From Dyella acidiphila (GTDB lineage Bacteria; Pseudomonadota; Gammaproteobacteria; Xanthomonadales; Rhodanobacteraceae): a DNA stretch of 64,000 nt. Under the pieces are notes generated by a model that saw nothing but the letters and a program-made list of their open reading frames with translations, ran no database searches and was not told the origin of the DNA. The stretch covers positions 248,001-312,000 of the forward strand of contig NZ_JACZZA010000008.1 of the NCBI RefSeq assembly GCF_014863405.1. Reading direction: 5' to 3'. The position numbers and the translations under genes are program-made. Positions 1 through 64,000 of the stretch are shown here, one piece after another. How positions within the stretch are numbered: position 1 is the stretch's first letter; each line of letters begins with the position of its first letter.

Positions 1-3000
1 CCCGTCGAATTCTTCCCATCTCAATTGCAAATAGTGGGTGTTATCTTTATTCCGAAGAGTCCATTCGATCTGCACTCTGCCGCTGTCATTCGACAGAGCC
101 CCGTATTTTATAGCGTTCGTGCACAGCTCATGAAACGCAAGAGAGAGCGCCAGTGCGAACTTAGGGGGTACCCATACGTCCGACCCGGCAATTTGAACTC
201 TTTCGTTAGCACCCGCTAAATTCGGCTTAACGGCGTGAAGAATCACCTCACTCAACAAGGCACCCTCCCAATGGCGCTGCGTGAGAATGTCATGTGCTTG
301 GGATAACGCGGCCAAACGATCGCCAATCAATGCACGAGCATCCGGTGCATTCTTGCTGTTTCTCAGGGTCTGAAGAACGATGGAATGTACTGCAGCGAGG
401 GTATTTTTCACGCGATGATTCAGTTCGTTGAGTAATAACTGTTGTCGTTCTTCGTGCTGCTTGCGCTGTGTGATATCTGTTGCAGTCCCAAACCATTCCA
501 GAATCTCGCCATGACTGTCGAGCAAAGGAACGGCGCGAGACGATGTCCAGCCGAGAGAGCCATCGACTTGAATCACCGCATGCTCCAAGGCAAAGGGCGA
601 CTTCGTCCGCACGGCTTCCTGAATCGCATGCATGACGCGCGCCCGCTCATTAACCGGAATGTACTGGTCGAGCCACGTATTACTTTTCTCGAAAGTATCG
701 GAGATAAAGCCTTTTCCTTTTAAGCTGTGCATAGCGCTCCAGTCTGGGCTCATGCGATAGACAGCATCAAAGCTTGTATCCAAATAGGCTCTAAGCTGCC
801 TTTCGTTTTTCCGAAGTGCATCCTCGATTTTTTTTCGCTCAGAGATATCCACCAGCATGTTGATGGCCCCGATAAGGTGGCCGGCTTTATCACGAAGTGG
901 TGTCGGATAGGGGATCAAGTGTACGGGTGTCCCGTCAGGCCTTTGAGTAACGGTTTCCTCGCCCCGAATGGGACGGTTTTCTTTGAGTGTCAGCGCTAAG
1001 GGAGATTGCTCTGGGGGCAGTTTTGTCCCATTGGGCCGATAGAGTCGCCAGACGGAAGACCATGTATCGCGCCCCAGAATCGGCTCTCGCCCCGCCAATT
1101 CATTGGCGGCTTGGTTGCTGTAGGTGATATAGCCCGACGCATCGGTCGTATATACCGCTGCCGGCAATGCCTCGATCAACTCGCGATATCGCCGTTCGCT
1201 TTCTGTGCGCGCGTCGGCGGCATGGCGGCGGGCTTGTGACAACTTCAAGGTTGTGGATACGCGAGCAATAAGCTCCCGCGCTGAAAAGGGCTTGACCAGA
1301 TAATCGTCAACGCCAGCCTCCAGGCCTTCAACGCTGTCTTCCTCTCCCGCACGTGCTGAAAGCATGACAATAGGGACCTCAGCGGTCGCTGGATCATTGC
1401 GAATCGCCCGCACCAATTCGATGCCATCCATGACCGGCATCATTGCGTCTGTGATGACCAGATCAGGATGATGCTCATGAATGGCCTGTAGCGCCGCCTC
1501 GCCATCGCCAACGGCTACGACATCACACGTTGGTCCGAGTAGCCTGACAATGTAGTTGCGCATATCCGCGTTATCGTCAGCGACCACAACTCGTGTATGT
1601 TCAAGTTGACGCGGAGGCCGATCTAATGACGTAAACGATGGCGGCAGGGAAGGGGACGACTCGGGCAACCAACTCAGAGCTTCCTCCACATAGGCCTTCG
1701 AGTGAATCGGAGCATGTTCCAAGGGAGAATTCGATGCGGGTTGTACCGAGCGTACCTGTTGCTGTAGCGGTAGACTTACTTTGAAACAGGTTCCCACGCC
1801 GACTTCGCTTTCAACGTGTATCGATCCCTCATGGAGTTTTACAAGTTCATGCACAAGCGCAAGACCAATGCCCGTCCCTTCATAGGTGCGTCCGCGTTGA
1901 CCTTCAATTCGATGAAAACGTTCAAATAGATGGGGTAACTCGGAGTGGGGTATGCCGACGCCAGTGTCTTGTACGGTAAGAACCGCCAGATTTCCGCTCG
2001 CATTCAGCCTTACTGAAATCTCACCATCGAAAGTAAATTTAAAGGCATTCGATAGAAGATTGATGACTATCTTTTCCCACATATCACGGTCAACTTGGAC
2101 TGGCTTTGATAGAGATCCGCAGTCAACAAGAAGGCGTAACCCTGCGTGCTCACATACTGAGCGGAAATTGCTGGTAAGTTCCTCGGTAAAAGATCCTAAA
2201 TCAGTGATTTGGAAATGCGTTTGAGCACGACCCGCCTCGATGCGTGAAAAGTCTAGGAGCGAATTGACGAGCTTAAGAAGCCTAAGGGCATTTCGGTGTG
2301 CCAATTCAAGTCGCTGTTTTTCCATGTAGGGCAAATGTGGGCTGTCGATGGCTTCACTGAGCGGCCCAAGCATGAGAGTAAGCGGTGTTCGAAATTCGTG
2401 GCTTACATTTGAAAAAAAAGCCGTCTTGGCGCGGTCAATTTCTGCAAGTGTTTCCGCCCGCTCCTGAGCCGCCTCGTAAGCCTTTGCAGTGGCCATGGCG
2501 GCTGCGATCTGGGCACTGATAAGCTCAAAAAAGCTCAAGTAGCGCTCATCTTCTTTCAATCGTGAACTCAAGCCTGCGATCAAGACGCCCCGCAGTTGAG
2601 TACCATCACTCGAAGGGAGTGGTAACAACACCGCGGTATTCGGTGAGTCCGACCATGGGCCGGGGGGTACGCTGGCGAATCGCTCTGCTAGATCCACGAT
2701 CTTGATCGCTTTCTTTCGGCGTAACACTTCCCACAGAGGCCACGCGGACGCTTCCTTTTCTTCAGGTGAGAGTGCAATGGTAGATGGCGCGGCGGGCGCC
2801 TCTAAGCGGATGCCGGCTGTTGCGACAAGATGAGCACGGCTTTGCGAATCGTCAAAGAGGTAAACCAGCGCGAAAGGTATATCCAACGGATGCCGCTGAA
2901 GGGCCGCAAGCGCAAGCATGCACGTTTCGTCGACGGTATTTGCGTGCATCGTATTGGAGGCCAGGTCGCGCAAAGCCATGATTCGCCGCTCGCCAATTAC

Positions 3001-3528
3001 CTTTTCGGTGATTTCATGCACCGTGGCCAGTACACCACCAATTCCACCCGGTGCACTCGCATCGGGCACGGGGCTGTATGCGACAGTGAAGTGCGATTCC
3101 TCTACGAACCCATGGCGATTGATTTCCAGGAGCAGATCCTCGCTCCATGTTGCAGGGCCTCCATGGAAGGGGGCATCTATGAGCGGCCGCAATACGTCCC
3201 AGATTTCAGACCAACATTCGCGCGCAGGCTTACCTAGTCCCCACGGGTGTTTGGCACCCAAAACTGGGCGATACGCGTCGTTGTAGATGGAAATATAGTC
3301 CGGCCCCCACCACAGCAGCAGTGGAAACCGATTGGCCAACATAAAGCTGACCATGGTTTGCAAACTGGGCGACCACGTGGCCATTGGACCCAGTGGGGTG
3401 TTGGTCCAGTCCTTGCTCCGGATCAGCGCATCCATATCGCTAGCGCGCGCGCCCTCGGAGGGCGGGCACAGGACTTGAGAGAGAGGCCTTTCGCCTTCAC
3501 GAGGCGAGAGAAGTGACGGTATCGTCAT
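1..3528 (-). CDS. Hybrid sensor kinase with both a HisKA and an HWE kinase core (partial, runs off left edge)
   Basis: The frame is open for 1176 codons from the ATG at 3526-3528 and has no stop before base 1, so the C-terminus is missing. Domains read in order: PAS-like sensor (about 30-180, with PLGPMATWSP), GAF-like region (195-355), HisKA with H377 in SHEFRTPL, HATPase (motifs DTGVGIP and GTGIGLAL near 524 and 555), receiver with D694 in ITDAMMPVMDG, PAS (780-890), PAS (905-1020), and an HWE/HisKA_2 core with H1038 in NHRVKNT and the box FHELCTNAIKYGAL. It would autophosphorylate, pass phosphate to its own receiver, and carries a second, different kinase. The start is uncertain: no strong ribosome site precedes 3528, and an in-frame ATG at 3435 is possible. 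It is divergent from the kinase gene at 3863. The stimulus is unknown. Confidence 0.88.
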   Translation of the reverse strand, partial: MTIPSLLSPREGERPLSQVLCPPSEGARASDMDALIRSKDWTNTPLGPMATWSPSLQTMVSFMLANRFPLLLWWGPDYISIYNDAYRPVLGAKHPWGLGKPARECWSEIWDVLRPLIDAPFHGGPATWSEDLLLEINRHGFVEESHFTVAYSPVPDASAPGGIGGVLATVHEITEKVIGERRIMALRDLASNTMHANTVDETCMLALAALQRHPLDIPFALVYLFDDSQSRAHLVATAGIRLEAPAAPSTIALSPEEKEASAWPLWEVLRRKKAIKIVDLAERFASVPPGPWSDSPNTAVLLPLPSSDGTQLRGVLIAGLSSRLKEDERYLSFFELISAQIAAAMATAKAYEAAQERAETLAEIDRAKTAFFSNVSHEFRTPLTLMLGPLSEAIDSPHLPYMEKQRLELAHRNALRLLKLVNSLLDFSRIEAGRAQTHFQITDLGSFTEELTSNFRSVCEHAGLRLLVDCGSLSKPVQVDRDMWEKIVINLLSNAFKFTFDGEISVRLNASGNLAVLTVQDTGVGIPHSELPHLFERFHRIEGQRGRTYEGTGIGLALVHELVKLHEGSIHVESEVGVGTCFKVSLPLQQQVRSVQPASNSPLEHAPIHSKAYVEEALSWLPESSPSLPPSFTSLDRPPRQLEHTRVVVADDNADMRNYIVRLLGPTCDVVAVGDGEAALQAIHEHHPDLVITDAMMPVMDGIELVRAIRNDPATAEVPIVMLSARAGEEDSVEGLEAGVDDYLVKPFSARELIARVSTTLKLSQARRHAADARTESERRYRELIEALPAAVYTTDASGYITYSNQAANELAGREPILGRDTWSSVWRLYRPNGTKLPPEQSPLALTLKENRPIRGEETVTQRPDGTPVHLIPYPTPLRDKAGHLIGAINMLVDISERKKIEDALRKNERQLRAYLDTSFDAVYRMSPDWSAMHSLKGKGFISDTFEKSNTWLDQYIPVNERARVMHAIQEAVRTKSPFALEHAVIQVDGSLGWTSSRAVPLLDSHGEILEWFGTATDITQRKQHEERQQLLLNELNHRVKNTLAAVHSIVLQTLRNSKNAPDARALIGDRLAALSQAHDILTQRHWEGALLSEVILHAVKPNLAGANERVQIAGSDVWVPPKFALALSLAFHELCTNAIKYGALSNDSGRVQIEWTLRNKDNTHYLQLRWEEFDG

Positions 3529-3862
3529 GCTGGAAATCCCAAGGCGCCGGACAGCACCGGCATGCCCCCCTTGACATCCCACTCACTGCGTCTGTTACTT
3601 GTTTGACTATGCCAAAGAATGTAACTTCGGCCAAGAACCATCAAGCAATTTGCGCAATCTGGCTTCCCGGATCGGGCGGGCTCAACAGGCGGGATAGCCT
3701 CCTGGTTTTGTCTACCGTTGGCGCGTGGCTACAGCGTATCTTCACGGATCTTTGACATTTTGCGCACCAAGAAATGGCGTTTAGGTGATCAAAGTGCGGT
3801 GAGGGGAGCCTCTCTCGGGGGAGCTCGGCATCAATGAACCACGCCGTAGTGAGACGTGTTCC
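3529..3862. other. Divergent intergenic region between two sensor kinase genes
   Basis: These 334 bases separate the start codons of two divergent hybrid kinases and should hold both promoters. TTGACA hexamers occur at 3571 and 3752, but neither has a convincing -10 box at the right spacing. Short frames here lack ribosome sites and family resemblance. I see no RNA gene. Confidence 0.5.
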
Positions 3863-5794
3863 ATGACTGAAGACGACCGCACGCAATACGAATTACTGAT
3901 TGATGGCGTTACAGACTACGCACTGTTTCTGCTCGATTCGGACGGTTGCATCCTCAGCTGGAGTCGGGGGGCCATGCAGACCACCGGTTACACGGAGGCC
4001 GAGGTGCAAGGAAAAACCCTCGATATCTTTTATGAAGGCATTGCGAGTGGGACACCTTCGCCGGATCAGTTGTTGAGCGAAGCCAGGGAATGGGGCCGCG
4101 CGGAAACGGCTGCATGGTGGCGACGCAAGGGCGCTGAACACTATTGGGCGAATTGTGTCATTGACACCATACGTGCCGAGTCAGGAGGCGTGCGGGCATT
4201 TGCCTGTATTACACGTGACCTGACCGAACGCAAGCTTGCTGAGGACAAGCTACGTCACAGTGAAGAGCAGTTTCGCCTTTTGGTAGAAGGTGTCGGCGAC
4301 TGCGCGATCTATATGCTGGATACGAATGGTTTCATTACATCCTGGAATACAGGCGCGCAGCGGATCAAAGGTTATTCCCGCGATGAAATCCTGGGCAAGC
4401 ATCTGGAAACCTTCTATACGTTAGAGGATCGCGCTGATGGTGTTCCACACCGAGCGCTGCAGAGCGCTCGAGAGACCGGCCGTTATGAAAGCGAAGGGTG
4501 GCGTGTGCGCAAGGATGGAAGCTCGTTCTGGGCGCATGCGATTTTAGATAGGATCGATGACGATCATGGGCGACATGTCGGTTTCGCTAAAGTCACCCGC
4601 GACATCACCGTGAAGCGGAATGCCGACATGGCTTTGACGCAAGCGAGGGAAGCGCTCTTTCAGTCGCAGAAGCTGGATTCGATCGGTCAGCTCACCGGTG
4701 GTGTTGCGCACGATTTCAACAATCTACTGATGGCGGTGATTGGCAGTCTTGAGTTACTTGAGCCACGGGTCGCCGCTGACCCGGCCGGATTGAATCTGGT
4801 GGCAAACGCCCTGGCTGGCGCGCGACGAGGCGCTGCGCTGACCAAACGCATGCTGGCCTTTGCCCGAAAGCAAGAGCTCAAGCCCAAAGTGGTGAATATT
4901 CGAGACCTCGTGCACGGTGTGGGCGAACTGCTGCAGCGTTCCGCCGGACCCACGGTGCTGGTGGATACGTTATTTCCGATCGCGCTGCAGCCGGTGTTTG
5001 TGGACGCCAATCAGCTTGAGTTGGCGCTATTGAATTTGGTGACGAATGCACGGGATGCGATGGAAGACGGTGGCCATATCTTGCTGGCCGCTCGCCAGGA
5101 AGAAGTAAGCACGGGTCACCGGACAGGCTTGGAGCCGGGTGCCTATATCTGTCTGGCCGTGACGGATGACGGCCCAGGCATGGATAAAGAGACCCTCACT
5201 CGCGCGATGGAGCCTTTTTTCACTACCAAAGGGGTGGGCAAGGGAACAGGGCTAGGTCTCTCCATGGTGCATGGCTTGGCGGAGCAATCCGGCGGCCGGC
5301 TCTTCCTTCGAAGTGAACTCGGCCACGGCACCACTGCCGAAATATGGCTACCTAAAGCGGCATCCTCGTTTTCTTCCGAGCAGGCCGACGTGCCCGTGGC
5401 GCTGGAGCCCGCTTCTGTCGACTCCCCCAGTGGCCATACCATCCTCGTCGTCGATGACGACCCGTTGATCGCGATGACCATGCGCGCAGTGCTGGAAGAT
5501 ATCGGCTATCGCACCCTGGAGGCGCACTCGGGGCAGGAGGCGCTCCAGATGATGGATGCGACTCCGGAGGTCGATATGCTCATCACGGACTACGCGATGC
5601 CTCGCATGAATGGACTGCAGTTGGTGGAGCACATAAAGCGCCGCGCACCGCATGTTCCCGTCGTGCTCGCCTCAGGTTTTGCCGAGCCACCTTCCGGTGC
5701 CCAAACCGGCATCATTCGCTTGGCCAAGCCGTTTGGCCGTGCTGAACTGATCGAGGCGGTGCGCCAGGCTAAGGGCCTGGGCCACGCGGCTTAA
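3863..5794 (+). CDS. PAS-PAS hybrid sensor histidine kinase/response regulator
   Basis: A 643-residue soluble sensor kinase. Two PAS domains (about 5-120 and 130-250) each end in the PAC-type signature (ITRDLTERK, VTRDITVKR). A HisKA core follows with H283 in GGVAHDFNNLL, then an HATPase with NARDAM, DDGPGMD and GKGTGLGLSMV. The receiver occupies about 522-640 with phosphoacceptor D576 in LITDYAMPRMNG. No membrane segments are seen, so sensing is probably cytoplasmic, perhaps through a PAS cofactor. A separate receiver protein is not needed, because the C-terminal receiver can take phosphate from H283; no output domain or partner lies next to it. The gene is divergent from the larger kinase and convergent with the DUF421 gene, from which a hairpin separates it. 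Confidence 0.93.
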   Translation: MTEDDRTQYELLIDGVTDYALFLLDSDGCILSWSRGAMQTTGYTEAEVQGKTLDIFYEGIASGTPSPDQLLSEAREWGRAETAAWWRRKGAEHYWANCVIDTIRAESGGVRAFACITRDLTERKLAEDKLRHSEEQFRLLVEGVGDCAIYMLDTNGFITSWNTGAQRIKGYSRDEILGKHLETFYTLEDRADGVPHRALQSARETGRYESEGWRVRKDGSSFWAHAILDRIDDDHGRHVGFAKVTRDITVKRNADMALTQAREALFQSQKLDSIGQLTGGVAHDFNNLLMAVIGSLELLEPRVAADPAGLNLVANALAGARRGAALTKRMLAFARKQELKPKVVNIRDLVHGVGELLQRSAGPTVLVDTLFPIALQPVFVDANQLELALLNLVTNARDAMEDGGHILLAARQEEVSTGHRTGLEPGAYICLAVTDDGPGMDKETLTRAMEPFFTTKGVGKGTGLGLSMVHGLAEQSGGRLFLRSELGHGTTAEIWLPKAASSFSSEQADVPVALEPASVDSPSGHTILVVDDDPLIAMTMRAVLEDIGYRTLEAHSGQEALQMMDATPEVDMLITDYAMPRMNGLQLVEHIKRRAPHVPVVLASGFAEPPSGAQTGIIRLAKPFGRAELIEAVRQAKGLGHAA

Positions 5795-5815
5795 ATACGG
5801 GAAACACCGTTATTT
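5793..5815. terminator. Hairpin between convergent genes
   Basis: AAATACGG (5793-5800) pairs with CCGTTATTT (5807-5815) with one bulged base around a GAAACA loop. The A/T-rich outer arms give a U-tract in either direction. It overlaps the kinase stop and lies before the end of the convergent DUF421 gene, so it probably terminates both. Confidence 0.5.
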
Positions 5816-5843
5816 GCTAGGCAGGCCGTATCGCTGTTTTCTG

Positions 5844-6329
5844 TCATGAGCGAGGGCGGGAAGGACTGCGAACAAAGGTAATCTTGCCGTTGGGTTCCAG
5901 GCGGCCGATGGCGACATCTTTTTCATCCTCCCAGCCATGCTGATGCAGTGCTCGCTCAAACGCAGCTTCCGGCACGTTTTCTTGGCGTAAAGCATCATGA
6001 TGACGCTTTCCAGCCGTTACTAAGATCGTGGGCATACCTTCGACCCACCTATTAAGCTTCGCTGATCGCGCGCAGCACCATGCAAGACATCGATCGGTGA
6101 GCAAGATGAAGGCGACGCCGATGAAGGGTGCGGTCACGGACTTATCGTCTCCCACAATGGCCGAGCGAAGCGCGCCTCCCACGAGCACCAGCACGATGAC
6201 ATCAAACGCGGACATTTCGCCAAAGGCCCGCTTTCCGTTGAAACGCATGAAAAGTAACAGACCCGAATAAGTGAATACACCACGTACCGCGTAATGCCAC
6301 CAAGGTTCAGTCAATGCCAGGGTTGACAT
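5844..6329 (-). CDS. DUF421/YetF-family membrane protein
   Basis: A 161-residue protein with N-terminal hydrophobic helices (YAVRGVFTYSGLLLFMRF, then the conserved KRAFGEMSAFDVIVLVLVGG stretch) and a C-terminal soluble domain ending in a Lys/Arg-rich tail. The pattern is that of DUF421 (YetF) proteins, whose biochemical role is not known. I chose the ATG at 6329 because GTGGAG lies about 8 bases before it; an upstream ATG at 6371 would add 14 residues with no better ribosome site. The soluble part holds the family's RLEPNGKITFV segment. The neighbours are other small stress-type genes. Confidence 0.85.
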   Translation of the reverse strand: MSTLALTEPWWHYAVRGVFTYSGLLLFMRFNGKRAFGEMSAFDVIVLVLVGGALRSAIVGDDKSVTAPFIGVAFILLTDRCLAWCCARSAKLNRWVEGMPTILVTAGKRHHDALRQENVPEAAFERALHQHGWEDEKDVAIGRLEPNGKITFVRSPSRPRS

Positions 6330-6487
6330 GGAGAGGCTCCACAAGAAAAGGGAGTGTCCTGATGGGAACACGGGAGAGGGATAGAGGGATCAGGGGCGTA
6401 GCGTGCGACTACCTCAGTCGCATCACATCTAATGTGCCGCTCGTTACGCACCCAAACGGAATCCAAGCACGCCAGCAGCTGGCCTCG

Positions 6488-6694
6488 TCAACGACGATTG
6501 GCATTCTGGGCAGGCAACGTGGCATGCCTTTTTGATTGGCGGTTCGGTTTTTGAGCAAGGGTCTGTGCGGACTTCTTTTCATCAGTCTGTTGGCGAGGTT
6601 TCTTCCCTGCAGGCGGGTCGTTGGCATTCTGCGCGGGCAGCACGCCATGTTTTTTGGGCTTGGATGAGGAAGCATTTTTTGAAACCATCATCAA
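6488..6694 (-). CDS. Small Lys-rich protein with an internal repeat
   Basis: A 68-residue frame starting at a run of three ATG codons, with AGAGAG a few bases upstream. The protein is rich in Lys, Gln and Asn and looks disordered. It carries two related segments, KKHGVLPAQNAND and KRHATLPAQNANR, which supports it being a real coding sequence rather than chance. I do not recognise a family. Similar tiny basic proteins are common beside stress genes in this group (inference). The exact start among the three ATGs cannot be decided. Confidence 0.45.
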   Translation of the reverse strand: MMMVSKNASSSKPKKHGVLPAQNANDPPAGKKPRQQTDEKKSAQTLAQKPNRQSKRHATLPAQNANRR

Positions 6695-6759
6695 CTCTCT
6701 GTCAGCAAGTCAGCCAGCCAGCGATCATCATGACCCTTGCCCTGTCTTATCGCTAGAAC

Positions 6760-6912
6760 TCAGATATGCCCGAGCAAAAGCAGGATCAAGAGAATAACCA
6801 CAACCAAGCCAAGGCCTCCGCTAGGGTAGTAACCCCAGCCGCGACTATAAGGCCATGACGGCAGCACACCGATGAGCAAGATGATCACGACGATTAGCAC
6901 GATGAGTGACAT
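6760..6912 (-). CDS. DUF3309 small membrane protein
   Basis: A 50-residue protein. Two hydrophobic helices flank the motif LPSWPYSRGWGYYPSGGLG, the hallmark of DUF3309 proteins (I recognise the pattern; function unknown). AGGA lies 8 bases before the ATG at 6912. It probably sits in the inner membrane as a helical hairpin. Nearby genes on the same strand (DUF421, the small Lys-rich protein) are also stress-type, but gaps of 65-160 bases suggest separate transcripts. Confidence 0.85.
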   Translation of the reverse strand: MSLIVLIVVIILLIGVLPSWPYSRGWGYYPSGGLGLVVVILLILLLLGHI

Positions 6913-6945
6913 ACGAATTCCTATTTAGACTTCGTCGAAGGGGTG

Positions 6946-7293
6946 CTAAATAGCTGAACATTCCTGTTCAACGTGATGCTCAACAACATCGATATGATGG
7001 GCGCCAGTGTCCCTAAGCATGGAACATACGTTGTCCATCATCACGGAATTCGTCAACATCACACGGAGGCTGACGTTTTCGGTCGAGCTATCCATGTTCG
7101 GCATGGCAGCGGCCTCCAAAGCTACTGGGGAATCGCCTTTGCTATAGGTGGCCGCTGGGCGACATTCGAATGTCGCGCGATTTTCGACGTGCATTTTCAG
7201 ATGGCTGCGTTGCACGCCATATGCCATCAGCTTCATGGCTGACATGACAGCTTCTGTCTGGGTATAAAAATAAGCCACCAGGAAATCACTCAT
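6946..7293 (-). CDS. Hypothetical protein, possibly stress-related alpha/beta fold
   Basis: A 115-residue protein. The ATG at 7293 is preceded by TGGAG at 8 bases. The N-terminus (MSDFLVAYFYTQTEA, then helix AVMSAMKLMAYGVQ) and the C-terminus (a strand RVMLTNSVMMDNVCSMLRD, then GAHHIDVVEH) suggest a beta-alpha-beta arrangement like the small domains that bind or sense envelope stress. There is no signal peptide. I do not recognise a named family. It is divergent from the H1-like gene at 7546. Confidence 0.6.
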   Translation of the reverse strand: MSDFLVAYFYTQTEAVMSAMKLMAYGVQRSHLKMHVENRATFECRPAATYSKGDSPVALEAAAMPNMDSSTENVSLRVMLTNSVMMDNVCSMLRDTGAHHIDVVEHHVEQECSAI

Positions 7294-7545
7294 ATAAGCG
7301 CTCCATCAGGGGCAGGATTACTGAATCACCCTAGGGCTCTTCGGATTATGCTTGTGTGATGGATTCACGACGGTTGCGTCGTTCTATGCGCCTGATAGCT
7401 CTTTAGCACCGGGCAAGGCTGGGCACGAATCCCGAGATATCTCTCCGCCCTTGACATCGAGCTCCCCGTTATCGATGCGCTCCTTTGACAGGCTTTCAAC
7501 GCTTGCGCGCGTAAAGATGAACTTGATTACCGCAGGAGAATAGCC

Positions 7546-8049
7546 ATGCCTGAAGCAAAGACTCGACGAGCTGCCGCCAAGGCCAAGCGTGAAGGAAAGG
7601 CACCCAGCACCCAAGCGGGTGAATTTGTCCGTGAAGAAATCGAGCATGTCCGCGAAGGCAAGCATGGTGCTCGCTCCGCCGAGCAAGCGATAGCGATTGG
7701 TTTATCCAAGGCGAGGCGTGCTGGCGTGAAAGTTCCGGCAAAAAAATCCTCGCGAAAATCGACCGGCAAGCGCACGGCGTCGAAGAAATCTTCCTCAGCG
7801 GCGGGGCATCGCAAGAAAGTCACGCAGAAATCCTCGGCAAAGCGTTCGCGAGCTAGCACGAAGGCCTTGAAACGAGAGAGCAGCACATCCGCGACACGCA
7901 AATCGCTGGCGTCACACGCACGAAAAGCGGCATCGAAGCGCACAGCGGCGAATCGTTCAGCGGCGGCGAAGAAAGCAGTCAGAACGAAGGGTGCACACGC
8001 AAGATCGGCTGCCGCAAAGAAGGCGGCGAGAACCCGCGCGCGGTCTTAG
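7546..8049 (+). CDS. DUF6496 protein with histone H1-like basic tail
   Basis: A 167-residue protein. The first 65 residues form the DUF6496-type module (TRRAAAKAKREGKAPSTQAG, EIEHVREGKHGARS, IGLSKARRAGV), here directly at the N-terminus. The remaining 100 residues are almost only Lys, Arg, Ala, Ser and Thr with repeated AAKKA-type units, like bacterial H1 homologues. It therefore probably binds DNA non-specifically, perhaps in stationary phase or stress (inference). AGGAGA precedes the ATG by 6 bases. The basic tail has no predicted structure and its length varies among homologues. Confidence 0.85.
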   Translation: MPEAKTRRAAAKAKREGKAPSTQAGEFVREEIEHVREGKHGARSAEQAIAIGLSKARRAGVKVPAKKSSRKSTGKRTASKKSSSAAGHRKKVTQKSSAKRSRASTKALKRESSTSATRKSLASHARKAASKRTAANRSAAAKKAVRTKGAHARSAAAKKAARTRARS

Positions 8050-8077
8050 GTAGTTAGCTGCGCCCTAAGCGAACCAC

Positions 8078-9625
8078 TCATGTTGCCGGCTTGGACGACG
8101 TAAACGGGGGCCGGGCAAACCAGACGGCCACCAACGCTACACCAAACATCAGGCTGAAGCCCCAAAACACGTCGTTGATGGCTAGCGTAGCAGCTTGCAT
8201 ATCCAAAATCCGGTTGATGGCGGCATACGCGGAATCACCCTTTATACCCATCCGCTGCAGCAAACTCAGCGTCTCAGCAGTCGTGCGTCCATCCTGATGC
8301 GTGTGCTCGCTCAACACCGCATGGTGATAAATACTCCGATGGGTATACAGCGTGCTGCTGACTGCTGTCGCCACGCTCATGGCAATCGTGCGGAAAAAAT
8401 TGGCCAGCCCAGATGCACTGGCGACGCGGTCTTCAGGCAAGCCGGAAAGAATGATCTGGTTGACCGGCACAAAGAAAAAGGCAATACCACAGCCCATCAG
8501 CAGACGGGGCAAGGCAAGCTCGAAGTAACCGGCATCAGCATCGAAATGCGCCATCCAGAAGGAGCAGACGCCGAAGATGGCGAAGCCGATCGTGCTGAGT
8601 ATGCGCAGGTCGAATTTGTTCTGATAGGCACCGATCAGCGGCGACATGAAGATCGCCGGGATGCCGACCGGGGCTACTACGAAGCCTGCCCAGGTGGCGG
8701 TGTATGACATCACCTCCTGCACCCAGTTCGGCAGCACCACGGTGCCCCCGAAGAAGGCGAACATACCGACGAACAGGCACAGCACGCCCACGGCGAAATT
8801 TCGTCGCTTGAACAGGTAAAGGTCGATCACCGGCTGGTCGTACATCAGTTCCCAGGCGATCAGGAAGGTGATGCAGACAAACGCGATGATCGCCAGGATC
8901 AGGATCATGTTGGAGTTGAACCAGTCGTAATCGTTACCATTGTCCAGCATGAACTGCAGGCAGCCTATGCCAGCCGCCAGCAGGAACAGGCCGACGATGT
9001 CCAGCCGCACCTTCACTTTCTTGCTTTCGCGCCCCTGCATCACGGCGGTTGTCACCAGCAGTGCGAACAAGCCTACTGGAATATTGATGAAGAAGATCCA
9101 CGACCAGCTGTAGTTGTCGGTAATCCAGCCGCCCAGGATCGGCCCGAAGATTGGCGCCACCACGACCATCATCGCCCACAGCGCCATCGCGATAGGGCGT
9201 CGTTCGGCCGGATAGTTGTTCAACAGCAGTGTCTGCGACAGCGGCACCATTGGGCCGGATACCGCGCCTTGCAACAGGCGGAAGACAATCAGCATCGGCA
9301 TGCTGGAGGACAGGCCGCACATCGAGGAAAAGATCACGAACAGCAGGATCGAGGCGGAGAATGTGCGCACCTCGCCGAAGCGTCGCGCAATCCAGCCGGT
9401 CAGTGGCTGCATCACCGCGCTCGCCATGGAATACGCGCTGATCGCCATGGTGCCTTCGGTGCGGCTCACCCCGAGGTTGCCGGAGATGGTGTAGACCGCC
9501 ACGTTGACGATCGAGATATCCAGCACCTCCATGAAGGTGGCGAGTGAGACGCCAGCGGTGAACAGGATCAGGGTGCCGCCGGATAGCGGTGGCAGTTTGC
9601 CGCTGGACTGCTCGTCTCGGGCCAT
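8078..9625 (-). CDS. DHA2-family MFS multidrug exporter (EmrB/QacA type)
   Basis: A 515-residue transporter with about 14 hydrophobic segments. DHA2 features include an early acidic residue in helix 1 (TFMEVLDISIVNVA), the loop GWIARRFGEVRTF, motif C-like GPILGGWI and RLLQGAVSGPMVPLSQTLL. It is the inner-membrane pump of a tripartite efflux system powered by the proton gradient. It lies 2 bases after the stop of the HlyD/EmrA-type gene and is the last gene of the three-gene operon. The substrate cannot be told from sequence. No regulator gene is adjacent. Confidence 0.93.
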   Translation of the reverse strand: MARDEQSSGKLPPLSGGTLILFTAGVSLATFMEVLDISIVNVAVYTISGNLGVSRTEGTMAISAYSMASAVMQPLTGWIARRFGEVRTFSASILLFVIFSSMCGLSSSMPMLIVFRLLQGAVSGPMVPLSQTLLLNNYPAERRPIAMALWAMMVVVAPIFGPILGGWITDNYSWSWIFFINIPVGLFALLVTTAVMQGRESKKVKVRLDIVGLFLLAAGIGCLQFMLDNGNDYDWFNSNMILILAIIAFVCITFLIAWELMYDQPVIDLYLFKRRNFAVGVLCLFVGMFAFFGGTVVLPNWVQEVMSYTATWAGFVVAPVGIPAIFMSPLIGAYQNKFDLRILSTIGFAIFGVCSFWMAHFDADAGYFELALPRLLMGCGIAFFFVPVNQIILSGLPEDRVASASGLANFFRTIAMSVATAVSSTLYTHRSIYHHAVLSEHTHQDGRTTAETLSLLQRMGIKGDSAYAAINRILDMQAATLAINDVFWGFSLMFGVALVAVWFARPPFTSSKPAT

Positions 9626-9627
9626 AT

Positions 9628-10968
9628 TTAGTACCCGCTGCTTAGGGGCACGGTGTTGGCGCGGATGATGGCTTCGGCGTGCTGGTCCGCTTCGTTGACT
9701 TCGCGTTCGTAGACATCCGTGCTCATCAACGGCTTATGACGTACTTGGCTCGACAACATCTGGCCGTTGCGCTGGTGGGTGTCGACATTCACGTAGGCGG
9801 AAAGCCCTACCCACAAAGTATGTTTCTGCAATTCGTTCGGATCGAGCGAGATGCGCACCGGTAATCGCTGCACCACCTTGATCCAGTTGCCGGTGGCGTT
9901 TTCCGGCGGCAGCAGCGAGAACGCCGCGCCGGTACCGGCATTGAAGCCGACCACTTTGCCGTGATACGTCACGTGCGAATAGATATCGGTGGTGATGCTG
10001 ACCGGCTGGCCGATGCGGATGTTCTGCAGCTGGGTTTCCTTGAAGTTGGCATCCACCCACATGGTGGATAGCGGCACGATGGTCAGCAGATCCTGACCGG
10101 GCTGCACGCGTTGTCCGACCTGTACCTGGCGGCGTGCGGCGTAACCATCGACCGGGGACACGATGGCGTCGCGGTTGTTGTTGATCCAGGCATTGCGGAA
10201 CTGCGCGCGGGCCTGGATCACAGCGGGGAAGGTGCGTACATCGGTGCCATCGACCTGCGCATGCGCGGCGGCAGCCTGGCGTTCGGCCTGTTGTAATGCG
10301 GCCAGGCCGGCACGCATCTGCCGCTGCGCGTTGAAGGCTTCTTCGCGCGCCACGGCATGCACATCCACCAGCGGAAAGCGCCGGTTGTATTCATCGCGCT
10401 GCGTTTCATATTGCGCGCGCCGCTGCGCCACGGCTGCATCGGCTTCGGCAGCCTGCTGGAGGCTTTGTTGGGCATTGCGTACTGCCTGGGCCAACTGCCC
10501 CTCGGCATTCATCAGCGTGACCTGCGCGTCGGCGGGATCGAGCCGGATCAGCACCTGGCCGGCGCGCACGAACTCGGTCTCTTCCACCGCAATTTCCACC
10601 ACGGTGCCGGGGACGCGCGGTGAGATGGTGACCAGGTCGCCGCGCACATAGGCGTCATCGGTGGTTTCGCGCTGGCTGAAAACAAAGATGTAGAGCAGCA
10701 GCCAGATGAGGGCGGCCAGTACGAAAACCCCGGCGACGATGGACATGACCAGGATGCGCTTGCGCTTCTTCTTGCGGTCGTCCGGCTTCTTCTTGTCGTC
10801 TTTGTCCCGGTCGTTGTCCTTGTTGTCCTGCTCGTCATCCTTCTCACCGGAAGAAGGCTGTTCGTCGTGCTTGTCCTTGTCCTGTTCGTCGCCGTACTTG
10901 TACAGGTATTTGTAGCGGTACCGGTACTCGCCGGCTTGCTCGTCGTCGTGTTCGTGACCGTTGCTCAT
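9628..10968 (-). CDS. HlyD/EmrA-type membrane fusion protein
   Basis: A 446-residue periplasmic adaptor. A single membrane helix (about 72-95) is followed by the family signature TTDDAYVRGD, the lipoyl-like half IAVEETEFVRAGQVLIRLDP, a long alpha-helical hairpin (130-240) and the second half DGYAARRQVQVGQRVQPGQD. It links the MFS pump to the outer-membrane channel. Its start overlaps the stop of the upstream channel gene by four bases (ATGA). Oddity: the 70-residue cytoplasmic N-tail is extremely charged, first YRYRYKYLYKYG, then Asp/Lys/Glu runs, far longer than in EmrA. Confidence 0.92.
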   Translation of the reverse strand: MSNGHEHDDEQAGEYRYRYKYLYKYGDEQDKDKHDEQPSSGEKDDEQDNKDNDRDKDDKKKPDDRKKKRKRILVMSIVAGVFVLAALIWLLLYIFVFSQRETTDDAYVRGDLVTISPRVPGTVVEIAVEETEFVRAGQVLIRLDPADAQVTLMNAEGQLAQAVRNAQQSLQQAAEADAAVAQRRAQYETQRDEYNRRFPLVDVHAVAREEAFNAQRQMRAGLAALQQAERQAAAAHAQVDGTDVRTFPAVIQARAQFRNAWINNNRDAIVSPVDGYAARRQVQVGQRVQPGQDLLTIVPLSTMWVDANFKETQLQNIRIGQPVSITTDIYSHVTYHGKVVGFNAGTGAAFSLLPPENATGNWIKVVQRLPVRISLDPNELQKHTLWVGLSAYVNVDTHQRNGQMLSSQVRHKPLMSTDVYEREVNEADQHAEAIIRANTVPLSSGY

Positions 10969-12461
10969 CGGCTCGCCTGTGACGAAGTGCTGGGAAGGGA
11001 GGGCAGGCTGGTGTCGCGATAGCCGCCGCCCAGTGCGTAGATCAACGCCAGATGCGTCGACATCAACTGGTCAGCGATTTGCAGCTGGCTGTCGCGAACC
11101 TGGTTCAACTGCAGTTGCAGGCCGAGCCAGGTGCGGTCGTCGTCCAGGCCACGCTGACGACGACGATCGGCGCGGTCGTTCTGACGGCCGACATCGGCCA
11201 ACTGCTGGTCCGTTTGCACCTGCACCGCCTGGATCTGTTGCAGCGTCAACACCTGCTCGGCGACGTCGTGCGCCGCCTGCACCACGGTGTGGTTGTAGCT
11301 TGCTACGGCAGTATCGAGCTGCGCCTGGTTGATCTCGACCTGCGCCTTCAGCCGTCCGCCGGAAAAAATCGGCAATGAGAACGACGGGCCGATACTGCCC
11401 AACGCGATGTTTGCATGCGTGCCCGAGCCCAGATTGGGATATAGGCGCAGGAACGCGCCCAATCCCATGAGGCTCACATCCGGATAATAGGCGGCGCGGG
11501 CTTCATCGATGCCCTGGATCGAGGCTTCGATCTCCCAGCGGTTGGCGACGATATCGGGACGCCGTGCCAGCAGGGCGAGGCTCGCATCGGGCGGAATATC
11601 CGCATCGATATGTGGCCATGGCTGCGCTTTCAGCTCACCAAGTTCACGCTCGGAAACACCGATGACAGCAGCAAGCTGAGCCAGGTTCAGCGCGCTTTGT
11701 CCCTCCAGCATCGCCTGGCTGCGGCGCTGATCGGCGAGTTGCGCATCGGCACGGTCCAGTTGCTGCGGGTCATCCAATCCCGCTTTCACACGCACTTGCT
11801 CAAGGCTGAGGAACTGCGACGCCGCGGCCGTCGATGCACGCGCGAGTTGCACACGGGTCTGCATGCTTTGCCAGTCGAAGTACGCCTTGGCAACGCCGTA
11901 GTGCAGCGAATTGGCCGCCATCGCCTGATCGGCGCGCATGGCGTTGGCTTCGCCTGCCGCCTGCGCGATCGCATCTTTCTGCTTGCCCCACAGGTCGAGA
12001 TCCCAGGTTAACAGTGCAGCGGCAAGTCCCGAATTGCTCCAGCTGTGCTTGGGGCTGATGTCGAGATTCTGCAACGGGCCAGGCGCGCCGCTGGGCTGGG
12101 CGTGAATACCAACCTTGCTGTACGCGTGCGTGCTATCCAGCAATCCACGCACCTGCGGATTGAGTTGTGCGTGCTGGGCATCCACCGCGCGTTCGGCGGC
12201 CTCATAACGCGCTTCAGCCTGTTGCAGGTCGGGTGAATGTTGTGTGGCGAGGTCCATCAGGCGGTCGAGTTGCGGATCGTTGTAGCGCTTCCACCACGCT
12301 GGCTGTGGAAGCGCAGCGTTTCCCTGCGGGATGCCAGCAAGTGGTGCGACGTGCCGAAGCGCGAACGACGGCGGCCGGCGCACAGGTGCACAACCGGACG
12401 TCGCTAGCAGCAAGGCCACGATCAGGATGATCCATTCACGGGAATGGCGATCAAACAACAC
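10965..12461 (-). CDS. Outer-membrane efflux lipoprotein (NodT/OprM family)
   Basis: A 498-residue channel protein. The signal sequence ends in the lipobox ATSGC, so it is predicted to be a lipoprotein. Two homologous OEP halves follow, with the typical WWKRYNDPQLDRLMDLA segment early, DLDLWGK before the first hairpin, and the mirrored IQGIDEARAAYYPDVSL segment in the second half. It is the trimeric exit duct of the tripartite exporter and the first gene of the operon, overlapping the adaptor gene by four bases. An imperfect operator-like palindrome lies about 25 bases upstream of its start. Confidence 0.93.
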   Translation of the reverse strand: MLFDRHSREWIILIVALLLATSGCAPVRRPPSFALRHVAPLAGIPQGNAALPQPAWWKRYNDPQLDRLMDLATQHSPDLQQAEARYEAAERAVDAQHAQLNPQVRGLLDSTHAYSKVGIHAQPSGAPGPLQNLDISPKHSWSNSGLAAALLTWDLDLWGKQKDAIAQAAGEANAMRADQAMAANSLHYGVAKAYFDWQSMQTRVQLARASTAAASQFLSLEQVRVKAGLDDPQQLDRADAQLADQRRSQAMLEGQSALNLAQLAAVIGVSERELGELKAQPWPHIDADIPPDASLALLARRPDIVANRWEIEASIQGIDEARAAYYPDVSLMGLGAFLRLYPNLGSGTHANIALGSIGPSFSLPIFSGGRLKAQVEINQAQLDTAVASYNHTVVQAAHDVAEQVLTLQQIQAVQVQTDQQLADVGRQNDRADRRRQRGLDDDRTWLGLQLQLNQVRDSQLQIADQLMSTHLALIYALGGGYRDTSLPSLPSTSSQASR

Positions 12462-12484
12462 CGTGTGATATTTCCGTCATGCGT

Positions 12485-12501
12485 TCGCATATCGAATGCG
12501 A
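12485..12501. promoter_or_regulatory. Inverted repeat upstream of the efflux operon
   Basis: TCGCAT and ATGCGA form 6-base arms around ATCGA, about 25 bases from the start of the efflux operon. It could be an operator for a TetR- or MarR-type repressor encoded elsewhere. A second hairpin, GCGCC-TCAA-GGCGC, sits at 12509-12522. Both are only pattern matches. Confidence 0.3.
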
Positions 12502-12748
12502 TGAAGGGGCGCCTCAAGGCGCTGCGGACGATGCAAGGGAAAACTAACATCGCCTTGTGTTGCCGCCACGTGATGGCGTGATGCAATTTGAGTCGCCATC
12601 ACATCGATGATGTCAGTCCGACGGATTAGAACGTCTTCGCTGCGGCTATTTTATTTTCACTTATCCAGAACTGCCGAGGTTGCAAGGTTTCCGCCATCGT
12701 TCGCCGCGGCTCCCCACGAGCTGTATGCACTGCTATACGGAGCAACTC

Positions 12749-14548
12749 ATGACCGACAAAGTCGGAGACTTCATCCTGGAGCGGCTCACCAGCTGGGGCG
12801 TGAAACGCGTCTTTGGCTATCCGGGCGATGGCATCAATGGCCTGATGGGGGCGATGGGGCGCGCAGCTGATCGCTTCGACTACGTTCGCGTCAGGCACGA
12901 AGAAATGGCCGCGTTTATGGCCTGCTCGCATGCGAAATTCACAGGTGAAGTAGGTGTCTGCTTCGCCACCTCGGGACCAGGTGCCATCCATCTACTGAAT
13001 GGTCTCTACGATGCCAAAATGGACCATATGCCGGTGATGGCCGTCGTAGGGCAGCAGGCACGTGCGGCGCTAGGTAGCGACTACCAGCAGGAAGTGGATT
13101 TACAAATGCTGTTCCGCGATGTCGCCAGCTACGTAGAAACCATCGTTTCACCCGCGCAGGCCCGTCACGTCATTGACCGGGCCATGCGTATCGCGGCGGC
13201 GGAGCGCACGGTGACCTGCGTGATTATTCCCAACGACGTGCAAGAACTTGATGCTGTGGATAGCCCACCACGCACACATGGGAATGTCTATTCCGGTGTC
13301 GGCTATGCCACGCCGCATCCGGTGCCGACCACCGCCGAGCTCCAGCATGCGGCCCAGATTCTCAACGCAGGTAAGCGTCACGCCATCCTGGTCGGCGCCG
13401 GTGCACTGGACGCGACGGAGCAGGTGATCCAACTGGCCGAAAAGCTCAACGCCGGCGTCGCCAAGGCACTCCTAGGCAAGGCGGCGGTACCGGATGATTT
13501 GGCGTATGTCACTGGCTCGATTGGCCTGCTGGGCAGCAAGCCGAGTTGGGACCTGATGAACGAATGCGACACGTTGCTGATGATCGGCACGACGTTTCCC
13601 TACTCGGAATTCCTGCCGGAAGATGGTACGGCGAAGGCCGTGCAGATTGACCGTTCGCCGCGCAATATGTCCATGCGATATGCCACCGAATGCAATCTGG
13701 TCGGCGACAGTGCTCAGGTGCTGGCGCGACTGTTGCCCCTGCTCAAGCAGAACGACAACATCGACTGGCGTGAGAAGGTCGAACACAACGTACGCAAATG
13801 GTGGCGTAAGCTGGAAGCCAAGGCGATGGAGCCCGCCAACCCCATCAACCCGCAGCGGGTATTCTGGGAATTGTCGCCACGCCTGCCTGACAACGTGATT
13901 GTGTGCGGCGACTGTGGCTCGCATACCAACTGGTATGCGCGGGATCTGAAAATGCGCCGGGGCATGAAGGCCTCACTGTCCGGCAAGCTGGCCACCATGG
14001 GCGGCGGCGTGCCGTATGCGATTGCGGCCAAGATGGCCTATCCCGATCGCCCCGTGATTGCCATTGTCGGCGATGGTGCGATGCAGATGAATGGCAATGG
14101 GGAGTTGGTCACCGTCAAGCAATATTGGTCGCGCTGGAGGAACCCGCAGTTCATCGTGATGGTGCTGGTCAATCACGACCTCAACCAGGTGACCTGGGAG
14201 CAGCGCGCGCTGGCCGGCGACCCCAAATTCCCCTCCGCGCAAGACGTGGAAGAGTTTCCGTATGCCAAATACGGAGAGATGCTCGGTTTCAAAGGCATCC
14301 GCGTGACGGATCCCGAGGCGATTGGTGCCGCCTGGGATGAAGCTTTGCGAGCGGACCGACCGGTGGTGATCGAGTTCATCACCGATCCGGACGTCCCTCC
14401 GCTGCCGCCGCACATCACCTGGAGCCAAGCCAAGGCGTACATGACCGCCATGGCGAAGAACGATCCTGACCGCGCGGGCGTAGTAAGGCAAAGCGCGCGG
14501 CAAATATTTGCGGGGCTATTTTCCAGCAGCGACCGGGACTCGGAATGA
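12749..14548 (+). CDS. ThDP-dependent pyruvate oxidase/dehydrogenase (quinone)-like enzyme
   Basis: A 599-residue enzyme of the acetolactate synthase/PoxB superfamily. The N-terminal PYR domain has the catalytic Glu in VRHEEMAAF and GPGAIHLLNGLYDA. The middle nucleotide-type domain has ILVGAGALDA. The C-terminal PP domain carries the ThDP motif GDGAMQMNGNGELVTV with the downstream Asn (NHDLNQVTW). The likely reaction is oxidative decarboxylation of pyruvate or a related 2-oxo acid with transfer to quinone, but acetolactate-type chemistry is not excluded. The ATG at 12749 has GGAG 8 bases upstream; an earlier in-frame ATG at 12680 has no ribosome site. It is followed by a metallothionein-like gene and transketolase, another ThDP enzyme, suggesting linked carbon metabolism. 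Confidence 0.88.
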   Translation: MTDKVGDFILERLTSWGVKRVFGYPGDGINGLMGAMGRAADRFDYVRVRHEEMAAFMACSHAKFTGEVGVCFATSGPGAIHLLNGLYDAKMDHMPVMAVVGQQARAALGSDYQQEVDLQMLFRDVASYVETIVSPAQARHVIDRAMRIAAAERTVTCVIIPNDVQELDAVDSPPRTHGNVYSGVGYATPHPVPTTAELQHAAQILNAGKRHAILVGAGALDATEQVIQLAEKLNAGVAKALLGKAAVPDDLAYVTGSIGLLGSKPSWDLMNECDTLLMIGTTFPYSEFLPEDGTAKAVQIDRSPRNMSMRYATECNLVGDSAQVLARLLPLLKQNDNIDWREKVEHNVRKWWRKLEAKAMEPANPINPQRVFWELSPRLPDNVIVCGDCGSHTNWYARDLKMRRGMKASLSGKLATMGGGVPYAIAAKMAYPDRPVIAIVGDGAMQMNGNGELVTVKQYWSRWRNPQFIVMVLVNHDLNQVTWEQRALAGDPKFPSAQDVEEFPYAKYGEMLGFKGIRVTDPEAIGAAWDEALRADRPVVIEFITDPDVPPLPPHITWSQAKAYMTAMAKNDPDRAGVVRQSARQIFAGLFSSSDRDSE

Positions 14549-14577
14549 GCCGCCCAGGCCACGATGAGGAGAGCACC

Positions 14578-14769
14578 ATGCAAAGTGACCACAAGTGTGC
14601 GTATACGCCCTGCGAATGCATGATCGATAACCAGCAGGAATATTGCAGCGAATCCTGTCGCTACAACGACAACCGGCTCGGTGCGCGCGTGACCGAGGAA
14701 GAATGTGACTGTGGGCATCATGGTTGTTTGGAGGACACGCAGAGCAGCCATGCGGGCTCGGCTCCGTAG
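14578..14769 (+). CDS. Metallothionein-like Cys-rich protein
   Basis: A 63-residue protein with eight Cys arranged C-x5-C-x-C, C-x3-C and C-x-C-x4-C, with two adjacent His in CDCGHHGC. The spacing matches bacterial SmtA-like metallothioneins, so it should bind zinc or copper. The ATG at 14578 is preceded by GAGGAGAG. It lies 29 bases after the ThDP enzyme gene and 45 before transketolase, so it may be in the same transcript. The C-terminal SSHAGSAP tail is probably disordered. Confidence 0.72.
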   Translation: MQSDHKCAYTPCECMIDNQQEYCSESCRYNDNRLGARVTEEECDCGHHGCLEDTQSSHAGSAP

Positions 14770-14814
14770 TTACGCCCCAAAGCGAATCCTTGTTTGCCGG
14801 CTTCCTAAACGCCT

Positions 14815-16878
14815 ATGTCAAATATCGATCAGCAATGCATCGACACCCTTCGCTTTCTCGCCGTCGATATGGTGGAGAAGGCCGATAGCGGCCATCCCGG
14901 CCTGCCGTTGGATGCCGCGCCAATGGCCTATGTCTTGTGGTCGCATTTCCTCAAGCACAATCCGAACCATCCTGAGTGGCCGGACCGGGATCGCTTTGTG
15001 CTGTCGGCCGGCCACGGGTCGGCGCTGCTCTATGCCTTATTGTTCCTGACCGGCTATGACATCACGCTGGATGATCTAAAGCAATTCCGGCAATGGAGAA
15101 GCCGTACCCCAGGGCATCCGGAGCGTGGCCATACACCAGGTGTTGAAACAACCACCGGGCCGCTGGGGCAGGGTTTTGCCAATGCGGTCGGCATGGCGAT
15201 CGCTGAAGCGCATCTGGCCGCGCGCTACAACCGCGATGGCTACAAGATGATCGACCATCACACCTACGTGCTGGCGAGCGATGGTGATCTGATGGAAGGT
15301 GTGGCCTCAGAGGCCGCATCGCTGGCAGGGCATCTGAAGTTGGGCAAGCTGATCTGCTTCTATGACGACAACCAGGTGACATTGGCCGGCAAATCGGATG
15401 TCACCTTTACCGAAAATTGCGCCCAGCGTTTCGAATCGTATGGCTGGCATACCGTCAAGGTTAGAGATGGCAACGACCTGATGGCACTTGAGCAGGCATT
15501 GAAGCAGGCGCGGCGTGAAGTGGCGCGGCCTTCGTTGATCCAAGTCCGCACCCATATCGGATTCGGCTCGCCGTTGCAGGATAGCTACAAGGTCCATGGT
15601 GCGGCCATGGGCAAAGACAATGTGCGCGCCACCAAGGAGAAGCTTGGCTGGCCACTTGAGCCAGATTTCTTCGTGCCGGGCGAGGTTTTCACCTACATGC
15701 GCGAGGCGACAAAGCTCGGCAAGGACCTCGAAGACGAATGGACGCAACGGATGACGGCGTACATGACCGCTTATCCCGACTTGTACCAAGAATTGTATGG
15801 CCGTCTGGTCGGTCAACTGCCCCCGGGTTGGGATGCGGATATCCCGCAGTTCGATGCCGACCCCAAAGGTATGGCGACGCGCGAAGCGTCCGGTAAGATC
15901 ATGAATGCGATCGCGTCGAAGCTACCTGCTTTGGTTGGCGGCTCCGCTGATCTTGATCCTTCCACCAAGACCGCGCTCGAGCATCAAGGTGATTTCGATC
16001 CGCCACCTACAGGGCAACTTGAGCCGCTGGATACGACAGAAACGCAATGGGCGTATACCGGGCGCAATATCCACTTCGGTGTACGCGAACATGCGATGGG
16101 TGCGATAGTCAACGGGATCGCTGCCCATGGCGGCTTCATCCCCTATGGCGCCACCTTCCTGATTTTTTCCGATTACATGCGGCCGCCGATTCGGCTGGCG
16201 GCGTTGATGGGTCTGCATGTGGTGCATGTGTTTACCCACGACAGTATCGCGCTGGGCCAGGATGGTCCGACGCATCAACCGGTGGAACAGTTGCCGGGTC
16301 TGCGTGCCATTCCCAGCCTGCTGGTAATCCGCCCGGCCGATGCCAATGAAACAGCCGTAGCCTGGCGGGTCGCGATCGAAAGCCAGGACCGGCCTGTATT
16401 GCTGGTGTTGACACGGCAGAACGTGCCCACGCTGGACCGGAATGTCTGCGCTTCTGCCGATGGCTTGCGACAGGGCGGCTACATCCTGCGCGATGCGGCG
16501 GATGGAAAGCCTGGGCTGATTCTCATCGCGAGCGGCTCTGAAGTCAGCCTCATCCTTCAAGCCGCTGAACGGCTTAGCGAAGAGGGAATCGCTGTGCGCT
16601 GCGTTTCCATGCCTTGCAGCCGGCTGTTTGATGCGCTTTCCGAAGCGGAGCGCCATAACGTACTGCCGCCAGACGTGACCGCCCGTGTGGCCGTGGAAAT
16701 GGCATCGCCGCAAAGCTGGGAAAAATATGTCGGTGAGCAGGGCGTGGTGGTCGGCATTGATCGCTTCGGCGCTTCGGCCAGCGGTGAGGTCATGATTCGC
16801 GAATACGGATTTACCACCGGCCACATCTGCGCTGCAGCCCGGCGGCTGTGCAACGACCGCGGAATACCTGCTTCTTGA
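14815..16878 (+). CDS. tkt: Transketolase
   Basis: A 687-residue ThDP enzyme that moves two-carbon units between sugar phosphates in the pentose phosphate pathway. The full family layout is present: [10 protein letters not shown] at the N-terminus, [14 protein letters not shown], the ThDP site [20 protein letters not shown], then the PYR domain with [11 protein letters not shown] and the C-terminal transketolase domain ([14 protein letters not shown]). Length is normal. No good ribosome site precedes the ATG at 14815, so translation may be coupled to upstream genes. This may be an accessory copy, because it is linked to the pyruvate-oxidase-like gene rather than to glyceraldehyde-3-phosphate or phosphoglycerate kinase genes (inference). 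Confidence 0.96.
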
Positions 16879-16898
16879 CGCCTGAACGAGGTACGTCC

Positions 16899-17321
16899 AT
16901 GGCTGACCCCGAAAGCGACATCGGCATCCTTACCACCTTGATCGATGCCACCACCGTTAGCGCTGACGCGTATCAGGGGGCAGCTGCGTATTTGGAGGAC
17001 GAGGATCTTCGCAACGTGTTCCTGCAGCGTGCGACCGAACGCAAGATCATCGCCACAAATTTGCTGGAGCAGCTCGACGCGTTGGGTGGAACTCCCGAAG
17101 CCGGTGCGACATCGGTCTCGGCATATCGGGTTTTCAATGATCTTCCCGGCGCTGCGCGCGCCGGCCGCCCTGTGGTTATAGAGGAAGTGAGAAGTGGGGA
17201 AAAACGCCTCCGGGCGTTATATCAAGAAGTGATAGACAATAGTGCTCTATCGGCGCTGTCCTTGCCGGTAGTGCATAACGCCTGCGACTCCTTGCTTGAT
17301 GGCATCGACGGCAGCGGGTAG
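16899..17321 (+). CDS. PA2169-type four-helix-bundle protein (DUF2383)
   Basis: A 140-residue, mostly helical protein. Segments LIDATTVSADAYQGAAAYLEDEDL, broken here as two helices, and GEKRLRALYQEVIDN match the PA2169/DUF2383 ferritin-like family. Function is unknown; a metal-binding or stress role is inferred. The ATG at 16899 has GAGG 8 bases upstream and starts 20 bases after transketolase, so it is probably co-transcribed. It ends the rightward group; the SDR gene converges on it. Confidence 0.8.
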   Translation: MADPESDIGILTTLIDATTVSADAYQGAAAYLEDEDLRNVFLQRATERKIIATNLLEQLDALGGTPEAGATSVSAYRVFNDLPGAARAGRPVVIEEVRSGEKRLRALYQEVIDNSALSALSLPVVHNACDSLLDGIDGSG

Positions 17322-17460
17322 GTCCAGTTTCAGGAAAGGGAATAGCGTTGACCACTGCGAAGAAACAGTGTTGAGAAGTATAGTGTTTGAAGCAAAGGGG
17401 AGTGATGCACGATGGCCCTCCTCTTTGCTTCTCGCAAGGGGCGAGCATGCGCTGCTCCCC

Positions 17461-18360
17461 TCACGGCAACGGATGTCCACCCGTCACCCCAAACACTTCT
17501 GCTGTCACAAAGCTCGACTCCTGAGACGCAAGGAAGACATAAATCGATGCCAGCTCTGCCGGCTGTCCAGGGCGGCCAAGCGGTATATTGCTACCGAATT
17601 CGATTACTTTTTTTTGCGGCTGGCCGCCCGAGGGTTGCAAGGGCGTCCAGATCGGCCCCGGTGCGACCGCATTGACGCGTATACCCTGGCTGGCCAGCTG
17701 CTTCGCCAGGACCTTGGTGAAGCCGACGATGGCGGATTTGGTAGGTGCGTAATCGCCGAGGATAGGTGATTGGTCGTAAGCCTGGATGGAGGCGGTATTG
17801 ATGATGGTGGCCCCCCGCGGCAAATGCGGAATCACAGCCTTGCATAGCCAGAACAACGCATAGACATTGGTCTTGAACGTGGCGTCGAACTGTTCAGTGG
17901 TGATATCCAGCACGCTGTCCTGCCAGGTTTGTTTCCCTGCGACATTTACCAGAATATCGAGACCGTCCATTTCCTTCACCGCCGTCGCGATGAGTTTCTC
18001 GCAGAAAGCTTCTTCCTTGATGTCTCCCGGCATGGCATGCGCACTGACGCCGCTTTCGCGCATGATTTTCAGCACTTCCTGCGCGTCCTCCTCTTCCTCG
18101 TGTAAGTAGTTGATCACGACATCGGCGCCTTCGCGCGCAAAAGCAATTGCCACCGCGCGCCCGATGCCCGAGTCACCGCCGGTGATGAGGGCTTTGCGTC
18201 CTTTCAGTCGCCCAAATCCCACGTAGCTGTCTTCCCCATGATCCGGGCGTGGCTTCATGTCCTTGGCCAAGCCAGGGGCATGCTGAGGCTGTTCTTCGAA
18301 AGGGGGACGTGGATATTGGGTGGTGGGATCGCGCATGCTGTATTGATTGGTGCTGCTCAT
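17461..18360 (-). CDS. SDR oxidoreductase (YhdF/YghA-like, glucose 1-dehydrogenase type)
   Basis: A 299-residue short-chain dehydrogenase. A 45-residue Pro-rich N-terminal extension (PRPPFEEQPQHAPG, MKPRPDHGEDSYVG) precedes the Rossmann motif ITGGDSGIGRAVA; then come NVAGKQ, the catalytic Ser (NTASIQAYD) and Y-x3-K (YAPTKSAIV), and the family end GGHPLP. This layout is typical of the stress-induced YhdF/YghA group, which reduces aldehydes or oxidises sugars with NAD(P). I placed the start at 18360 because GGAGGACACC directly precedes it; an ATG at 18372 lies upstream of that site. It is convergent with the PA2169-type gene. Confidence 0.92.
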   Translation of the reverse strand: MSSTNQYSMRDPTTQYPRPPFEEQPQHAPGLAKDMKPRPDHGEDSYVGFGRLKGRKALITGGDSGIGRAVAIAFAREGADVVINYLHEEEEDAQEVLKIMRESGVSAHAMPGDIKEEAFCEKLIATAVKEMDGLDILVNVAGKQTWQDSVLDITTEQFDATFKTNVYALFWLCKAVIPHLPRGATIINTASIQAYDQSPILGDYAPTKSAIVGFTKVLAKQLASQGIRVNAVAPGPIWTPLQPSGGQPQKKVIEFGSNIPLGRPGQPAELASIYVFLASQESSFVTAEVFGVTGGHPLP

Positions 18361-18540
18361 GGTGTCCTCCATTGCCAGAGCGATAAGACATAACGCGGAG
18401 TTCGTTTACATGAAGTATCCAAAATCGCAAGGCAGTGTTACTGCATGACACCTTTACTTGCTGCATGCGTTTTCTTCAAGCGTGGCCACTCACACTGCTT
18501 TCGTGATGAATCGAGAAGCGTGAAAAAGGAGATGTTCCGC

Positions 18541-18753
18541 ATGAAAATAGTGCTTGAATGCATCACGTTAATCCCGTGCGCGACCATGTTGCTGATAATC
18601 GCTGCCTGTAGTGAAAAGCGCGTGCCGGCGACTAATCCCTCGACTCCGCCGTCAGTATCGCCTTCCTCCAGTCGTGCGCCACAGCCCACGCAGAGCGTGC
18701 AGTCGCCAGCCAAACAGATAATCCTGCCTACGCCTTCGACATCGGGCTCCTGA
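18541..18753 (+). CDS. Small lipoprotein
   Basis: A 70-residue protein. The N-terminal signal (MKIVLECITLIPCATML) leads to a lipobox LIIAAC with the acylated Cys at about residue 22, then a Ser/Pro/Thr-rich tail. AAGGAG is 9 bases before the ATG at 18541, which is why I prefer it to the in-frame codon at 18445. No conserved domain is recognised. It stands before the frameshifted small gene and the glycine-zipper gene on the same strand. Confidence 0.55.
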   Translation: MKIVLECITLIPCATMLLIIAACSEKRVPATNPSTPPSVSPSSSRAPQPTQSVQSPAKQIILPTPSTSGS

Positions 18754-18757
18754 CTCC

Positions 18758-18995
18758 ATGAATCCCGGTCAGCGCCATCACCCAGAAGAACGCCAGGCAT
18801 ATCTTGAAGACGAGGAAAAACACTGCACGCTGATTGTCACCGGCGAACCCGCCATGCTCAGTCCGGCGCAACCGGTATTGCAAAAAGCGCTGATTGAACG
18901 CGGGCGTGTATTCGCAGCGGTGGCGCCGCTTCATCAACCCTCTTGAGGTCTACACCCTGCGCGTGATTCCGGGCGACCGAGGAGTCTTCCCTTGA
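18758..18995 (+). pseudogene. Small gene with apparent frameshift near 18894-18943
   Basis: The ATG at 18758 opens a frame reading HHPEERQAYLEDEEKHCTLI and ALIERGRV, which stops at 18946. From 18894 the next frame reads QRWRRFINPLEVYTLRVIPG and ends at 18995 in TTGA, overlapping by four bases the TTG start of the next gene. Protein-like text continuing across two frames, together with that overlap, suggests one gene of about 78 codons broken by a single-base indel. No ribosome site is clear and no family is recognised, so it could also be chance. Confidence 0.35.
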
Positions 18996-19486
18996 AAAAG
19001 AGACTGGTATTTAGCGTAGGTGACATGCCTGCTGCACGTATTGCGATGGAGCAGGCGCGGGGGGCCGGCATTCCCGATGACGATATTTCGCTGATTGCTC
19101 GCTCCGACAAATCCGACATGATTCCCGACGACCGCAAGATCGTCGAAGGGGACTTCTATCCGGCCGCCGCCAAAGGTGCGGTAGGCGGGGCGGTGGTTGG
19201 ACTGGTAGCTGGCTTGGTGGCGGTGGCCATTCCACCGTTGGGCATCACCGTTGCCGGCGCGTTTGCGATGGCCGCAGGCGGTAGTGTGCTGGGTGCATGG
19301 TCCACCGCCTTGGCCGGTTCCGCGGTGGCTGATCCGGCCAGCCGCAAATTCGAAGGCGAGGTGCAGGCGGGTCGCATCCTGGTCGTGATCGACGGCACCG
19401 AGGATATCCTGCCACGCGCCGCCAACGCCGTGCTGGAAACGGGTGCCAGGCAGCTTGATTTCGAGCGGCCGACCGTCATCACCTGA
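18992..19486 (+). CDS. Glycine-zipper membrane protein with ActD-like layout
   Basis: A 164-residue protein with a TTG start at 18992; AGGAG lies 7 bases upstream. A beta-alpha-beta N-terminus (RLVFSVGDMPAARIAMEQAR, ISLIARSD) is followed by two glycine-zipper hydrophobic helices (GAVGGAVVGLVAGLVAVAI and GAFAMAAGGSVLGAWS) and a soluble C-terminus (GRILVVIDGTEDILPRAANAVLE). This is the general-stress GSP17M/DUF3341-like arrangement shared with ActD at 24438 and the protein at 62142. It lies 43 bases before actA and may be co-transcribed with the respiratory operon. Confidence 0.72.
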   Translation: MKKRLVFSVGDMPAARIAMEQARGAGIPDDDISLIARSDKSDMIPDDRKIVEGDFYPAAAKGAVGGAVVGLVAGLVAVAIPPLGITVAGAFAMAAGGSVLGAWSTALAGSAVADPASRKFEGEVQAGRILVVIDGTEDILPRAANAVLETGARQLDFERPTVIT

Positions 19487-19529
19487 CGCCGCTGCGATGC
19501 CAGTCTGCCGTGCGCACACGACGTAAACC

Positions 19530-20177
19530 ATGGGCCAGATCTTTCATCAAGGTATCGGGCTTTACGCGAAGCTGGCGCTGCTGGGCCTGGCCATCGTGAT
19601 CGGCGCGGCGTGCTTTGCGTGGCGCGGTGTGGTGACGGATCCGCACCGGATCGCGGAGCCGGTGAATCAACCGGTGCCATTCAGTCACAAACATCATGTG
19701 GATGATGTCGGCCTCGATTGCCGCTTCTGCCATACCGGCGTGGAGTCTTCGGCGTTTGCCGGCATCCCGCCGGTTTCCACCTGCATGACCTGTCATTCGC
19801 AATTGTTTACCGATGCGTCCATGTTGCAGCCGGTGCGGGATAGCTGGAATGGCAAAGGCGAACTGCGCTGGAACCGCATCAACCAGTTGCCGGATTTCGT
19901 CTACTTCAATCACAGCATCCACATCGCCAAGGGCGTGGGTTGCGAATCCTGTCATGGCCGTGTGGATCAGATGCCGCTCACGCGCCGGGTGGCGACACTG
20001 AATATGTCGTGGTGTCTGGATTGCCATCGCGCACCGCAGAACTATCTGCGTCCGCGCGAACATGTGTTCGACATGGGCTGGCATGCAGAGAACCAGCAGC
20101 AACTCGGGCTTGATCTCGTCCGGAAATACCAGATCAATACCTCGCGCATGACGGACTGCTCGCTATGTCATCGCTGA
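19530..20177 (+). CDS. actA: Alternative complex III pentaheme cytochrome subunit
   Basis: A 215-residue protein with one N-terminal membrane helix (LALLGLAIVIGAACFAW) and five c-type heme motifs: CRFCH (64-68), CMTCH, CESCH, CLDCH and CSLCH, the last close to the C-terminus. Five hemes and an N-terminal anchor match ActA of ACIII, which accepts electrons from quinol oxidation on the periplasmic side. The conserved VPFSHKHHVDDVGLDC segment supplies heme-ligand His. It opens the operon and overlaps actB by 13 bases. It needs cytochrome c maturation for assembly. Confidence 0.93.
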   Translation: MGQIFHQGIGLYAKLALLGLAIVIGAACFAWRGVVTDPHRIAEPVNQPVPFSHKHHVDDVGLDCRFCHTGVESSAFAGIPPVSTCMTCHSQLFTDASMLQPVRDSWNGKGELRWNRINQLPDFVYFNHSIHIAKGVGCESCHGRVDQMPLTRRVATLNMSWCLDCHRAPQNYLRPREHVFDMGWHAENQQQLGLDLVRKYQINTSRMTDCSLCHR

Positions 20178-23107
20178 CACCGTCATCCGTGCTGGGGCAG
20201 GCCCGCAAACGCCTGCAGGGTTCCACGGGTGCGCGTTTCTGGCGCGCGCTGGAAGAACTGGCGGATGATCCGGTATTCCGCCGCGAACTTGGCGATGCAG
20301 TGCCACAGCTGGCGTCCGTGATGTCGATGGACCGGCGTCATTTTCTGCAATTGCTGGGCGCATCGCTGGCCTTCGGTGGACTGGCTGCCTGCAGCGGACC
20401 ACCTGGCGGCAAGCTGGTGCCGTGGATCAGCCAACCGAACGGAATGACACCGGGCGTACCGCAGTTTTACGCCACCGCGCTGGCGTATGGCGGCGATGTG
20501 CTCGGCGTGCTGGTGGAAAGCCGCGACGGGCGGCCGACCAAGCTCGAAGGCAATCCGCAGCATCCCGCCAGTTTCGGTGCAACCGGACCGCTGCCGCAGG
20601 CGGCGGTATTGGAACTGTGGGACCCGGATCGTTCGCAGCAGCCGTTGCATCGCGGACATGCGGATAGCTGGGATGCGTTTGCGCAGGTCGCGGCCAAGTT
20701 GCGCATGGATTGCGGCCAGGATGGCAGTGGTCTCTACGTACTCAGCGGACGCCTGCAGTCACCGACGTCGATGGCACAGCGTGATGCCTTGCTGCATCGC
20801 TTTCCCGGCGCATCCTGGCATGAGTACGAACCGGTGGCCGACGATAACGCGGAGCAGGGCGCACAACTCGCGTTCGGCAAGCCGATGGTGTCGCGGTATC
20901 ACATCGAGCATGCGGACGTGATTCTTTCGCTCGAAGCCGATTTTCTCGGCGACATGCCCGGACGTGTTGCCCATGCGCGTGCATTTGCCGGCCGAAGAGA
21001 TCCATCGTCGCCGATGAGCCGCCTGTATGTGGCTGAGGCAACACCGTCGCTGACCGGTTCGATGGCCGATCATCGCTGGACCTTGCGCTCGGCGGATATC
21101 GCCGTGTTTGCGCGCGAACTGGCGACAGAGCTGGGCGTGAATGGCAGCAAGGCGATCGGAGGAAGCGGTGTCTCCGCGGCGCGCGTAAAGGCAGTCGCCG
21201 CCGATCTGCTTGCCCATCGCGGCAGCAGCCTGGTGATGGCCGGTGAATCGCAACCGCCGCCGGTGCATGCCCTGGCGCATGTGCTCAACGAGCATCTCGG
21301 CAATGCCGGCAAGACCGTTGACTACCTCGAAGGCAATCCCCGCAGCAGCGGAAACCTGGCCGACCTCTGCATGGCGCTGCGGCGCGACGATGTGGAGACA
21401 TTGATCGTGCTGGAAAGCAATATTGCCTATAGCGCCCCCGCCGACCTGCCTTTTGCCGAGCTGCTGCAAGACGTGCCGCAGCTGATTCATTGGGGGCTGT
21501 ATGTCGATGAGACGGCAGCGCTGGCGGACTGGCACCTGCCGGCCACACACACGCTGGAAAACTGGTCGGACCTGCGCGCACAGGACGGCACCACCAGCGT
21601 GGTGCAGCCGTTGATTGCACCGCTGTATCAGGGACGTTCGGTGCATGAATTGCTTGCGTTGCTGATGGGTGACACCACCCAGGATGGTTTGTCGATCGTG
21701 CAGCAGCATTGGCAAGCGACGCTTGGCGATGCGGATGCGGCGGCGTGGCAGCACAGTCTTGGCAGGGGCATCGCACTTGCCGCGCCAGCGGCCGCCATGC
21801 CGCCGCCCACGCAGCGGGAATTTCTTGCCGGATGGCAACCCGCACGGCAGCCGGACGATGCACTCGAACTGACGTTTCGCCCGGACCCCACGGTGTGGGA
21901 TGGCCGCTACGCCAATAATGGCTGGCTGCAGGAATTGCCCAAGCCGCTTACCCAATTGACCTGGAGCAACGCGGCGCTGATCAGTCCCGCACTGGCCGCC
22001 ACCTATGCGTTGCACAACGGTGATGTCATCACGCTGGAGCATGGCGGCAGCAAGCTGGAGGCGCCGGTATGGATCATGCCGGGACAGGCCGGGCGCAGCA
22101 TCACGGTGCATCTGGGGTATGGGCGGCGCGCAGCAGGGCGTGTCGGCAGCAACCTTGGCTTTGATGCTTATCCCTTGCGTTCGTCTGCGCAGGCATGGGC
22201 AGCGCAGGGTGTAACGATCACCAAAACCGGGCGCAGCGTCGAACTGGCCGGCACACAGCAGCACTTCCAGATGGAAGCGCCGGCGCCGGTGCGCGAGGTA
22301 ACGCTGGCGCAGTTAATGGCCGAGCCGGATATCGTTGGGCGCGACAACGTGACGCCACCCAGTTTTTATCCCCAACAGCCGCCTGGCGAATACGCCTGGG
22401 GCATGACGGTGGATCTCAACGCCTGCATCGGCTGCAAGGGTTGTTCGATTGCCTGCCAGGCGGAAAACAATATTCCGGTGGTGGGCGCCGATCAGGTGCG
22501 CCGCGAGCGGGAGATGCACTGGATCCGCGTCGACCGTTACTACGCAGGCTCGCCGGAAAATCCCTCCATCCATCACCAGCCGGTGCCGTGCATGCATTGC
22601 GAACACGCACCGTGCGAACTGGTCTGCCCGGTCGGCGCGACCGTGCACGATCAGGAAGGCCTGAATGTGCAGGTCTATAACCGCTGCATCGGTACGCGCT
22701 TCTGTTCCAACAATTGCCCGTACAAGGTGCGCCGCTTCAACTTCCTGCAGTTCAGCGACCTGACCACGGAATCGCTGAAAGCCCAGCGCAATCCGGATGT
22801 CAGCGTGCGCAATCGCGGCGTGATGGAGAAATGCACCTACTGCATCCAGCGCATCGAGGAAGCGCATATCACGGCGGACAAGGCGCAGCGTCGCATTGCC
22901 GATGGCGATATCGTCACGGCCTGCCAGGCCGCTTGTCCCACCCAGGCGATCCGCTTCGGTGACATCAGCGATCCGCACAGCGAGGTGGCGAAAGCCAAGG
23001 CATCGCCGCGCCGCTACGACCTGTTGGCCGAGCTCAATACGCGTCCGCGCACCAGCTATCTCGCCGCGGTGCGTAATCCGAATCCGGCACTTGGAGACGA
23101 TGCGTGA
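20165..23107 (+). CDS. actB: Alternative complex III iron-sulfur/molybdopterin-like subunit
   Basis: A 980-residue ActB. A twin-arginine-like sequence sits inside the N-terminal region (MDRRHFLQLLGASLAFGG, near residue 57), so export probably uses Tat. The first 700 residues resemble molybdopterin oxidoreductases; in ActB this part is known to lack the cofactor. The C-terminal 250 residues form a ferredoxin-like domain with clusters CIGCKGCSIAC, CMHCEHAPCELVCP, CIGTRFCSNNCP, and CTYC...CQAACP, i.e. the fused B2 part with three [4Fe-4S] and one [3Fe-4S]. It overlaps actA by 13 bases and actC by 4. Confidence 0.95.
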   Translation: MSSLTPSSVLGQARKRLQGSTGARFWRALEELADDPVFRRELGDAVPQLASVMSMDRRHFLQLLGASLAFGGLAACSGPPGGKLVPWISQPNGMTPGVPQFYATALAYGGDVLGVLVESRDGRPTKLEGNPQHPASFGATGPLPQAAVLELWDPDRSQQPLHRGHADSWDAFAQVAAKLRMDCGQDGSGLYVLSGRLQSPTSMAQRDALLHRFPGASWHEYEPVADDNAEQGAQLAFGKPMVSRYHIEHADVILSLEADFLGDMPGRVAHARAFAGRRDPSSPMSRLYVAEATPSLTGSMADHRWTLRSADIAVFARELATELGVNGSKAIGGSGVSAARVKAVAADLLAHRGSSLVMAGESQPPPVHALAHVLNEHLGNAGKTVDYLEGNPRSSGNLADLCMALRRDDVETLIVLESNIAYSAPADLPFAELLQDVPQLIHWGLYVDETAALADWHLPATHTLENWSDLRAQDGTTSVVQPLIAPLYQGRSVHELLALLMGDTTQDGLSIVQQHWQATLGDADAAAWQHSLGRGIALAAPAAAMPPPTQREFLAGWQPARQPDDALELTFRPDPTVWDGRYANNGWLQELPKPLTQLTWSNAALISPALAATYALHNGDVITLEHGGSKLEAPVWIMPGQAGRSITVHLGYGRRAAGRVGSNLGFDAYPLRSSAQAWAAQGVTITKTGRSVELAGTQQHFQMEAPAPVREVTLAQLMAEPDIVGRDNVTPPSFYPQQPPGEYAWGMTVDLNACIGCKGCSIACQAENNIPVVGADQVRREREMHWIRVDRYYAGSPENPSIHHQPVPCMHCEHAPCELVCPVGATVHDQEGLNVQVYNRCIGTRFCSNNCPYKVRRFNFLQFSDLTTESLKAQRNPDVSVRNRGVMEKCTYCIQRIEEAHITADKAQRRIADGDIVTACQAACPTQAIRFGDISDPHSEVAKAKASPRRYDLLAELNTRPRTSYLAAVRNPNPALGDDA

Positions 23108-24441
23108 CCGCGCATCGCCCTGGCAACGCGTATTCGGCGATCTCCGCGCGGGTCAGCTACCTGGCCCTGCAGCATCCGCATAGCCGGCCGTGGTGGTTGG
23201 CCATGATCGTTGCGCTGTTGCTCAGCGGCTGGTTTGTGGTCGGCGTGATTGTCCTGCTTGCCAGGGGCGTGGGGATCTGGGGCATCGATATTCCGGTGGC
23301 GTGGGCGTTTGCGATCACCGACTACGTGTGGTGGATCGCGATCGGCATGGCGGGCACCTTTATTTCCGCCGCGTTGTTCCTGACCCGGCAGAGCTGGCGT
23401 TCGTCGCTGAATCGCTATGCCGAAGCGATGACCGTGTTCGCGGTATCGGTATCCGGCCTGTTCCCGATTTTCCATCTCGGGCGTCCGTGGTTTTTCTACT
23501 GGCTGGCGCCGTATCCCAACCGCATGGATGTATGGCCGCAGTGGCGCAGTGCGCTGGTGTGGGATTTCTTCGCCATCCTTGCTTACCTGCTGGTATCGAT
23601 CATGTATTGGTATGTCGGCCTGATTCCGGACCTGGCGACCCTGCGCGACCGCGCCGCCACACGCGGCAAGCAGGTGTTCTACGGATTGCTGGCGCTCGGC
23701 TGGCGCGGCGAGGCACGGCATTGGCAGCGCTTTGAAAGTCTCAGCCTGATCTTGGCCGGGTTGGCGGTGCCGCTGGTGTTTTCGGTGCACAGCATGGTCG
23801 CGCTGGATTTCTCGGAAGGCATGCTGCCGGGCTGGCACTCCACCATCTTCCCGCCGTTCTTTGTCGGCGGCGCGTTCTTTTCCGGGTTTGCGATGGCGCT
23901 GGTGCTGGGCATTCCGTTGCGTTACTGGTTCGGCCTGCAGGACTTCATCACCGACACCCATCTCGACAAGCTGGCGAAGATGATGCTGGCCGCGGGGCTG
24001 TTCGTCGATTACGGCTATGCCGTCGATATCTTCATGGCGTACTACAGCGGCGACCGTTACGAAATCGCCGGCATCGCCGCACGCCTTGGCGGCGCCTATG
24101 GCTGGGTGTTCTGGACGGTGGTGGCCTGCAATGTAATGTCGATCCAGTTGCTGTGGTCGCCACGCATCCGCCGCATGCCGGTGGTGGTGTTCGTGATCGG
24201 CCTGCTGGTGCTGGTCGGCATGTGGCTGGAGCGTTTCATGCTGATTGTCGGCAGTCTCTACCACGGCTACCTGCCGTCCAGTCACGGCATGTTCTATCCG
24301 ACACAGTGGGATATCGCTTTCCTGGCCGGTTCGATGGGTCTGTTCCTGCTGATGTTCCTGCTGTTTATCCGCTGGCTGCCGGTGCTGTCGATGGTGGAAC
24401 TGCGCAAGCTGGCGACGCCGGAAGAGGGCGCCGGCTCATGA
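23104..24441 (+). CDS. actC: Alternative complex III quinol-binding membrane subunit (NrfD/PsrC type)
   Basis: A 445-residue integral membrane protein with about ten hydrophobic segments, of the NrfD/PsrC family. Typical features are the early WWIAIGMAGTFISAALFL helix, the loop HLGRPWFFYWLAPYPN and MVALDFSEGMLPGWHST. In ACIII it binds and oxidises quinol together with ActB. Start and stop overlap both neighbours by four bases (ATGA), implying translational coupling. The length is normal. Confidence 0.95.
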   Translation: MTAHRPGNAYSAISARVSYLALQHPHSRPWWLAMIVALLLSGWFVVGVIVLLARGVGIWGIDIPVAWAFAITDYVWWIAIGMAGTFISAALFLTRQSWRSSLNRYAEAMTVFAVSVSGLFPIFHLGRPWFFYWLAPYPNRMDVWPQWRSALVWDFFAILAYLLVSIMYWYVGLIPDLATLRDRAATRGKQVFYGLLALGWRGEARHWQRFESLSLILAGLAVPLVFSVHSMVALDFSEGMLPGWHSTIFPPFFVGGAFFSGFAMALVLGIPLRYWFGLQDFITDTHLDKLAKMMLAAGLFVDYGYAVDIFMAYYSGDRYEIAGIAARLGGAYGWVFWTVVACNVMSIQLLWSPRIRRMPVVVFVIGLLVLVGMWLERFMLIVGSLYHGYLPSSHGMFYPTQWDIAFLAGSMGLFLLMFLLFIRWLPVLSMVELRKLATPEEGAGS

Positions 24442-24974
24442 GCGACAAAGTCGAACATTACGGTTGCATGGCGCTGTTCGGCACCGGCAGCGCGCTGATC
24501 GAAGCCGTGCGCACTCTGCAGGCGCGGGGCTATCGCGAGCTTGAAGTCTATACACCGTGCAAGCTGGATGAACTGGATCGCCTGTTACAGCCACCGTCCC
24601 ACCGCGTGGCATGGGCAGCGTTTGCCGGTGGCGCGATCGGCGGCATCGGCACGCTGGCGTTGGAGTACTACGCCGCCGTCATCAGCTATCCGATCCGCGT
24701 CGGCGGGCGCCCGTTTGCCAGCTGGCCGGCGTTTATTCCGCCTGCGCTTGAAATGACTTTCCTGTTTGCTGCCGGCGCTGCCGTACTTGCGATGTTGATC
24801 GGCAACCGGCTGCCGCAGTGGTATCACCCGGTGTTCCATGTCGAACGATTTGTGCGGGTGAGCCAGGATGAATTTGCCCTGGTGGTGAACGCGCAATCCG
24901 GCGAAGACACCGAGCACATCCTCGGCCTGCTGCGTTCGCTGCATCCGCTGAGCATCGACCAGGTGCCGCGATGA
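24438..24974 (+). CDS. actD: Alternative complex III subunit D (DUF3341)
   Basis: A 178-residue protein starting at the ATG overlapping the actC stop. The N-terminus is a small alpha/beta domain (GCMALFGTGSALIEAVRTLQ, GYRELEVYTP); two hydrophobic helices follow (AAFAGGAIGGIGTLALEYY and FLFAAGAAVLAMLIG), then a soluble end with DTEHILGLLRSL. This matches ActD/DUF3341, a membrane-anchored subunit of unclear role. An in-frame opening reaches back to 24153, but it lies inside actC. The next gene, actE, overlaps by four bases. Confidence 0.93.
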   Translation: MSDKVEHYGCMALFGTGSALIEAVRTLQARGYRELEVYTPCKLDELDRLLQPPSHRVAWAAFAGGAIGGIGTLALEYYAAVISYPIRVGGRPFASWPAFIPPALEMTFLFAAGAAVLAMLIGNRLPQWYHPVFHVERFVRVSQDEFALVVNAQSGEDTEHILGLLRSLHPLSIDQVPR

Positions 24975-25582
24975 AGGCGCGACATGTCGCCGTATGGTTC
25001 GCGCTATTGTCGCTGGCTGCCTGCGAGCGCGGCATGCACAACATGTACGACCAGCCGTATTACCGGCCCGGTGCGCCGAGCCAACTGTTTGCCGATGGCA
25101 ACGCGAGCAGAAGGCCGCCGTGGGGCACGGTGGCCGCAGCGAGCGGTAGTGCGGCGGCGACCTCGAGTGGACGCAGAACGGAAACCGCCGCTGCATATCA
25201 ACTTACGGATGCCGGCAGCTATCTCGCCCTGTTGCAGCGTGGCCGGCAACGCTACGACATCTATTGCGCGGCCTGTCACGGCCTGTCCGGAGCAGGCGAT
25301 GGCATGGTGGTACAGCGCGGCTTTCCCGCGCCGTTGCCGTTTACCGATCCGTCGATCATGCAGGCGAGCGATGCCGGGCTTGCGCAGGCAATCCAGCGCG
25401 GCTACGGCGTGATGTATCCCTTTGCCGATCGCGTCAACCAGGGCGATGGACAGGCGATCGTTGCCTATATCCGCGCCTTGCAGCTGAGCCAGCATGTCAC
25501 CGTCTCGCAACTGCAGCCGCGTGATGTGGTCGCCCTGCATGCAGCGGGCGTGCCCGCGCAGCATGGAGGTGGGCGAGAGTGA
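24971..25582 (+). CDS. actE: Alternative complex III monoheme cytochrome c lipoprotein
   Basis: A 203-residue lipoprotein: the signal ends in lipobox SLAAC (Cys 18). A linker rich in Ala, Ser and Thr is followed by a class I cytochrome c domain with CAACH near residue 99 and a distal Met ligand candidate in GYGVMYPFADRV. ActE carries electrons from the pentaheme subunit toward the oxidase. ATGA overlaps join it to actD and actF. Confidence 0.93.
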   Translation: MKARHVAVWFALLSLAACERGMHNMYDQPYYRPGAPSQLFADGNASRRPPWGTVAAASGSAAATSSGRRTETAAAYQLTDAGSYLALLQRGRQRYDIYCAACHGLSGAGDGMVVQRGFPAPLPFTDPSIMQASDAGLAQAIQRGYGVMYPFADRVNQGDGQAIVAYIRALQLSQHVTVSQLQPRDVVALHAAGVPAQHGGGRE

Positions 25583-26655
25583 AGCAGGTTGTGCAGGCGT
25601 CAAGCATGGCGGGCAGGGTTTTCGCGTGGCTGATTCCCGTGGCCCTGATTGTGATCGGCTTTCTACTCTCGCATCGCCATCTGCAGCATGCGCTGCTGAC
25701 GTATCTCGCGTGCTGGCTGTTTGTGCTGGCGGTGACGCTTGGCAGTGTTTCGCTGTTGCTGATCCATGCATTGACCGGCGGCGGATGGGGCGATTGCCTG
25801 CGCGCCGAGTGGCTGGCGGCAGCGCGGTTGTTTCCATGGGTGGCGGTGGCGGCGATTCCCTTGTTGCTGGGCATGCATACGCTGTTTCCGTGGCTGCAGG
25901 CGGATGTCGCCAGGATCGATCCGGATATCGCGCGACAGTGCTGGTATCTGAATGCCACCGGCTTGTGGTGCCGGACCTTGATCGACTTCCTCCTGTGGTA
26001 CGGCATCGTGCGCATGCTGCTGCGCCGGGATGCGCAGATATCTGCTGGCTTCGCGGCTGGCAGCTTGCTGCTGATGGTGATTACGGTGTCGGTGCTGGCA
26101 GTGGACTGGGTGATGTCGCTGGTGCCGCGCTGGCATTCCACCGATATCGGCTTGCTGGTCTTCAGCAGCCAGTTGCTGGTTGCGTTTGCCTTGTCGACCG
26201 GTATCTGGCTGGGCAGGCAGCCGGCATCCGGTACGCGCCTGCATCGTGACTTCGGCAGTCTGTTGCTGGCGATGGTGCTGGGCTGGGCGTATGTGAGCTT
26301 TATGGATTACCTCACCGCGTGGGTTGCCGATCAGCCGTCGGAAACAGCGTGGTATCTGCCGCGGGTGACGACGGATTGGCAGGGCGTGGCGATCGCGCTG
26401 GTGATACTCGGTCTGGTGATTCCATTCTTCACCTTGCTGTCCGGCCGGGCGAAGTCATCCGCGCGTGTACTGATCGTCATCGCCGCGGTCACTTTCCTTG
26501 CACAAGGCATCAACACGGCGTGGCTGATCCTGCCCGGGGTGATGGCAAAAGGCACCGCACCGGCATGGAGTGATCTGTTTCTGTGCGCCGGTCTGCTTGG
26601 ACTGTGCGCGATGCGCTATCGCGTATTGCTGATCACTGAAAGGCAGACTGCATGA
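25579..26655 (+). CDS. actF: Alternative complex III membrane subunit F
   Basis: A 358-residue membrane protein with about ten hydrophobic helices and the ActF signature segments AVDWVMSLVPRWHSTDIGLL and DYLTAWVADQPSE. ActF is the second NrfD-related membrane subunit of ACIII. Here it is somewhat short relative to some ActF proteins but has no internal break. A GTG codon starts the frame at 25579, overlapping the actE stop by four bases (GTGA). Confidence 0.9.
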   Translation: MKQVVQASSMAGRVFAWLIPVALIVIGFLLSHRHLQHALLTYLACWLFVLAVTLGSVSLLLIHALTGGGWGDCLRAEWLAAARLFPWVAVAAIPLLLGMHTLFPWLQADVARIDPDIARQCWYLNATGLWCRTLIDFLLWYGIVRMLLRRDAQISAGFAAGSLLLMVITVSVLAVDWVMSLVPRWHSTDIGLLVFSSQLLVAFALSTGIWLGRQPASGTRLHRDFGSLLLAMVLGWAYVSFMDYLTAWVADQPSETAWYLPRVTTDWQGVAIALVILGLVIPFFTLLSGRAKSSARVLIVIAAVTFLAQGINTAWLILPGVMAKGTAPAWSDLFLCAGLLGLCAMRYRVLLITERQTA

Positions 26656-27014
26656 ACGCCCGGCGCCACGAGCAGGATGGTACGGACACGCTGGCGCTGT
26701 TCCGGCTGGGCGCGGTGTTCGTGGTGCTGCTGGTGCTGATCCTGGCCGCGATGTACGCGTTGTGGCAGCGTGTGTTGCCACGTTATCCGCCGATACCGGC
26801 GAAGGACATCCCGTCATCCCCGCGCCTGCAGGCGGTGCCCCCCGTGGATCGCATCACCTTGTACCGCGTGCAGCACACGCAGCTTGAAAGCTACGGCTGG
26901 ATCGATCCGTCGAAAGGGACCGCGCACATCCCGATCGAGCGGGCGATGACACTGCTGGCCGCACAGAAAACCAGCCCGGCTGCATCCGCGCCGAATGACG
27001 GAGCCCATCCATGA
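26652..27014 (+). CDS. Membrane-anchored protein of unknown function in the ACIII/cox operon
   Basis: A 120-residue protein. One helix (LGAVFVVLLVLILAAMYALW, about 19-38) is followed by a periplasmic tail with RITLYRVQHTQLESYGWID and IPIERAMTLLAAQ. The latter segment is like the sequence found in proteins encoded between ActF and Sco in other ACIII operons (family memory, not tested). It overlaps actF and sco by four bases each. A possible role is assembly or heme/copper delivery to the oxidase (inference). Confidence 0.75.
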   Translation: MNARRHEQDGTDTLALFRLGAVFVVLLVLILAAMYALWQRVLPRYPPIPAKDIPSSPRLQAVPPVDRITLYRVQHTQLESYGWIDPSKGTAHIPIERAMTLLAAQKTSPAASAPNDGAHP

Positions 27015-27808
27015 AACGATGCTTGCTGATCCTCGCCATGCTGTTCGCGCAGGTAACGGTGGCGTATGCAGCGGCACCACCGCCGCCGCGCGACTTGCTC
27101 AATCGCGTCGGCATACAGCAGCAGCTCGGCGCGCAATTGCCCATGGATGCAGTCTTTACGGATGCGAATGGACAAACCGCACCGCTGTCGCACTGGATCG
27201 ATGACCGTCCCGTCGTACTGATGCCGGGCTACTTCAGCTGCCCCAATCTCTGCGATACGACCCTGCAGGCGATGGCGTACTCGCTGGACCTGGCCGGTTT
27301 GCAGCCGGGCAAGGATGTGAGCGTGATTTTCCTGAGCATCGACCCTTCCGAATCCGCTGCCGACGCAACCAAGAAGCAACAGAAGCTGGCGCTGATGAAA
27401 GGCAATAACGGTGTCGGTGCATGGCATTTTCTGGTGGGAAGCGAAGCGTCAATCCAGGCGGTGACCCACGCGGCAGGCTATCGCTACGTCTACGATGCAA
27501 AGCTCAAGCAATACGCGCATCCGGCCGGAGCGATCGTGGCGCGTGGCGACGGCCGCATCAATCAATACCTGCTGGGTGTGAGCTACGCGCCGCAAACCCT
27601 GCGCCAGGACGTGGCGGCAGCCTCGCGGCATACGCTGGGCAGTCTGGTGGATCAGCTGGTGCTGCTGTGCTGCGGCTACGATCCCACCACCGGCCGCCAT
27701 ACGATCACCGTGGTACGTGTGATGCAGTGGCTCGGCGTAGGTTTCCTCAGCCTGCTGGTGCTGGTATTCGCCGTGCTGCGCCGGCCCGGCCGCAAGGCAC
27801 CCACATGA
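27011..27808 (+). CDS. sco: SCO1/SenC-type copper chaperone for cytochrome oxidase
   Basis: A 265-residue exported protein. A signal peptide (LLILAMLFAQVTVAYA) precedes a thioredoxin-like domain with the copper-binding pair CPNLC (about 77-81), FLSIDPSES, and the downstream His in YAHPAGAI. A C-terminal membrane helix (MQWLGVGFLSLLVLVFAVL) then anchors it, which is less common than the N-terminal anchor of Sco1. It delivers copper to the CuA site of subunit II, encoded next. Overlaps of four bases on both sides show coupling with the oxidase genes. Confidence 0.93.
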   Translation: MKRCLLILAMLFAQVTVAYAAAPPPPRDLLNRVGIQQQLGAQLPMDAVFTDANGQTAPLSHWIDDRPVVLMPGYFSCPNLCDTTLQAMAYSLDLAGLQPGKDVSVIFLSIDPSESAADATKKQQKLALMKGNNGVGAWHFLVGSEASIQAVTHAAGYRYVYDAKLKQYAHPAGAIVARGDGRINQYLLGVSYAPQTLRQDVAAASRHTLGSLVDQLVLLCCGYDPTTGRHTITVVRVMQWLGVGFLSLLVLVFAVLRRPGRKAPT

Positions 27809-28761
27809 GCGTCGTGCGGTTGCCGCAGGCGTCGAGTTTCGCACCCTCGATCGATCATATGTTCGATGCGATGGTGATTCTCTGCGGCGTGGTCGCGATC
27901 GGCGTGTTCGCGGTGATGATTGGCATGTGCATCGTCTACCGGCGTGGCAGCAAGGCGGATCGCAGCATTCCGGTTGCGCAGCAGATGGGTATCGAGCTGG
28001 CCTGGACCCTGATTCCGTTCCTGCTGTTCGTCGGCATTTTTGCCTGGAGCATCCGTCTGTGGGTGCATCTGCGTTCACCCCCGGCGGACAGCCTCACCAT
28101 CTATGTCGTCGCCAAACAGTGGATGTGGAAAGTGCAGCATCCGGACGGGCGGCGCGAGATCGATGCGCTGCATGTTCCGCTTGGGAAGCCGGTGCGCCTG
28201 ATCATGACTTCGGAAGACGTGGTGCACAGCTTTTACATCCCTGCCTTCCGCATCAAGCAGGACGTGGTGCCGGGGCGGTATACCCAGCTCTGGTTCAAGG
28301 CGACGCAGGCCGGCAATTTCCAGCTGTATTGCTCTGAATACTGCGGCACCAACCATGCCGCCATGCTCGGCACGGTCTCGGTGCTGCCGGCCAGTGACTA
28401 TGCGCGCTGGCTGGTCTCGGTCACGGCGATGACGCCGGAACAGCGCGGACGTCAGTTGTTTGTGCAGATGGGATGCAGCGGTTGCCACGATCCGCAATCC
28501 GGCATTCGAGCGCCTGACTTGCATGGCCTCTACAACATGCCGGTGCATCTGAACGACGGCACGGTGGTGCAGGCGGACGATGCCTACCTGCGCGAATCCA
28601 TCGTGTTTCCGGCCAGCAAGATCGTGCAGGGCTACACGCCGATCATGCCGACATATCAGCATCGCGTCGACGAGGAAGGCATCCTCGCCCTGATCGCCTA
28701 TATCCGTTCGATCGGTCCGGCGCCGCCTGCCGCAAGCCAGGACAGGAGTTCTCATGACTGA
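27805..28761 (+). CDS. coxB: Cytochrome c oxidase subunit II with fused cytochrome c (caa3 type)
   Basis: A 318-residue subunit starting at the ATG overlapping the sco stop. Two membrane helices ([38 protein letters not shown]) are followed by the CuA domain with QWMWKVQHP and the ligand set [12 protein letters not shown], then a C-terminal cytochrome c with CSGCH (about 230). The fused heme marks a caa3 oxidase fed directly by ACIII or by ActE. There is no clear signal peptide beyond helix 1. It overlaps coxA by eight bases. Confidence 0.95.
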
Positions 28762-30379
28762 TGTTTTCGTGCGCGACAGTCCGCTGCGCCGCAGCTATCT
28801 GTGGCAGGGCGGACATACGCTTCGTTCGTGGCTGCTCAGCACCGACCACAAGCGCATCGCGCTGCTGTACGCCGCATCCATCACGTTGTTCTTCTTTCTG
28901 GGCGCAGTCGCCGCCGCATTGATGCGCCTGACCCTGATCGACCCGCAAGGTCGCCTGATGTCGGCGGAAACCTATAACAAGACCTTCACCTTCCATGGCG
29001 TGGTGATGGTGTGGTTCTTCTTGATTCCGTCGATTCCCGCCACGCTGGGCAATTTCCTGGTGCCGCTGATGGTCGGCGCGCGCGACCTGGCGTTTCCGCG
29101 GCTGAATCTTTTCAGCTGGTACCTCTACATGGTGGGCGGACTGTTCACCATCGCCTGCCTGCTGCTCGGCGGTGTGGATACGGGTTGGACCTTCTACACA
29201 CCGTTTTCGACCATGTTCTCCGATTCGCATGTGATCCTGGCGGTGGTCGGCGTGTTCGTGGTGGGGTTTTCCTCCATCCTCACCGGGCTCAATTTCATCG
29301 TCACCATCCATACCATGCGCGCACCGGGCATGCATTGGTATCGGTTGCCGCTGTTTATCTGGGGCATCTACGCCACCAGCATCGTGATGATGCTGGCCAC
29401 GCCGGTGCTGGCGATGACCTTGTGCCTGATCGGGCTGGAGCGCCTGTTCGGGGTCGGCATCTTCGATCCCTCCCTGGGCGGTGACCCGGTGCTGTTCCAG
29501 CATTTTTTCTGGTTCTACTCGCATCCGGCGGTGTACATCATGATCCTGCCGGCGATGGGCGTGGTCAGCGAGCTGATCTGTTGCGGTGCGCGGCGGCGCA
29601 TCTTCGGCTATCGCTTCATGACCTGGTCGCTGCTGGGGATCGCGTTTATCGGCTTCCTGGTATGGGGACACCACATGTTCGTAGCCGGGCAATCGATGTA
29701 CGCCAGCATGGCGTTTTCGATCCTCAGTTTCATCGTGGCGGTGCCGTCGGCGATCAAGGTGTTCAACTGGGTGTCCACGCTTTATCGCGGCACCATCGAT
29801 TTCCACGCGCCGATGCTCTACGCGCTGGGCTTTATCGGCCTGTTCATGCTCGGCGGACTCACCGGCCTGTTCCTGGCGGCGGTGGCGCTGGATGTGAACC
29901 TTACCGACACCTACTTCGTGGTCGCGCATTTCCACTACATCATGGTCGGCGGCTCGGTGATGGCGTATCTCGGCGGCATCCATTTCTGGTGGCCGAAAAT
30001 CACCGGCCGGCTGTATTCGGAACGGATGGCACAGCTCGCCGCCGTGCTGATGTTCATCGGCTTCAATCTCACCTTCTTCCCGCAATACCTGCTGGGCTAT
30101 ATGGGCATGCCGCGCCGGTATCACCAATATCCGCCGCAGTTCCATGCGCTGAATGTGCTGTCGTCGATCGGTGCGGTAGTGTTGGCGATTTCCTATCTGA
30201 TGCCGCTGTTCTATTTCGCGCGTTCGCTGCGCAGCGGTGCATCCGCGGGTCCGAATCCCTGGCAGGCCGCCGGCCTGGAATGGATGACCTCGTCGCCGCC
30301 ACCGGAGCACAACTTCGTGGAGACGCCGGTGGTCACCGAAGGGCCGTATGCGTATCACGAGCATGAAGAGCAGGCATGA
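28754..30379 (+). CDS. coxA: Cytochrome c oxidase subunit I
   Basis: A 541-residue heme-copper oxidase core with 12 or more helices. Low-spin heme ligand His lies in [10 protein letters not shown]; the CuB His-Tyr region is [15 protein letters not shown], with WGHHMF for the paired CuB His, and [11 protein letters not shown] for heme ligands. It reduces O2 to water and pumps protons. The order II-I-III-IV and the tight overlaps fit caa3 operons. Length is normal. Confidence 0.97.
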
Positions 30380-31014
30380 ACGCGCACCTGGCCGAGCACT
30401 TCGACGATCCGCCGCAACAGAAAGAAGCGGCCATGCTCGGCATGTGGGCGTTTATCGCCACCGAAGTGCTGTTCTTCGGCGTGCTGCTGGCGGCCTACAT
30501 CGTGTGCCGCTGGCGCTTTCCGGCCGGATTTGCCGATGGCAGCAGGCACACCGACCTGTTGCTGGGCAGTATCGAGACGGCCGTGCTGCTGGCCAGCGGC
30601 TGCATCATGGCGGTCGGCCTGCGTGAAATCCAGCTGGCGAAACAGCGCTCGGCGTGCCTGGCGATTGTCATCACCGCTGCGCTCGGCGTGGCGTTCCTGG
30701 TGCTGCATGGCATGGAGTACGTGGATGAATACCACGAAGGGCTGATTCCCACCGTGCGCTATCTGCAGAACGGCACGGATGCGGATTCCATGGAAGTCTT
30801 CTTCTGCCTTTACTACGTCATTACCGGTCTGCACAGCCTGCACGTGCTGATCGGCGTGGTATTGCTGCTGGTGATCGCGGAACGCACCCGACGTGGTCAC
30901 TTCTCCCCGCATTACTACACGCCGCTGGAAATCGCCGGCCTGTATTGGAGCCTGGTGGATATCGTCTGGATCTTTGTCTACCCCGGCATCTACCTGGCGG
31001 GACATTCGGCATGA
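30376..31014 (+). CDS. coxC: Cytochrome c oxidase subunit III
   Basis: A 212-residue membrane protein with five predicted helices and the subunit III motifs [31 protein letters not shown]-type region (here [10 protein letters not shown]) and the C-terminal [14 protein letters not shown]. It stabilises subunit I. ATGA overlaps join it to coxA and the subunit IV gene. Five-helix subunits III are usual for caa3-type enzymes. Confidence 0.95.
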
Positions 31015-31316
31015 ACAAGCCGGAGCAGGGCATTCCTTCGCTGGCCAGTCATCTGCTGGCGATGGGAGCATTGTGGCTGTTGCTGCTGATGTCTGCGGCG
31101 ACGCAGTGGATGCCACATAGTGGCTGGATCACGGTGATCACCACCTCGATTGCGGTAGCGCAGGCGTGCATCGTGCTGGTGGTGTTCATGCGGCTGAAAA
31201 GCAGCAGCAATCTGTTGCGGTTCGTGGCGATTTTCAGCTTCTGCTGGCCGCTGCTGCTGGTGGTGTTTTCACTGGGGGACTATATGACGCGATCGCCGTT
31301 GAGGTGGCCATGGTGA
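31011..31316 (+). CDS. Cytochrome c oxidase subunit IV-like protein
   Basis: A 101-residue protein with three hydrophobic helices (MGALWLLLLMSAATQWM; VITTSIAVAQACIVLVVFM; FVAIFSFCWPLLLVVFSL) and VVFMRLKSSS between helices 2 and 3, as in prokaryotic oxidase subunit IV (CyoD/CtaF type). It starts at the ATG overlapping coxC. It is the last gene of the respiratory operon; a strong hairpin follows at 31351. Confidence 0.85.
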   Translation: MNKPEQGIPSLASHLLAMGALWLLLLMSAATQWMPHSGWITVITTSIAVAQACIVLVVFMRLKSSSNLLRFVAIFSFCWPLLLVVFSLGDYMTRSPLRWPW

Positions 31317-31350
31317 CTTGGTTGTCCGAATAGCAAGAATAATAATCTTC

Positions 31351-31390
31351 CATTGCCGTCACTCCCGTGTGAGCGAGAGTGATGGCAATG
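31351..31390 (+). terminator. Strong stem-loop after the respiratory operon
   Basis: CATTGCCGTCACTC (31351-31364) pairs with GAGTGATGGCAATG (31377-31390): 14 pairs with a single G-T wobble and a 12-base loop. It lies 34 bases after the subunit IV stop and between convergent genes. There is no T-run on the plus strand, so it may act as a Rho-dependent end or a 3'-end stabiliser. Confidence 0.6.
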
Positions 31391-31435
31391 TAGGAGGGGA
31401 CGAACTATCGAAGGTGGCGTGCTTAGGCGAACGAC

Positions 31436-31777
31436 TTAGCGTACGTAATATTCCCGAATCTGTGTCGCGAATCGCGTATCTGCGAAATTCGGCCAGTTGT
31501 CCTTGTCGAAGCCCGGGGCATTTTTCAGCCGTTCCTTGTCGACATTCAGAAGCAATTGCCTGTTTTCACCATCGATTTTGATGGCCTCCCATGGCACAGC
31601 GAACAGCTTCTCGCCCATGCCGAGCACGCCACCAAAGGAGAGCACGCCATAGACAATGGTGCCGTTGTCGGTATCGATCATGATGTCTTTCAAGTCGCCG
31701 AGGGACTCACCCTGGAGATTCTTGACTGAGTCGCCGGTCAGCGTCGAGGCCGAAAGGAAATGCGTGGAATGGGTCAT
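31436..31777 (-). CDS. PRC-barrel domain protein
   Basis: A 113-residue protein with a PRC-barrel domain: FLSASTLTGDSVKNLQGESLG, LKDIMIDTDNGTIVYGVLSF and EKLFAVPWEAIKID match the family. Such proteins are often stress-induced in soil bacteria. The start at 31777 has AGGAAAG 7 bases upstream; the frame itself opens 39 codons earlier with no ribosome site. The C-terminus (GFDKDNWPNF) also matches homologues. No signal peptide. Confidence 0.88.
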   Translation of the reverse strand: MTHSTHFLSASTLTGDSVKNLQGESLGDLKDIMIDTDNGTIVYGVLSFGGVLGMGEKLFAVPWEAIKIDGENRQLLLNVDKERLKNAPGFDKDNWPNFADTRFATQIREYYVR

Positions 31778-32019
31778 GGCGTACTTTCCTGTCTGAGGAG
31801 AGTTAGAGGAATAGACCAGTGGTAGCCGCACCGCCGGCCCCACTTGCTCGATTCGGTAAGGCAGTAAGCGAGCACCTCTAAGTTTGCGCGACAAAATGTG
31901 ATAAAGACGATTTCACAGAGTGATGAAATAAGGCTGACCAAATAGGGGTTTCTTTCACGCAGAATGTGCGCGATCGCGTTCATTCTGAACACACAAGGTA
32001 TTCACGGAGTGGTCTCGCC

Positions 32020-32175
32020 ATGAGCAAGCAGAAAGATGAAAAGTTACCACGCAGGTCAGGCTACGCTGAGCCGCATCCCTTACCGGGGAGCAAAAAGAAG
32101 CGGGAGCCCGATGCCAACACACCGCATGAACCGCAGAACGTCCCGGAGCAGAAACCGTCTTCTTCTTCGGGCTGA
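32020..32175 (+). CDS. Small Lys/Pro-rich disordered protein
   Basis: A 51-residue protein rich in Lys, Pro, Glu and Ser (GSKKKREPDANTPHEPQN). A GGAG site lies 11 bases before the ATG at 32020, longer than ideal. There is no hydrophobic segment or known domain. It is similar in kind to the small protein at 6488 but not alignable by eye. It converges on the gene at 32194. Confidence 0.5.
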   Translation: MSKQKDEKLPRRSGYAEPHPLPGSKKKREPDANTPHEPQNVPEQKPSSSSG

Positions 32176-32193
32176 TTTTGCTTCGGAAGCGGA

Positions 32194-32484
32194 TTAATGA
32201 TCTTCGAAGAATTCCGGATCGATGCCACGCTCATGGGCCGCCATTTCGGCCATTGCTCGTACGGCCTGGACCTGCGAGGCGTCCGCCACATCAATGTCGA
32301 TGGAGCACAGGGTTGGATGAAGATCGGCTGGCCGTGAAGTGGTAGCGGGACTTTCTTCGCCCATTTGAGGAATCAGATCATCCATTAATTTGATGCGCTC
32401 CACACCCTCCATATCACATAGGGTGGTGATGATCTGATCCACATCGGATCGACGGGCGATCAAGCGTAAGATAAGGCGATGCAT
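32194..32484 (-). CDS. Hypothetical protein with ferredoxin-like N-terminus
   Basis: A 96-residue protein. MHRLILRLIARRSDVDQII, followed by the segment VERIKLMDDLIP, reads as beta-alpha-beta as in small ACT-like domains; the C-terminus has AVRAMAEMAAHERGID. The ATG at 32484 is the first ATG; a TTG ten codons upstream is possible. An intrinsic terminator of the same strand ends 28 bases upstream of it, suggesting attenuation. It is divergent from the GH15 gene. Function unknown. Confidence 0.6.
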   Translation of the reverse strand: MHRLILRLIARRSDVDQIITTLCDMEGVERIKLMDDLIPQMGEESPATTSRPADLHPTLCSIDIDVADASQVQAVRAMAEMAAHERGIDPEFFEDH

Positions 32485-32511
32485 CGTTTCGTGATAACCA
32501 TCATTGTCAAG

Positions 32512-32553
32512 CAAAAAAAGAGGGAGAAGGTCTCCCTCACGTGCATGAGCACG
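32512..32553 (-). promoter_or_regulatory. Leader hairpins with intrinsic terminator upstream of the 32194 gene
   Basis: On the minus strand CGTGC-TCAT-GCACG (32540-32553) is followed by GAGGGAGA-CCT-TCTCCCTC (32520-32538) and seven T (32513-32519). This is a textbook intrinsic terminator located inside the leader of the downstream gene. It may attenuate that gene, or end a small RNA transcribed from the 32540-32774 gap. Confidence 0.65.
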
Positions 32554-32774
32554 GTTTCTTTCGTGGGGATGCTGAAGAGATTTGTCGACTTCTCACGACG
32601 TCAGAGAGGACATTACGCGCTGGTCTATCACAGCTGCGCAAAGGCATCATCAACAACAGGTGATGAACGGTATGTGCCGACACAGAAAGGTTCGTTACTT
32701 GGTTAGATGGCGTTTCCATGAGGCTGATAGGGCATCATTTGCTATGGATTTCGATTGTTCCGGATTGACGAGCC

Positions 32775-34694
32775 ATGGCTTGCCACAATATCAATGACTA
32801 TGCGGTCATAGGCGATTGCCACGGGATCGCCCTGATTGCTTCGGATGGTCGCATTGACTGGTGCGCGTTGCCGGATATTGATTCGGATCCGGTACTTTGC
32901 CGCCTGCTGGATGATAAGCAGGGTGGCTACCTCGATACCCGCCCTGACGAAGCATTCAGCACCAGCCGGCGTTACCTTCCGGGCACTAACGTATTGGAAA
33001 CACGTTTGCGCGGTGAGCATGGTGCGGCAGTGATCACTGATTTCATGCCCGTTGGGCGCGCGCCCACAGATGGTGGAGGCGGAAATTTCGTACAAATAGT
33101 GGCGCCAAACTGGCTGATCCGGGTGATCGATGTTACGCAGGGAGAGATGACGTTCGAGACCAGCTTCCGTCCTTGTCTGAGCTGGGGTGAACGATCCGCA
33201 CAACTGCGCAATATCCACGGCGGTGTGGCGTGGGAGGGTGGTTGTCTGCTTTGCGACAAGGGCTTGGAGGCAAACGAGTACTGGGCCCATGGCCGTTTGC
33301 GCTTGCGTGCGGGCGAACGCGCGCGGCTAATTTTGATGCCATCCATGCCGCGCGATACCGAAGTAGCGTTGGCAAGCGTCAATGAACTGCTGGCAATTAC
33401 CTTGGCCTACTGGACGGAGTGGAGCAGGCGCTGCCGCTACAAGGGGCCGTACATGACCGAGGTAGTGCGTAGCGCACTCACATTGAAACTGCTGACGTAC
33501 GCGCCTACTGGCGCCATCGCTGCGGCGGCCACCACTTCGCTGCCGGAAGTACTCGGTCAACGTCGGAATTGGGACTATCGCTTGAGCTGGGTGCGGGACT
33601 CAACACTTACACTGTTTGCCCTGGCCGCACTGGGATACCACGAAGAGCCGGAAGCCTTCTTTCACTTTGTATTCCAGCACGCCGCTGATGGCATCATTCC
33701 CTCCCAGATTGTGTACGGCTTGCACGGCGAGCGAGAGCTCGTCGAACGCGAAAAGCTGTTTCTTGAAGGTTTCAGCCAAAGCAAGCCCGTGCGCGTCGGG
33801 AACGATGCCTATCGCCAAAAACAGTTTGATGTCTTCGGTGAACTGTTCGACTGGATGTTATTGCGCCAGTCATTAGGTGTGGAATTACAGGACGATCAAC
33901 GGGCACTTCTGAGGCGTACGGCGGATTACGTTGCCACCCATTGGCGTGAACCGTGCAGTGATTTCTGGGAAGGCCGTGGCGCACCGGGGCATCATGTTTA
34001 TAGCAAGTTGATGAGTTGGGTGGCGCTCGATCGCGCACAAAAGCTGCTTCAATACGAGTCCTACGTCGAGACGATGAATGCTATCGTCACGGAGGTGCAT
34101 CGGCACGGCATCGCTACCGCTGGCTATCTGCGACAGCAATTCGATCGCAACGATATCGACGCATTGGCTTTGAGGGCGCCTTTCCTGGATTTCCCGTTAC
34201 CCCCCGGCTGCTTGCAGGCAACGCTCGAGGAAGTGAGTCGTCAACTTGATACTGGTACCGGTATTTATCGTTATCGGGAAGGAAGTGGCGGAGCGCCAAA
34301 GGAGGGCAGTTTTGTCGCCTGCGGGTTCTGGCTGGTGGATGCGCTCCTGTTTGCAGGGCGCATTCAGGATGCGCGCGAGCGCCTCGAGAAGATGCTGAGC
34401 CAGGCAAACGACGTGGGGTTATATGCGGAAGAAGTCGATCCGGGATCGGGGCGGCATCTAGGCAATTTTCCCCAGGCGTTATCGCACTTAGGCTTGATTC
34501 ATAGCGCAACCTTGCTGGAAATCGTAGAACACCACGGAGAGCACGCCCTAGCTGGCACGCATTCGCATCGTGCGCAGCGGGCAAACTTGGTGATGGAGGC
34601 TCTCTGTGAGGCCAACGGATGGAGACAGCCTGCGCCGGCGACGGATTCTTCGGTTCTGGATTTGGCAGCGTTACTGGGGGCGGAGCTTTGGTAG
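32775..34694 (+). CDS. Glycoside hydrolase family 15 (glucoamylase/trehalase-like)
   Basis: A 639-residue cytoplasmic enzyme with the GH15 bacterial layout: an N-terminal beta-sandwich (INDYAVIGDCHGIALIASDG with RIDWCALPDID) and an (alpha/alpha)6 barrel containing WVRDSTLTLFAL, the general-acid Glu 399 in WEGRGAPGHHVYSK, and the base in YAEEVDPGSG (E552/E553) with LGNFPQALSH. Homologues act on trehalose or malto-oligosaccharides; sequence alone does not decide. No signal peptide. The start at 32775 has only a weak GACGAG site. The upstream 290 bases hold a divergent leader. Confidence 0.92.
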   Translation: MACHNINDYAVIGDCHGIALIASDGRIDWCALPDIDSDPVLCRLLDDKQGGYLDTRPDEAFSTSRRYLPGTNVLETRLRGEHGAAVITDFMPVGRAPTDGGGGNFVQIVAPNWLIRVIDVTQGEMTFETSFRPCLSWGERSAQLRNIHGGVAWEGGCLLCDKGLEANEYWAHGRLRLRAGERARLILMPSMPRDTEVALASVNELLAITLAYWTEWSRRCRYKGPYMTEVVRSALTLKLLTYAPTGAIAAAATTSLPEVLGQRRNWDYRLSWVRDSTLTLFALAALGYHEEPEAFFHFVFQHAADGIIPSQIVYGLHGERELVEREKLFLEGFSQSKPVRVGNDAYRQKQFDVFGELFDWMLLRQSLGVELQDDQRALLRRTADYVATHWREPCSDFWEGRGAPGHHVYSKLMSWVALDRAQKLLQYESYVETMNAIVTEVHRHGIATAGYLRQQFDRNDIDALALRAPFLDFPLPPGCLQATLEEVSRQLDTGTGIYRYREGSGGAPKEGSFVACGFWLVDALLFAGRIQDARERLEKMLSQANDVGLYAEEVDPGSGRHLGNFPQALSHLGLIHSATLLEIVEHHGEHALAGTHSHRAQRANLVMEALCEANGWRQPAPATDSSVLDLAALLGAELW

Positions 34695-34796
34695 CGATGT
34701 ATTGGGCAAGACCACCCACTTCATATGCAAGCCCGTTAGGGTTTCACGAGTTCCAAGTTCCTTGACCTCGCCCGATATGTCCAGAGGCAGTATTCC

Positions 34797-35822
34797 TCAA
34801 TCCAGCCCCTGCCGTGAGCGATCGTCCCGGCCCTTTCTGGCCCAGGCGAGCACACTCAAACCCGCTATCGCCCCCGCCATAGCCACCAGTTCATTTCGGT
34901 GTGACGTAAGCCACCAATGCAAACTGCCTGATTTTGACTGACCATCAAATCGCCCATGCACGCCATAGTCCACTTGCACGGCCTCAAACAGATTGCCTGA
35001 CCGTTTCTTCGGCAACGGCGCTTCGTCCATTTGAGCTGCATATCCGTCCCGCACCAGAATGCGGTCGAGGATGGAGGGGAAAAATTTGTTGAAGAAGATC
35101 GCCTTCCAGGCTGGGAACCCGACGCATACTTCACGGTGCCGATGATGGGCTGCCCAGTAGATACCTTTTGCGGCCAGTTCGGGTTGGAAGATAGGTGGTA
35201 CCGGCTTGGGTTGCCTGGGCAGAGGCGTGCGCGCCCATTCGAATTGTGGGGTGTTGATCGCTGACAACTGCACCATGGTGATATGCACCCGACTGCGCTC
35301 GTGCATCAATTCCACCCGAAGCGAATCGGTAAACCCCCGGACAGCAAATTTGGATGCGCAGTAGGCGGACTGCAGGGGAATGGCGCGATAGGCAAGTGCC
35401 GAGCCCACCTGGACAATGCAGCCGCGATTGCGTAGCCGCATGCTACGTAGCGCAGCCAACGTGCCGTATACGGTCCCGAGGTAGGTTACCTCCGTAGCGC
35501 GCCGGAATTCGTCGGCGGTGATATCGCTGACTGGCGCAAAGATGGTCGCCATCGCGGCATTGACCCAGATATCAATGGGTCCGAGCTCTCGCTCAATACG
35601 GATGGCGGCCTCCTCCACTGCTTTGGCATCAGCCATGTCGACAGCGATCGCAAGTACTTTGCACCCGAGTGCTTGAATTTCGCTGGCGACGCCATGCAGG
35701 GCAGGGCTTTCGCGAGCAAGTAACGCCACGTTCGCACCGTGTCGTGCGAAGCGATGCGCAGTGGCTCGTCCTACACCGGCAGACGCACCGGTGATGACGA
35801 CAACGTCAGCACGCCGTTTCAT
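34797..35822 (-). CDS. Short-chain dehydrogenase/reductase with C-terminal membrane helix
   Basis: A 341-residue classical SDR: VVITGASAGVGRATA, NAAMATIF, QVGSALAY with catalytic Ser and YCASKFAV with Y-x3-K. About 80 residues beyond the usual fold end in a hydrophobic helix (LVAMAGAIAGLSVLAWA), so the enzyme may be membrane-tethered. The start overlaps the ASRT gene stop by four bases. It is the last gene of the three-gene dehydratase/ASRT operon. The substrate is unknown; a sugar or polyol derivative is inferred from context. Confidence 0.93.
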   Translation of the reverse strand: MKRRADVVVITGASAGVGRATAHRFARHGANVALLARESPALHGVASEIQALGCKVLAIAVDMADAKAVEEAAIRIERELGPIDIWVNAAMATIFAPVSDITADEFRRATEVTYLGTVYGTLAALRSMRLRNRGCIVQVGSALAYRAIPLQSAYCASKFAVRGFTDSLRVELMHERSRVHITMVQLSAINTPQFEWARTPLPRQPKPVPPIFQPELAAKGIYWAAHHRHREVCVGFPAWKAIFFNKFFPSILDRILVRDGYAAQMDEAPLPKKRSGNLFEAVQVDYGVHGRFDGQSKSGSLHWWLTSHRNELVAMAGAIAGLSVLAWARKGRDDRSRQGLD

Positions 35823-36253
35823 GGATGATGTTCCGCGTAGGCCAGCGTCGAGATCAGGGCCAGGGCGCTGTCGCGCGAATCCAGTCGGGTGTGCTGGACC
35901 ACAATGGGCACGTCAGAGACAATCACACTTGCGTAGTCGGTGTCGCGGGGAATGGGTTCGGGATCGGCCAGGTCATCAAAACGCAGGTGCAGGGTGCGTC
36001 GCGCCGGCACTATGACGCGATAAGGGCCTACCGGCTCGCGATTTGAAAAGTAAATGCTGATGCAGATGTTGGCGTCAGTGTCATTGGTATTCAGCAGGCA
36101 TGCGGTTTCGTGGCTCGCCAGGCTGCTGGAACCCGCGTGCTGGGTCTCGGAAGGAATGTAGCCTTCTGCAATCGCCCAAAGACGATGGCCCAGTGCGGCA
36201 TTGTCCGTCGGCCGCCAGGCGGCCTGTGATTTTTCAGGGGGTACGGTTGGCAT
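35819..36253 (-). CDS. Sensory rhodopsin transducer (ASRT) family protein
   Basis: A 144-residue protein in the ASRT family (Anabaena sensory rhodopsin transducer). Diagnostic segments are LWAIAEGYIPSET, ASHETACLLNTNDTDANICI, FSNREPVGPYRVIVPARRT and PIVVQHTRLDSR. ASRT forms a beta-sandwich tetramer; comparative work has proposed small-molecule, probably sugar, binding. There is no rhodopsin gene here, so a metabolic rather than light role is likely. It lies 9 bases after the enolase-superfamily gene and overlaps the SDR gene by four bases. Confidence 0.93.
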   Translation of the reverse strand: MPTVPPEKSQAAWRPTDNAALGHRLWAIAEGYIPSETQHAGSSSLASHETACLLNTNDTDANICISIYFSNREPVGPYRVIVPARRTLHLRFDDLADPEPIPRDTDYASVIVSDVPIVVQHTRLDSRDSALALISTLAYAEHHP

Positions 36254-36262
36254 CGGAATATC

Positions 36263-37384
36263 TCATGCGGCGACTAAGTAGCGGTCCACATCTTTTTGCT
36301 TGAGTGTCATGCCGAGGCCGGGCTGTTCGGCATCCACGGTGAGCGCGCCTCCGGCGAGCACGGGCAGCCCATCGAAGAAGATGGCTTCAATACGGGCGTG
36401 ATCGTAGAAGTATTCAACATGATCAAGCTGACCGACACTGCTGCAGACGTGGGCGTGCAAATGAGGCGAGCAATGCGCTGAAACGGGTATGTGATAACCC
36501 TCCGCTAGCGCGGCGGCTTTGATGAATCCCGTAAAGCCGCCGCAACGTGTGCTGTCGATCTGCAGCACGTCCACGGCTTCGTGTGCAAGCATTCGTCGGA
36601 AGTAGTCGGTATCCCAGCCATATTCGCCGGCGGCGACCTGCATACCGCCAGGCACATGGTCGCGAATCCAGCGCAGGCCTTCCAGGTCATCGGAAGATAC
36701 GGGTTCTTCCAGCCAGGAAACATCGTGGTGGGCGAATGTTTCGGCCATGGCGACGGCCTGCTCGCGGGTGTAGGCGCCGTTGGCATCCACCATCAGGCTG
36801 GTGTCTTTGCCGATCGCTTCGCGCACCGCGGCTACGCGTTGTGGATCTTCTTCCGGAGTGGTGCCAACCTTCATCTTGACGCGGGTAAAGCCCTGGTTGG
36901 CGAAGCGGCTGAGCTGGTTCTGCAGCAAGGTGATGTCGTAGGAGGTGAATCCGCCGCTGCCATACAGTGGAATTTTTTCGCGCGCGCGCCCCATCAGGTG
37001 CACCACGGAGACACCGAGCATGCGCGCCTTGAGATCCCACAATGCGTGATCGACTGCGGAAATGGCCATTAGTCCGGTGCCGGGCCGACCGATATTGCGC
37101 AGACTGCGATTCATATCCATCCACAACGTCGGGATGTCCATCGGGCTGGCGCCGACCAGGCACTCGCGCAATGGTGCGGCAATGATGGACGCAGCGGCGC
37201 GATGCGCGTAGCTATAGCCCATGCCCTCATAGCCCCCACAACGAATGGTGGCGAGGATTACGGTAGTTGCGTTCCAGGCCAATGTTCCATCGGCTTCCGG
37301 ATAGTCGGTGGGAACATCGTAAACCCGCACTTGCACGTCATTGATGCGGCTTTCGGCATGGCGCAAGAGGATGACTGGAGCCAC
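36263..37384 (-). CDS. Enolase-superfamily sugar-acid dehydratase/racemase (MR/MLE group)
   Basis: A 373-residue enzyme. The N-terminal capping domain is followed by a barrel with K170-x-K172 (RVKMKVG), metal ligands D200 (MVDANGAY), E226 (WLEEPVS), E254 (AAGEYGW), and a downstream His near 304 (SAHCSPHLHAHV). This is the mandelate racemase/muconate lactonising layout; dehydration of a sugar acid or epimerisation are the main options. It starts with GTG at 37384, with only a weak purine-rich site. It is first in the operon with the ASRT and SDR genes. Confidence 0.93.
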   Translation of the reverse strand: MAPVILLRHAESRINDVQVRVYDVPTDYPEADGTLAWNATTVILATIRCGGYEGMGYSYAHRAAASIIAAPLRECLVGASPMDIPTLWMDMNRSLRNIGRPGTGLMAISAVDHALWDLKARMLGVSVVHLMGRAREKIPLYGSGGFTSYDITLLQNQLSRFANQGFTRVKMKVGTTPEEDPQRVAAVREAIGKDTSLMVDANGAYTREQAVAMAETFAHHDVSWLEEPVSSDDLEGLRWIRDHVPGGMQVAAGEYGWDTDYFRRMLAHEAVDVLQIDSTRCGGFTGFIKAAALAEGYHIPVSAHCSPHLHAHVCSSVGQLDHVEYFYDHARIEAIFFDGLPVLAGGALTVDAEQPGLGMTLKQKDVDRYLVAA

Positions 37385-37596
37385 GTGCTTTCTCGTCCGG
37401 GTAATGGGTGGACCGTGGGTAGCTTGTGACCAAGTGGATCGGAAGCAGGTGAAGAAATCATCGCCGTCGTGTTTATCCCGCTATTGACGGCTTGCCAGGT
37501 GAATTGCTCTTTCCCCCGCGTGAGCTCGGGCCTGTGCTGCTGTTCCGCAGTTCAGTCGCTCTTAGGTGGAGGTATTCTTCAACACGATGTAAGTCG

Positions 37597-39297
37597 TCAT
37601 GACATCTTCTTCTGAGGCCGACGATCAAGCTCACCTCGCCCCGCCAAAGCCGCTATGCGATCAGCCGTACGCAACGCGATCGCTTGAATGGTCAAAGAAG
37701 GATTGACGCCACCGACCGTGGGGAACACCGAGCCATCGCAGATCCACAAGTTGGGGATATCCCAGCTGCGGCAGTCACCATCCACGACGCTGCAACGTGG
37801 ATCGTCGCCCATCCGCGCAGTGCCGTTCAAATGGCAGGTGTCGTTGGTTTCCTCCCAGATATCCCCGACACCGGCTGCATCGAGCGCGCGCCCCATGAAA
37901 TCCAGCGCATGCCTGATAAGACGTTTGTCGTTGTCACAGAAGGAATAGGTCACGCGAGCGATCGGCAATCCGTTGGCATCTTTCTCGTCCGCCAGGGTGA
38001 CGCGGTTCCGCTCTTGCGGAAGAGTCTCGCCGACGATCTTCAATCCCACCTGATGGTTGTAGTGTTGCATTTCATCCAATAACGCCTGTCCCCACAGGCC
38101 ACGGCGATTGAGCGCGCCGGCCCAGACGATCGGCAAGGGGCCTTGGCTCATATAGCTGTATCCGCCGAAGAAATCCTTGCCAATATCGGTGTAGTTCCAG
38201 TGCTCGGTGATGGCGAGGGAAGGCGGCCCCTTATAGGCGCGGATTTCTTCCGGCATCACCCCCCAGACGGCCTGGTTGGATTGCACCATCAGGTTTTTAC
38301 CCAGCAGTCCTGAGCTGTTGCCAAGCCCGTCGGGAAACCGACTGGTGGCGGACAGCAGCAAGAGGCGAGGTGTTTCGATCGCATAGCCGGCGACCACTAC
38401 ATGGCGCGCACGCTGAAATTGGCGCTGTCCTTCGCGGATGTATTCCAGCCCGGTAACGCGGTCGTTGTTGCCCACAGCGATGCGGGTCACCATGGCCAAG
38501 TCGCGAATTTCAGCACCGGCGGCCACCGCACGCGGAATCCATGTCACCAGTGCGCTCTGCTTGGCATTGGTCGCGCAGCCTGAGACGCAGAAGCCACGAT
38601 ACACGCATGGCGGGGAATGCCCCCGTGGTGCGGACACGGTGGCCAATGGCGTAGACGTCCAGTCGATACCCAATGCTTCGGCGCCGCGGGCCAACACCCA
38701 GGCGGCGGCATTGAGCTCGTGTTCGCGATAGGGATAGCGCGGCCGTTTAGGGCCCCAGGGGTACTTCAGCGGCCCAGAAATTTTCAGGGCTTGCTCGACC
38801 TGCGTGTAGTAGTGCCACATTTCGCGCCAATCCAGCGGCCAATCAGCGCCGTAGCCAAGCAGGCTACGCGACTTGAACCATTCCGGCCGGAACCGCAGCG
38901 AGACCATCGCGAAGTGCACCGTGCTGCCGCCGATCGCCTTGCCGCTGTTATTGGTGCCTAACACCAGCGGTGTTTCACCATCGCAAAGGCGCTCATCGGT
39001 CCAGAATAACTTCTTCTGATGCGACTCATCCGAGGCAAACTCCTCCAAGGGCCGCCACCATGCACCCGCATCGAAAGCGACCACACGGAACCCCAGTTCT
39101 GATAACCGGCATGCCAGTGTGCCGCCGCCGGCACCCGTGCCGACGATGGCAAAATCGACGTCATCGTCATGTTCAAATTCACGCATCGGCACCCAGCCGC
39201 CGTGACGGAATACATCAGGAGCGCGTCCGTTTTTCCCACGAGGCTCGTCGGTGGCATCAGCGGACACGGTGTTTGCCCCGGCGTGCACGTACCTCAT
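37597..39297 (-). CDS. GMC-family oxidoreductase (gluconate 2-dehydrogenase flavoprotein type)
   Basis: A 566-residue FAD enzyme: dinucleotide motif IVGTGAGGGTLACRLSE, GSTVHFAMVSLR, a Cys-rich loop YRGFCVSGCATNAK, and the C-terminal CHLNGTARMG plus VGGVNPSLTIQAIA with the catalytic His and Asn. It should oxidise an alcohol, aldose or sugar acid and pass electrons to a membrane partner. I start it at the ATG at 39297, which lies inside the preceding gene by 41 bases; the frame is open further upstream. No signal peptide is seen; partner subunit 3 may carry export, or the reaction is cytoplasmic. Confidence 0.92.
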   Translation of the reverse strand: MRYVHAGANTVSADATDEPRGKNGRAPDVFRHGGWVPMREFEHDDDVDFAIVGTGAGGGTLACRLSELGFRVVAFDAGAWWRPLEEFASDESHQKKLFWTDERLCDGETPLVLGTNNSGKAIGGSTVHFAMVSLRFRPEWFKSRSLLGYGADWPLDWREMWHYYTQVEQALKISGPLKYPWGPKRPRYPYREHELNAAAWVLARGAEALGIDWTSTPLATVSAPRGHSPPCVYRGFCVSGCATNAKQSALVTWIPRAVAAGAEIRDLAMVTRIAVGNNDRVTGLEYIREGQRQFQRARHVVVAGYAIETPRLLLLSATSRFPDGLGNSSGLLGKNLMVQSNQAVWGVMPEEIRAYKGPPSLAITEHWNYTDIGKDFFGGYSYMSQGPLPIVWAGALNRRGLWGQALLDEMQHYNHQVGLKIVGETLPQERNRVTLADEKDANGLPIARVTYSFCDNDKRLIRHALDFMGRALDAAGVGDIWEETNDTCHLNGTARMGDDPRCSVVDGDCRSWDIPNLWICDGSVFPTVGGVNPSLTIQAIALRTADRIAALAGRGELDRRPQKKMS

Positions 39298-39898
39298 GAC
39301 CAGGTTTGGCTTCTGCTGCTTCCCAGGGATCGCGGCGGTCAAAATACATACGCACGTAGCCCCGGGGATTGGCCGGACCGCCAAAGCCGATCTGGTTCCA
39401 GGCATAGGGATGCGAATAATAGATCGCGCAAATATCCTTAAGGACGCGATTCGAAAAAAATATGTCGGAGGGCAAACCGTGCCAGGCAGGATGAACCAGT
39501 TCACCGCGCTGCATGCGTTCCAATAAAAGATGGCGCTGTGGCGCGGCAAGGGAATAATACGGTTGGCGAAATGTGGCGATGCTTTCCTCATTGAGCGCCG
39601 CCAATCCGATACGCCAAGCCTGCCGAAGCGGAGGCAGGCGCATGTCGCGGTAGCCATCGCCAGCATTTGTGCGCAAGCGCTCATCGAGCATGGCGGCGAC
39701 CGGAATTTGCGCCGCTTCCGGGGATTGCGGCATGACGCTTTCGCATACTGCCTGGAGGGTTTGCCATGCCAGTGGATCCAGGAAGCGAGATTCTGACGGT
39801 GGCGCCATGCGCTGCTTAATGACCTCACGCGTGACGTCATCCCAAGAGACAGTGCCGCGTTTGTCCAGTACGTTGTAGCCGGGATAACGGGCCTTCAT
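39257..39898 (-). CDS. Gluconate 2-dehydrogenase subunit 3-family protein
   Basis: A 213-residue protein with the subunit 3 pattern: FLDPLAWQTLQAVCESVMPQ, a helical middle (AALNEESIATF) and HPYAWNQIGFGGPANPRGY near the end. It pairs with the GMC flavoprotein encoded next. The usual Tat signal of periplasmic homologues is absent here. The ATG at 39898 overlaps the stop of the upstream membrane-protein gene by four bases. The frame opens upstream, but that part is antiparallel shadow of the preceding gene. Confidence 0.88.
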   Translation of the reverse strand: MKARYPGYNVLDKRGTVSWDDVTREVIKQRMAPPSESRFLDPLAWQTLQAVCESVMPQSPEAAQIPVAAMLDERLRTNAGDGYRDMRLPPLRQAWRIGLAALNEESIATFRQPYYSLAAPQRHLLLERMQRGELVHPAWHGLPSDIFFSNRVLKDICAIYYSHPYAWNQIGFGGPANPRGYVRMYFDRRDPWEAAEAKPGHEVRARRGKHRVR

Positions 39899-40824
39899 GA
39901 CTCCGCTTTCTCCAGTCGCAGTGCCGCAATCCCTGCCATAGCCAGTGCAGTGAGGCTTGGCGGCGCGGGCAGCGGTGGCCCACTGAGCAGGTTTTGGCTC
40001 CAATTACGCCACCCGCCTTGACTGCGTGCGACACCACGAGCATGAAACAGTACCCCGATGACACCTAGCCATTGAGCTGCAAGCAAAGCGATGCGTGCCG
40101 CCCAGTGCGGTTTGCGGCGCACGGCTGCAGCATGGATCAGCAAGGTTGCTGCAGCGGGTGCCAGCAACACCGGTGCATACATCGCGCGATGCTGAAACGA
40201 ACCCCTCAAGTGCAGTAAGCCCACTTCGCCAGCGGTACCCAACAGCCCTGCAGCACATAGGAGGGCTGTGGACTGCCAAGCAGGCAAGCCAAGTAGGCGC
40301 GGCTGCACGGCCGGCTTCTCTCTCATACGTTCTGCTACATCTCCGAACACTCCTGACAACAGCAGGGCCATGGGGGCACCGATGGGAGCGGCATAAAACA
40401 GATTGTTCCAGCACCACCCGCCCGGGCGCTTGCCGATGTTGTAGCAATGAAATGCAGTGCCCGCGATACCGATGCCGGCAGCACTCCAATAAATGGCATG
40501 CCGCACGACGTGGCGCCTGGGGCGCGAGTCACCGCTGCTATGAATACCTGCCATCAGTGCACACAACGAAGACGCCAGGGGCAAAGTCATCGCAGGATTC
40601 GTAAACGAACCGCGATAGTGTTCCATCGCACTGTCAGCCAATACTGACCAGGCTAATAACGACGAACTACGGGTGAACGAATGGGCGGCCTTAAGCTGCC
40701 CCGGCGCTTGCATGCACTTACGGGTTTTATGGTGCAGAAATGTTCTGTCTCGATGGTACAGAGCCGCGATCGCCAGCCCTCCGGCGACAATGCAGCTCAA
40801 CCCAAACACCTGCTTACGCTTCAT
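39895..40824 (-). CDS. Two-repeat membrane protein with conserved His triads
   Basis: A 309-residue membrane protein of unknown family. It is built of two homologous halves. Half 1 has MEHYRGSF (H69), AGIH (H95) and TAFHCYNIG (H126); half 2 has LLHLRGSF (H204), LLIH (H230) and VLFHARGVA (H260). Spacing of the His is 26/31 and 26/30, and a GGW motif follows each last His. About eight hydrophobic segments are predicted. It heads the operon with the subunit-3 and GMC genes, where other bacteria have a cytochrome c subunit, so it may be the electron acceptor or membrane anchor (inference). Confidence 0.75.
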   Translation of the reverse strand: MKRKQVFGLSCIVAGGLAIAALYHRDRTFLHHKTRKCMQAPGQLKAAHSFTRSSSLLAWSVLADSAMEHYRGSFTNPAMTLPLASSLCALMAGIHSSGDSRPRRHVVRHAIYWSAAGIGIAGTAFHCYNIGKRPGGWCWNNLFYAAPIGAPMALLLSGVFGDVAERMREKPAVQPRLLGLPAWQSTALLCAAGLLGTAGEVGLLHLRGSFQHRAMYAPVLLAPAAATLLIHAAAVRRKPHWAARIALLAAQWLGVIGVLFHARGVARSQGGWRNWSQNLLSGPPLPAPPSLTALAMAGIAALRLEKAES

Positions 40825-41117
40825 AAAGACCCAGCATCAAGGCACGAATAGTTACCGCGCCGACCGTAAGTCCCTGTCTGTTTAACGCACGTGCACGGCG
40901 TGTCCTTTCAATATGATGGGGTAAAGCGGATGACGCGTCTCTGCTAAACGTGCTCTCGCTTCTGCATCGCAATAGATGCATGTCACCAAGTAACGGCGAA
41001 AAGGATGGCGTCCATCAAATGAGCACCATCAGCGCTCCAAGACGAATACTTCACACCGCGTAAATTTGGGCTTGCGCAGCATCGTCTAAAGAAGCCTTGC
41101 GAGATCAGGAATCAACG

Positions 41118-42218
41118 GTGTCGACGTTATCCGACAATGGCCCCAAACCCCGCATGCCTTTGCCCCGGGATATGGCCATCGTCTACCAAGGCGGCACGTT
41201 TTTCCTCGCTCTGTCGGCGGCTCTATATCTGGCGCGGGAAGTGCTCTTGCCTCTCGTACTGGCATTCTTCCTGAAGCTTCTTTTGCAGCCTGGTATGAAA
41301 TGGTTGAGGCGTTTACGCATCCCTCGGCTTGCAGCGGCACTTTTTGCGGTGGTATTGCTGGTGGGCGTGATCGCGGGCTTGGGAGATCTGCTGAGTTCTC
41401 CAGCAGCCCACTGGGCGCAACGGCTGCCCGAAGGATTGCCACGCTTGCAAGAACGTGTACGGCTTATAAGCCATCCCATCAACGCGCTCATCAATCTACT
41501 CAAGCACGCCAAGAGCGTCGTGGTGGGTGGTGGCCCTTCCGGGCCGCCGGTGGAAGACACCGACATGCAGCAGCTCCTCCTATCGACTGCTCACGATCTT
41601 GTATCAGGTTTCGTCTGGACCATGTTGATGCTGTTCTTTCTCTTGATCGCCGGAGATACGTTTCTTCGGCGGCTGGTAGAGGTCATGCCTACGTTTGGCG
41701 ACAAGCGCCAGGTGATTGATATTTCCCTGCAGGTGGAGTGCGACATTTCCGTCTATTTGACCACCATCACCATTATGAACGTGCTGGTGGGCATTATTAC
41801 TGGCCTGGGCATGTGGTGGCTTGGCCTGTCCGATCCGCTGTTATGGGGTGTGGTGGCCTTCATGCTCAACTACGTCCCGATCTTCGGTCCGATATCGGGC
41901 ATGGGCATGTTTTTGGGGGTGGGCATGTTGAGTCTTGACCCGCTATGGAAAGCGTTCCTACCGATGGTGTTGTACCTAGGCATCCATGTGGTTGAAGCCG
42001 ACATTGTCACGCCAGTGCTCCTTGCCCGGAGCTTCACGCTTAATCCCGTGCTAGTCATGGCATCATTGCTCTTCTGGGACTGGCTATGGGGCATTCCTGG
42101 CGCCGTACTTGCCGTGCCGCTGCTGGCGATCTTCAAGATCATCTGCGACCGGGTTGAGCCGTTGGCGGCACTCGGGCATTTTCTGGAGGGTGAGCGATGG
42201 CGGATTTGGGAGCCCTAG
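41118..42218 (+). CDS. AI-2E-family transporter (PerM-type permease)
   Basis: A 366-residue membrane protein with about eight helices and the AI-2E transporter signatures: LPLVLAFFLKLLLQPGMKWL early, YLTTITIMNVLVGIITGL in the middle and LNYVPIFGPISG near the end. Members export various solutes; AI-2 itself is rarely the substrate. I use the GTG at 41118, because AGGA lies 8 bases upstream; a TTG at 41097 has no site. It has no evident operon partners. Confidence 0.88.
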   Translation: MSTLSDNGPKPRMPLPRDMAIVYQGGTFFLALSAALYLAREVLLPLVLAFFLKLLLQPGMKWLRRLRIPRLAAALFAVVLLVGVIAGLGDLLSSPAAHWAQRLPEGLPRLQERVRLISHPINALINLLKHAKSVVVGGGPSGPPVEDTDMQQLLLSTAHDLVSGFVWTMLMLFFLLIAGDTFLRRLVEVMPTFGDKRQVIDISLQVECDISVYLTTITIMNVLVGIITGLGMWWLGLSDPLLWGVVAFMLNYVPIFGPISGMGMFLGVGMLSLDPLWKAFLPMVLYLGIHVVEADIVTPVLLARSFTLNPVLVMASLLFWDWLWGIPGAVLAVPLLAIFKIICDRVEPLAALGHFLEGERWRIWEP

Positions 42219-42287
42219 TGTTACCGCGCGCGCAGCTTAGGTATATGCGTTTGATCCATGCGACTGTCCGTGTGCATCCCCGGATCA

Positions 42288-42842
42288 CTATTTAGCCTTG
42301 GAGATATCCTCGTCCGAAGGGTGCCAGAAATAATCCGCATCCAGAACCGTACCCCATTTGGTCGTGCGCAGATTCCCAGATACAAACATGCGAATGCCAG
42401 GAGTCAAAAATTCCTCCAGGTCCTCGGCAAGTTCCGGAGCAAAGTGCACGGTAACGCCGTTTTGGAAGAGTAAGCCCCTCCGCTCGCCACGCGGGCCATA
42501 AAGCACTCGCTCTACTTCCCCTTCCATTTCGCGTTTTGCTGTGCGAGATCGTTTCTCGGCACGAGGCCGGTCGGGCGTGCCATGGTCCTCAATGCGCAAA
42601 CCATGGGCCGATTCGATGAGCACTGCTGCAATCACATCGGCATTGCGCGGTTTGATCCCTCGCGCATAGACGAGATCTCCAGCTGTCACTGCCCGTGTAA
42701 GAGCCCTTCCGAGGTGGGGAGGTACAAGTACCTGCTGACCTTCGACGGATATGAATCCTTCCACGTAGCCTTCAGGGTTCACCAGAAACTGGCGCACGCG
42801 GTGCTTGGTTTCGGGTAAGGATTGAGGGTCGATCCAATGCAT
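42288..42842 (-). CDS. Unknown protein with two repeated beta-rich domains
   Basis: A 184-residue protein. Two similar segments, one around PEGYVEGFISVEGQQVLVPP (about 23-42) and one around PRGERRGLLFQNGVTVHFAP (about 116-135), are each followed by a helix and a V-x-x-G strand. The pattern (glycine, strand, phospho-site-free loop, Pro) suggests two OB-like barrels. A highly charged linker (RPRAEKRSRTAKREMEG) joins them. I know no function. It ends convergent to the permease gene. Confidence 0.6.
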   Translation of the reverse strand: MHWIDPQSLPETKHRVRQFLVNPEGYVEGFISVEGQQVLVPPHLGRALTRAVTAGDLVYARGIKPRNADVIAAVLIESAHGLRIEDHGTPDRPRAEKRSRTAKREMEGEVERVLYGPRGERRGLLFQNGVTVHFAPELAEDLEEFLTPGIRMFVSGNLRTTKWGTVLDADYFWHPSDEDISKAK

Positions 42843-43537
42843 GGTGGCCAGTCATCCTTCGCCAGTCATCCTTCGAAAGTATGTGAGAGTGTAAAAGCCT
42901 GCGCGCCAATCACGCGTGACTAAAACGTCATAAGTGTGCGCATTCCATCACTATCGCAATCTACGGGACGGCGACCTTTTGTAAACGCGCGGCAGGCGAT
43001 CGGCGGTGTAACGTGCCGCCATGAAATACGCTCGGTACGAATTGGAGATCGGCCTGGTGCGGCGTACTGCGTCACGGGAGGATGCCGGGTTAGCGCCTTC
43101 AATATGGGAGGCGTGGCACGTCCTTACGCGCCGTTGGCATCAGCGCGGGCGCGCATCCGCATCACATCCGAGGGAAGCCTGCGAGCGGATACGTTTAGCT
43201 ATCTAGCGATCACGCTGCCAAAAAGCTTTCGAGATGTTCTCTGTTGTCTTCAAGGTCTATGAGAGGAACGTCAAGGCCACGGAGGCGATTCGTCAGCGCG
43301 CATTGATCTGATTGCCAGCAAAGGCAATCAAGCGAAGAGGGTGTGACACGCGGTGCATGGAACGTTCACTGCGCATGAACCGTGGCGCCGTAGGATGACA
43401 ACGGGATTGTGCGGCGTGCCGGGGAAAAGCAGAGCAAGCGCTTATAGAGGTAAAGAAAACAGAAAAGATCGCTTGAGACCATGGCAGCCTGAAAGATCGG
43501 CAGGTGGTTGGGAGACGCATCATGATGAGGACTGTGC
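42843..43537. other. Non-coding 695-base region with a short tandem duplication
   Basis: No frame here has a ribosome site plus recognisable protein. GCCAGTCATCCTTC occurs twice in tandem with a 14-base period at 42847-42874, just upstream of the 42842 start, so it looks like a recent slippage. The rest is mixed, with frames such as 42936-43262 and 43021-43206 lacking support. The region should hold the promoter of the 43538 operon. Confidence 0.5.
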
Positions 43538-44803
43538 ATGGCGCAGAGGAGTGAAAGGAAGGCTTGCCATGATGCCGGGCGCCGCCCGCCATGTCGCGCA
43601 CCCCATCGCTCAGCTATGGCTGAGCTGGAACGCTCTCTGGCGCGCACGCACTGCAACATGACGGCGCGCCGTCATCCGCAGCCTCATATTGTCATCGCCA
43701 TTCCGGTATGCAATGAAGTGGAGCGTATCGTGGCCTGCATGGAGGCGATCGAGGCGCAGGACGATGGACACAATACTGCGTGGACGGCAGGGATCGTGCG
43801 GTCGGTACTCTTGACGAATAGCTGTACTGACGGAACCTATGAATTGCTGCTCAGGCATACGGCGCGCTGGCACATGGCGACGACCGTCTATGATGTTACG
43901 TTGCCGCGAACACTTCGCAATGCAGGTCACGCCCGCTGGCTGGCCAACCATGCGGCACTGGATCTTCTTCCTGCACGCGGCGGCATGTTATTCATGACCG
44001 ACGCTGACAGCATTGTGCCACCCAACTGGGTCGCCAACTATGTGTCCTTGCTACGCGCCGGTTACGATGCGGTGATCGGCAGGGTGGATCTGTGCGAGGA
44101 AGACTGCACCGATTTGCCAGCAAGTCTTCGTGGTCGCTGTGAGCACGAGGAACGCTATATCGCGTTGCTTGATGAGTTGGAATGCTTGCTGGATCCGGTT
44201 CCTGATGATCCCTGGCCGAGACACTACAGTGCGTCGGGTGCGAATGTCGCGCTACGCACCGAGGTTCTCACTGCCATTGGTGACTTCCCGCGCGTAGCCT
44301 GTCACGAAGACAAATGCCTAGCCCGAGCACTGGAGGTGCAGGGCTGCCGTGTCCGCCATGATGACCTCACGCGGGTACACACTTCAGGACGACTCTTTGG
44401 GCGTGCGGCGGGGGGAATGGCCGATACGCTGCGGCTTCGCTCGCGTCAGCCACATTCGCCTTGTGATGAGCGTCTGGAGCTCGCGGACCGAGCGCATATC
44501 CGCGCTCACCTTCGCGGCACGCTGCGAACGGCTTACACCGCAGGCGTGCCTTCTTTCTGCACACTTATGGGCATCTTCGAGGACTTCGCTCTTGACGTAC
44601 CAGATTGGCTGGAACGGTCCATTGTTCATCCGTTTCCCGCATTCTGGGCACTCTTGGAGCAACGCCATCCAAGTCTGAGTCGCGAAGCCATGCGGCCGGA
44701 ACAGTTATCTGGCGAAATTGAGCGCGCAAAGCATCTTTTGAATGCCGTACGGCACCACCGAATGCAGCCGGCCTCGGTCATGGCCGAAGAGCACATCGCA
44801 TGA
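43538..44803 (+). CDS. Family 2 glycosyltransferase
   Basis: A 421-residue soluble GT2 (GT-A fold). IVIAIPVCNE starts the domain, NSCTDGTYELL is the nucleotide-sugar site, and TDADSIVPPNWV is the DXD-type motif. The acceptor part includes HYSASGANVALR and CHEDKCLARALE. There are no membrane helices. The start is uncertain: 43538 has GAGGA before it, but the 40 residues before MTARRHPQ look atypical; the ATG at 43658 is the alternative. It is the first gene of the four-gene cluster with overlapping stops and starts. Confidence 0.85.
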   Translation: MAQRSERKACHDAGRRPPCRAPHRSAMAELERSLARTHCNMTARRHPQPHIVIAIPVCNEVERIVACMEAIEAQDDGHNTAWTAGIVRSVLLTNSCTDGTYELLLRHTARWHMATTVYDVTLPRTLRNAGHARWLANHAALDLLPARGGMLFMTDADSIVPPNWVANYVSLLRAGYDAVIGRVDLCEEDCTDLPASLRGRCEHEERYIALLDELECLLDPVPDDPWPRHYSASGANVALRTEVLTAIGDFPRVACHEDKCLARALEVQGCRVRHDDLTRVHTSGRLFGRAAGGMADTLRLRSRQPHSPCDERLELADRAHIRAHLRGTLRTAYTAGVPSFCTLMGIFEDFALDVPDWLERSIVHPFPAFWALLEQRHPSLSREAMRPEQLSGEIERAKHLLNAVRHHRMQPASVMAEEHIA

Positions 44804-45957
44804 GCCCTCGCACGGTTTCTCACAACGAATGTGCGCACTCTCTGAGCGTACTAACTGCCTTACGGCAGCACGCATCTGCACTGGCACAAGCCGCTATTGA
44901 GGACGATGTCACTGAAGCTTTCCCTCATCGCGCGATACGGATACTGGAAAGTGCCGGCTGTTTGCATGCCGTCTTGCCACCTGAGCGAGGAGGGCTTGGC
45001 CTGGGGTGGATGCCGGCTTCCACCCCGTTGTTGCTGGATTTGCTTCGCGCCATGGGCGGCATCCATTTGTCAGCCGCACGCTTGTTCGAGGGTCATGTCA
45101 ATGCATTCGAGCTCCTGTGGACATGCGGCACCCCTGATCAACGAGATGCTGTATGTGCCTATATCAGGCGGGGCGAGTTGCTTGGGGTTTGGAACGCGCC
45201 CTCTTTTCGTGGCGAATTGACGCTCACTACCAACACCAAAGGTAGCTATACGCTGGAGGGTCCCAAGGCATACGCGTCGGGCGCGGGAGGCATCCGCCGG
45301 CCGCTAGTGACGGCCCAACACCCTGAGCTGGGCTTGCTGATAGTGTGGCCGGATTTGCCCTATGAGATAGGTCCGGCGGACGATTGGCTCATGCATGGCA
45401 TGCGCGCATCCATGACCCGGTCCGTGCGCTTTCATGGTGAAGTGGACCACGATCATGTGTTTGGCACGCACGATGACTACCATCGGCAACCTGGCTTCTC
45501 AGGTGGAGCGTGGCGCTTCCTGGCCGCTCAGTTGGGGGCAGGGGAGGCGCTGGTTGAAGGAATGCGTGACAGTCTGGTGCAACGGCGACGTGCCATTGAC
45601 ACATGCCAGCAGCTGCGGATGAGCGAATGCATGGTAGCGCTGGATACCGCCCGCAAGTGGGTCTCGGACGCCGCCGTGTATCTACGCCGTTCCGAATTAT
45701 CTATCGAGGCTATCGTCTGCCATGCGAATGAGGCCCGCATAGTCGTGGAGCGCGCGCTGTTGGACGTGCTTGAACGTGTGCATCGTGGCGTAGGACTACA
45801 AAGCTTTTCACGATCTTCACCGCTGGAGCGGATAGCACGCGACCTGGCCACGTATCTCAGGCAGCCAGCTCCGGATGCGTTGTTAATCGCGGTAGGCGAG
45901 CAGGCCTTCAAGACTCCGTTACCTGGATTGCTGGGCGGCCCTTACGACCATGAATAG
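44800..45957 (+). CDS. Acyl-CoA dehydrogenase-superfamily flavoprotein
   Basis: A 385-residue protein of the acyl-CoA dehydrogenase fold: an N-terminal helical domain, the sheet region GELLGVWNAP, LEGPKAYASGAGG, and the C-terminal four-helix part ending RIARDLATYLRQPAPDALL. I do not see the usual catalytic Glu segment of medium-chain enzymes, and the end looks more like the DszC/monooxygenase branch. It could therefore be an oxygenase or a dehydrogenase acting on an unusual substrate. It overlaps the GT2 gene by four bases and the deacetylase gene by eight. Confidence 0.82.
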   Translation: MSPRTVSHNECAHSLSVLTALRQHASALAQAAIEDDVTEAFPHRAIRILESAGCLHAVLPPERGGLGLGWMPASTPLLLDLLRAMGGIHLSAARLFEGHVNAFELLWTCGTPDQRDAVCAYIRRGELLGVWNAPSFRGELTLTTNTKGSYTLEGPKAYASGAGGIRRPLVTAQHPELGLLIVWPDLPYEIGPADDWLMHGMRASMTRSVRFHGEVDHDHVFGTHDDYHRQPGFSGGAWRFLAAQLGAGEALVEGMRDSLVQRRRAIDTCQQLRMSECMVALDTARKWVSDAAVYLRRSELSIEAIVCHANEARIVVERALLDVLERVHRGVGLQSFSRSSPLERIARDLATYLRQPAPDALLIAVGEQAFKTPLPGLLGGPYDHE

Positions 45958-46684
45958 CTGCGCCGCGCACATCTTGAATACATTTCCATGGCGTGATCCT
46001 GCCCGTATGGCGTTGGACCGCGATGTGCTGGTCGTCGCGCCGCATCCTGACGATGAAAGCCTGGGATGCGGCGGACTTCTTGCATGGGCGGCGGCAACCC
46101 AGCACCGGCCCCGCGTCTTGTTCCTGACTGATGGAGAAAAGTCACATCCCGGCTCAGCCAGCTACCCACCCGAACGATTGGGAAAGGTTCGCCGTAAAGA
46201 GGCGGTGCATGCCTGTGCGACCTTAGGCATGACTCATCATGACGTAACGTTTCTCGGCCTTCCCGACGCGGGACTCGACTCACTGGGCGAGGAAGACTTG
46301 GCCGAATCGGTCGCCGCGATTCGCCACTGGTTATCATGGTCGCCGCGGGCCCTGGTCGGTGTGACGGCAATGACTGATGCGCATGGCGATCACATTGCTG
46401 CGCATCGTTTGGTAAAGGCTGCTTTGGCAGGTCAACAGCAGCATCGGCTATTCGCCTACCCTGTATGGACGTGGCTACAGTCAGGGCATTCTTGTTTATG
46501 GAATACCTATGGATGGCGTGTTGATATTGGATTGTATCGACGCCAGAAGGAAGCAGCCATTGCTTGCCACGCAACGCAGCACGGCCAATTAATCGTCGAC
46601 AGTCCTGATGCTTTCGTACTTCCGCCCGAGCTTCTGAGTCACGTGTGTCGCGGGTACGAGGTCTTGCTTGATGCCCACTTTTGA
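45950..46684 (+). CDS. PIG-L family deacetylase
   Basis: A 244-residue LmbE/PIG-L zinc deacetylase. APHPDDESLGCGG carries the zinc His-Asp-Asp motif; AHGDHIAAH gives the third ligand. Members deacetylate N-acetylglucosamine conjugates (GlcNAc-PI, mycothiol, bacillithiol) and related sugars. It overlaps the flavoprotein gene by 8 bases and the NodS-type methyltransferase gene by 14. A C-terminal remnant of a second copy lies at 58127. The product could be an N-deacetylated sugar lipid or nucleotide sugar (inference). Confidence 0.92.
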   Translation: MNSCAAHILNTFPWRDPARMALDRDVLVVAPHPDDESLGCGGLLAWAAATQHRPRVLFLTDGEKSHPGSASYPPERLGKVRRKEAVHACATLGMTHHDVTFLGLPDAGLDSLGEEDLAESVAAIRHWLSWSPRALVGVTAMTDAHGDHIAAHRLVKAALAGQQQHRLFAYPVWTWLQSGHSCLWNTYGWRVDIGLYRRQKEAAIACHATQHGQLIVDSPDAFVLPPELLSHVCRGYEVLLDAHF

Positions 46685-47231
46685 CCGTGCTTATTTCGAA
46701 GCCCTGTATGCTGCGGAGTCAGATCCTTGGGCTTTTCGCAGTAGTGGCTACGAGCATCATAAGTACAGCGCCACCATCGCAGCGCTCGAGGGTGGGAGAT
46801 TCCAGCGATGTCTGGAGCTCGGTTGCTCCATTGGCGTCTTGACCCGACGCTTGCTGGAGCATTGCGACTATGTTGTGGCGATAGATACCAGTGAACAGGC
46901 TTTGGCCGAAGCGCGCCAATATTGTGTGAGTGACTGCGTGACGTTTCGGCAACTGCATCTTCCCGACGGAGATTTAGGGAGGGGATACGACTTGGTGGTT
47001 GCATCCGAGGTTCTCTATTACTTGGAACGCCCGGCGTTAATACGTCTTTCGCATCACCTGCGGCGTGTGGTGCAAAGGCAAGCACTGCTGCTCGCCGTGC
47101 ACTGGACAGGTACGACGAACTATCCACTCACCGCCGATGAGGCAACCCGGATAGCTTTTGAGGAGACAGGTGCGGAGTGGCTTCATGGTAAGACGGAGCC
47201 CTGTTTCAGGCTTGATGTGGGACGCTTTTGA
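46671..47231 (+). CDS. NodS-type SAM-dependent methyltransferase
   Basis: A 186-residue class I methyltransferase of the NodS family: FDRAYFEALYAAESDPWAF, SAM motif LELGCSIGVLTRRL, acidic VAIDTSEQALAEAR, YDLVVASEVLYYLE and HWTGTTNYPL. NodS N-methylates deacetylated glucosamine in Nod factors. With a deacetylase upstream, an N-methyl amino sugar is a plausible product (inference). The ATG at 46671 overlaps the deacetylase stop by 14 bases, exactly as in the 57.6-58.3 kb copy. It is the last gene of the cluster. Confidence 0.9.
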   Translation: MPTFDRAYFEALYAAESDPWAFRSSGYEHHKYSATIAALEGGRFQRCLELGCSIGVLTRRLLEHCDYVVAIDTSEQALAEARQYCVSDCVTFRQLHLPDGDLGRGYDLVVASEVLYYLERPALIRLSHHLRRVVQRQALLLAVHWTGTTNYPLTADEATRIAFEETGAEWLHGKTEPCFRLDVGRF

Positions 47232-47450
47232 CGGTCGGGCGGGACGTACTAGGCCACACGACATCGCTTGAAGGTCAGTCCAGGCGGGGGTATTGTCCTA
47301 TCTACGTTTAGCGCTTACGCAGGGGCGCCATACTGCTGGCCATCATGTTCGCGGTTCAATGGCTATCGCACAACGTGCACTCATCGCCCTACCGTGATGA
47401 GATGATCTGTTCCATCGACGGACACGGTGAAGAGGGAGGTCACGCAAAAT

Positions 47451-48686
47451 ATGAAAAATAGCGTATCGCCTAACCGGTCCATCGTTTCGCCAGAGCAGCG
47501 GTCCGCGGCGCTGGTGGACCGTAGAAACCGTAAGATGGCTCAGTCTGCTCACGCATTCGTCCGTGGAACCACGGCACGTTTTTACCAATGGCTCGCTTCC
47601 CGTCATGCTCCGGTTCTGCCAGATGGACCGGATGTATGGATTTGCGGCGATTGCCACCTTGGTAATCTCGGCCCTCTCGCCGATGGCCGGGGAAACGTCG
47701 ATATTTTGATTCGGGATTTTGATCAGGCGGCGTGGGGCAATCCAAGTTTCGATGTTTGTCGCCTGGCGTTATCGCTATCGGTACTTGCACGCAGTTCCGA
47801 CCTCCCTGGCATGGCGACCGCTCACATTCTTGAACGGCTGCTCCTGGGGTACGAGATGGCATTTCCTGAGAAACCCAAGACCGCACCTTCCATGCCTCCT
47901 TTGCTGCGTATGAAAGTTCTGCGGGCGCATCGCAGGACGTCTAAGATATTGATGCGTGAGCGAACAGGCGATGACACGCTGAAATTGCCCTTGGGTTGTC
48001 ATTTCTGGCCGCTTTGGCGTCAGGAACGCAACGCTTTGGATGATATGTTTCAGATGCCATCCGTGCTTGAGTTGGTAACCCAAGCTAAAAAGCATTCGTC
48101 TCAGGGGTCAATTCATCTCGCCGACGCGGCGTATTGGCGAAAAGGCTGTAGTTCGTTAGGGAATTCTCGCTATGCCGTGCTTTTGGAGGTGACGTCATCT
48201 TCGCGCGGAACAGAAGATTGGTGTCTTATGGACATCAAGGAAGCCGGACCTGCACTTGTTCCAGTTCGTTCAAACGCAAGCCATGCCATCTCCGACCATG
48301 GCAGTCGCGTGGTCAAGGCTGCCACGCAACTTTCTCCCCATCTCGGCTTGCGCATGCAGTCCACACACATGCTTGGAAAATCCTTTTTTGTCCGACAACT
48401 CATGCCGCAAGACATGAAATTGGATATTCGCAGTTTGCGTCCAGGAAGTGCTGGCGAGCTTGCTGTGTACTTGGGGTATATCCTGGGGCGCGCCCACATG
48501 AGGCAAATGTCGCCTGATATTCGCCAAGCGTGGAAAAAAGACTTGAATCGTGCACGGCGCAAGTCGGTCGATGCGCCCTCCTGGCTCTGGGACGCTACTG
48601 TGGGTCTTCTCGCTGATCTCGAGGCAGCCTATCTTGAGCATTGCCGCAGACACGTCATGGGGACGTTTCGCCGCCGCATGGGTTAG
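47451..48686 (+). CDS. DUF2252 family protein
   Basis: A 411-residue protein of DUF2252. Key segments are FVRGTTARFYQWLA, DVWICGDCHLGNLGPL, IRDFDQAAWGNPSFDVCRL and RQLMPQDMKLDI, which resemble kinase-fold HxD (CGDCHLGN) and DFD motifs, so a phosphotransferase is possible though unproven. The ATG at 47451 is preceded by GGAGG at a long spacing of 11-12 bases; a GTG 8 codons upstream is in frame. It is free-standing. Confidence 0.85.
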   Translation: MKNSVSPNRSIVSPEQRSAALVDRRNRKMAQSAHAFVRGTTARFYQWLASRHAPVLPDGPDVWICGDCHLGNLGPLADGRGNVDILIRDFDQAAWGNPSFDVCRLALSLSVLARSSDLPGMATAHILERLLLGYEMAFPEKPKTAPSMPPLLRMKVLRAHRRTSKILMRERTGDDTLKLPLGCHFWPLWRQERNALDDMFQMPSVLELVTQAKKHSSQGSIHLADAAYWRKGCSSLGNSRYAVLLEVTSSSRGTEDWCLMDIKEAGPALVPVRSNASHAISDHGSRVVKAATQLSPHLGLRMQSTHMLGKSFFVRQLMPQDMKLDIRSLRPGSAGELAVYLGYILGRAHMRQMSPDIRQAWKKDLNRARRKSVDAPSWLWDATVGLLADLEAAYLEHCRRHVMGTFRRRMG

Positions 48687-48915
48687 TCGCGTTTCCGATG
48701 CAACGACGATTGCTTATATAAAGGCGATGAAAGGCATCCTTGTCAAGCGAATGTCGGACTGATCGCCATGAATTGATTGGCTATCGAGGATTCTCAAAAA
48801 GGGACACCCTTGCGCGTGATTTATCTGCAATGTTCCTTAAACCACTGTCGTCGCTTTCTCCGTCGGGTCATACAAGCGGTACCCCGCAGAGTGGAGAACA
48901 TGGAGCAACGGCGTA

Positions 48916-49560
48916 TCAAAAAGGCTTATCGATAGCGGCGCGCAAGTAATGGATGTGAGTGCGCAAGGTATCCGAATCAGGAATGTTGTCTCCCCAGATT
49001 TGGCGCTCGATGACTTGTCGCCTTACGAATCGAGGTGATTCATGCATAAGGATAGTCAAAATCTGCCGGCCGACAGGAGTTAGAACAATACTCTTGCCGG
49101 CGCGAGCCACCTCAAGGGTAGTTATATTGAGCGTCAGGTCGCCTACGCAAAGTATTTGATTGGTTACTTCACGCCGTACGCGACGGATCAGCCCATGGAC
49201 ACGTGCACTCAATTCACGCATAGCGAAAGGCTTTACCAAATAGTCATCAGCGCCAGCATCCAGACCTTGTAACTTGTCTTCCAGCAAGTCGCGAGCAGTC
49301 AGCATCACAATGGGTGTGCTAATTCGGCCATCATGGCGCAGTCGCCGGCAGGCATTTAAGCCATCGATGCCGGGAAGCATGATGTCGAGAATGATGGCGT
49401 CGTATCTATTTCTTGTCGCAAGGTACAGCCCGCTGATACCGTCTTCCGCATGGTCGAGAGAGTAGCCCTCGCTTTCCATATATGCCCTGATAGATTCCGC
49501 GATCTCGCGCGTATCCTCGATCAACAGCAGGGTGCCTTTGCGTTCGGAGACCGTATTCAT
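48916..49560 (-). CDS. OmpR/PhoB-type response regulator, C-terminus frameshifted
   Basis: A 214-residue frame: receiver with phosphoacceptor D59 (ILDIMLPGID), conserved Thr and Lys (MLTARD, VKPFAMREL), then the winged-helix domain. The frame stops just after AAIDKPF. Dropping one base in the A-run at 48918-48922 (T5 on the coding strand) restores PFDTPLLHVLHSAGYRLYDP and gives a normal C-terminus ending at 48837 (about 240 residues). Sequencing error, indel, or recoding at TTT-TGA are all open. No kinase gene is adjacent. Confidence 0.85.
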   Translation of the reverse strand: MNTVSERKGTLLLIEDTREIAESIRAYMESEGYSLDHAEDGISGLYLATRNRYDAIILDIMLPGIDGLNACRRLRHDGRISTPIVMLTARDLLEDKLQGLDAGADDYLVKPFAMRELSARVHGLIRRVRREVTNQILCVGDLTLNITTLEVARAGKSIVLTPVGRQILTILMHESPRFVRRQVIERQIWGDNIPDSDTLRTHIHYLRAAIDKPF

Positions 49561-50193
49561 GCTTGTCCGCCTTCGGCAGTCCTCACATCGATGAAAACTA
49601 CTTCGCTACTCTGTAGAAAATATGTAAAGAATAGGGTGGGAAAGAATTTATGTGCCGTGCCATTGACCGTTTAGTCATGCTCGTCAGAAATTATTAATTT
49701 GACAGGGTGCGCTATCAGGCCGCCGCAAAGCCAATTTCAAATGTACTAACGAGGTTAGTAATTTTGAACATGCGACCCTGGTAACGATGAATTTTCGACC
49801 CATCGCAGGGAGGGGGGCGGGGATTGGACTCTCCCTCCAAGCCAAGATCCTGGTGCGCGAACAGGAATGGCGGTCGCTGCAGGGGCTTCTTTGCTGACCG
49901 GTGGCTTGGTATTGCCAACTACCATTAGCAGAGGCTTCATGTATCGCGCCGTAGGGCACGAGGCTCTTCTTGCACGATATTCTTGACTATCGATTTCTAG
50001 GTCCGATGGCGAACATGCCGCCGCCATACATGCTTTCTAGGCAGTTGGATCACAGGTCGCTAACGCAGATCCTTTAATAGTTCGTCTCAGCCCAGCACGA
50101 AGAGCTCCTAGACAAACGAAGGGGCTTGGTTGCCGGGGCTCAGGGCGGCGCGCTTGCGCCAACGCAGGGAAATTACTGTGGAGGGGCCTCACC
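49561..50193. other. Non-coding 633-base region
   Basis: Between the response regulator start and the small gene at 50194 there is no supported gene. Overlapping frames at 49684-50027 on the minus strand read like the GESNPRP artefact text seen in non-coding DNA. The first 100 bases should contain the regulator's promoter. No RNA structure or repeat was seen. Confidence 0.45.
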
Positions 50194-50328
50194 ATGCGTG
50201 ACACATCTCACCAACGTATCCGTGCCGTCACAAGGCAGAAAGGCGGTATTGGATATGTGCTTCTTTGGCTATTGGGAGTTCCGCTTCCGGTTCTCATTGT
50301 CGTCGCATTACTGCGCGGGTGTGCATAA
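50194..50328 (+). CDS. Small single-helix membrane protein
   Basis: A 44-residue protein: a basic N-terminus (MRDTSHQRIRAVTRQKGG) and a membrane helix IGYVLLWLLGVPLPVLIVVA, ending LLRGCA. The motif GG-IG-LLWLLGVP-P recurs in small unnamed proteins of proteobacteria. GGAGG is 9 bases before the ATG at 50194. It lies 36 bases upstream of the 50365 gene and may be co-transcribed with it. Confidence 0.6.
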   Translation: MRDTSHQRIRAVTRQKGGIGYVLLWLLGVPLPVLIVVALLRGCA

Positions 50329-50364
50329 GCACATGTTGCGTTAACCACATGAAGGAGAAGGGCC

Positions 50365-51243
50365 ATGGTTGAAGCGCATGTAACCCGGGCAGTAGAGGCA
50401 GACAATCGCTGGGCGATAATGAGTTTTCGAGCCATTTTTGCTGGTTGGCTGCTGGCAACCGGAATGGCAGTACTGCTCTATATCGGTGGCTTAGCTATGG
50501 GTTTTTCAATATTTAATCCATGGAATGCCGCCGCAAGCGCCAAGGGTATTGGCATCGGAACATCCATTTGGGTGGTATTGACCTGGGTCGTATCACTCTG
50601 GCTCGGCGGCATGTTTGCTAGTTGGTTTGCTGCGCATGACGATCGAACGGTGGGAACCCTTCATGGCGTGACGGTATGGGGGTTATCCGTAACCGCAGTG
50701 CTGTTATGGATCGTCATGGGGCTGGGTATGCACGGGACAAATGCGCCTATGGCCGCCGCTCTGTCGTCACCGAGTGGCACGCCTGGATCCGTGTTGATAT
50801 CCCCTAAGTCTGATCAGCAAAAACGCTGGCTGGGGAATGGATCGCTCGCTGTTTTGCAGGCAGAAGTTCTCTCCCGATTGAACTCCCATGACCGCGAAAC
50901 AGCAGACAGGATCGTTGAAGCATTGCTTGAAGGGCGTGACGATGTTGCGTCCAATCTGTTTGCTGCTTCCAATGGCACCAGTACTGCGGAAAGCGCCGGT
51001 ATTATGGCTTCCATGGCCTCGGATACTCAGGCTGCTCAAATCGACACCAAAATTCGTGCCGACCGTATTGCACATGATATGGCAACTGCGCTCTGGGTCA
51101 TTTTTGCCAGCGTGTTACTTGGCCTCATCGCCGCCATGCTCGGCGGATGGGTGGGAGCGCATCACATTTGTCGCATCTACCATCTGCGCACATTTGAGAC
51201 GTCCAGACCAGGCACGTTTTGGAAAATGCGCTCGAAAGCTTAG
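50365..51243 (+). CDS. Hypothetical four-helix membrane protein
   Basis: A 292-residue membrane protein with two N-terminal helices (AIFAGWLLATGMAVLLYIGG; SIWVVLTWVVSLWLGGMFAS), a third (VWGLSVTAVLLWIVMGLGM), a 100-residue soluble part rich in acidic and helical segments (RETADRIVEALLEGRDD), and a fourth helix (LWVIFASVLLGLIAAMLGGW) near the end. GGAGAAGGG precedes the ATG. No named domain; similar proteins are annotated as hypothetical in this order. Function unknown. Confidence 0.65.
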   Translation: MVEAHVTRAVEADNRWAIMSFRAIFAGWLLATGMAVLLYIGGLAMGFSIFNPWNAAASAKGIGIGTSIWVVLTWVVSLWLGGMFASWFAAHDDRTVGTLHGVTVWGLSVTAVLLWIVMGLGMHGTNAPMAAALSSPSGTPGSVLISPKSDQQKRWLGNGSLAVLQAEVLSRLNSHDRETADRIVEALLEGRDDVASNLFAASNGTSTAESAGIMASMASDTQAAQIDTKIRADRIAHDMATALWVIFASVLLGLIAAMLGGWVGAHHICRIYHLRTFETSRPGTFWKMRSKA

Positions 51244-51346
51244 CAGCGGTAGTCGATAACCCACAAACTTACGACGCGGCTAAGATGCATTACGCGGTTA
51301 TAAGACGGTCCGTCAGAACGTGATAAGCATCGCGTGTGACGCCGAA

Positions 51347-52096
51347 CTAAGGGCGAGGCGGGACTGGACGCTGATAGAATGGTGGCAGTCCAGCCTGCTT
51401 AAGGCCTTCCCTATGGGAAGGTTCGTCTGGAAGAAAGCGAACGATGATGGATGTTGCGTCAGCGCCGGCTTTAACCGCTATGGCTTTTAGCGTGTCAGCC
51501 AACGCTCGGTCGGCAGGCTCATTCAAGCCCAATACGATCTCGGTGCGAAGTCTTTTACCGCGAGTCAGTTCATACAGGAAGGCCTGGTCGACCCGACCGG
51601 TGGTGTTGAACCACTCCACGAGTTTGACCGCCACCGGATATAGCGCGTCATCGGGCAGCTGAAAGATCCAAGGCGCGGACTGCGATGGCCATTCCGCATC
51701 GTGATGCGATTCGGCAATAAAACGACGCAACATCGTCCGCTGCGCCGCCTGCAATTCAAAGGGCGCGTCTGATAGCGGATTGACGATATACGTTTGGTCG
51801 CCACCCGCGGCCAACAATACGCGTACGAGAACGTCGGTGAGCTTCGCGGGTGCCGGTAGCGCAAATGGCAGATGCGTGGCGCGGGTAAAGATAGGCACGA
51901 ACGCGACGCCGTCGGTCTCGCGTCGCCATTGCACAAGGTTGCGTTCCGGCGCGGCCTCACCGGGTCCCGGGGGCTGTCGCAAGATGATCGCCACCCGTTG
52001 ACTGCTTAACCTATATAAGAAGTCCGTTTCCTCCTGGTCGCCGTGGTTGGCCTGACGCCACAATATTTCCAACCGATCATCTTCCGCGTGCGCCAT
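51347..52096 (-). CDS. SseB-family protein
   Basis: A 249-residue protein with the SseB architecture: N-terminal domain (LYRLSSQRVAIILRQPPG, FVPIFTRATHLPF, YIVNPLSDAPFEL) and C-terminal domain (LYELTRGKRLRTEIVLGLNE, ATSIIVRFLPDEP). SseB proteins are linked to serine sensitivity and sometimes to secretion systems. The ATG at 52096 has AGGA 8 bases upstream; a TTG one codon earlier is also in frame. It lies 59 bases after the unknown gene at 52156, on the same strand, suggesting a two-gene operon. Confidence 0.8.
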   Translation of the reverse strand: MAHAEDDRLEILWRQANHGDQEETDFLYRLSSQRVAIILRQPPGPGEAAPERNLVQWRRETDGVAFVPIFTRATHLPFALPAPAKLTDVLVRVLLAAGGDQTYIVNPLSDAPFELQAAQRTMLRRFIAESHHDAEWPSQSAPWIFQLPDDALYPVAVKLVEWFNTTGRVDQAFLYELTRGKRLRTEIVLGLNEPADRALADTLKAIAVKAGADATSIIVRFLPDEPSHREGLKQAGLPPFYQRPVPPRP

Positions 52097-52155
52097 CAAC
52101 GTATTCCTGCTCCGCCGTTATTCGTTGGGAGTTCTCCTGGCATCCCCAACATGGA

Positions 52156-52848
52156 CTAGTGGAGCGTACGATGCCGTGTCATGGCATTGGCTAAGGCTTC
52201 GGCCGAAGGCCTGACGGTGAGGTATTCGTCGTCCAGTCGAGTTACCTCGTGGGCGAAGATCAGGGCGAGGGTGCTCATGGGGAGATCGGCGGGCCGGCTC
52301 ATCCCGCGAATGGCCCAGCCTTCAAGCTGTGCGCGACGGGCATAGCTGGCGATCGCCTCTGCGAAGACCACGCTCAACCGGGAAACATCCGTCCCACCTT
52401 GCTGATGCGTCATCGTGAGTGTGCGCATGGCCAAGTAGATCAGATACATCACCTGACCGACGCTGAAGTCTTCCAGCGCCCGCCGTAGGGCATCAATGGC
52501 CTGGTTCGTCCATTCCGGGTTGTAACCGAACTTGGCCAAGCTCCAGCGCGCATATTGGGTGACTTCCGCCAGGGCGAGGTCTTCCCACAATGCCAAGAGT
52601 GCCTGGGACGTGTCTTCGGAGAATTCGATGTCACGAAGCAGCTCCTTGACTTCCTCATGCTGCCGACGGCAGTCCCGCGGCGCCCAGCGGATTCGCCAGG
52701 CGATGCTGTCAAACCCATGCCGCATCCAATCCCGCGCGAGCAGCCAGTCTTCAGCATGGGACTGAGACACCTCCGGCTCGATGATCCCTAGTGCGTATAG
52801 CCAACCATTTGACCATGCGCTGCCACGTTGATTGCCCAGCACTGGCAA
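52156..52848 (-). CDS. Unknown helical protein, partner of the SseB gene
   Basis: A 230-residue, largely helical protein (EDWLLARDWMRHGFDSIAW, IDALRRALEDFSVGQVMYL). The first possible start is TTG at 52848; an upstream in-frame TAG closes the frame, and the first ATG comes 41 codons later, so the N-terminus may be lost or non-canonical. No signal peptide, no membrane helix, no recognised family. It precedes the SseB-like gene, the two perhaps forming a small response unit. Confidence 0.5.
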   Translation of the reverse strand: MPVLGNQRGSAWSNGWLYALGIIEPEVSQSHAEDWLLARDWMRHGFDSIAWRIRWAPRDCRRQHEEVKELLRDIEFSEDTSQALLALWEDLALAEVTQYARWSLAKFGYNPEWTNQAIDALRRALEDFSVGQVMYLIYLAMRTLTMTHQQGGTDVSRLSVVFAEAIASYARRAQLEGWAIRGMSRPADLPMSTLALIFAHEVTRLDDEYLTVRPSAEALANAMTRHRTLH

Positions 52849-53577
52849 ATAGCCTGACCACTATGGCCGCCATCGTTGACCACAATCACTCTTCATGGTC
52901 ATGTCAATGAACCTAGTCCAAGGGACTTTGATAGTGAGCTATTGAAGCTACTTTGACGCTGGTCAATGGATGGAAAACGCTTATCTCAAAGTTTCGGCCC
53001 TAATTAGGCCGACCATGAGATGCCGCCGTACACATCTCTTTGCCACCGAAGCCAGAACATCTCGACTTGCACACTTTCGGCAGGAGCCCGGGATGAACCA
53101 TTCTGGTGCGGGAGTTGACCCGCGCTTTCCATCAGTGCGGCTTTGCGCACCCTATGCAAAGCCAACAATCGAAAAGCAGCTGGCAACACCTCCACCGACA
53201 ACAGCGGCGCGGTCATGCACGTCGACGTAGCGACCATTGATTGGGTGCTCCGCAATCGCGGAGCTTACGCCTAGCTCGATCTTGGCCATGGCCTCGATAC
53301 GATCAGCCATGGTTTGGAGGGTCAAACCTCCGAAGGCTTCGAACGACGACGACCACGAATGTTCATGTCGCGTCAACAATCAGTCGATTGGCCGCGCTTA
53401 CCAGGCGTGGGGGGCCCGGAATATCAAGAACCTGTACAAGGCGCGCTCAACTGCGGCTACGCTTTGGTTGAATAACGCTTGTCTACAAACAGGGCGAGCT
53501 AGATTTTTCACATCTTCCTCAACCGATTGGCTTTACTATCAGCCACTTGCGTTGCGGGTCCCATTTTTTAGGGCCGT
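52849..53577. other. Non-coding 729-base region with a small palindrome
   Basis: No supported gene. CGGCCCTAATTAGGCCG at 52995-53011 is an almost perfect palindrome and could be a regulator site. Minus-strand frames at 53004-53379 have protein-like stretches (KIELGVSSAIAEHPINGRY) but no ribosome site or family, and may be decayed remnants. The kinase at 53578 probably has its promoter in the last 100 bases. Confidence 0.4.
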
Positions 53578-56500
53578 ATGATGACTAAGCCGCCGGCGCC
53601 GCCGCTGCATTTCCCGCCCCACGGTCTACCCGAGCGGATAGAAAATCTGCGCGTGAAGACGACTGGCGACCAAGTCTATGCGTACCCCCCACTTATCGTT
53701 GGCATAGGTGCATCTGCCGGTGGCCTGGAGGCATTCCGGAGTTTCTTTGCCCACATGCCGGCGAACGATGATTTCGCCTTCGTTCTGGTCCAGCACCTAT
53801 CGCCCGAGCACGTCAGCGCGCTCGCAGAGATTGTCAGTCGCAGCACCTCAATGGAGGTGGTGGAAGCCACCGATGGCCGACGTGTTTTGGCCAAGCATGT
53901 CTATGTGATACCACCCGATGCGACCTTGACCATCGTGAACGGCGAACTGCAGGTGACTACGCCCGCACCGCCTCGGCCTCAGCGTTGGCCCATCAATACG
54001 TTTTTCACGTCCCTCGCCGAAGACCAGGGCGACTGCGCGGTGTGTATTGTACTGTCAGGTTCCGGAAGCGACGGCGCTCGTGGACTGCGTGCGGTCAAGG
54101 AGCACGGTGGCCTGACGCTGGCGCAGGCGGGTTTTGATCATGTGGCGCTGAGTGGGATGCCGGCAAATGCCACCTCGACCGGACTGGTAGACGTTGTTCT
54201 CCGGGTGGAGGACATGCCCGCCCGGCTGTTGGCCTATCGTAAGCAGATGGATACGGCGCGCAAACTCCATGATGGGAATGGCCTTGGGCAAGATATGGGT
54301 GACCAACTACAGACCGTGTTGCGCCTGCTGCACGCGGAGGTTGGCCACGATTTCAGCCAGTACAAACGGAGCACACTCATGCGGCGCATCCAGCGCCGCA
54401 TGCTGGTATGTCAAACCGAGACGGTTGTCGATTACGTCGCCCATTTGCGCCAAGATCGCCAGGAGCATCAGCATCTTTTCCGGGAAATGCTGATTGGGGT
54501 GACCGAATTCTTCCGCAATCCAGGTGCTTTTGCGACGCTGACGGAAAAAGCCATTCCAGCCATGCTAGCCGGCAAGGGCGCAAACGACACGGTACGCGTT
54601 TGGGTTCCCGGATGTGCCACCGGCGAGGAGGCTTACTCGATTGCGATGTTGCTGCGCGAGGCGATCGGTCCGCATGGCGGCCCCAAGGTACAGATCTTCG
54701 CGACCGACATTGATAGCCGAAGTATCGAAGCGGCGCGCTCTGGGCGCTACCGTGCGCCGCTTCAGGGCATATCTCCCGAGCGTCAGCAGCGCTGGTTTAA
54801 CAAGGAAGGCGCCGATTTCTGCGTCATCAGGCCCATACGTGAGATGTGCATTTTCTCAGTGCACAGCATCATCAAGGATCCACCGTTTTCGCGACTTGAC
54901 TTGGTGTCATGCCGGAACTTGCTGATTTATCTCAATGCTGATCTGCAAAGCCGTCTTTTTCACACATTCCACTATGCGCTGCGGCCAGGGGCGTTTCTTC
55001 TTCTCGGGCCATCGGAAAGCCTCGCGCGAAGCTCTGAGCAGTTCACGGTGGTAGACAAAAAGCATCGGCTCTATACACGCCGACAAATGAGCCGTGCTGA
55101 ACGGGGAACGTCGTTTCCAGTTCCTGGACCGGCCGCCGCTTACGCCACGACACCGGCTCTGACGAACAGAGGTGACACCGACGAACGCATCGATCGGGGC
55201 GCACGACGTCTGATGGAAAAATATACACCGGCCTATGTCGTGATCAATGCGAATCAGGACGTCGAACGGTTTTCTGGAGATACAGGACGCTATCTCTCCC
55301 CAAGCTCTGGATCGGCCAGCCTCCATGTCTTCAGCCTGCTCAACAAACGGCTGCGCGAACCTGCCCGTGCGCTGGTGCGTCAAGCGTTCGACGGTGCCAA
55401 GGCTGCGGTTCAAGAAGGTCTCACGGTGGACATCCATGGTCGCGCCCAGATGCTACGCCTGATCTCCGAGCCGCTAACGGACGGGGACGGAAAAGTCCAA
55501 TGGTGCGTGCTCGCTTTTGATGAGGCCTGGGGCTCGCATACAGCGATGCATGCGCAACCGGACCCAGAGTCGATCCGCCACGAGGGCGATTCATCTAACA
55601 GGCTTGAGCAGGAGTTGGAGGCGCTCCGCAGCGAGCTGCGCACGACGACCGAATTGCACGAATCGGTCGTCGAAGAACTCCAGTCGACGAACGAGGAGTA
55701 CCAGTCGGTCAATGAGGAACTGCAATCGACCAACGAAGAACTCGAAACCTCCAGAGAGGAAATGCAATCGATCAACGAAGAATTGCATATCGTCAATGCC
55801 GAGGCACAAAGCAAGAATGACGCGCTGACACGCCTCAACAGCGACTTGCGTAATCTCATGGAAAGCACTCAGATCGCGACCTTGTTTTTGGACCGCGACA
55901 TGCGGATAGGCAGTTACACGCCGGCCATGACCGACCTGTTCCATTTGCGCGAGGGCGATATCGGCCGACCGATCACCGATATTTCAGCACGCGTCAACTA
56001 CCCCGAACTGAAAGAAGACGTCGCACAGGTGCTGCGGCATTTGGGTGTGACGGAGCGTATGCTGTATGGCCGAGGCGACGAGCGTACCTATCTGCTGCGT
56101 GTGCGCCCTTATCGAACGCTGGATGACGTGATCGATGGCACCGTCCTGACTTTTGTCGACGTAAGTGAAAGCCTGCGCCACGAACTTGAGCGCGGGCAGC
56201 TGGCCGCTATCGTCGATTCGTCCCTGGACGCCGTGATCGGCTACACGCTGGAAGGTACTATCACAAGCTGGAACAAGAGTGCCGAGCGCATCTTTGGCTA
56301 CTCCGCCCAGCAGGCGATGGGTCAGCCGCTATCCATGCTATTAGCCGCCGATGCGACAGAGGAAGCGAAGATAATCTTTGAATTTCGCACTCCTGGTATA
56401 CGACCCGATAAATTCGAGGCTACTTGGAAAACCCGGAGTGACCAGGCTATTCCCGTCTCAGTCTCGAATTCTCCCGTATGCAATTCGATGGGGAAGACGA

Positions 56501-57162
56501 TTGCTGGTTCACTGATCGCTCGGGATATCAGCGAGCGCAGAAACGCTGAAAGACACGCACACATGATGCTCGGCGAACTCAACCACCGCGTCAAAAACAC
56601 GCTGGCCAGCGTCCAGGCCATCGCGCTGCAGACATTGACGGCGTCACCAAGCCTGGACGATTTCAAGACAGGTTTTATCGCACGCCTGAAAGCGCTCTCC
56701 CAAACGCATAATCTGTTAGCCCAGGATGCGTGGGAAGGAGTGAGCCTTGCGGCGCTGGTTCGTGGGGAATTGGCACCTTATGAGGATGAACAAGGCACCT
56801 CTCGCGTACGCCTTTATGGGGAAGACCTGAAGCTGTCGCCGAGGATCGCGCTGGCCCTGAGCATGGCGTTTCACGAATTGACGACAAACGCTATGAAATA
56901 CGGTGCACTATCGAATTCCAAAGGAACGGTTGATGTTAGCTGGGCCGTCCGATGGGTCGATCAGCGCTCCTGGCTCAATCTTTCCTGGCTGGAAAGCGGA
57001 GGACCTGCGGTGATTACGCCAACAACCCACGGCTTTGGGACGCGCCTTATTACGGGAGGCTTGGCCTATGAGCTCGATGGCGAAGCCACCTTGGAATTTT
57101 TACCGGCGGGAGTTCGTTGCACGCTGGTGCTTCCGCTTAGTGAATCAGGCTCTGTCACATGA
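53578..57162 (+). CDS. CheB-CheR fusion with coiled coil, PAS domains and HWE kinase
   Basis: A 1194-residue fusion. CheB methylesterase comes first with S46 (GIGASAGG), H73 (LVQHLSPEH) and D165 (GSGSDGARG). CheR follows (RSTLMRRIQRRM; VWVPGCATGEEAYSIAM; ATDIDSRSIEAARSGRY). A 100-residue coiled coil (EELQSTNEEYQS repeats) links to two PAS domains and an HWE kinase with H1003 in NHRVKNT and FHELTTNAMKYGAL. It is a known but large fusion type; chemoreceptor methylation genes are not nearby, so it probably controls the response regulator just downstream. Either ATG of the pair at 53578 and 53581 may start it. Confidence 0.93.
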   Translation: MMTKPPAPPLHFPPHGLPERIENLRVKTTGDQVYAYPPLIVGIGASAGGLEAFRSFFAHMPANDDFAFVLVQHLSPEHVSALAEIVSRSTSMEVVEATDGRRVLAKHVYVIPPDATLTIVNGELQVTTPAPPRPQRWPINTFFTSLAEDQGDCAVCIVLSGSGSDGARGLRAVKEHGGLTLAQAGFDHVALSGMPANATSTGLVDVVLRVEDMPARLLAYRKQMDTARKLHDGNGLGQDMGDQLQTVLRLLHAEVGHDFSQYKRSTLMRRIQRRMLVCQTETVVDYVAHLRQDRQEHQHLFREMLIGVTEFFRNPGAFATLTEKAIPAMLAGKGANDTVRVWVPGCATGEEAYSIAMLLREAIGPHGGPKVQIFATDIDSRSIEAARSGRYRAPLQGISPERQQRWFNKEGADFCVIRPIREMCIFSVHSIIKDPPFSRLDLVSCRNLLIYLNADLQSRLFHTFHYALRPGAFLLLGPSESLARSSEQFTVVDKKHRLYTRRQMSRAERGTSFPVPGPAAAYATTPALTNRGDTDERIDRGARRLMEKYTPAYVVINANQDVERFSGDTGRYLSPSSGSASLHVFSLLNKRLREPARALVRQAFDGAKAAVQEGLTVDIHGRAQMLRLISEPLTDGDGKVQWCVLAFDEAWGSHTAMHAQPDPESIRHEGDSSNRLEQELEALRSELRTTTELHESVVEELQSTNEEYQSVNEELQSTNEELETSREEMQSINEELHIVNAEAQSKNDALTRLNSDLRNLMESTQIATLFLDRDMRIGSYTPAMTDLFHLREGDIGRPITDISARVNYPELKEDVAQVLRHLGVTERMLYGRGDERTYLLRVRPYRTLDDVIDGTVLTFVDVSESLRHELERGQLAAIVDSSLDAVIGYTLEGTITSWNKSAERIFGYSAQQAMGQPLSMLLAADATEEAKIIFEFRTPGIRPDKFEATWKTRSDQAIPVSVSNSPVCNSMGKTIAGSLIARDISERRNAERHAHMMLGELNHRVKNTLASVQAIALQTLTASPSLDDFKTGFIARLKALSQTHNLLAQDAWEGVSLAALVRGELAPYEDEQGTSRVRLYGEDLKLSPRIALALSMAFHELTTNAMKYGALSNSKGTVDVSWAVRWVDQRSWLNLSWLESGGPAVITPTTHGFGTRLITGGLAYELDGEATLEFLPAGVRCTLVLPLSESGSVT

Positions 57163-57527
57163 GCCCGTCGGGCGACCCACCTTCCATTCTCGTCGCCGAA
57201 GACGAGATGCTAGTCGCGATGCTTCTGGAAACCACGCTCGAAGATGCGGGTTGTCATGTGTTGATGGCCGCGCGCGTCGCCAAAGGGTTCGAGCTGATCG
57301 AATCCCAGCAGATCGACGCCGCCATACTTGACATCAACCTGGCGGGCCAGCCAAGTTTTGAGCTGGCGGATGCATTGCAAGAGCGAAATATTCCTTTCGC
57401 GTTCGCATCCGGGTATGGCGCAGGTGGGTTACCGGATGCCTATCGCCATGTGCCCATCTTGCAAAAGCCCTACGACATGGCAGACATCAGGGCTACCGTC
57501 GATACGCTGCTCAAAAGAAACCACTAG
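57159..57527 (+). CDS. Single-domain response regulator
   Basis: A 122-residue receiver: acidic pocket VAEDEMLV, phosphoacceptor D58 (ILDINLAG), and the conserved Lys in ILQKPYDMADI. No output domain. The ATG overlaps the kinase stop by four bases, so it is almost surely the partner of the CheB-CheR-HWE kinase. It may act as a phosphate sink or bind an effector protein. Single-domain receivers next to HWE kinases are common in general-stress signalling of alphaproteobacteria (family knowledge). Confidence 0.92.
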   Translation: MSPSGDPPSILVAEDEMLVAMLLETTLEDAGCHVLMAARVAKGFELIESQQIDAAILDINLAGQPSFELADALQERNIPFAFASGYGAGGLPDAYRHVPILQKPYDMADIRATVDTLLKRNH

Positions 57528-57573
57528 CGGAACGGTGGGCAATCACACGCACGGGCAGATCCAGAGTTTCGCT

Positions 57574-58140
57574 CTATACAGGGAATCGCCCCATATCCAA
57601 ACGGAATGCGGAGCCGATGTCGGTCCGCAGCGATGTAATACCCGCTTCATCGAAGCACAACCGCGTGGCCTCCCCGGCAGCCAATGGATAATTGGTCTGC
57701 CCTGTCCAATGCACACTCACAATGCAGGCACCCGGCGTGACGATCTTCGCCAGCCGAAGGGCAAGGCAGCGCAGCGCCGCCGCATCCAGATAGTAAAGAA
57801 TTTCCGAGGCAACTACGAGATCGTAATTCAACCCCAGCTCGCCATCGGGAAGATGCGCCTGGCGGAAGTCGACCCGGGCGTCGGGACAGCTGCGCCGCGC
57901 TTCTTCCAGCGCGCGGATGCTGGTGTCTATCGCTACGATGTGCCGACAGCGCGACAGAAGCCGACGCGTGAGTTCGCCAATGGAACACCCAAGCTCAAGG
58001 CACCGGTCGAATGGAACATCGGGCAGCGCGGCGATCGTCTTCGCGTATTTCAGTCGCTCGTACTCGCTGAGGCGAAACTGCCACGGATCGATGTCCCGCT
58101 GATAAAGCGCTTCGAAGTAGGCGCGATCAAACGTAATCAT
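57574..58140 (-). CDS. NodS-type SAM-dependent methyltransferase (second copy)
   Basis: A 188-residue paralogue of the methyltransferase at 46671: FDRAYFEALYQRDIDPWQF, LELGCSIGELTRRL, VAIDTSIRALEEAR, YDLVVASEILYYLD and HWTGQTNYPL are shared. All motifs are intact, so it may still be active. The ATG at 58140 overlaps by 14 bases the stop of a deacetylase fragment, the same overlap as in the complete cluster. An ATG at 58155 would lie in that fragment. It is convergent with the response regulator gene. Confidence 0.9.
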   Translation of the reverse strand: MITFDRAYFEALYQRDIDPWQFRLSEYERLKYAKTIAALPDVPFDRCLELGCSIGELTRRLLSRCRHIVAIDTSIRALEEARRSCPDARVDFRQAHLPDGELGLNYDLVVASEILYYLDAAALRCLALRLAKIVTPGACIVSVHWTGQTNYPLAAGEATRLCFDEAGITSLRTDIGSAFRLDMGRFPV

Positions 58141-58290
58141 CGAACAGCACCTCATAGGGCTGCTGTGCTCGTTTCAACAGCGCGCGCGGCAAGACGAAGG
58201 CCTCTTTGGCATCCGTGACCACGCCGCCGTGCTGGCTGGCGTGCTGGGCGATGGCTGCCTGCTTCTGCTCATGAAATGCCGAGATTCAGG
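58127..58290 (-). pseudogene. C-terminal remnant of a PIG-L deacetylase
   Basis: Only the last 50 or so codons survive, reading KQAAIAQHASQHGGVVTDAK and EAFVLPRALLKRAQQPYEVL, which align with the C-terminus of the complete deacetylase at 45950 (KEAAIACHATQHG, DAFVLPPELL, YEVL). An in-frame stop lies at about 58286 and the zinc-binding HPDDE part is absent. It is thus a deletion remnant immediately before the intact methyltransferase gene. Confidence 0.75.
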
Positions 58291-58580
58291 CGGAGTGGAT
58301 CTCATCAAACGATATTCGCGTGACGATCATGGCGGGGCAGGGCGAACTATCGAGTACTGAAGAGTTTCCCGTCCGCGGCACTCCCTCCCTGAGCCACCGT
58401 CTTTCGAGCTGGCTTTTGGGTCTGCCTTATTTTGAGCACATAAATGCCGGCTGGACACGCCTGACGCACGATGTGAGCGCACGCGTGACTTGTTGGGCCA
58501 TTGAACAATCGGATGACGTGACAACTTAACGTCGCGCTGATGGAAGTCAGGGTGAACGTAGCGCGGAATAAGTACTGAAT

Positions 58581-59218
58581 ATGATGCCTTCGGATGAGCG
58601 TGACATGCAGAGAGCCCAGGATCGGGCCAGGCAAAATGTGGCAGAGATGATCGGCCATATCCTGCAGACGCTGCTGAAGTCTGAGGCACGCGTTGCAGAG
58701 CAACTAAGACGTCACCAACGCAATGCGTTTAGCAAGCTTGCTGTGCTGCATCGCTTGCTCGATGAGTTTGGACCAATCATGAAGCCTTATCACGATCCTG
58801 TGCAGTGGGCGCACTATGCCAAAAAGCACCAAGGACCCTGCTTGGGGTTTGATGTCTCCAATGAACTCCTAACCCAAGTGAACTATGTCCGGTCGCTTCC
58901 ACCCTTTTTGGATGCCGATAAATTGATCCAGGGCTCATGGCGCGTTTGCTCAATACCAAATTTTCACATTGGTCATATGAAGACGAATACCGTGCCTGGA
59001 CTGATTTAAATGAAAAGGATGGCGAACTGTATTTCACCATATTCTCGGAGAAACTGGCGCTCCGTCAGGTCTTGGTGGGCGCACGATCACCCGTGACACT
59101 GATGCAACTGAGTAAGGCGCTAGGCGATCTCGCAAAAGAAGTGGAGGTATTCAAGGTTCGGTCCGCCTTCCGAACATTCCGCATGATTCGATGCAAAGAC
59201 AAGCGACTGTGGAAATAA
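58581..59218 (+). pseudogene. DUF2971-type gene split by a frameshift
   Basis: Frame 58581-59009 contains WAHYAKKHQGPCLGFDVSNE and LTQVNYVRSLPPFLDADKL, typical of DUF2971. The text continues in another frame from about 58937: FSHWSYEDEYRAWTDLNE and LRQVLVGARSPVT. A single indel close to 58930 explains it. The N-terminal 75 residues are helical and lack the expected YKY-like start, so the 5' end may also be altered. It lies between the methyltransferase copy and the recombinase gene. Confidence 0.65.
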
Positions 59219-59283
59219 CTAAGTCGTTGAGGCAGATTGAGTACCGCCAGCGCTCGCAGGCTGCAGTCCTGATTCGCCATCCA

Positions 59284-60405
59284 TCACCGACCTGACTCGA
59301 CCGTTGTGGTCGGAGCTTCTGTGTCAATGACAGACGATGCAAGTAACTCACTCGCACGACTAGTCAAGAGACTGCCCGCCTGGAAATAGCCCATCACCGT
59401 GCTGACGCCACGGTGCTCGGTCATCGCCATCACCTCACCCAGCGGCACGCCCTGACGACCCGCCTCGGTGACGAAGCCCGAGCGCAGACTGTGCGCGGCC
59501 CAATCGCCATCGAGCCCCGCCAACTTCGCGCGACGCTGCACCATGCGAGCCATGTGATCGGCGGTGAGGGCGGTAGTGCCGACGGCGCCACCGCGATGCA
59601 GCCGACGGAAGAGGGGGCCAGTCGTGGCGGGCGCGGCCGCTACCCACGCCGCGAGCGCCTGCGCGGCCGCACCCTTGAGGGGTTTCTCGCGGCGCACCCC
59701 GCTGGTATCAGTCTTGGTGTTGCCGAGTGCATACACCCAGGTGTCGGCATCCAGTCGGCGCACGTCCGTGATTTGCAGCCCCACCACCTCGGAGCGCCGC
59801 CGACCGCCACCGCTCCAGGCCAAAAGCAGCAGGGCACGATCACGCACGCCACGCACACCGTCGGTGCACGTAGCCAGGAGCGCCTGCAGTGGCTCAATCA
59901 CCGCGGCGGTCTTTTTGCGCACGGTGACGCCGCGTCGGGCCTGGGCCTTGCGCGCTTGGCGGAGCAGGGTTTTCACGGCGGTCGCTTCAGTGGGCGACTC
60001 CCACTCATGCACGCGGTGCCAGGTGGCGAGCACCGCCAACCGGTGGCTGACCGTGTTGTACGCCAAAGGCCCGGGATGGCCCTTGATGTTGGCAGCGACC
60101 AGCGCCGCGTCGAGGGTCGGTGGCAACAGGTGTTCCCAGGTGCCGTCCTCGCGTGGCCGTGCCAGATGGTCCAGCACGAACTGCACGACCACGGTCAATG
60201 GCAACGGCGCATCGTTCAGCGGCTGGCCGTAGCGCCCCTGCAGCCAGGCGCTCCAGTAGGTAAGGGCGCTGCGGTAGCTGCGCACCGTGTTCGCCGCGGT
60301 GCCGGCAGCGACAAACGCGGCCGCGGCGGCCTGACTGGCGGCATCCAGCGTGGCCAGGTCCAGCGAGGCGGGGATGTCATTGGCTGGAATGAGCATATGA
60401 TTCAT
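59284..60405 (-). CDS. Tyrosine recombinase/site-specific integrase
   Basis: A 373-residue integrase with SAM-like N-terminal domain (TVRSYRSALTYWSAWLQ) and catalytic domain: Arg in SGGGRRRSEVVGL, Lys in NTKTDTSG, His-x-x-Arg in AAHSLRSGF, His in MTEHRGVST and the Tyr nucleophile in VMGYFQ. The ATG at 60405 has GGCGGA just upstream; the frame also opens back to 60498 across the palindromic operator. It is divergent from the KfrA-like gene, a pairing common on mobile elements. Confidence 0.92.
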   Translation of the reverse strand: MNHMLIPANDIPASLDLATLDAASQAAAAAFVAAGTAANTVRSYRSALTYWSAWLQGRYGQPLNDAPLPLTVVVQFVLDHLARPREDGTWEHLLPPTLDAALVAANIKGHPGPLAYNTVSHRLAVLATWHRVHEWESPTEATAVKTLLRQARKAQARRGVTVRKKTAAVIEPLQALLATCTDGVRGVRDRALLLLAWSGGGRRRSEVVGLQITDVRRLDADTWVYALGNTKTDTSGVRREKPLKGAAAQALAAWVAAAPATTGPLFRRLHRGGAVGTTALTADHMARMVQRRAKLAGLDGDWAAHSLRSGFVTEAGRQGVPLGEVMAMTEHRGVSTVMGYFQAGSLLTSRASELLASSVIDTEAPTTTVESGR

Positions 60406-60439
60406 TACGTCCGCCGTATTAAAAAGTCGAATTTTAGCC

Positions 60440-60476
60440 AATAAGGTCGGATAAGGTTTACTTATCATACCTAATG
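60440..60476. promoter_or_regulatory. Palindromic operator between recombinase and KfrA-like genes
   Basis: GATAAG (60450-60455) and CTTATC (60461-60466) form a perfect inverted repeat around GTTTA. Extending outward, AATAAGGTCGGATAAG and the reverse complement of CTTATCATACCTAATG match at 12 of 16 positions. It covers the divergent promoters and is the natural binding site for the KfrA-type protein encoded next to it. Confidence 0.6.
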
Positions 60477-60491
60477 AAAGGAGGGCAGGGG

Positions 60492-61370
60492 ATGGCAAGT
60501 GGGGTACCCGAAACCGATGTTTTTAAGGCCGCGGATGCGGTGCTCGCACGGGGTGAACGCCCGACAGTCGAGCGTGTTCGACTGGAACTGGGCCGCGGCA
60601 GCCCAGCGCGCGTGGGTCAATTGCTCGAGCAATGGTGGGAACGTCTGGCTCAACGCTTGAAAGGCCACGCGCTGTTGCCAAACCTGCCGGGCGAGGTGGC
60701 GCAGGCGTTCTCCGACACATGGCGTCTGGCACTCGCCCAGGCGGCCATCGTCGCTCATGCGGCCCTCGCCGAAGAGCAAAATGCTCTCTTCGCGGAACAA
60801 ACGTCGCTGACCCAGGAACGCAAACTCTGGGAGATCGCCCTCACCGAGGCCCAAACGAATATGGCCGAGAGCGCTGCAAAACTTGCACAAGCCGATGCAC
60901 AACTGCGTGAACGGCAGGTGTTGGTGGACCAGTTGGAAGCCCAGCGAACCGACTTGTTGCAGCAACGCGACCGCTTGCAAGAGCAGCTCGGGCGGCAACA
61001 GGTCGAGATGGATGATCTACGGGCCAAACACAATGCAGCACAGGAGCACATTCGCGCCGTGGAAGACCGCGCCCACCAGCAGGTCGACCAAGCGCGCCAG
61101 GAGATCAAGTCGCTACAGCAACGGCTGGAACGGGAGCAACGTGACCACCACAAGCTCGTGACGCAGCTCTCGATGCAGCAGGACGACTTGCGAAATGCGG
61201 TGCGTGCAGCTGAACAGGTGGCCGCACATCAGACCGGCCGGGTGACTGCCTTGGAGGCCACGCTCACCCAGTGGCGGAATCAGGCGCCGCCATCTAAACG
61301 TCAATCACGCAAAGGGGTGCCAGAAGGGAAAGGCAAGCCACGAAATCGAGCGAAGAAGATCCCACCATAA
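60492..61370 (+). CDS. KfrA-like DNA-binding coiled-coil protein
   Basis: A 292-residue protein. The first 90 residues are the KfrA N-terminal DNA-binding domain (DVFKAADAVLARGERPTVER, GRGSPARVGQLLEQWW), and the next 180 form a long coiled coil full of Gln, Glu and Arg (LREQVL-type heptads, QQRDRLQEQLGRQQVEMDDL). A basic tail ends it (RKGVPEGKGKPRNRAKK). KfrA proteins bind their own promoter and occur on plasmids and integrative elements. The ATG at 60492 follows AAAGGAGGGCAGGGG; the ATG at 60474 has no such site. Confidence 0.88.
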   Translation: MASGVPETDVFKAADAVLARGERPTVERVRLELGRGSPARVGQLLEQWWERLAQRLKGHALLPNLPGEVAQAFSDTWRLALAQAAIVAHAALAEEQNALFAEQTSLTQERKLWEIALTEAQTNMAESAAKLAQADAQLRERQVLVDQLEAQRTDLLQQRDRLQEQLGRQQVEMDDLRAKHNAAQEHIRAVEDRAHQQVDQARQEIKSLQQRLEREQRDHHKLVTQLSMQQDDLRNAVRAAEQVAAHQTGRVTALEATLTQWRNQAPPSKRQSRKGVPEGKGKPRNRAKKIPP

Positions 61371-61642
61371 TAGTTGCTGGAATGCAGACGCGATGCATGA
61401 GCGCGGCGCATCGGCGGATTACTACGCTCGTGCTATGGAGAGCGACGTAACAAGGCACCCCTAAGCTGGCGCGCCTCTTCGCCAAGGAACATATGCTTTT
61501 GCGGATCAAAGAGTTAGCGTAGAGAGGCGCCTATCGAGGGATCGATATTAAATTAATATCTGACCTGCTTGCGGAATATTAAAACGAAGGCCGGCGGTGC
61601 CCCATCAGGAGCAAATAGCTCTGGCTCCCTCCGGCGTGTCTC

Positions 61643-61698
61643 AAATCTAACGAAATCTAGTGCGATCTAAGGCAAATGATCTAGATTGGGTTAGATTT
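61643..61698. repeat. Iteron-like cluster of ATCTA hexamers
   Basis: AAATCTAA (61643), AAATCTAG (61653) and CGATCTAA (61663) repeat at an exact 10-base period, then the palindrome ATCTAGAT (61679-61686), and finally GTTAGATTT (61690-61698), the exact inverse of AAATCTAAC at 61643-61651. One helical turn per copy suggests cooperative protein binding, as at recombination arm sites or a plasmid-type replication or partition site. Confidence 0.6.
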
Positions 61699-61753
61699 CC
61701 CTAGAGATGCGACCTCACCAGCGGCATAAAGAGGTCAGTGCCACGTTATCGAG

Positions 61754-61782
61754 CAAAAAATGCCCCCGTAATCAATGGGGCA
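61754..61782 (-). terminator. Minus-strand hairpin with T-run
   Basis: TGCCCC (61761-61766) pairs with GGGGCA (61777-61782) and six T follow on the minus strand (61755-61760). It could end leftward transcripts. It also lies just upstream of the ribosome site of the 61800 gene, where it could affect that gene. Confidence 0.5.
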
Positions 61783-61799
61783 CCTCAGAAGGAGAGTGA

Positions 61800-62003
61800 A
61801 TGCAACGCGAGGAAATTCGCCCCGGCATGCGTGTTCAAAACCTGAGCAAGTCCAAGTACGGCGCGGACCGGTGGTTGGCGACAGCTGAGGTTCTAAGCGT
61901 GATTCATCCCGATACAGGCACCCCAAACATCCGCATCATGTTTCTAGACGGCGCGGCAGAGGTCTACCACAGCGTAGACCCTGTAGATCTCGATTATGAG
62001 TAA
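61800..62003 (+). CDS. Small conserved-looking unknown protein
   Basis: A 67-residue protein (IRPGMRVQNLSKSKYGADRW, NIRIMFLDGAAEVYHSVDP), probably a small beta-barrel of SH3-like type. AAGGAG is 7 bases before the ATG. No domain name can be given. It lies right of the putative mobile element and is followed by a strong convergent hairpin. Confidence 0.6.
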   Translation: MQREEIRPGMRVQNLSKSKYGADRWLATAEVLSVIHPDTGTPNIRIMFLDGAAEVYHSVDPVDLDYE

Positions 62004-62087
62004 GTCACCAGGCTCTGTTCGAGTCGATGATAGAAATTTACCCCCGTGTTGCTGGTAGATGCATTGAGCTATGGATGATTGCTGACA

Positions 62088-62121
62088 CAACAAAGGGACG
62101 GTGGTGATCGTCCCTTTGTTG
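62088..62121. terminator. Perfect 13-base stem between convergent genes
   Basis: CAACAAAGGGACG (62088-62100) and its exact complement (62109-62121) flank an 8-base loop. The outer arm is A/T-rich, so it can act in both directions. It separates the genes ending at 62003 and 62142. Confidence 0.75.
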
Positions 62122-62141
62122 ATGCTGGATTACCCTGCTCG

Positions 62142-62660
62142 TTACTTCGCGCTGGCCTCAGAGCCACTTGAAATGTCATCAGCGTGGTGACGCTTAAAGA
62201 CTTCCTTGGCTATGTCCTTTTGCTTGCCGTCGTCCGTGTGCACCGATAGCAAAATGTTGCCGCCACGGATCTTGTCGTCGTAGCGTTTAGCTTCGATTTC
62301 CGGTATCCCCATGCCGATCAATGCGCCAATCACGCCGCCGGCAGCGGTGCCTACGGCCGCGCCACCTAAGGCCGCCATGATGGGTCCCGCGGCGATGAAC
62401 GGGCCCACGCCCGGAATGGCCAACGCGCCGATGCCAGCCAACCAACCCAAGGCAGCTCCTACACCCAGACCGGCCACGCCACCCGTAGTGGCGCCTTCGG
62501 GCGCCTTGGTGTTGTGTTCGTGAGCGAAATCTTTGGTGCCGCGTTTATCGGGCAGCAGCGCCGAAATGGCATCGGCCGAAAAACCCTGTTGTTTCAGATC
62601 CAGCACGATGGCTTCGGCTTGTTCCACGGTTTTTGCAATGCAATAGACGGAAGCTTTCAT
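62142..62660 (-). CDS. Glycine-zipper stress protein with ActD-like layout
   Basis: A 172-residue protein: alpha/beta N-terminus (KASVYCIAKTVEQAEAIVLD, ISALLPDKRG), two glycine-zipper helices (GVAGLGVGAALGWLAGIGAL; GGAAVGTAAGGVIGALIGMG) and a C-terminal GGNILLSVHTDD segment. This matches the GSP17M/DUF3341-like layout and the protein at 18992. AAGGAG lies 8 bases before the ATG at 62660. It follows the BON gene by 12 bases, so the two are probably an operon. Confidence 0.8.
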   Translation of the reverse strand: MKASVYCIAKTVEQAEAIVLDLKQQGFSADAISALLPDKRGTKDFAHEHNTKAPEGATTGGVAGLGVGAALGWLAGIGALAIPGVGPFIAAGPIMAALGGAAVGTAAGGVIGALIGMGIPEIEAKRYDDKIRGGNILLSVHTDDGKQKDIAKEVFKRHHADDISSGSEASAK

Positions 62661-62672
62661 CACCCACTCTCC

Positions 62673-63092
62673 TTACTGTTTGACGTCCAATTCGTTGTCG
62701 ACGCTGTTCACACCCGAGACGTCTTTGACTGCCGTTTCAACGCGTGACTTTTCATCCTCGCTTTTGACCGGACCGCGCAACGTCACGGTGCCGTCAGCGG
62801 CCACGATCTTGACGTTGTGAGCCAGTGTCGAAAGCGATTTGTCTTTCACGATGGCTCGGCGCACGGCGGCGGCCAATTTGATGTCGGTCTTGTCATTGGG
62901 CTGATGAGTCGGTGTGGTGGTCTGGCCAGAGCGATCACGGGTATTGGTTTGCGTGTTGTCCACGGCCGGTGACGACGTGGAACTTGACGACGACGCAGGG
63001 GCTGTTTGGGGCTGAGCAAACAAGGCTGCGCTCGTCAGCAGAGCCACAAAACAGACGCTCGCGAGCGCCGCATGATTAGGGGGATGACGCAT
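62673..63092 (-). CDS. BON domain periplasmic protein
   Basis: A 139-residue exported protein: signal peptide (ALASVCFVALLTSAALFA), a Ser/Thr-rich linker, then one BON domain (LAAAVRRAIVKDKSL, VKIVAADGTVTLRGPVKSED, VSGVNSVDNELDV). BON domains bind membranes and respond to osmotic stress. The ATG at 63092 has GGAG 6 bases upstream. First gene of the two-gene operon with the glycine-zipper protein. Confidence 0.88.
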   Translation of the reverse strand: MRHPPNHAALASVCFVALLTSAALFAQPQTAPASSSSSTSSPAVDNTQTNTRDRSGQTTTPTHQPNDKTDIKLAAAVRRAIVKDKSLSTLAHNVKIVAADGTVTLRGPVKSEDEKSRVETAVKDVSGVNSVDNELDVKQ

Positions 63093-63526
63093 AAAAAGCT
63101 CCATGGGTGGAGGGGACGGTGCACTCGAAGCAGCACGTTGTGTCCGCTCTTTATGAGAGCGAAGCGATGAAACGTTGGTGCATTAAACGTCAAGAATGCG
63201 CGGTCGGCGGGCGCCAGGGATGCGCCATTCATGTGCGTCGTTGGCCAGTCACCAAAAGTCAACGAAATAGAGGGATTAAATGCACAACGGGATCCGGTTC
63301 GGCGGTCAGAATGCACCCATGATGGATTCGCTGGTCATCGAAATATGAAGAACGCGCGTGGCACGTTGTGAGAGACAAAAAAAGGAATTCATGATGAAAG
63401 GGCGTGCGCTGACGCGTTGTGGATGCTTCTTTCACCGACCGCAAACCGGTGTGCACCGAAAGTGGAATCCTGCATCCATCCAGATGGGCGATTGCAGACC
63501 TTCCTAACTTTACTTCGAGGTATGTC
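63093..63526. other. Divergent intergenic region between BON and His-rich genes
   Basis: These 434 bases hold no supported gene; they must carry two divergent promoters. The frame at 63419-63526 is only an extension of the His-rich gene without a ribosome site. No repeat or RNA gene was seen. Confidence 0.45.
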
Positions 63527-63769
63527 ATGTCCAACCAAGACAAGAGTGGTGGCACCCATCACGAACATCATTCCAAAGCCGCGGAGCATCACAAGCACGC
63601 TGCCAAGCACCATGAAGAGGCCGCTAAGCATTTGAAGAACAACGATGCCGCCAAGGGTGCACACCATGCGCATGTGGCCATCGGTCATGGTCATCAGGCC
63701 CAGGAACATGCACACGAAGCCAACAAGCGGTTCAGCGACGAGCACGGCGAGAAGTCGCAAGGCAAGTAA
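63527..63769 (+). CDS. His-rich small protein
   Basis: An 80-residue protein with 18 His, mostly in HH pairs (GGTHHEHHSKAAEHHKHAAK) spaced as in an amphipathic helix, and few hydrophobic residues. It probably binds metal ions, perhaps nickel, zinc or copper, or acts as a dehydration-type chaperone (both inferred). The start at 63527 has GAGG 6-7 bases upstream. A good intrinsic terminator follows. Confidence 0.7.
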   Translation: MSNQDKSGGTHHEHHSKAAEHHKHAAKHHEEAAKHLKNNDAAKGAHHAHVAIGHGHQAQEHAHEANKRFSDEHGEKSQGK

Positions 63770-63791
63770 CCGGAAACAGGTTGCGGCGAGA

Positions 63792-63815
63792 GGGGAGGCG
63801 ACAGCCCCCCTTTTT
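63792..63815 (+). terminator. Intrinsic terminator after the His-rich gene
   Basis: GGGGAGGC (63792-63799) pairs with GCCCCCC (63804-63810) with one bulged A and a GACA loop; five T follow (63811-63815). Confidence 0.75.
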
Positions 63816-64000
63816 GCTTTCCATGACTAAATCAGATACGGGCGGGAAGTGGGCGGCAGTCGGCCACACACATTGCTGAGCATGACCAAGCCGGCGCATA
63901 GGCGCGGATAGAAGACGCCTTCGCTTCGCGATAGCTGAAAGAAGACGCTGAAGATCCGCGCAAAGTGGTAAAAACCGTTATGTCAGGGGGCACGTTATTT

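Follow-up and report, generated by a model that had tools for sequence, protein, structure and literature searches.

A conserved operon of Dyella acidiphila with a putative role in the synthesis of a modified amino-sugar glycoside or glycoconjugate

The window, a 64,000-nucleotide stretch of the Dyella acidiphila genome, carries four open reading frames on the plus strand between positions 43538 and 47231. They encode a GT2 (GT-A fold) glycosyltransferase (43538..44803, 421 aa), an acyl-CoA-dehydrogenase-like flavoprotein (44800..45957, 385 aa), a PIG-L/LmbE de-N-acetylase (45950..46684, 244 aa) and a SAM-dependent methyltransferase of the NodS Pfam family (46671..47231). Successive genes overlap by 4, 8 and 14 bases. 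These overlaps and the four enzyme families, described in an earlier note on this DNA, were confirmed by a frame check and by a Pfam scan in which all four proteins exceeded the curated cut-offs. The sequence GAGGA lies 6 bases upstream of the ATG at 43538. A start of the GT2 at ATG 43616 is also possible since approximately 20 residues at its N-terminus were modelled with low confidence, and the methyltransferase, here started at ATG 46671, could begin at TTG 46668.

The glycosyltransferase was recognized by PF00535 (30.5 bits) and PF13641 (28.6 bits). A Foldseek search with its AF2 model (mean pLDDT 90.8) gave AvpGT as the best match (E 8.2e-10), followed by ManGT and TarP, with TarS lower. 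Homologs from 31 of 33 loci were aligned with the protein of the window. The QxxRW motif, which is characteristic of processive synthases, was absent from all 32 rows. A 19-residue stretch with a hydropathy above 1.6 was found in seven rows, the protein of the window (maximum 1.34) not being one of them.

The flavoprotein exceeded the cut-off of PF02771 by a small amount (24.0 versus 22.9 bits) and remained under that of PF08028. The best PDB matches of its sequence profile were DszC and methanesulfinate monooxygenase. With the AF2 model (pLDDT 91.2), 24 of the 25 best Foldseek matches were flavin monooxygenases, including the nitrososynthase DnmZ and KijD3. TM-score alone does not separate the dehydrogenases, the acyl-CoA dehydrogenase 2dvl fitting the model as well as the monooxygenases do (0.80/0.83). 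Residue patterns were compared in an alignment of the window's protein with those of 34 of the 36 PIG-L-linked loci. The EGT motif carrying the catalytic glutamate of dehydrogenases, scored at its C-terminal site and not at the alternative position of isovaleryl-type enzymes, is missing from all 35 rows, every one of which contains YLRQPxPD. The motif is kept in three dehydrogenases of the host (L130; L133, as YEGT; L134, as WEGT); loci L131 and L132 were uninformative, and L135 and L136 were left out of this dehydrogenase alignment. The TEP-GSD flavin loop and the WIT motif of L130 and L133 are likewise replaced in the 12 flavoprotein rows aligned with them.

The flavoprotein is therefore probably not an acyl-CoA dehydrogenase, and its fold and profile lie nearest to the class D flavin monooxygenases, enzymes of the DnmZ, KijD3, DszC/TdsC and MsuC type. 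It shares with them the fold, the sequence profile and the absence of the dehydrogenase glutamate motif, but its identity to them is about 20%. That it is a true dehydrogenase of acyl-CoA or acyl-carrier substrates, modifying an acyl part, is very unlikely: the N-terminal Pfam domain and the TM-score to 2dvl are in keeping with such an enzyme, but the motif alignments speak against it, and the cluster has neither an acyltransferase nor a CoA ligase. The earlier note had this protein altering an acyl or amine part; an enzyme of acyl chains fits less well than a class D-type flavin monooxygenase, which is its best reading. Within that class N-oxygenation is not singled out, because the sugar N-oxygenases do not outrank DszC and TdsC. 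The N-oxygenases of the DnmZ/KijD3 type use TDP-amino sugars, and no gene for these was seen in the cluster. A search of the host genome for flavin reductases (PF01613) gave one borderline match (27.6 bits versus a cut-off of 27), and no reductase recurred among the annotated neighbours of the cluster.

The deacetylase (PF02585, 97.3 bits) and the methyltransferase (PF05401 NodS, 56.0 bits) belong to the amine-exposing and NodS-type families proposed for the cluster. The PIG-L family profile matched best, among PDB entries, TT1542 and diacetylchitobiose deacetylase, followed by BshB1-type enzymes; sugar deacetylases were the closest of the named entries. In an alignment of the window's protein with homologs from 28 of 36 loci, the metal-site motifs DxHxDH and HPDDE were found in 29 and 25 of the 29 rows, respectively. 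The methyltransferase profile, built from 27 of 35 loci, L030 and the window's protein, matched 4isc best and then NodS (3ofj).

Likeness to Nod-factor synthesis, also put forward for this cluster, held up poorly. The broad enzyme classes of nodC, nodB, nodS and nodA are shared, the methyltransferase falls in the NodS Pfam family and the PIG-L profile lies near diacetylchitobiose deacetylase. However, the GT2 lacks QxxRW, the deacetylase, which gave no Pfam family other than PF02585, is of PIG-L/LmbE and not of NodB type, and the methyltransferase scored 55.3 bits against a NodS equivalog cut-off of 300. No NodA match was obtained in the host genome, though the control genomes were silent too and the result is not proof of absence. 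Carriers such as Deinococcus, Nostoc, Roseomonas and Sulfitobacter are not known to nodulate. The cluster is probably not a Nod-factor pathway, and the chance that it makes a lipo-chitooligosaccharide of that kind is slight in the extreme.

Another conceivable pathway would lead to a bacillithiol- or mycothiol-like redox cofactor of low molecular weight, the glycosyltransferase and PIG-L making a glucosaminyl conjugate which the other two enzymes finish, for use in oxidative stress. The PIG-L family is common to diacetylchitobiose deacetylase, BshB and MshB; the protein of the window matched BshB1 (64.9 bits) and BshB2 (50.9 bits) far under their cut-offs and stayed below every NCBIfam cut-off that it matched. 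Catalase genes, which also speak for the main proposal given below, were observed near 9 of 91 loci, under nine genus labels. Against this, BshC was not found in the host genome while three controls were positive, the cluster contains no cysteine ligase-like gene, and its glycosyltransferase belongs to GT2, whereas BshA and MshA are GT4 enzymes. A cofactor of this type is improbable.

A relative of the flavoprotein is encoded on at least 560 genome contig stretches. Carriers of the cluster belong to four phyla, and it is located on both chromosomes and plasmids (11 of 46 plasmid records were examined). In 15 of 21 sampled genomes other than the host's own that encode the flavoprotein, the genes for flavoprotein, PIG-L and methyltransferase are adjacent and on the same strand; in one more, PIG-L and then the contig end lie beside it, and in three neither partner is present. 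Of the 38 loci outside Methylobacterium, PIG-L is close by in 35, the trio is contiguous in 31 and a GT2 lies within 5 kb in 33. Loci L015-L024, with about 1.5 kb available per side, were excluded from the GT2 counts. Gloeothece L013, at 27% identity and without partners, and G1024, which scored 77 bits and lacks partners in the roughly 1.5 kb available per side, are probably other flavoproteins and were counted as misses. The order is more than chance since it recurs in loci of four phyla. The genes thus form a conserved unit as had been supposed, and they were not found scattered in the loci examined, except that 43 of 53 Methylobacterium-labelled loci, some on short contigs, have no PIG-L adjoining the flavoprotein. 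Deacetylation accordingly looks dispensable in Methylobacterium.

In 14 of the 53 Methylobacterium-labelled loci the flavoprotein is preceded, within 300 bases upstream, by a LigD 3'-phosphoesterase-like protein (Pfam was run on two). Its role as a strict PIG-L substitute was rejected, L068 carrying both. LigD-like genes are also linked to the cluster at L005, L049, L082 and L084. PIG-L and methyltransferase are fused in a single open reading frame at L104 and L128, and in Deinococcus (L006, L008) the flavoprotein is fused to a domain with no Pfam and no PDB sequence match, labelled GH1-like solely by 25% similarity to the adjacent Pfam GH1 protein in L008. At L053 and L063 the GH1-like domain is a separate neighbour, adjoined by UDP-galactopyranose mutase.

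In Acinetobacter baumannii ACICU_02432-02435 are annotated as the same four families and listed as one operon (PMC5660220). The likeness to the window's cluster is by annotation and gene order only, the order being flavoprotein, LmbE, methyltransferase and glycosyltransferase, with the last at the opposite end (PMC5660220). Similar annotated sets lie beside blsA (PMC6240043) and AnBLUF65 (PMC9020721), and the excerpts of these three papers give no function or product for the Acinetobacter set. In two colistin-dependent mutants, one of them lpxC-disrupted, expression of all four genes fell 31- to 62-fold, trehalose synthesis genes falling with them (PMC5660220).

This fall is in keeping with an operon that decorates an existing surface polysaccharide or LPS, the GT2 attaching a side sugar for the remaining enzymes to adjust, as part of ordinary envelope variation. 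Such a function is possible though doubtful. It agrees with the resemblance of the GT2 to glycosyltransferases of wall and capsule synthesis (TarP, TarS, chondroitin polymerase, WrtF), and with the additional GT4, GT2 and GT28-like genes and UDP-galactopyranose mutase that adjoin the cluster in several genera. On the other hand, the subset of neighbours that was annotated or scanned contained no gene for a flippase, a polymerase or a lipid carrier, the GT2 of the window has no strongly hydrophobic stretch, and the core trio is unchanged across loci whose flanks differ greatly.

Promoters of the general stress type were sought upstream of alphaproteobacterial clusters using the EcfG consensus. 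Matches were found in 6 of 78 loci in the sense and 6 of 78 in the reverse orientation, compared to 148 of 14,600 random windows (1.0%); they were set aside as a regulatory signal because they are not strand-specific. Excerpts of PMC8770908, PMC10653896, PMC9657202, PMC10375965 and PMC13130816 established no tie to the cluster.

Taken as a whole, the cluster may be a conserved operon whose product is a modified amino-sugar glycoside or glycoconjugate of small size, a proposal to which we give an even chance. In the proposed pathway the GT2 would transfer an N-acetylhexosamine to an acceptor, PIG-L would strip the acetyl group to free the amine, the flavoprotein, as a flavin-dependent monooxygenase, would oxidize this amine or a nearby position, and the NodS-family enzyme would methylate the product. 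The order of these steps and their substrates are putative, with N-hydroxylation of the KijD3/DnmZ kind as the preferred guess for the flavoprotein step. Additional glycosyltransferases, UDP-galactopyranose mutase or the GH1-like protein might extend or trim the glycan in some lineages. The product might serve cells that are in stationary phase, drying out or under oxidative stress.

No product for this gene set was named in the literature searched, in agreement with the earlier note. It is conceivable, and offered tentatively, that the four enzymes define a stress-linked family of metabolites or glycans, undescribed in that literature and distributed over at least four phyla, with an N-oxidized, methylated amino sugar as its core and a variant made by Methylobacterium without PIG-L. 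With the "acyl-CoA dehydrogenase" read anew as a monooxygenase, a loosely defined cluster becomes a series of steps open to assay one enzyme at a time. The cluster matters since it is present in very different bacteria and, by annotation, is among the strongly coregulated genes of Acinetobacter.

The four overlapping genes claimed by the earlier note are real and lie where it placed them, on the plus strand of the window, each backed by Pfam: a GT2 glycosyltransferase (43538-44803), an acyl-CoA-dehydrogenase-like flavoprotein (44800-45957), a PIG-L deacetylase (45950-46684) and a NodS-family methyltransferase (46671-47231), with overlaps of 4, 8 and 14 bases. Based on Pfam, the cluster is flanked by an AI-2E transporter gene upstream and a DUF2252 gene downstream, neither of which is among the 45 neighbour clusters listed for related loci. 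Positions 20165-31014 of the window encode 4Fe-4S and NrfD proteins and a cytochrome c, apparently an alternative complex III, and after these the subunits II, I and III of a cytochrome oxidase. On the minus strand, 36263-40003 contains genes for a sugar-acid dehydratase-like protein, for a protein matching GMC-type dehydrogenases and for subunit 3 of gluconate 2-dehydrogenase; a GMC gene is also found near the Deinococcus cluster.

The flavoprotein was used as bait for co-occurrence because it is the most specific of the four members. It is rare near home, being found in 1 of 61 genomes, the host included (single-protein search), in 1 of 16 of the host genus (profile search) and, by a later profile search, in one further member of the order (G057). 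Wider samples, overlapping one another and searched at cut-offs of 1e-30 to 1e-20, gave 11/398 genomes of the phylum and 7/274 and 9/369 of the host's class, own genome included where sampled, and 5/289 of another class of the phylum. Together they hold 21 different non-own genomes with the flavoprotein. The genome check of co-occurrence and order found the flavoprotein, PIG-L and methyltransferase genes adjoining on one strand in 15 of these 21; in one (G788) PIG-L lies beside the flavoprotein before the contig ends, two (G088, G208) have the methyltransferase without PIG-L, and three (G733, G793, G1024) have neither. The four genes are a conserved unit.

A scan of genome contigs revealed at least 560 stretches encoding a relative of the flavoprotein. 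The best 80 of these and 11 opened of 46 plasmid records make up 91 loci, to which the following counts apply. Outside Methylobacterium, PIG-L is nearby in 35 of 38 loci, the last three genes are contiguous in 31, and a GT2 gene lies within 5 kb in 33, placed upstream, downstream or convergent. PIG-L is present in only 10 of the 53 Methylobacterium-labelled loci, some of the others being on short contigs. The PIG-L label switches at least four times on well-supported branches of a tree of 89 flavoproteins; the direction of change is not given by the tree, and repeated PIG-L loss is our own reading. Among eight annotated plasmid loci with the flavoprotein followed by PIG-L, these genes overlap in seven and the PIG-L and methyltransferase genes in six.

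A stand-alone LigD 3'-phosphoesterase-like protein is encoded just upstream of the flavoprotein gene in 14 Methylobacterium-labelled loci (including L030, L035 and L068, the last together with PIG-L), and in the 11 of these with GT2 found upstream it lies between the two. Long LigD-like ORFs occur less than about 11 kb from the cluster in four loci of three genera, with LigD and Ku annotated in L005 and similarity alone in L049, L082 and L084, a possible link with DNA end-joining. Of the 91 loci, 9 encode a catalase (9 genus labels), 6 encode an RND efflux protein (5 labels) and 4 encode UDP-galactopyranose mutase.

The top match of the flavoprotein family profile was DszC (81.8 bits). Methanesulfinate monooxygenase, TdsC and a nitrososynthase (73.2 bits) outrank 4u83 (66.8 bits), the first match plainly named acyl-CoA dehydrogenase; the fifth and sixth matches both bear the name 'acyl-CoA dehydrogenase type 2 domain protein', and for one of the two the structure list gives the title flavin-containing monooxygenase. 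With the AF2 model (pLDDT 91), 24 of the top 25 Foldseek matches were flavin monooxygenases (TdsC, DnmZ, KijD3, DszC, MsuC, MAB_4123, 5z8t), the remaining one being 5gj7, titled putative acyl-CoA dehydrogenase. Ranks 26-27 are 3-sulfinopropionyl-CoA desulfinase, a CoA enzyme with the same fold. Fold alone is not decisive, since 2dvl (rank 36), an acyl-CoA dehydrogenase according to the profile search, equals the monooxygenases in TM-score fit. Sequence speaks more clearly: Tyr-Glu-Gly-Thr or Trp-Glu-Gly-Thr, kept in three of the host's own dehydrogenases, is replaced in 12 of 12 aligned flavoprotein family members, the EGT motif occurs in none of 35, and YLRQPxPD is present in all 35.

The PIG-L family retains DxHxDH in 29/29 and HPDDE in 25/29 aligned members, and its profile is closest to TT1542, diacetylchitobiose deacetylase and the BshB1-type enzyme 6p2t. 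The methyltransferase profile matched 4isc first (147.6 bits) and NodS next (92.6). The window's methyltransferase falls below the NodS equivalog cut-off. The Nod-factor-like pathway proposed in the earlier note is probably not what is encoded. The GT2 model (AF2, pLDDT 91) has a GT-A fold, nearest to AvpGT, ManGT and TarP at low TM-scores. PIG-L and methyltransferase are fused into a single ORF at two loci, L104 (from a Gloeobacterales MAG) and L128. Two Deinococcus plasmids encode a flavoprotein extended at its N terminus by a GH1-related domain of roughly 400 residues; L053 and L063 instead encode this domain in a neighbouring gene, beside which lies UDP-galactopyranose mutase, and L063 has an additional glycosyltransferase gene. 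These fused or neighbouring domains, with the mutase, tie the flavoprotein to carbohydrate chemistry.

The same annotated gene set is present in Acinetobacter, where ACICU_02435-02432 are listed as a single operon that, like genes for trehalose synthesis, is down 31- to 62-fold in two mutants dependent on colistin (PMC5660220), and where the set is placed beside blsA (PMC6240043) and beside AnBLUF65 and a DUF2171 gene (PMC9020721). In a tagP study a DUF2171 gene, possibly a different one, drops together with katE and trehalose genes (PMC11348943). This setting suggests stationary-phase or drying stress.

At 58.4%, the G+C content of the window (1-64000) is below the 62-66% of seven loci, each 3.4-3.5 kb long, that surround acyl-CoA dehydrogenases of the host itself. 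Taken together with how rarely the cluster occurs in the genus, this suggests an acquired region. A KfrA_N protein (plasmid replication region DNA-binding; 60474-61370, 71.5 bits) hints at a plasmid or integrated-element origin.

No product of this gene set was found in the open-licence papers searched. The conserved unit is best read as one for amino-sugar modification with a monooxygenase.
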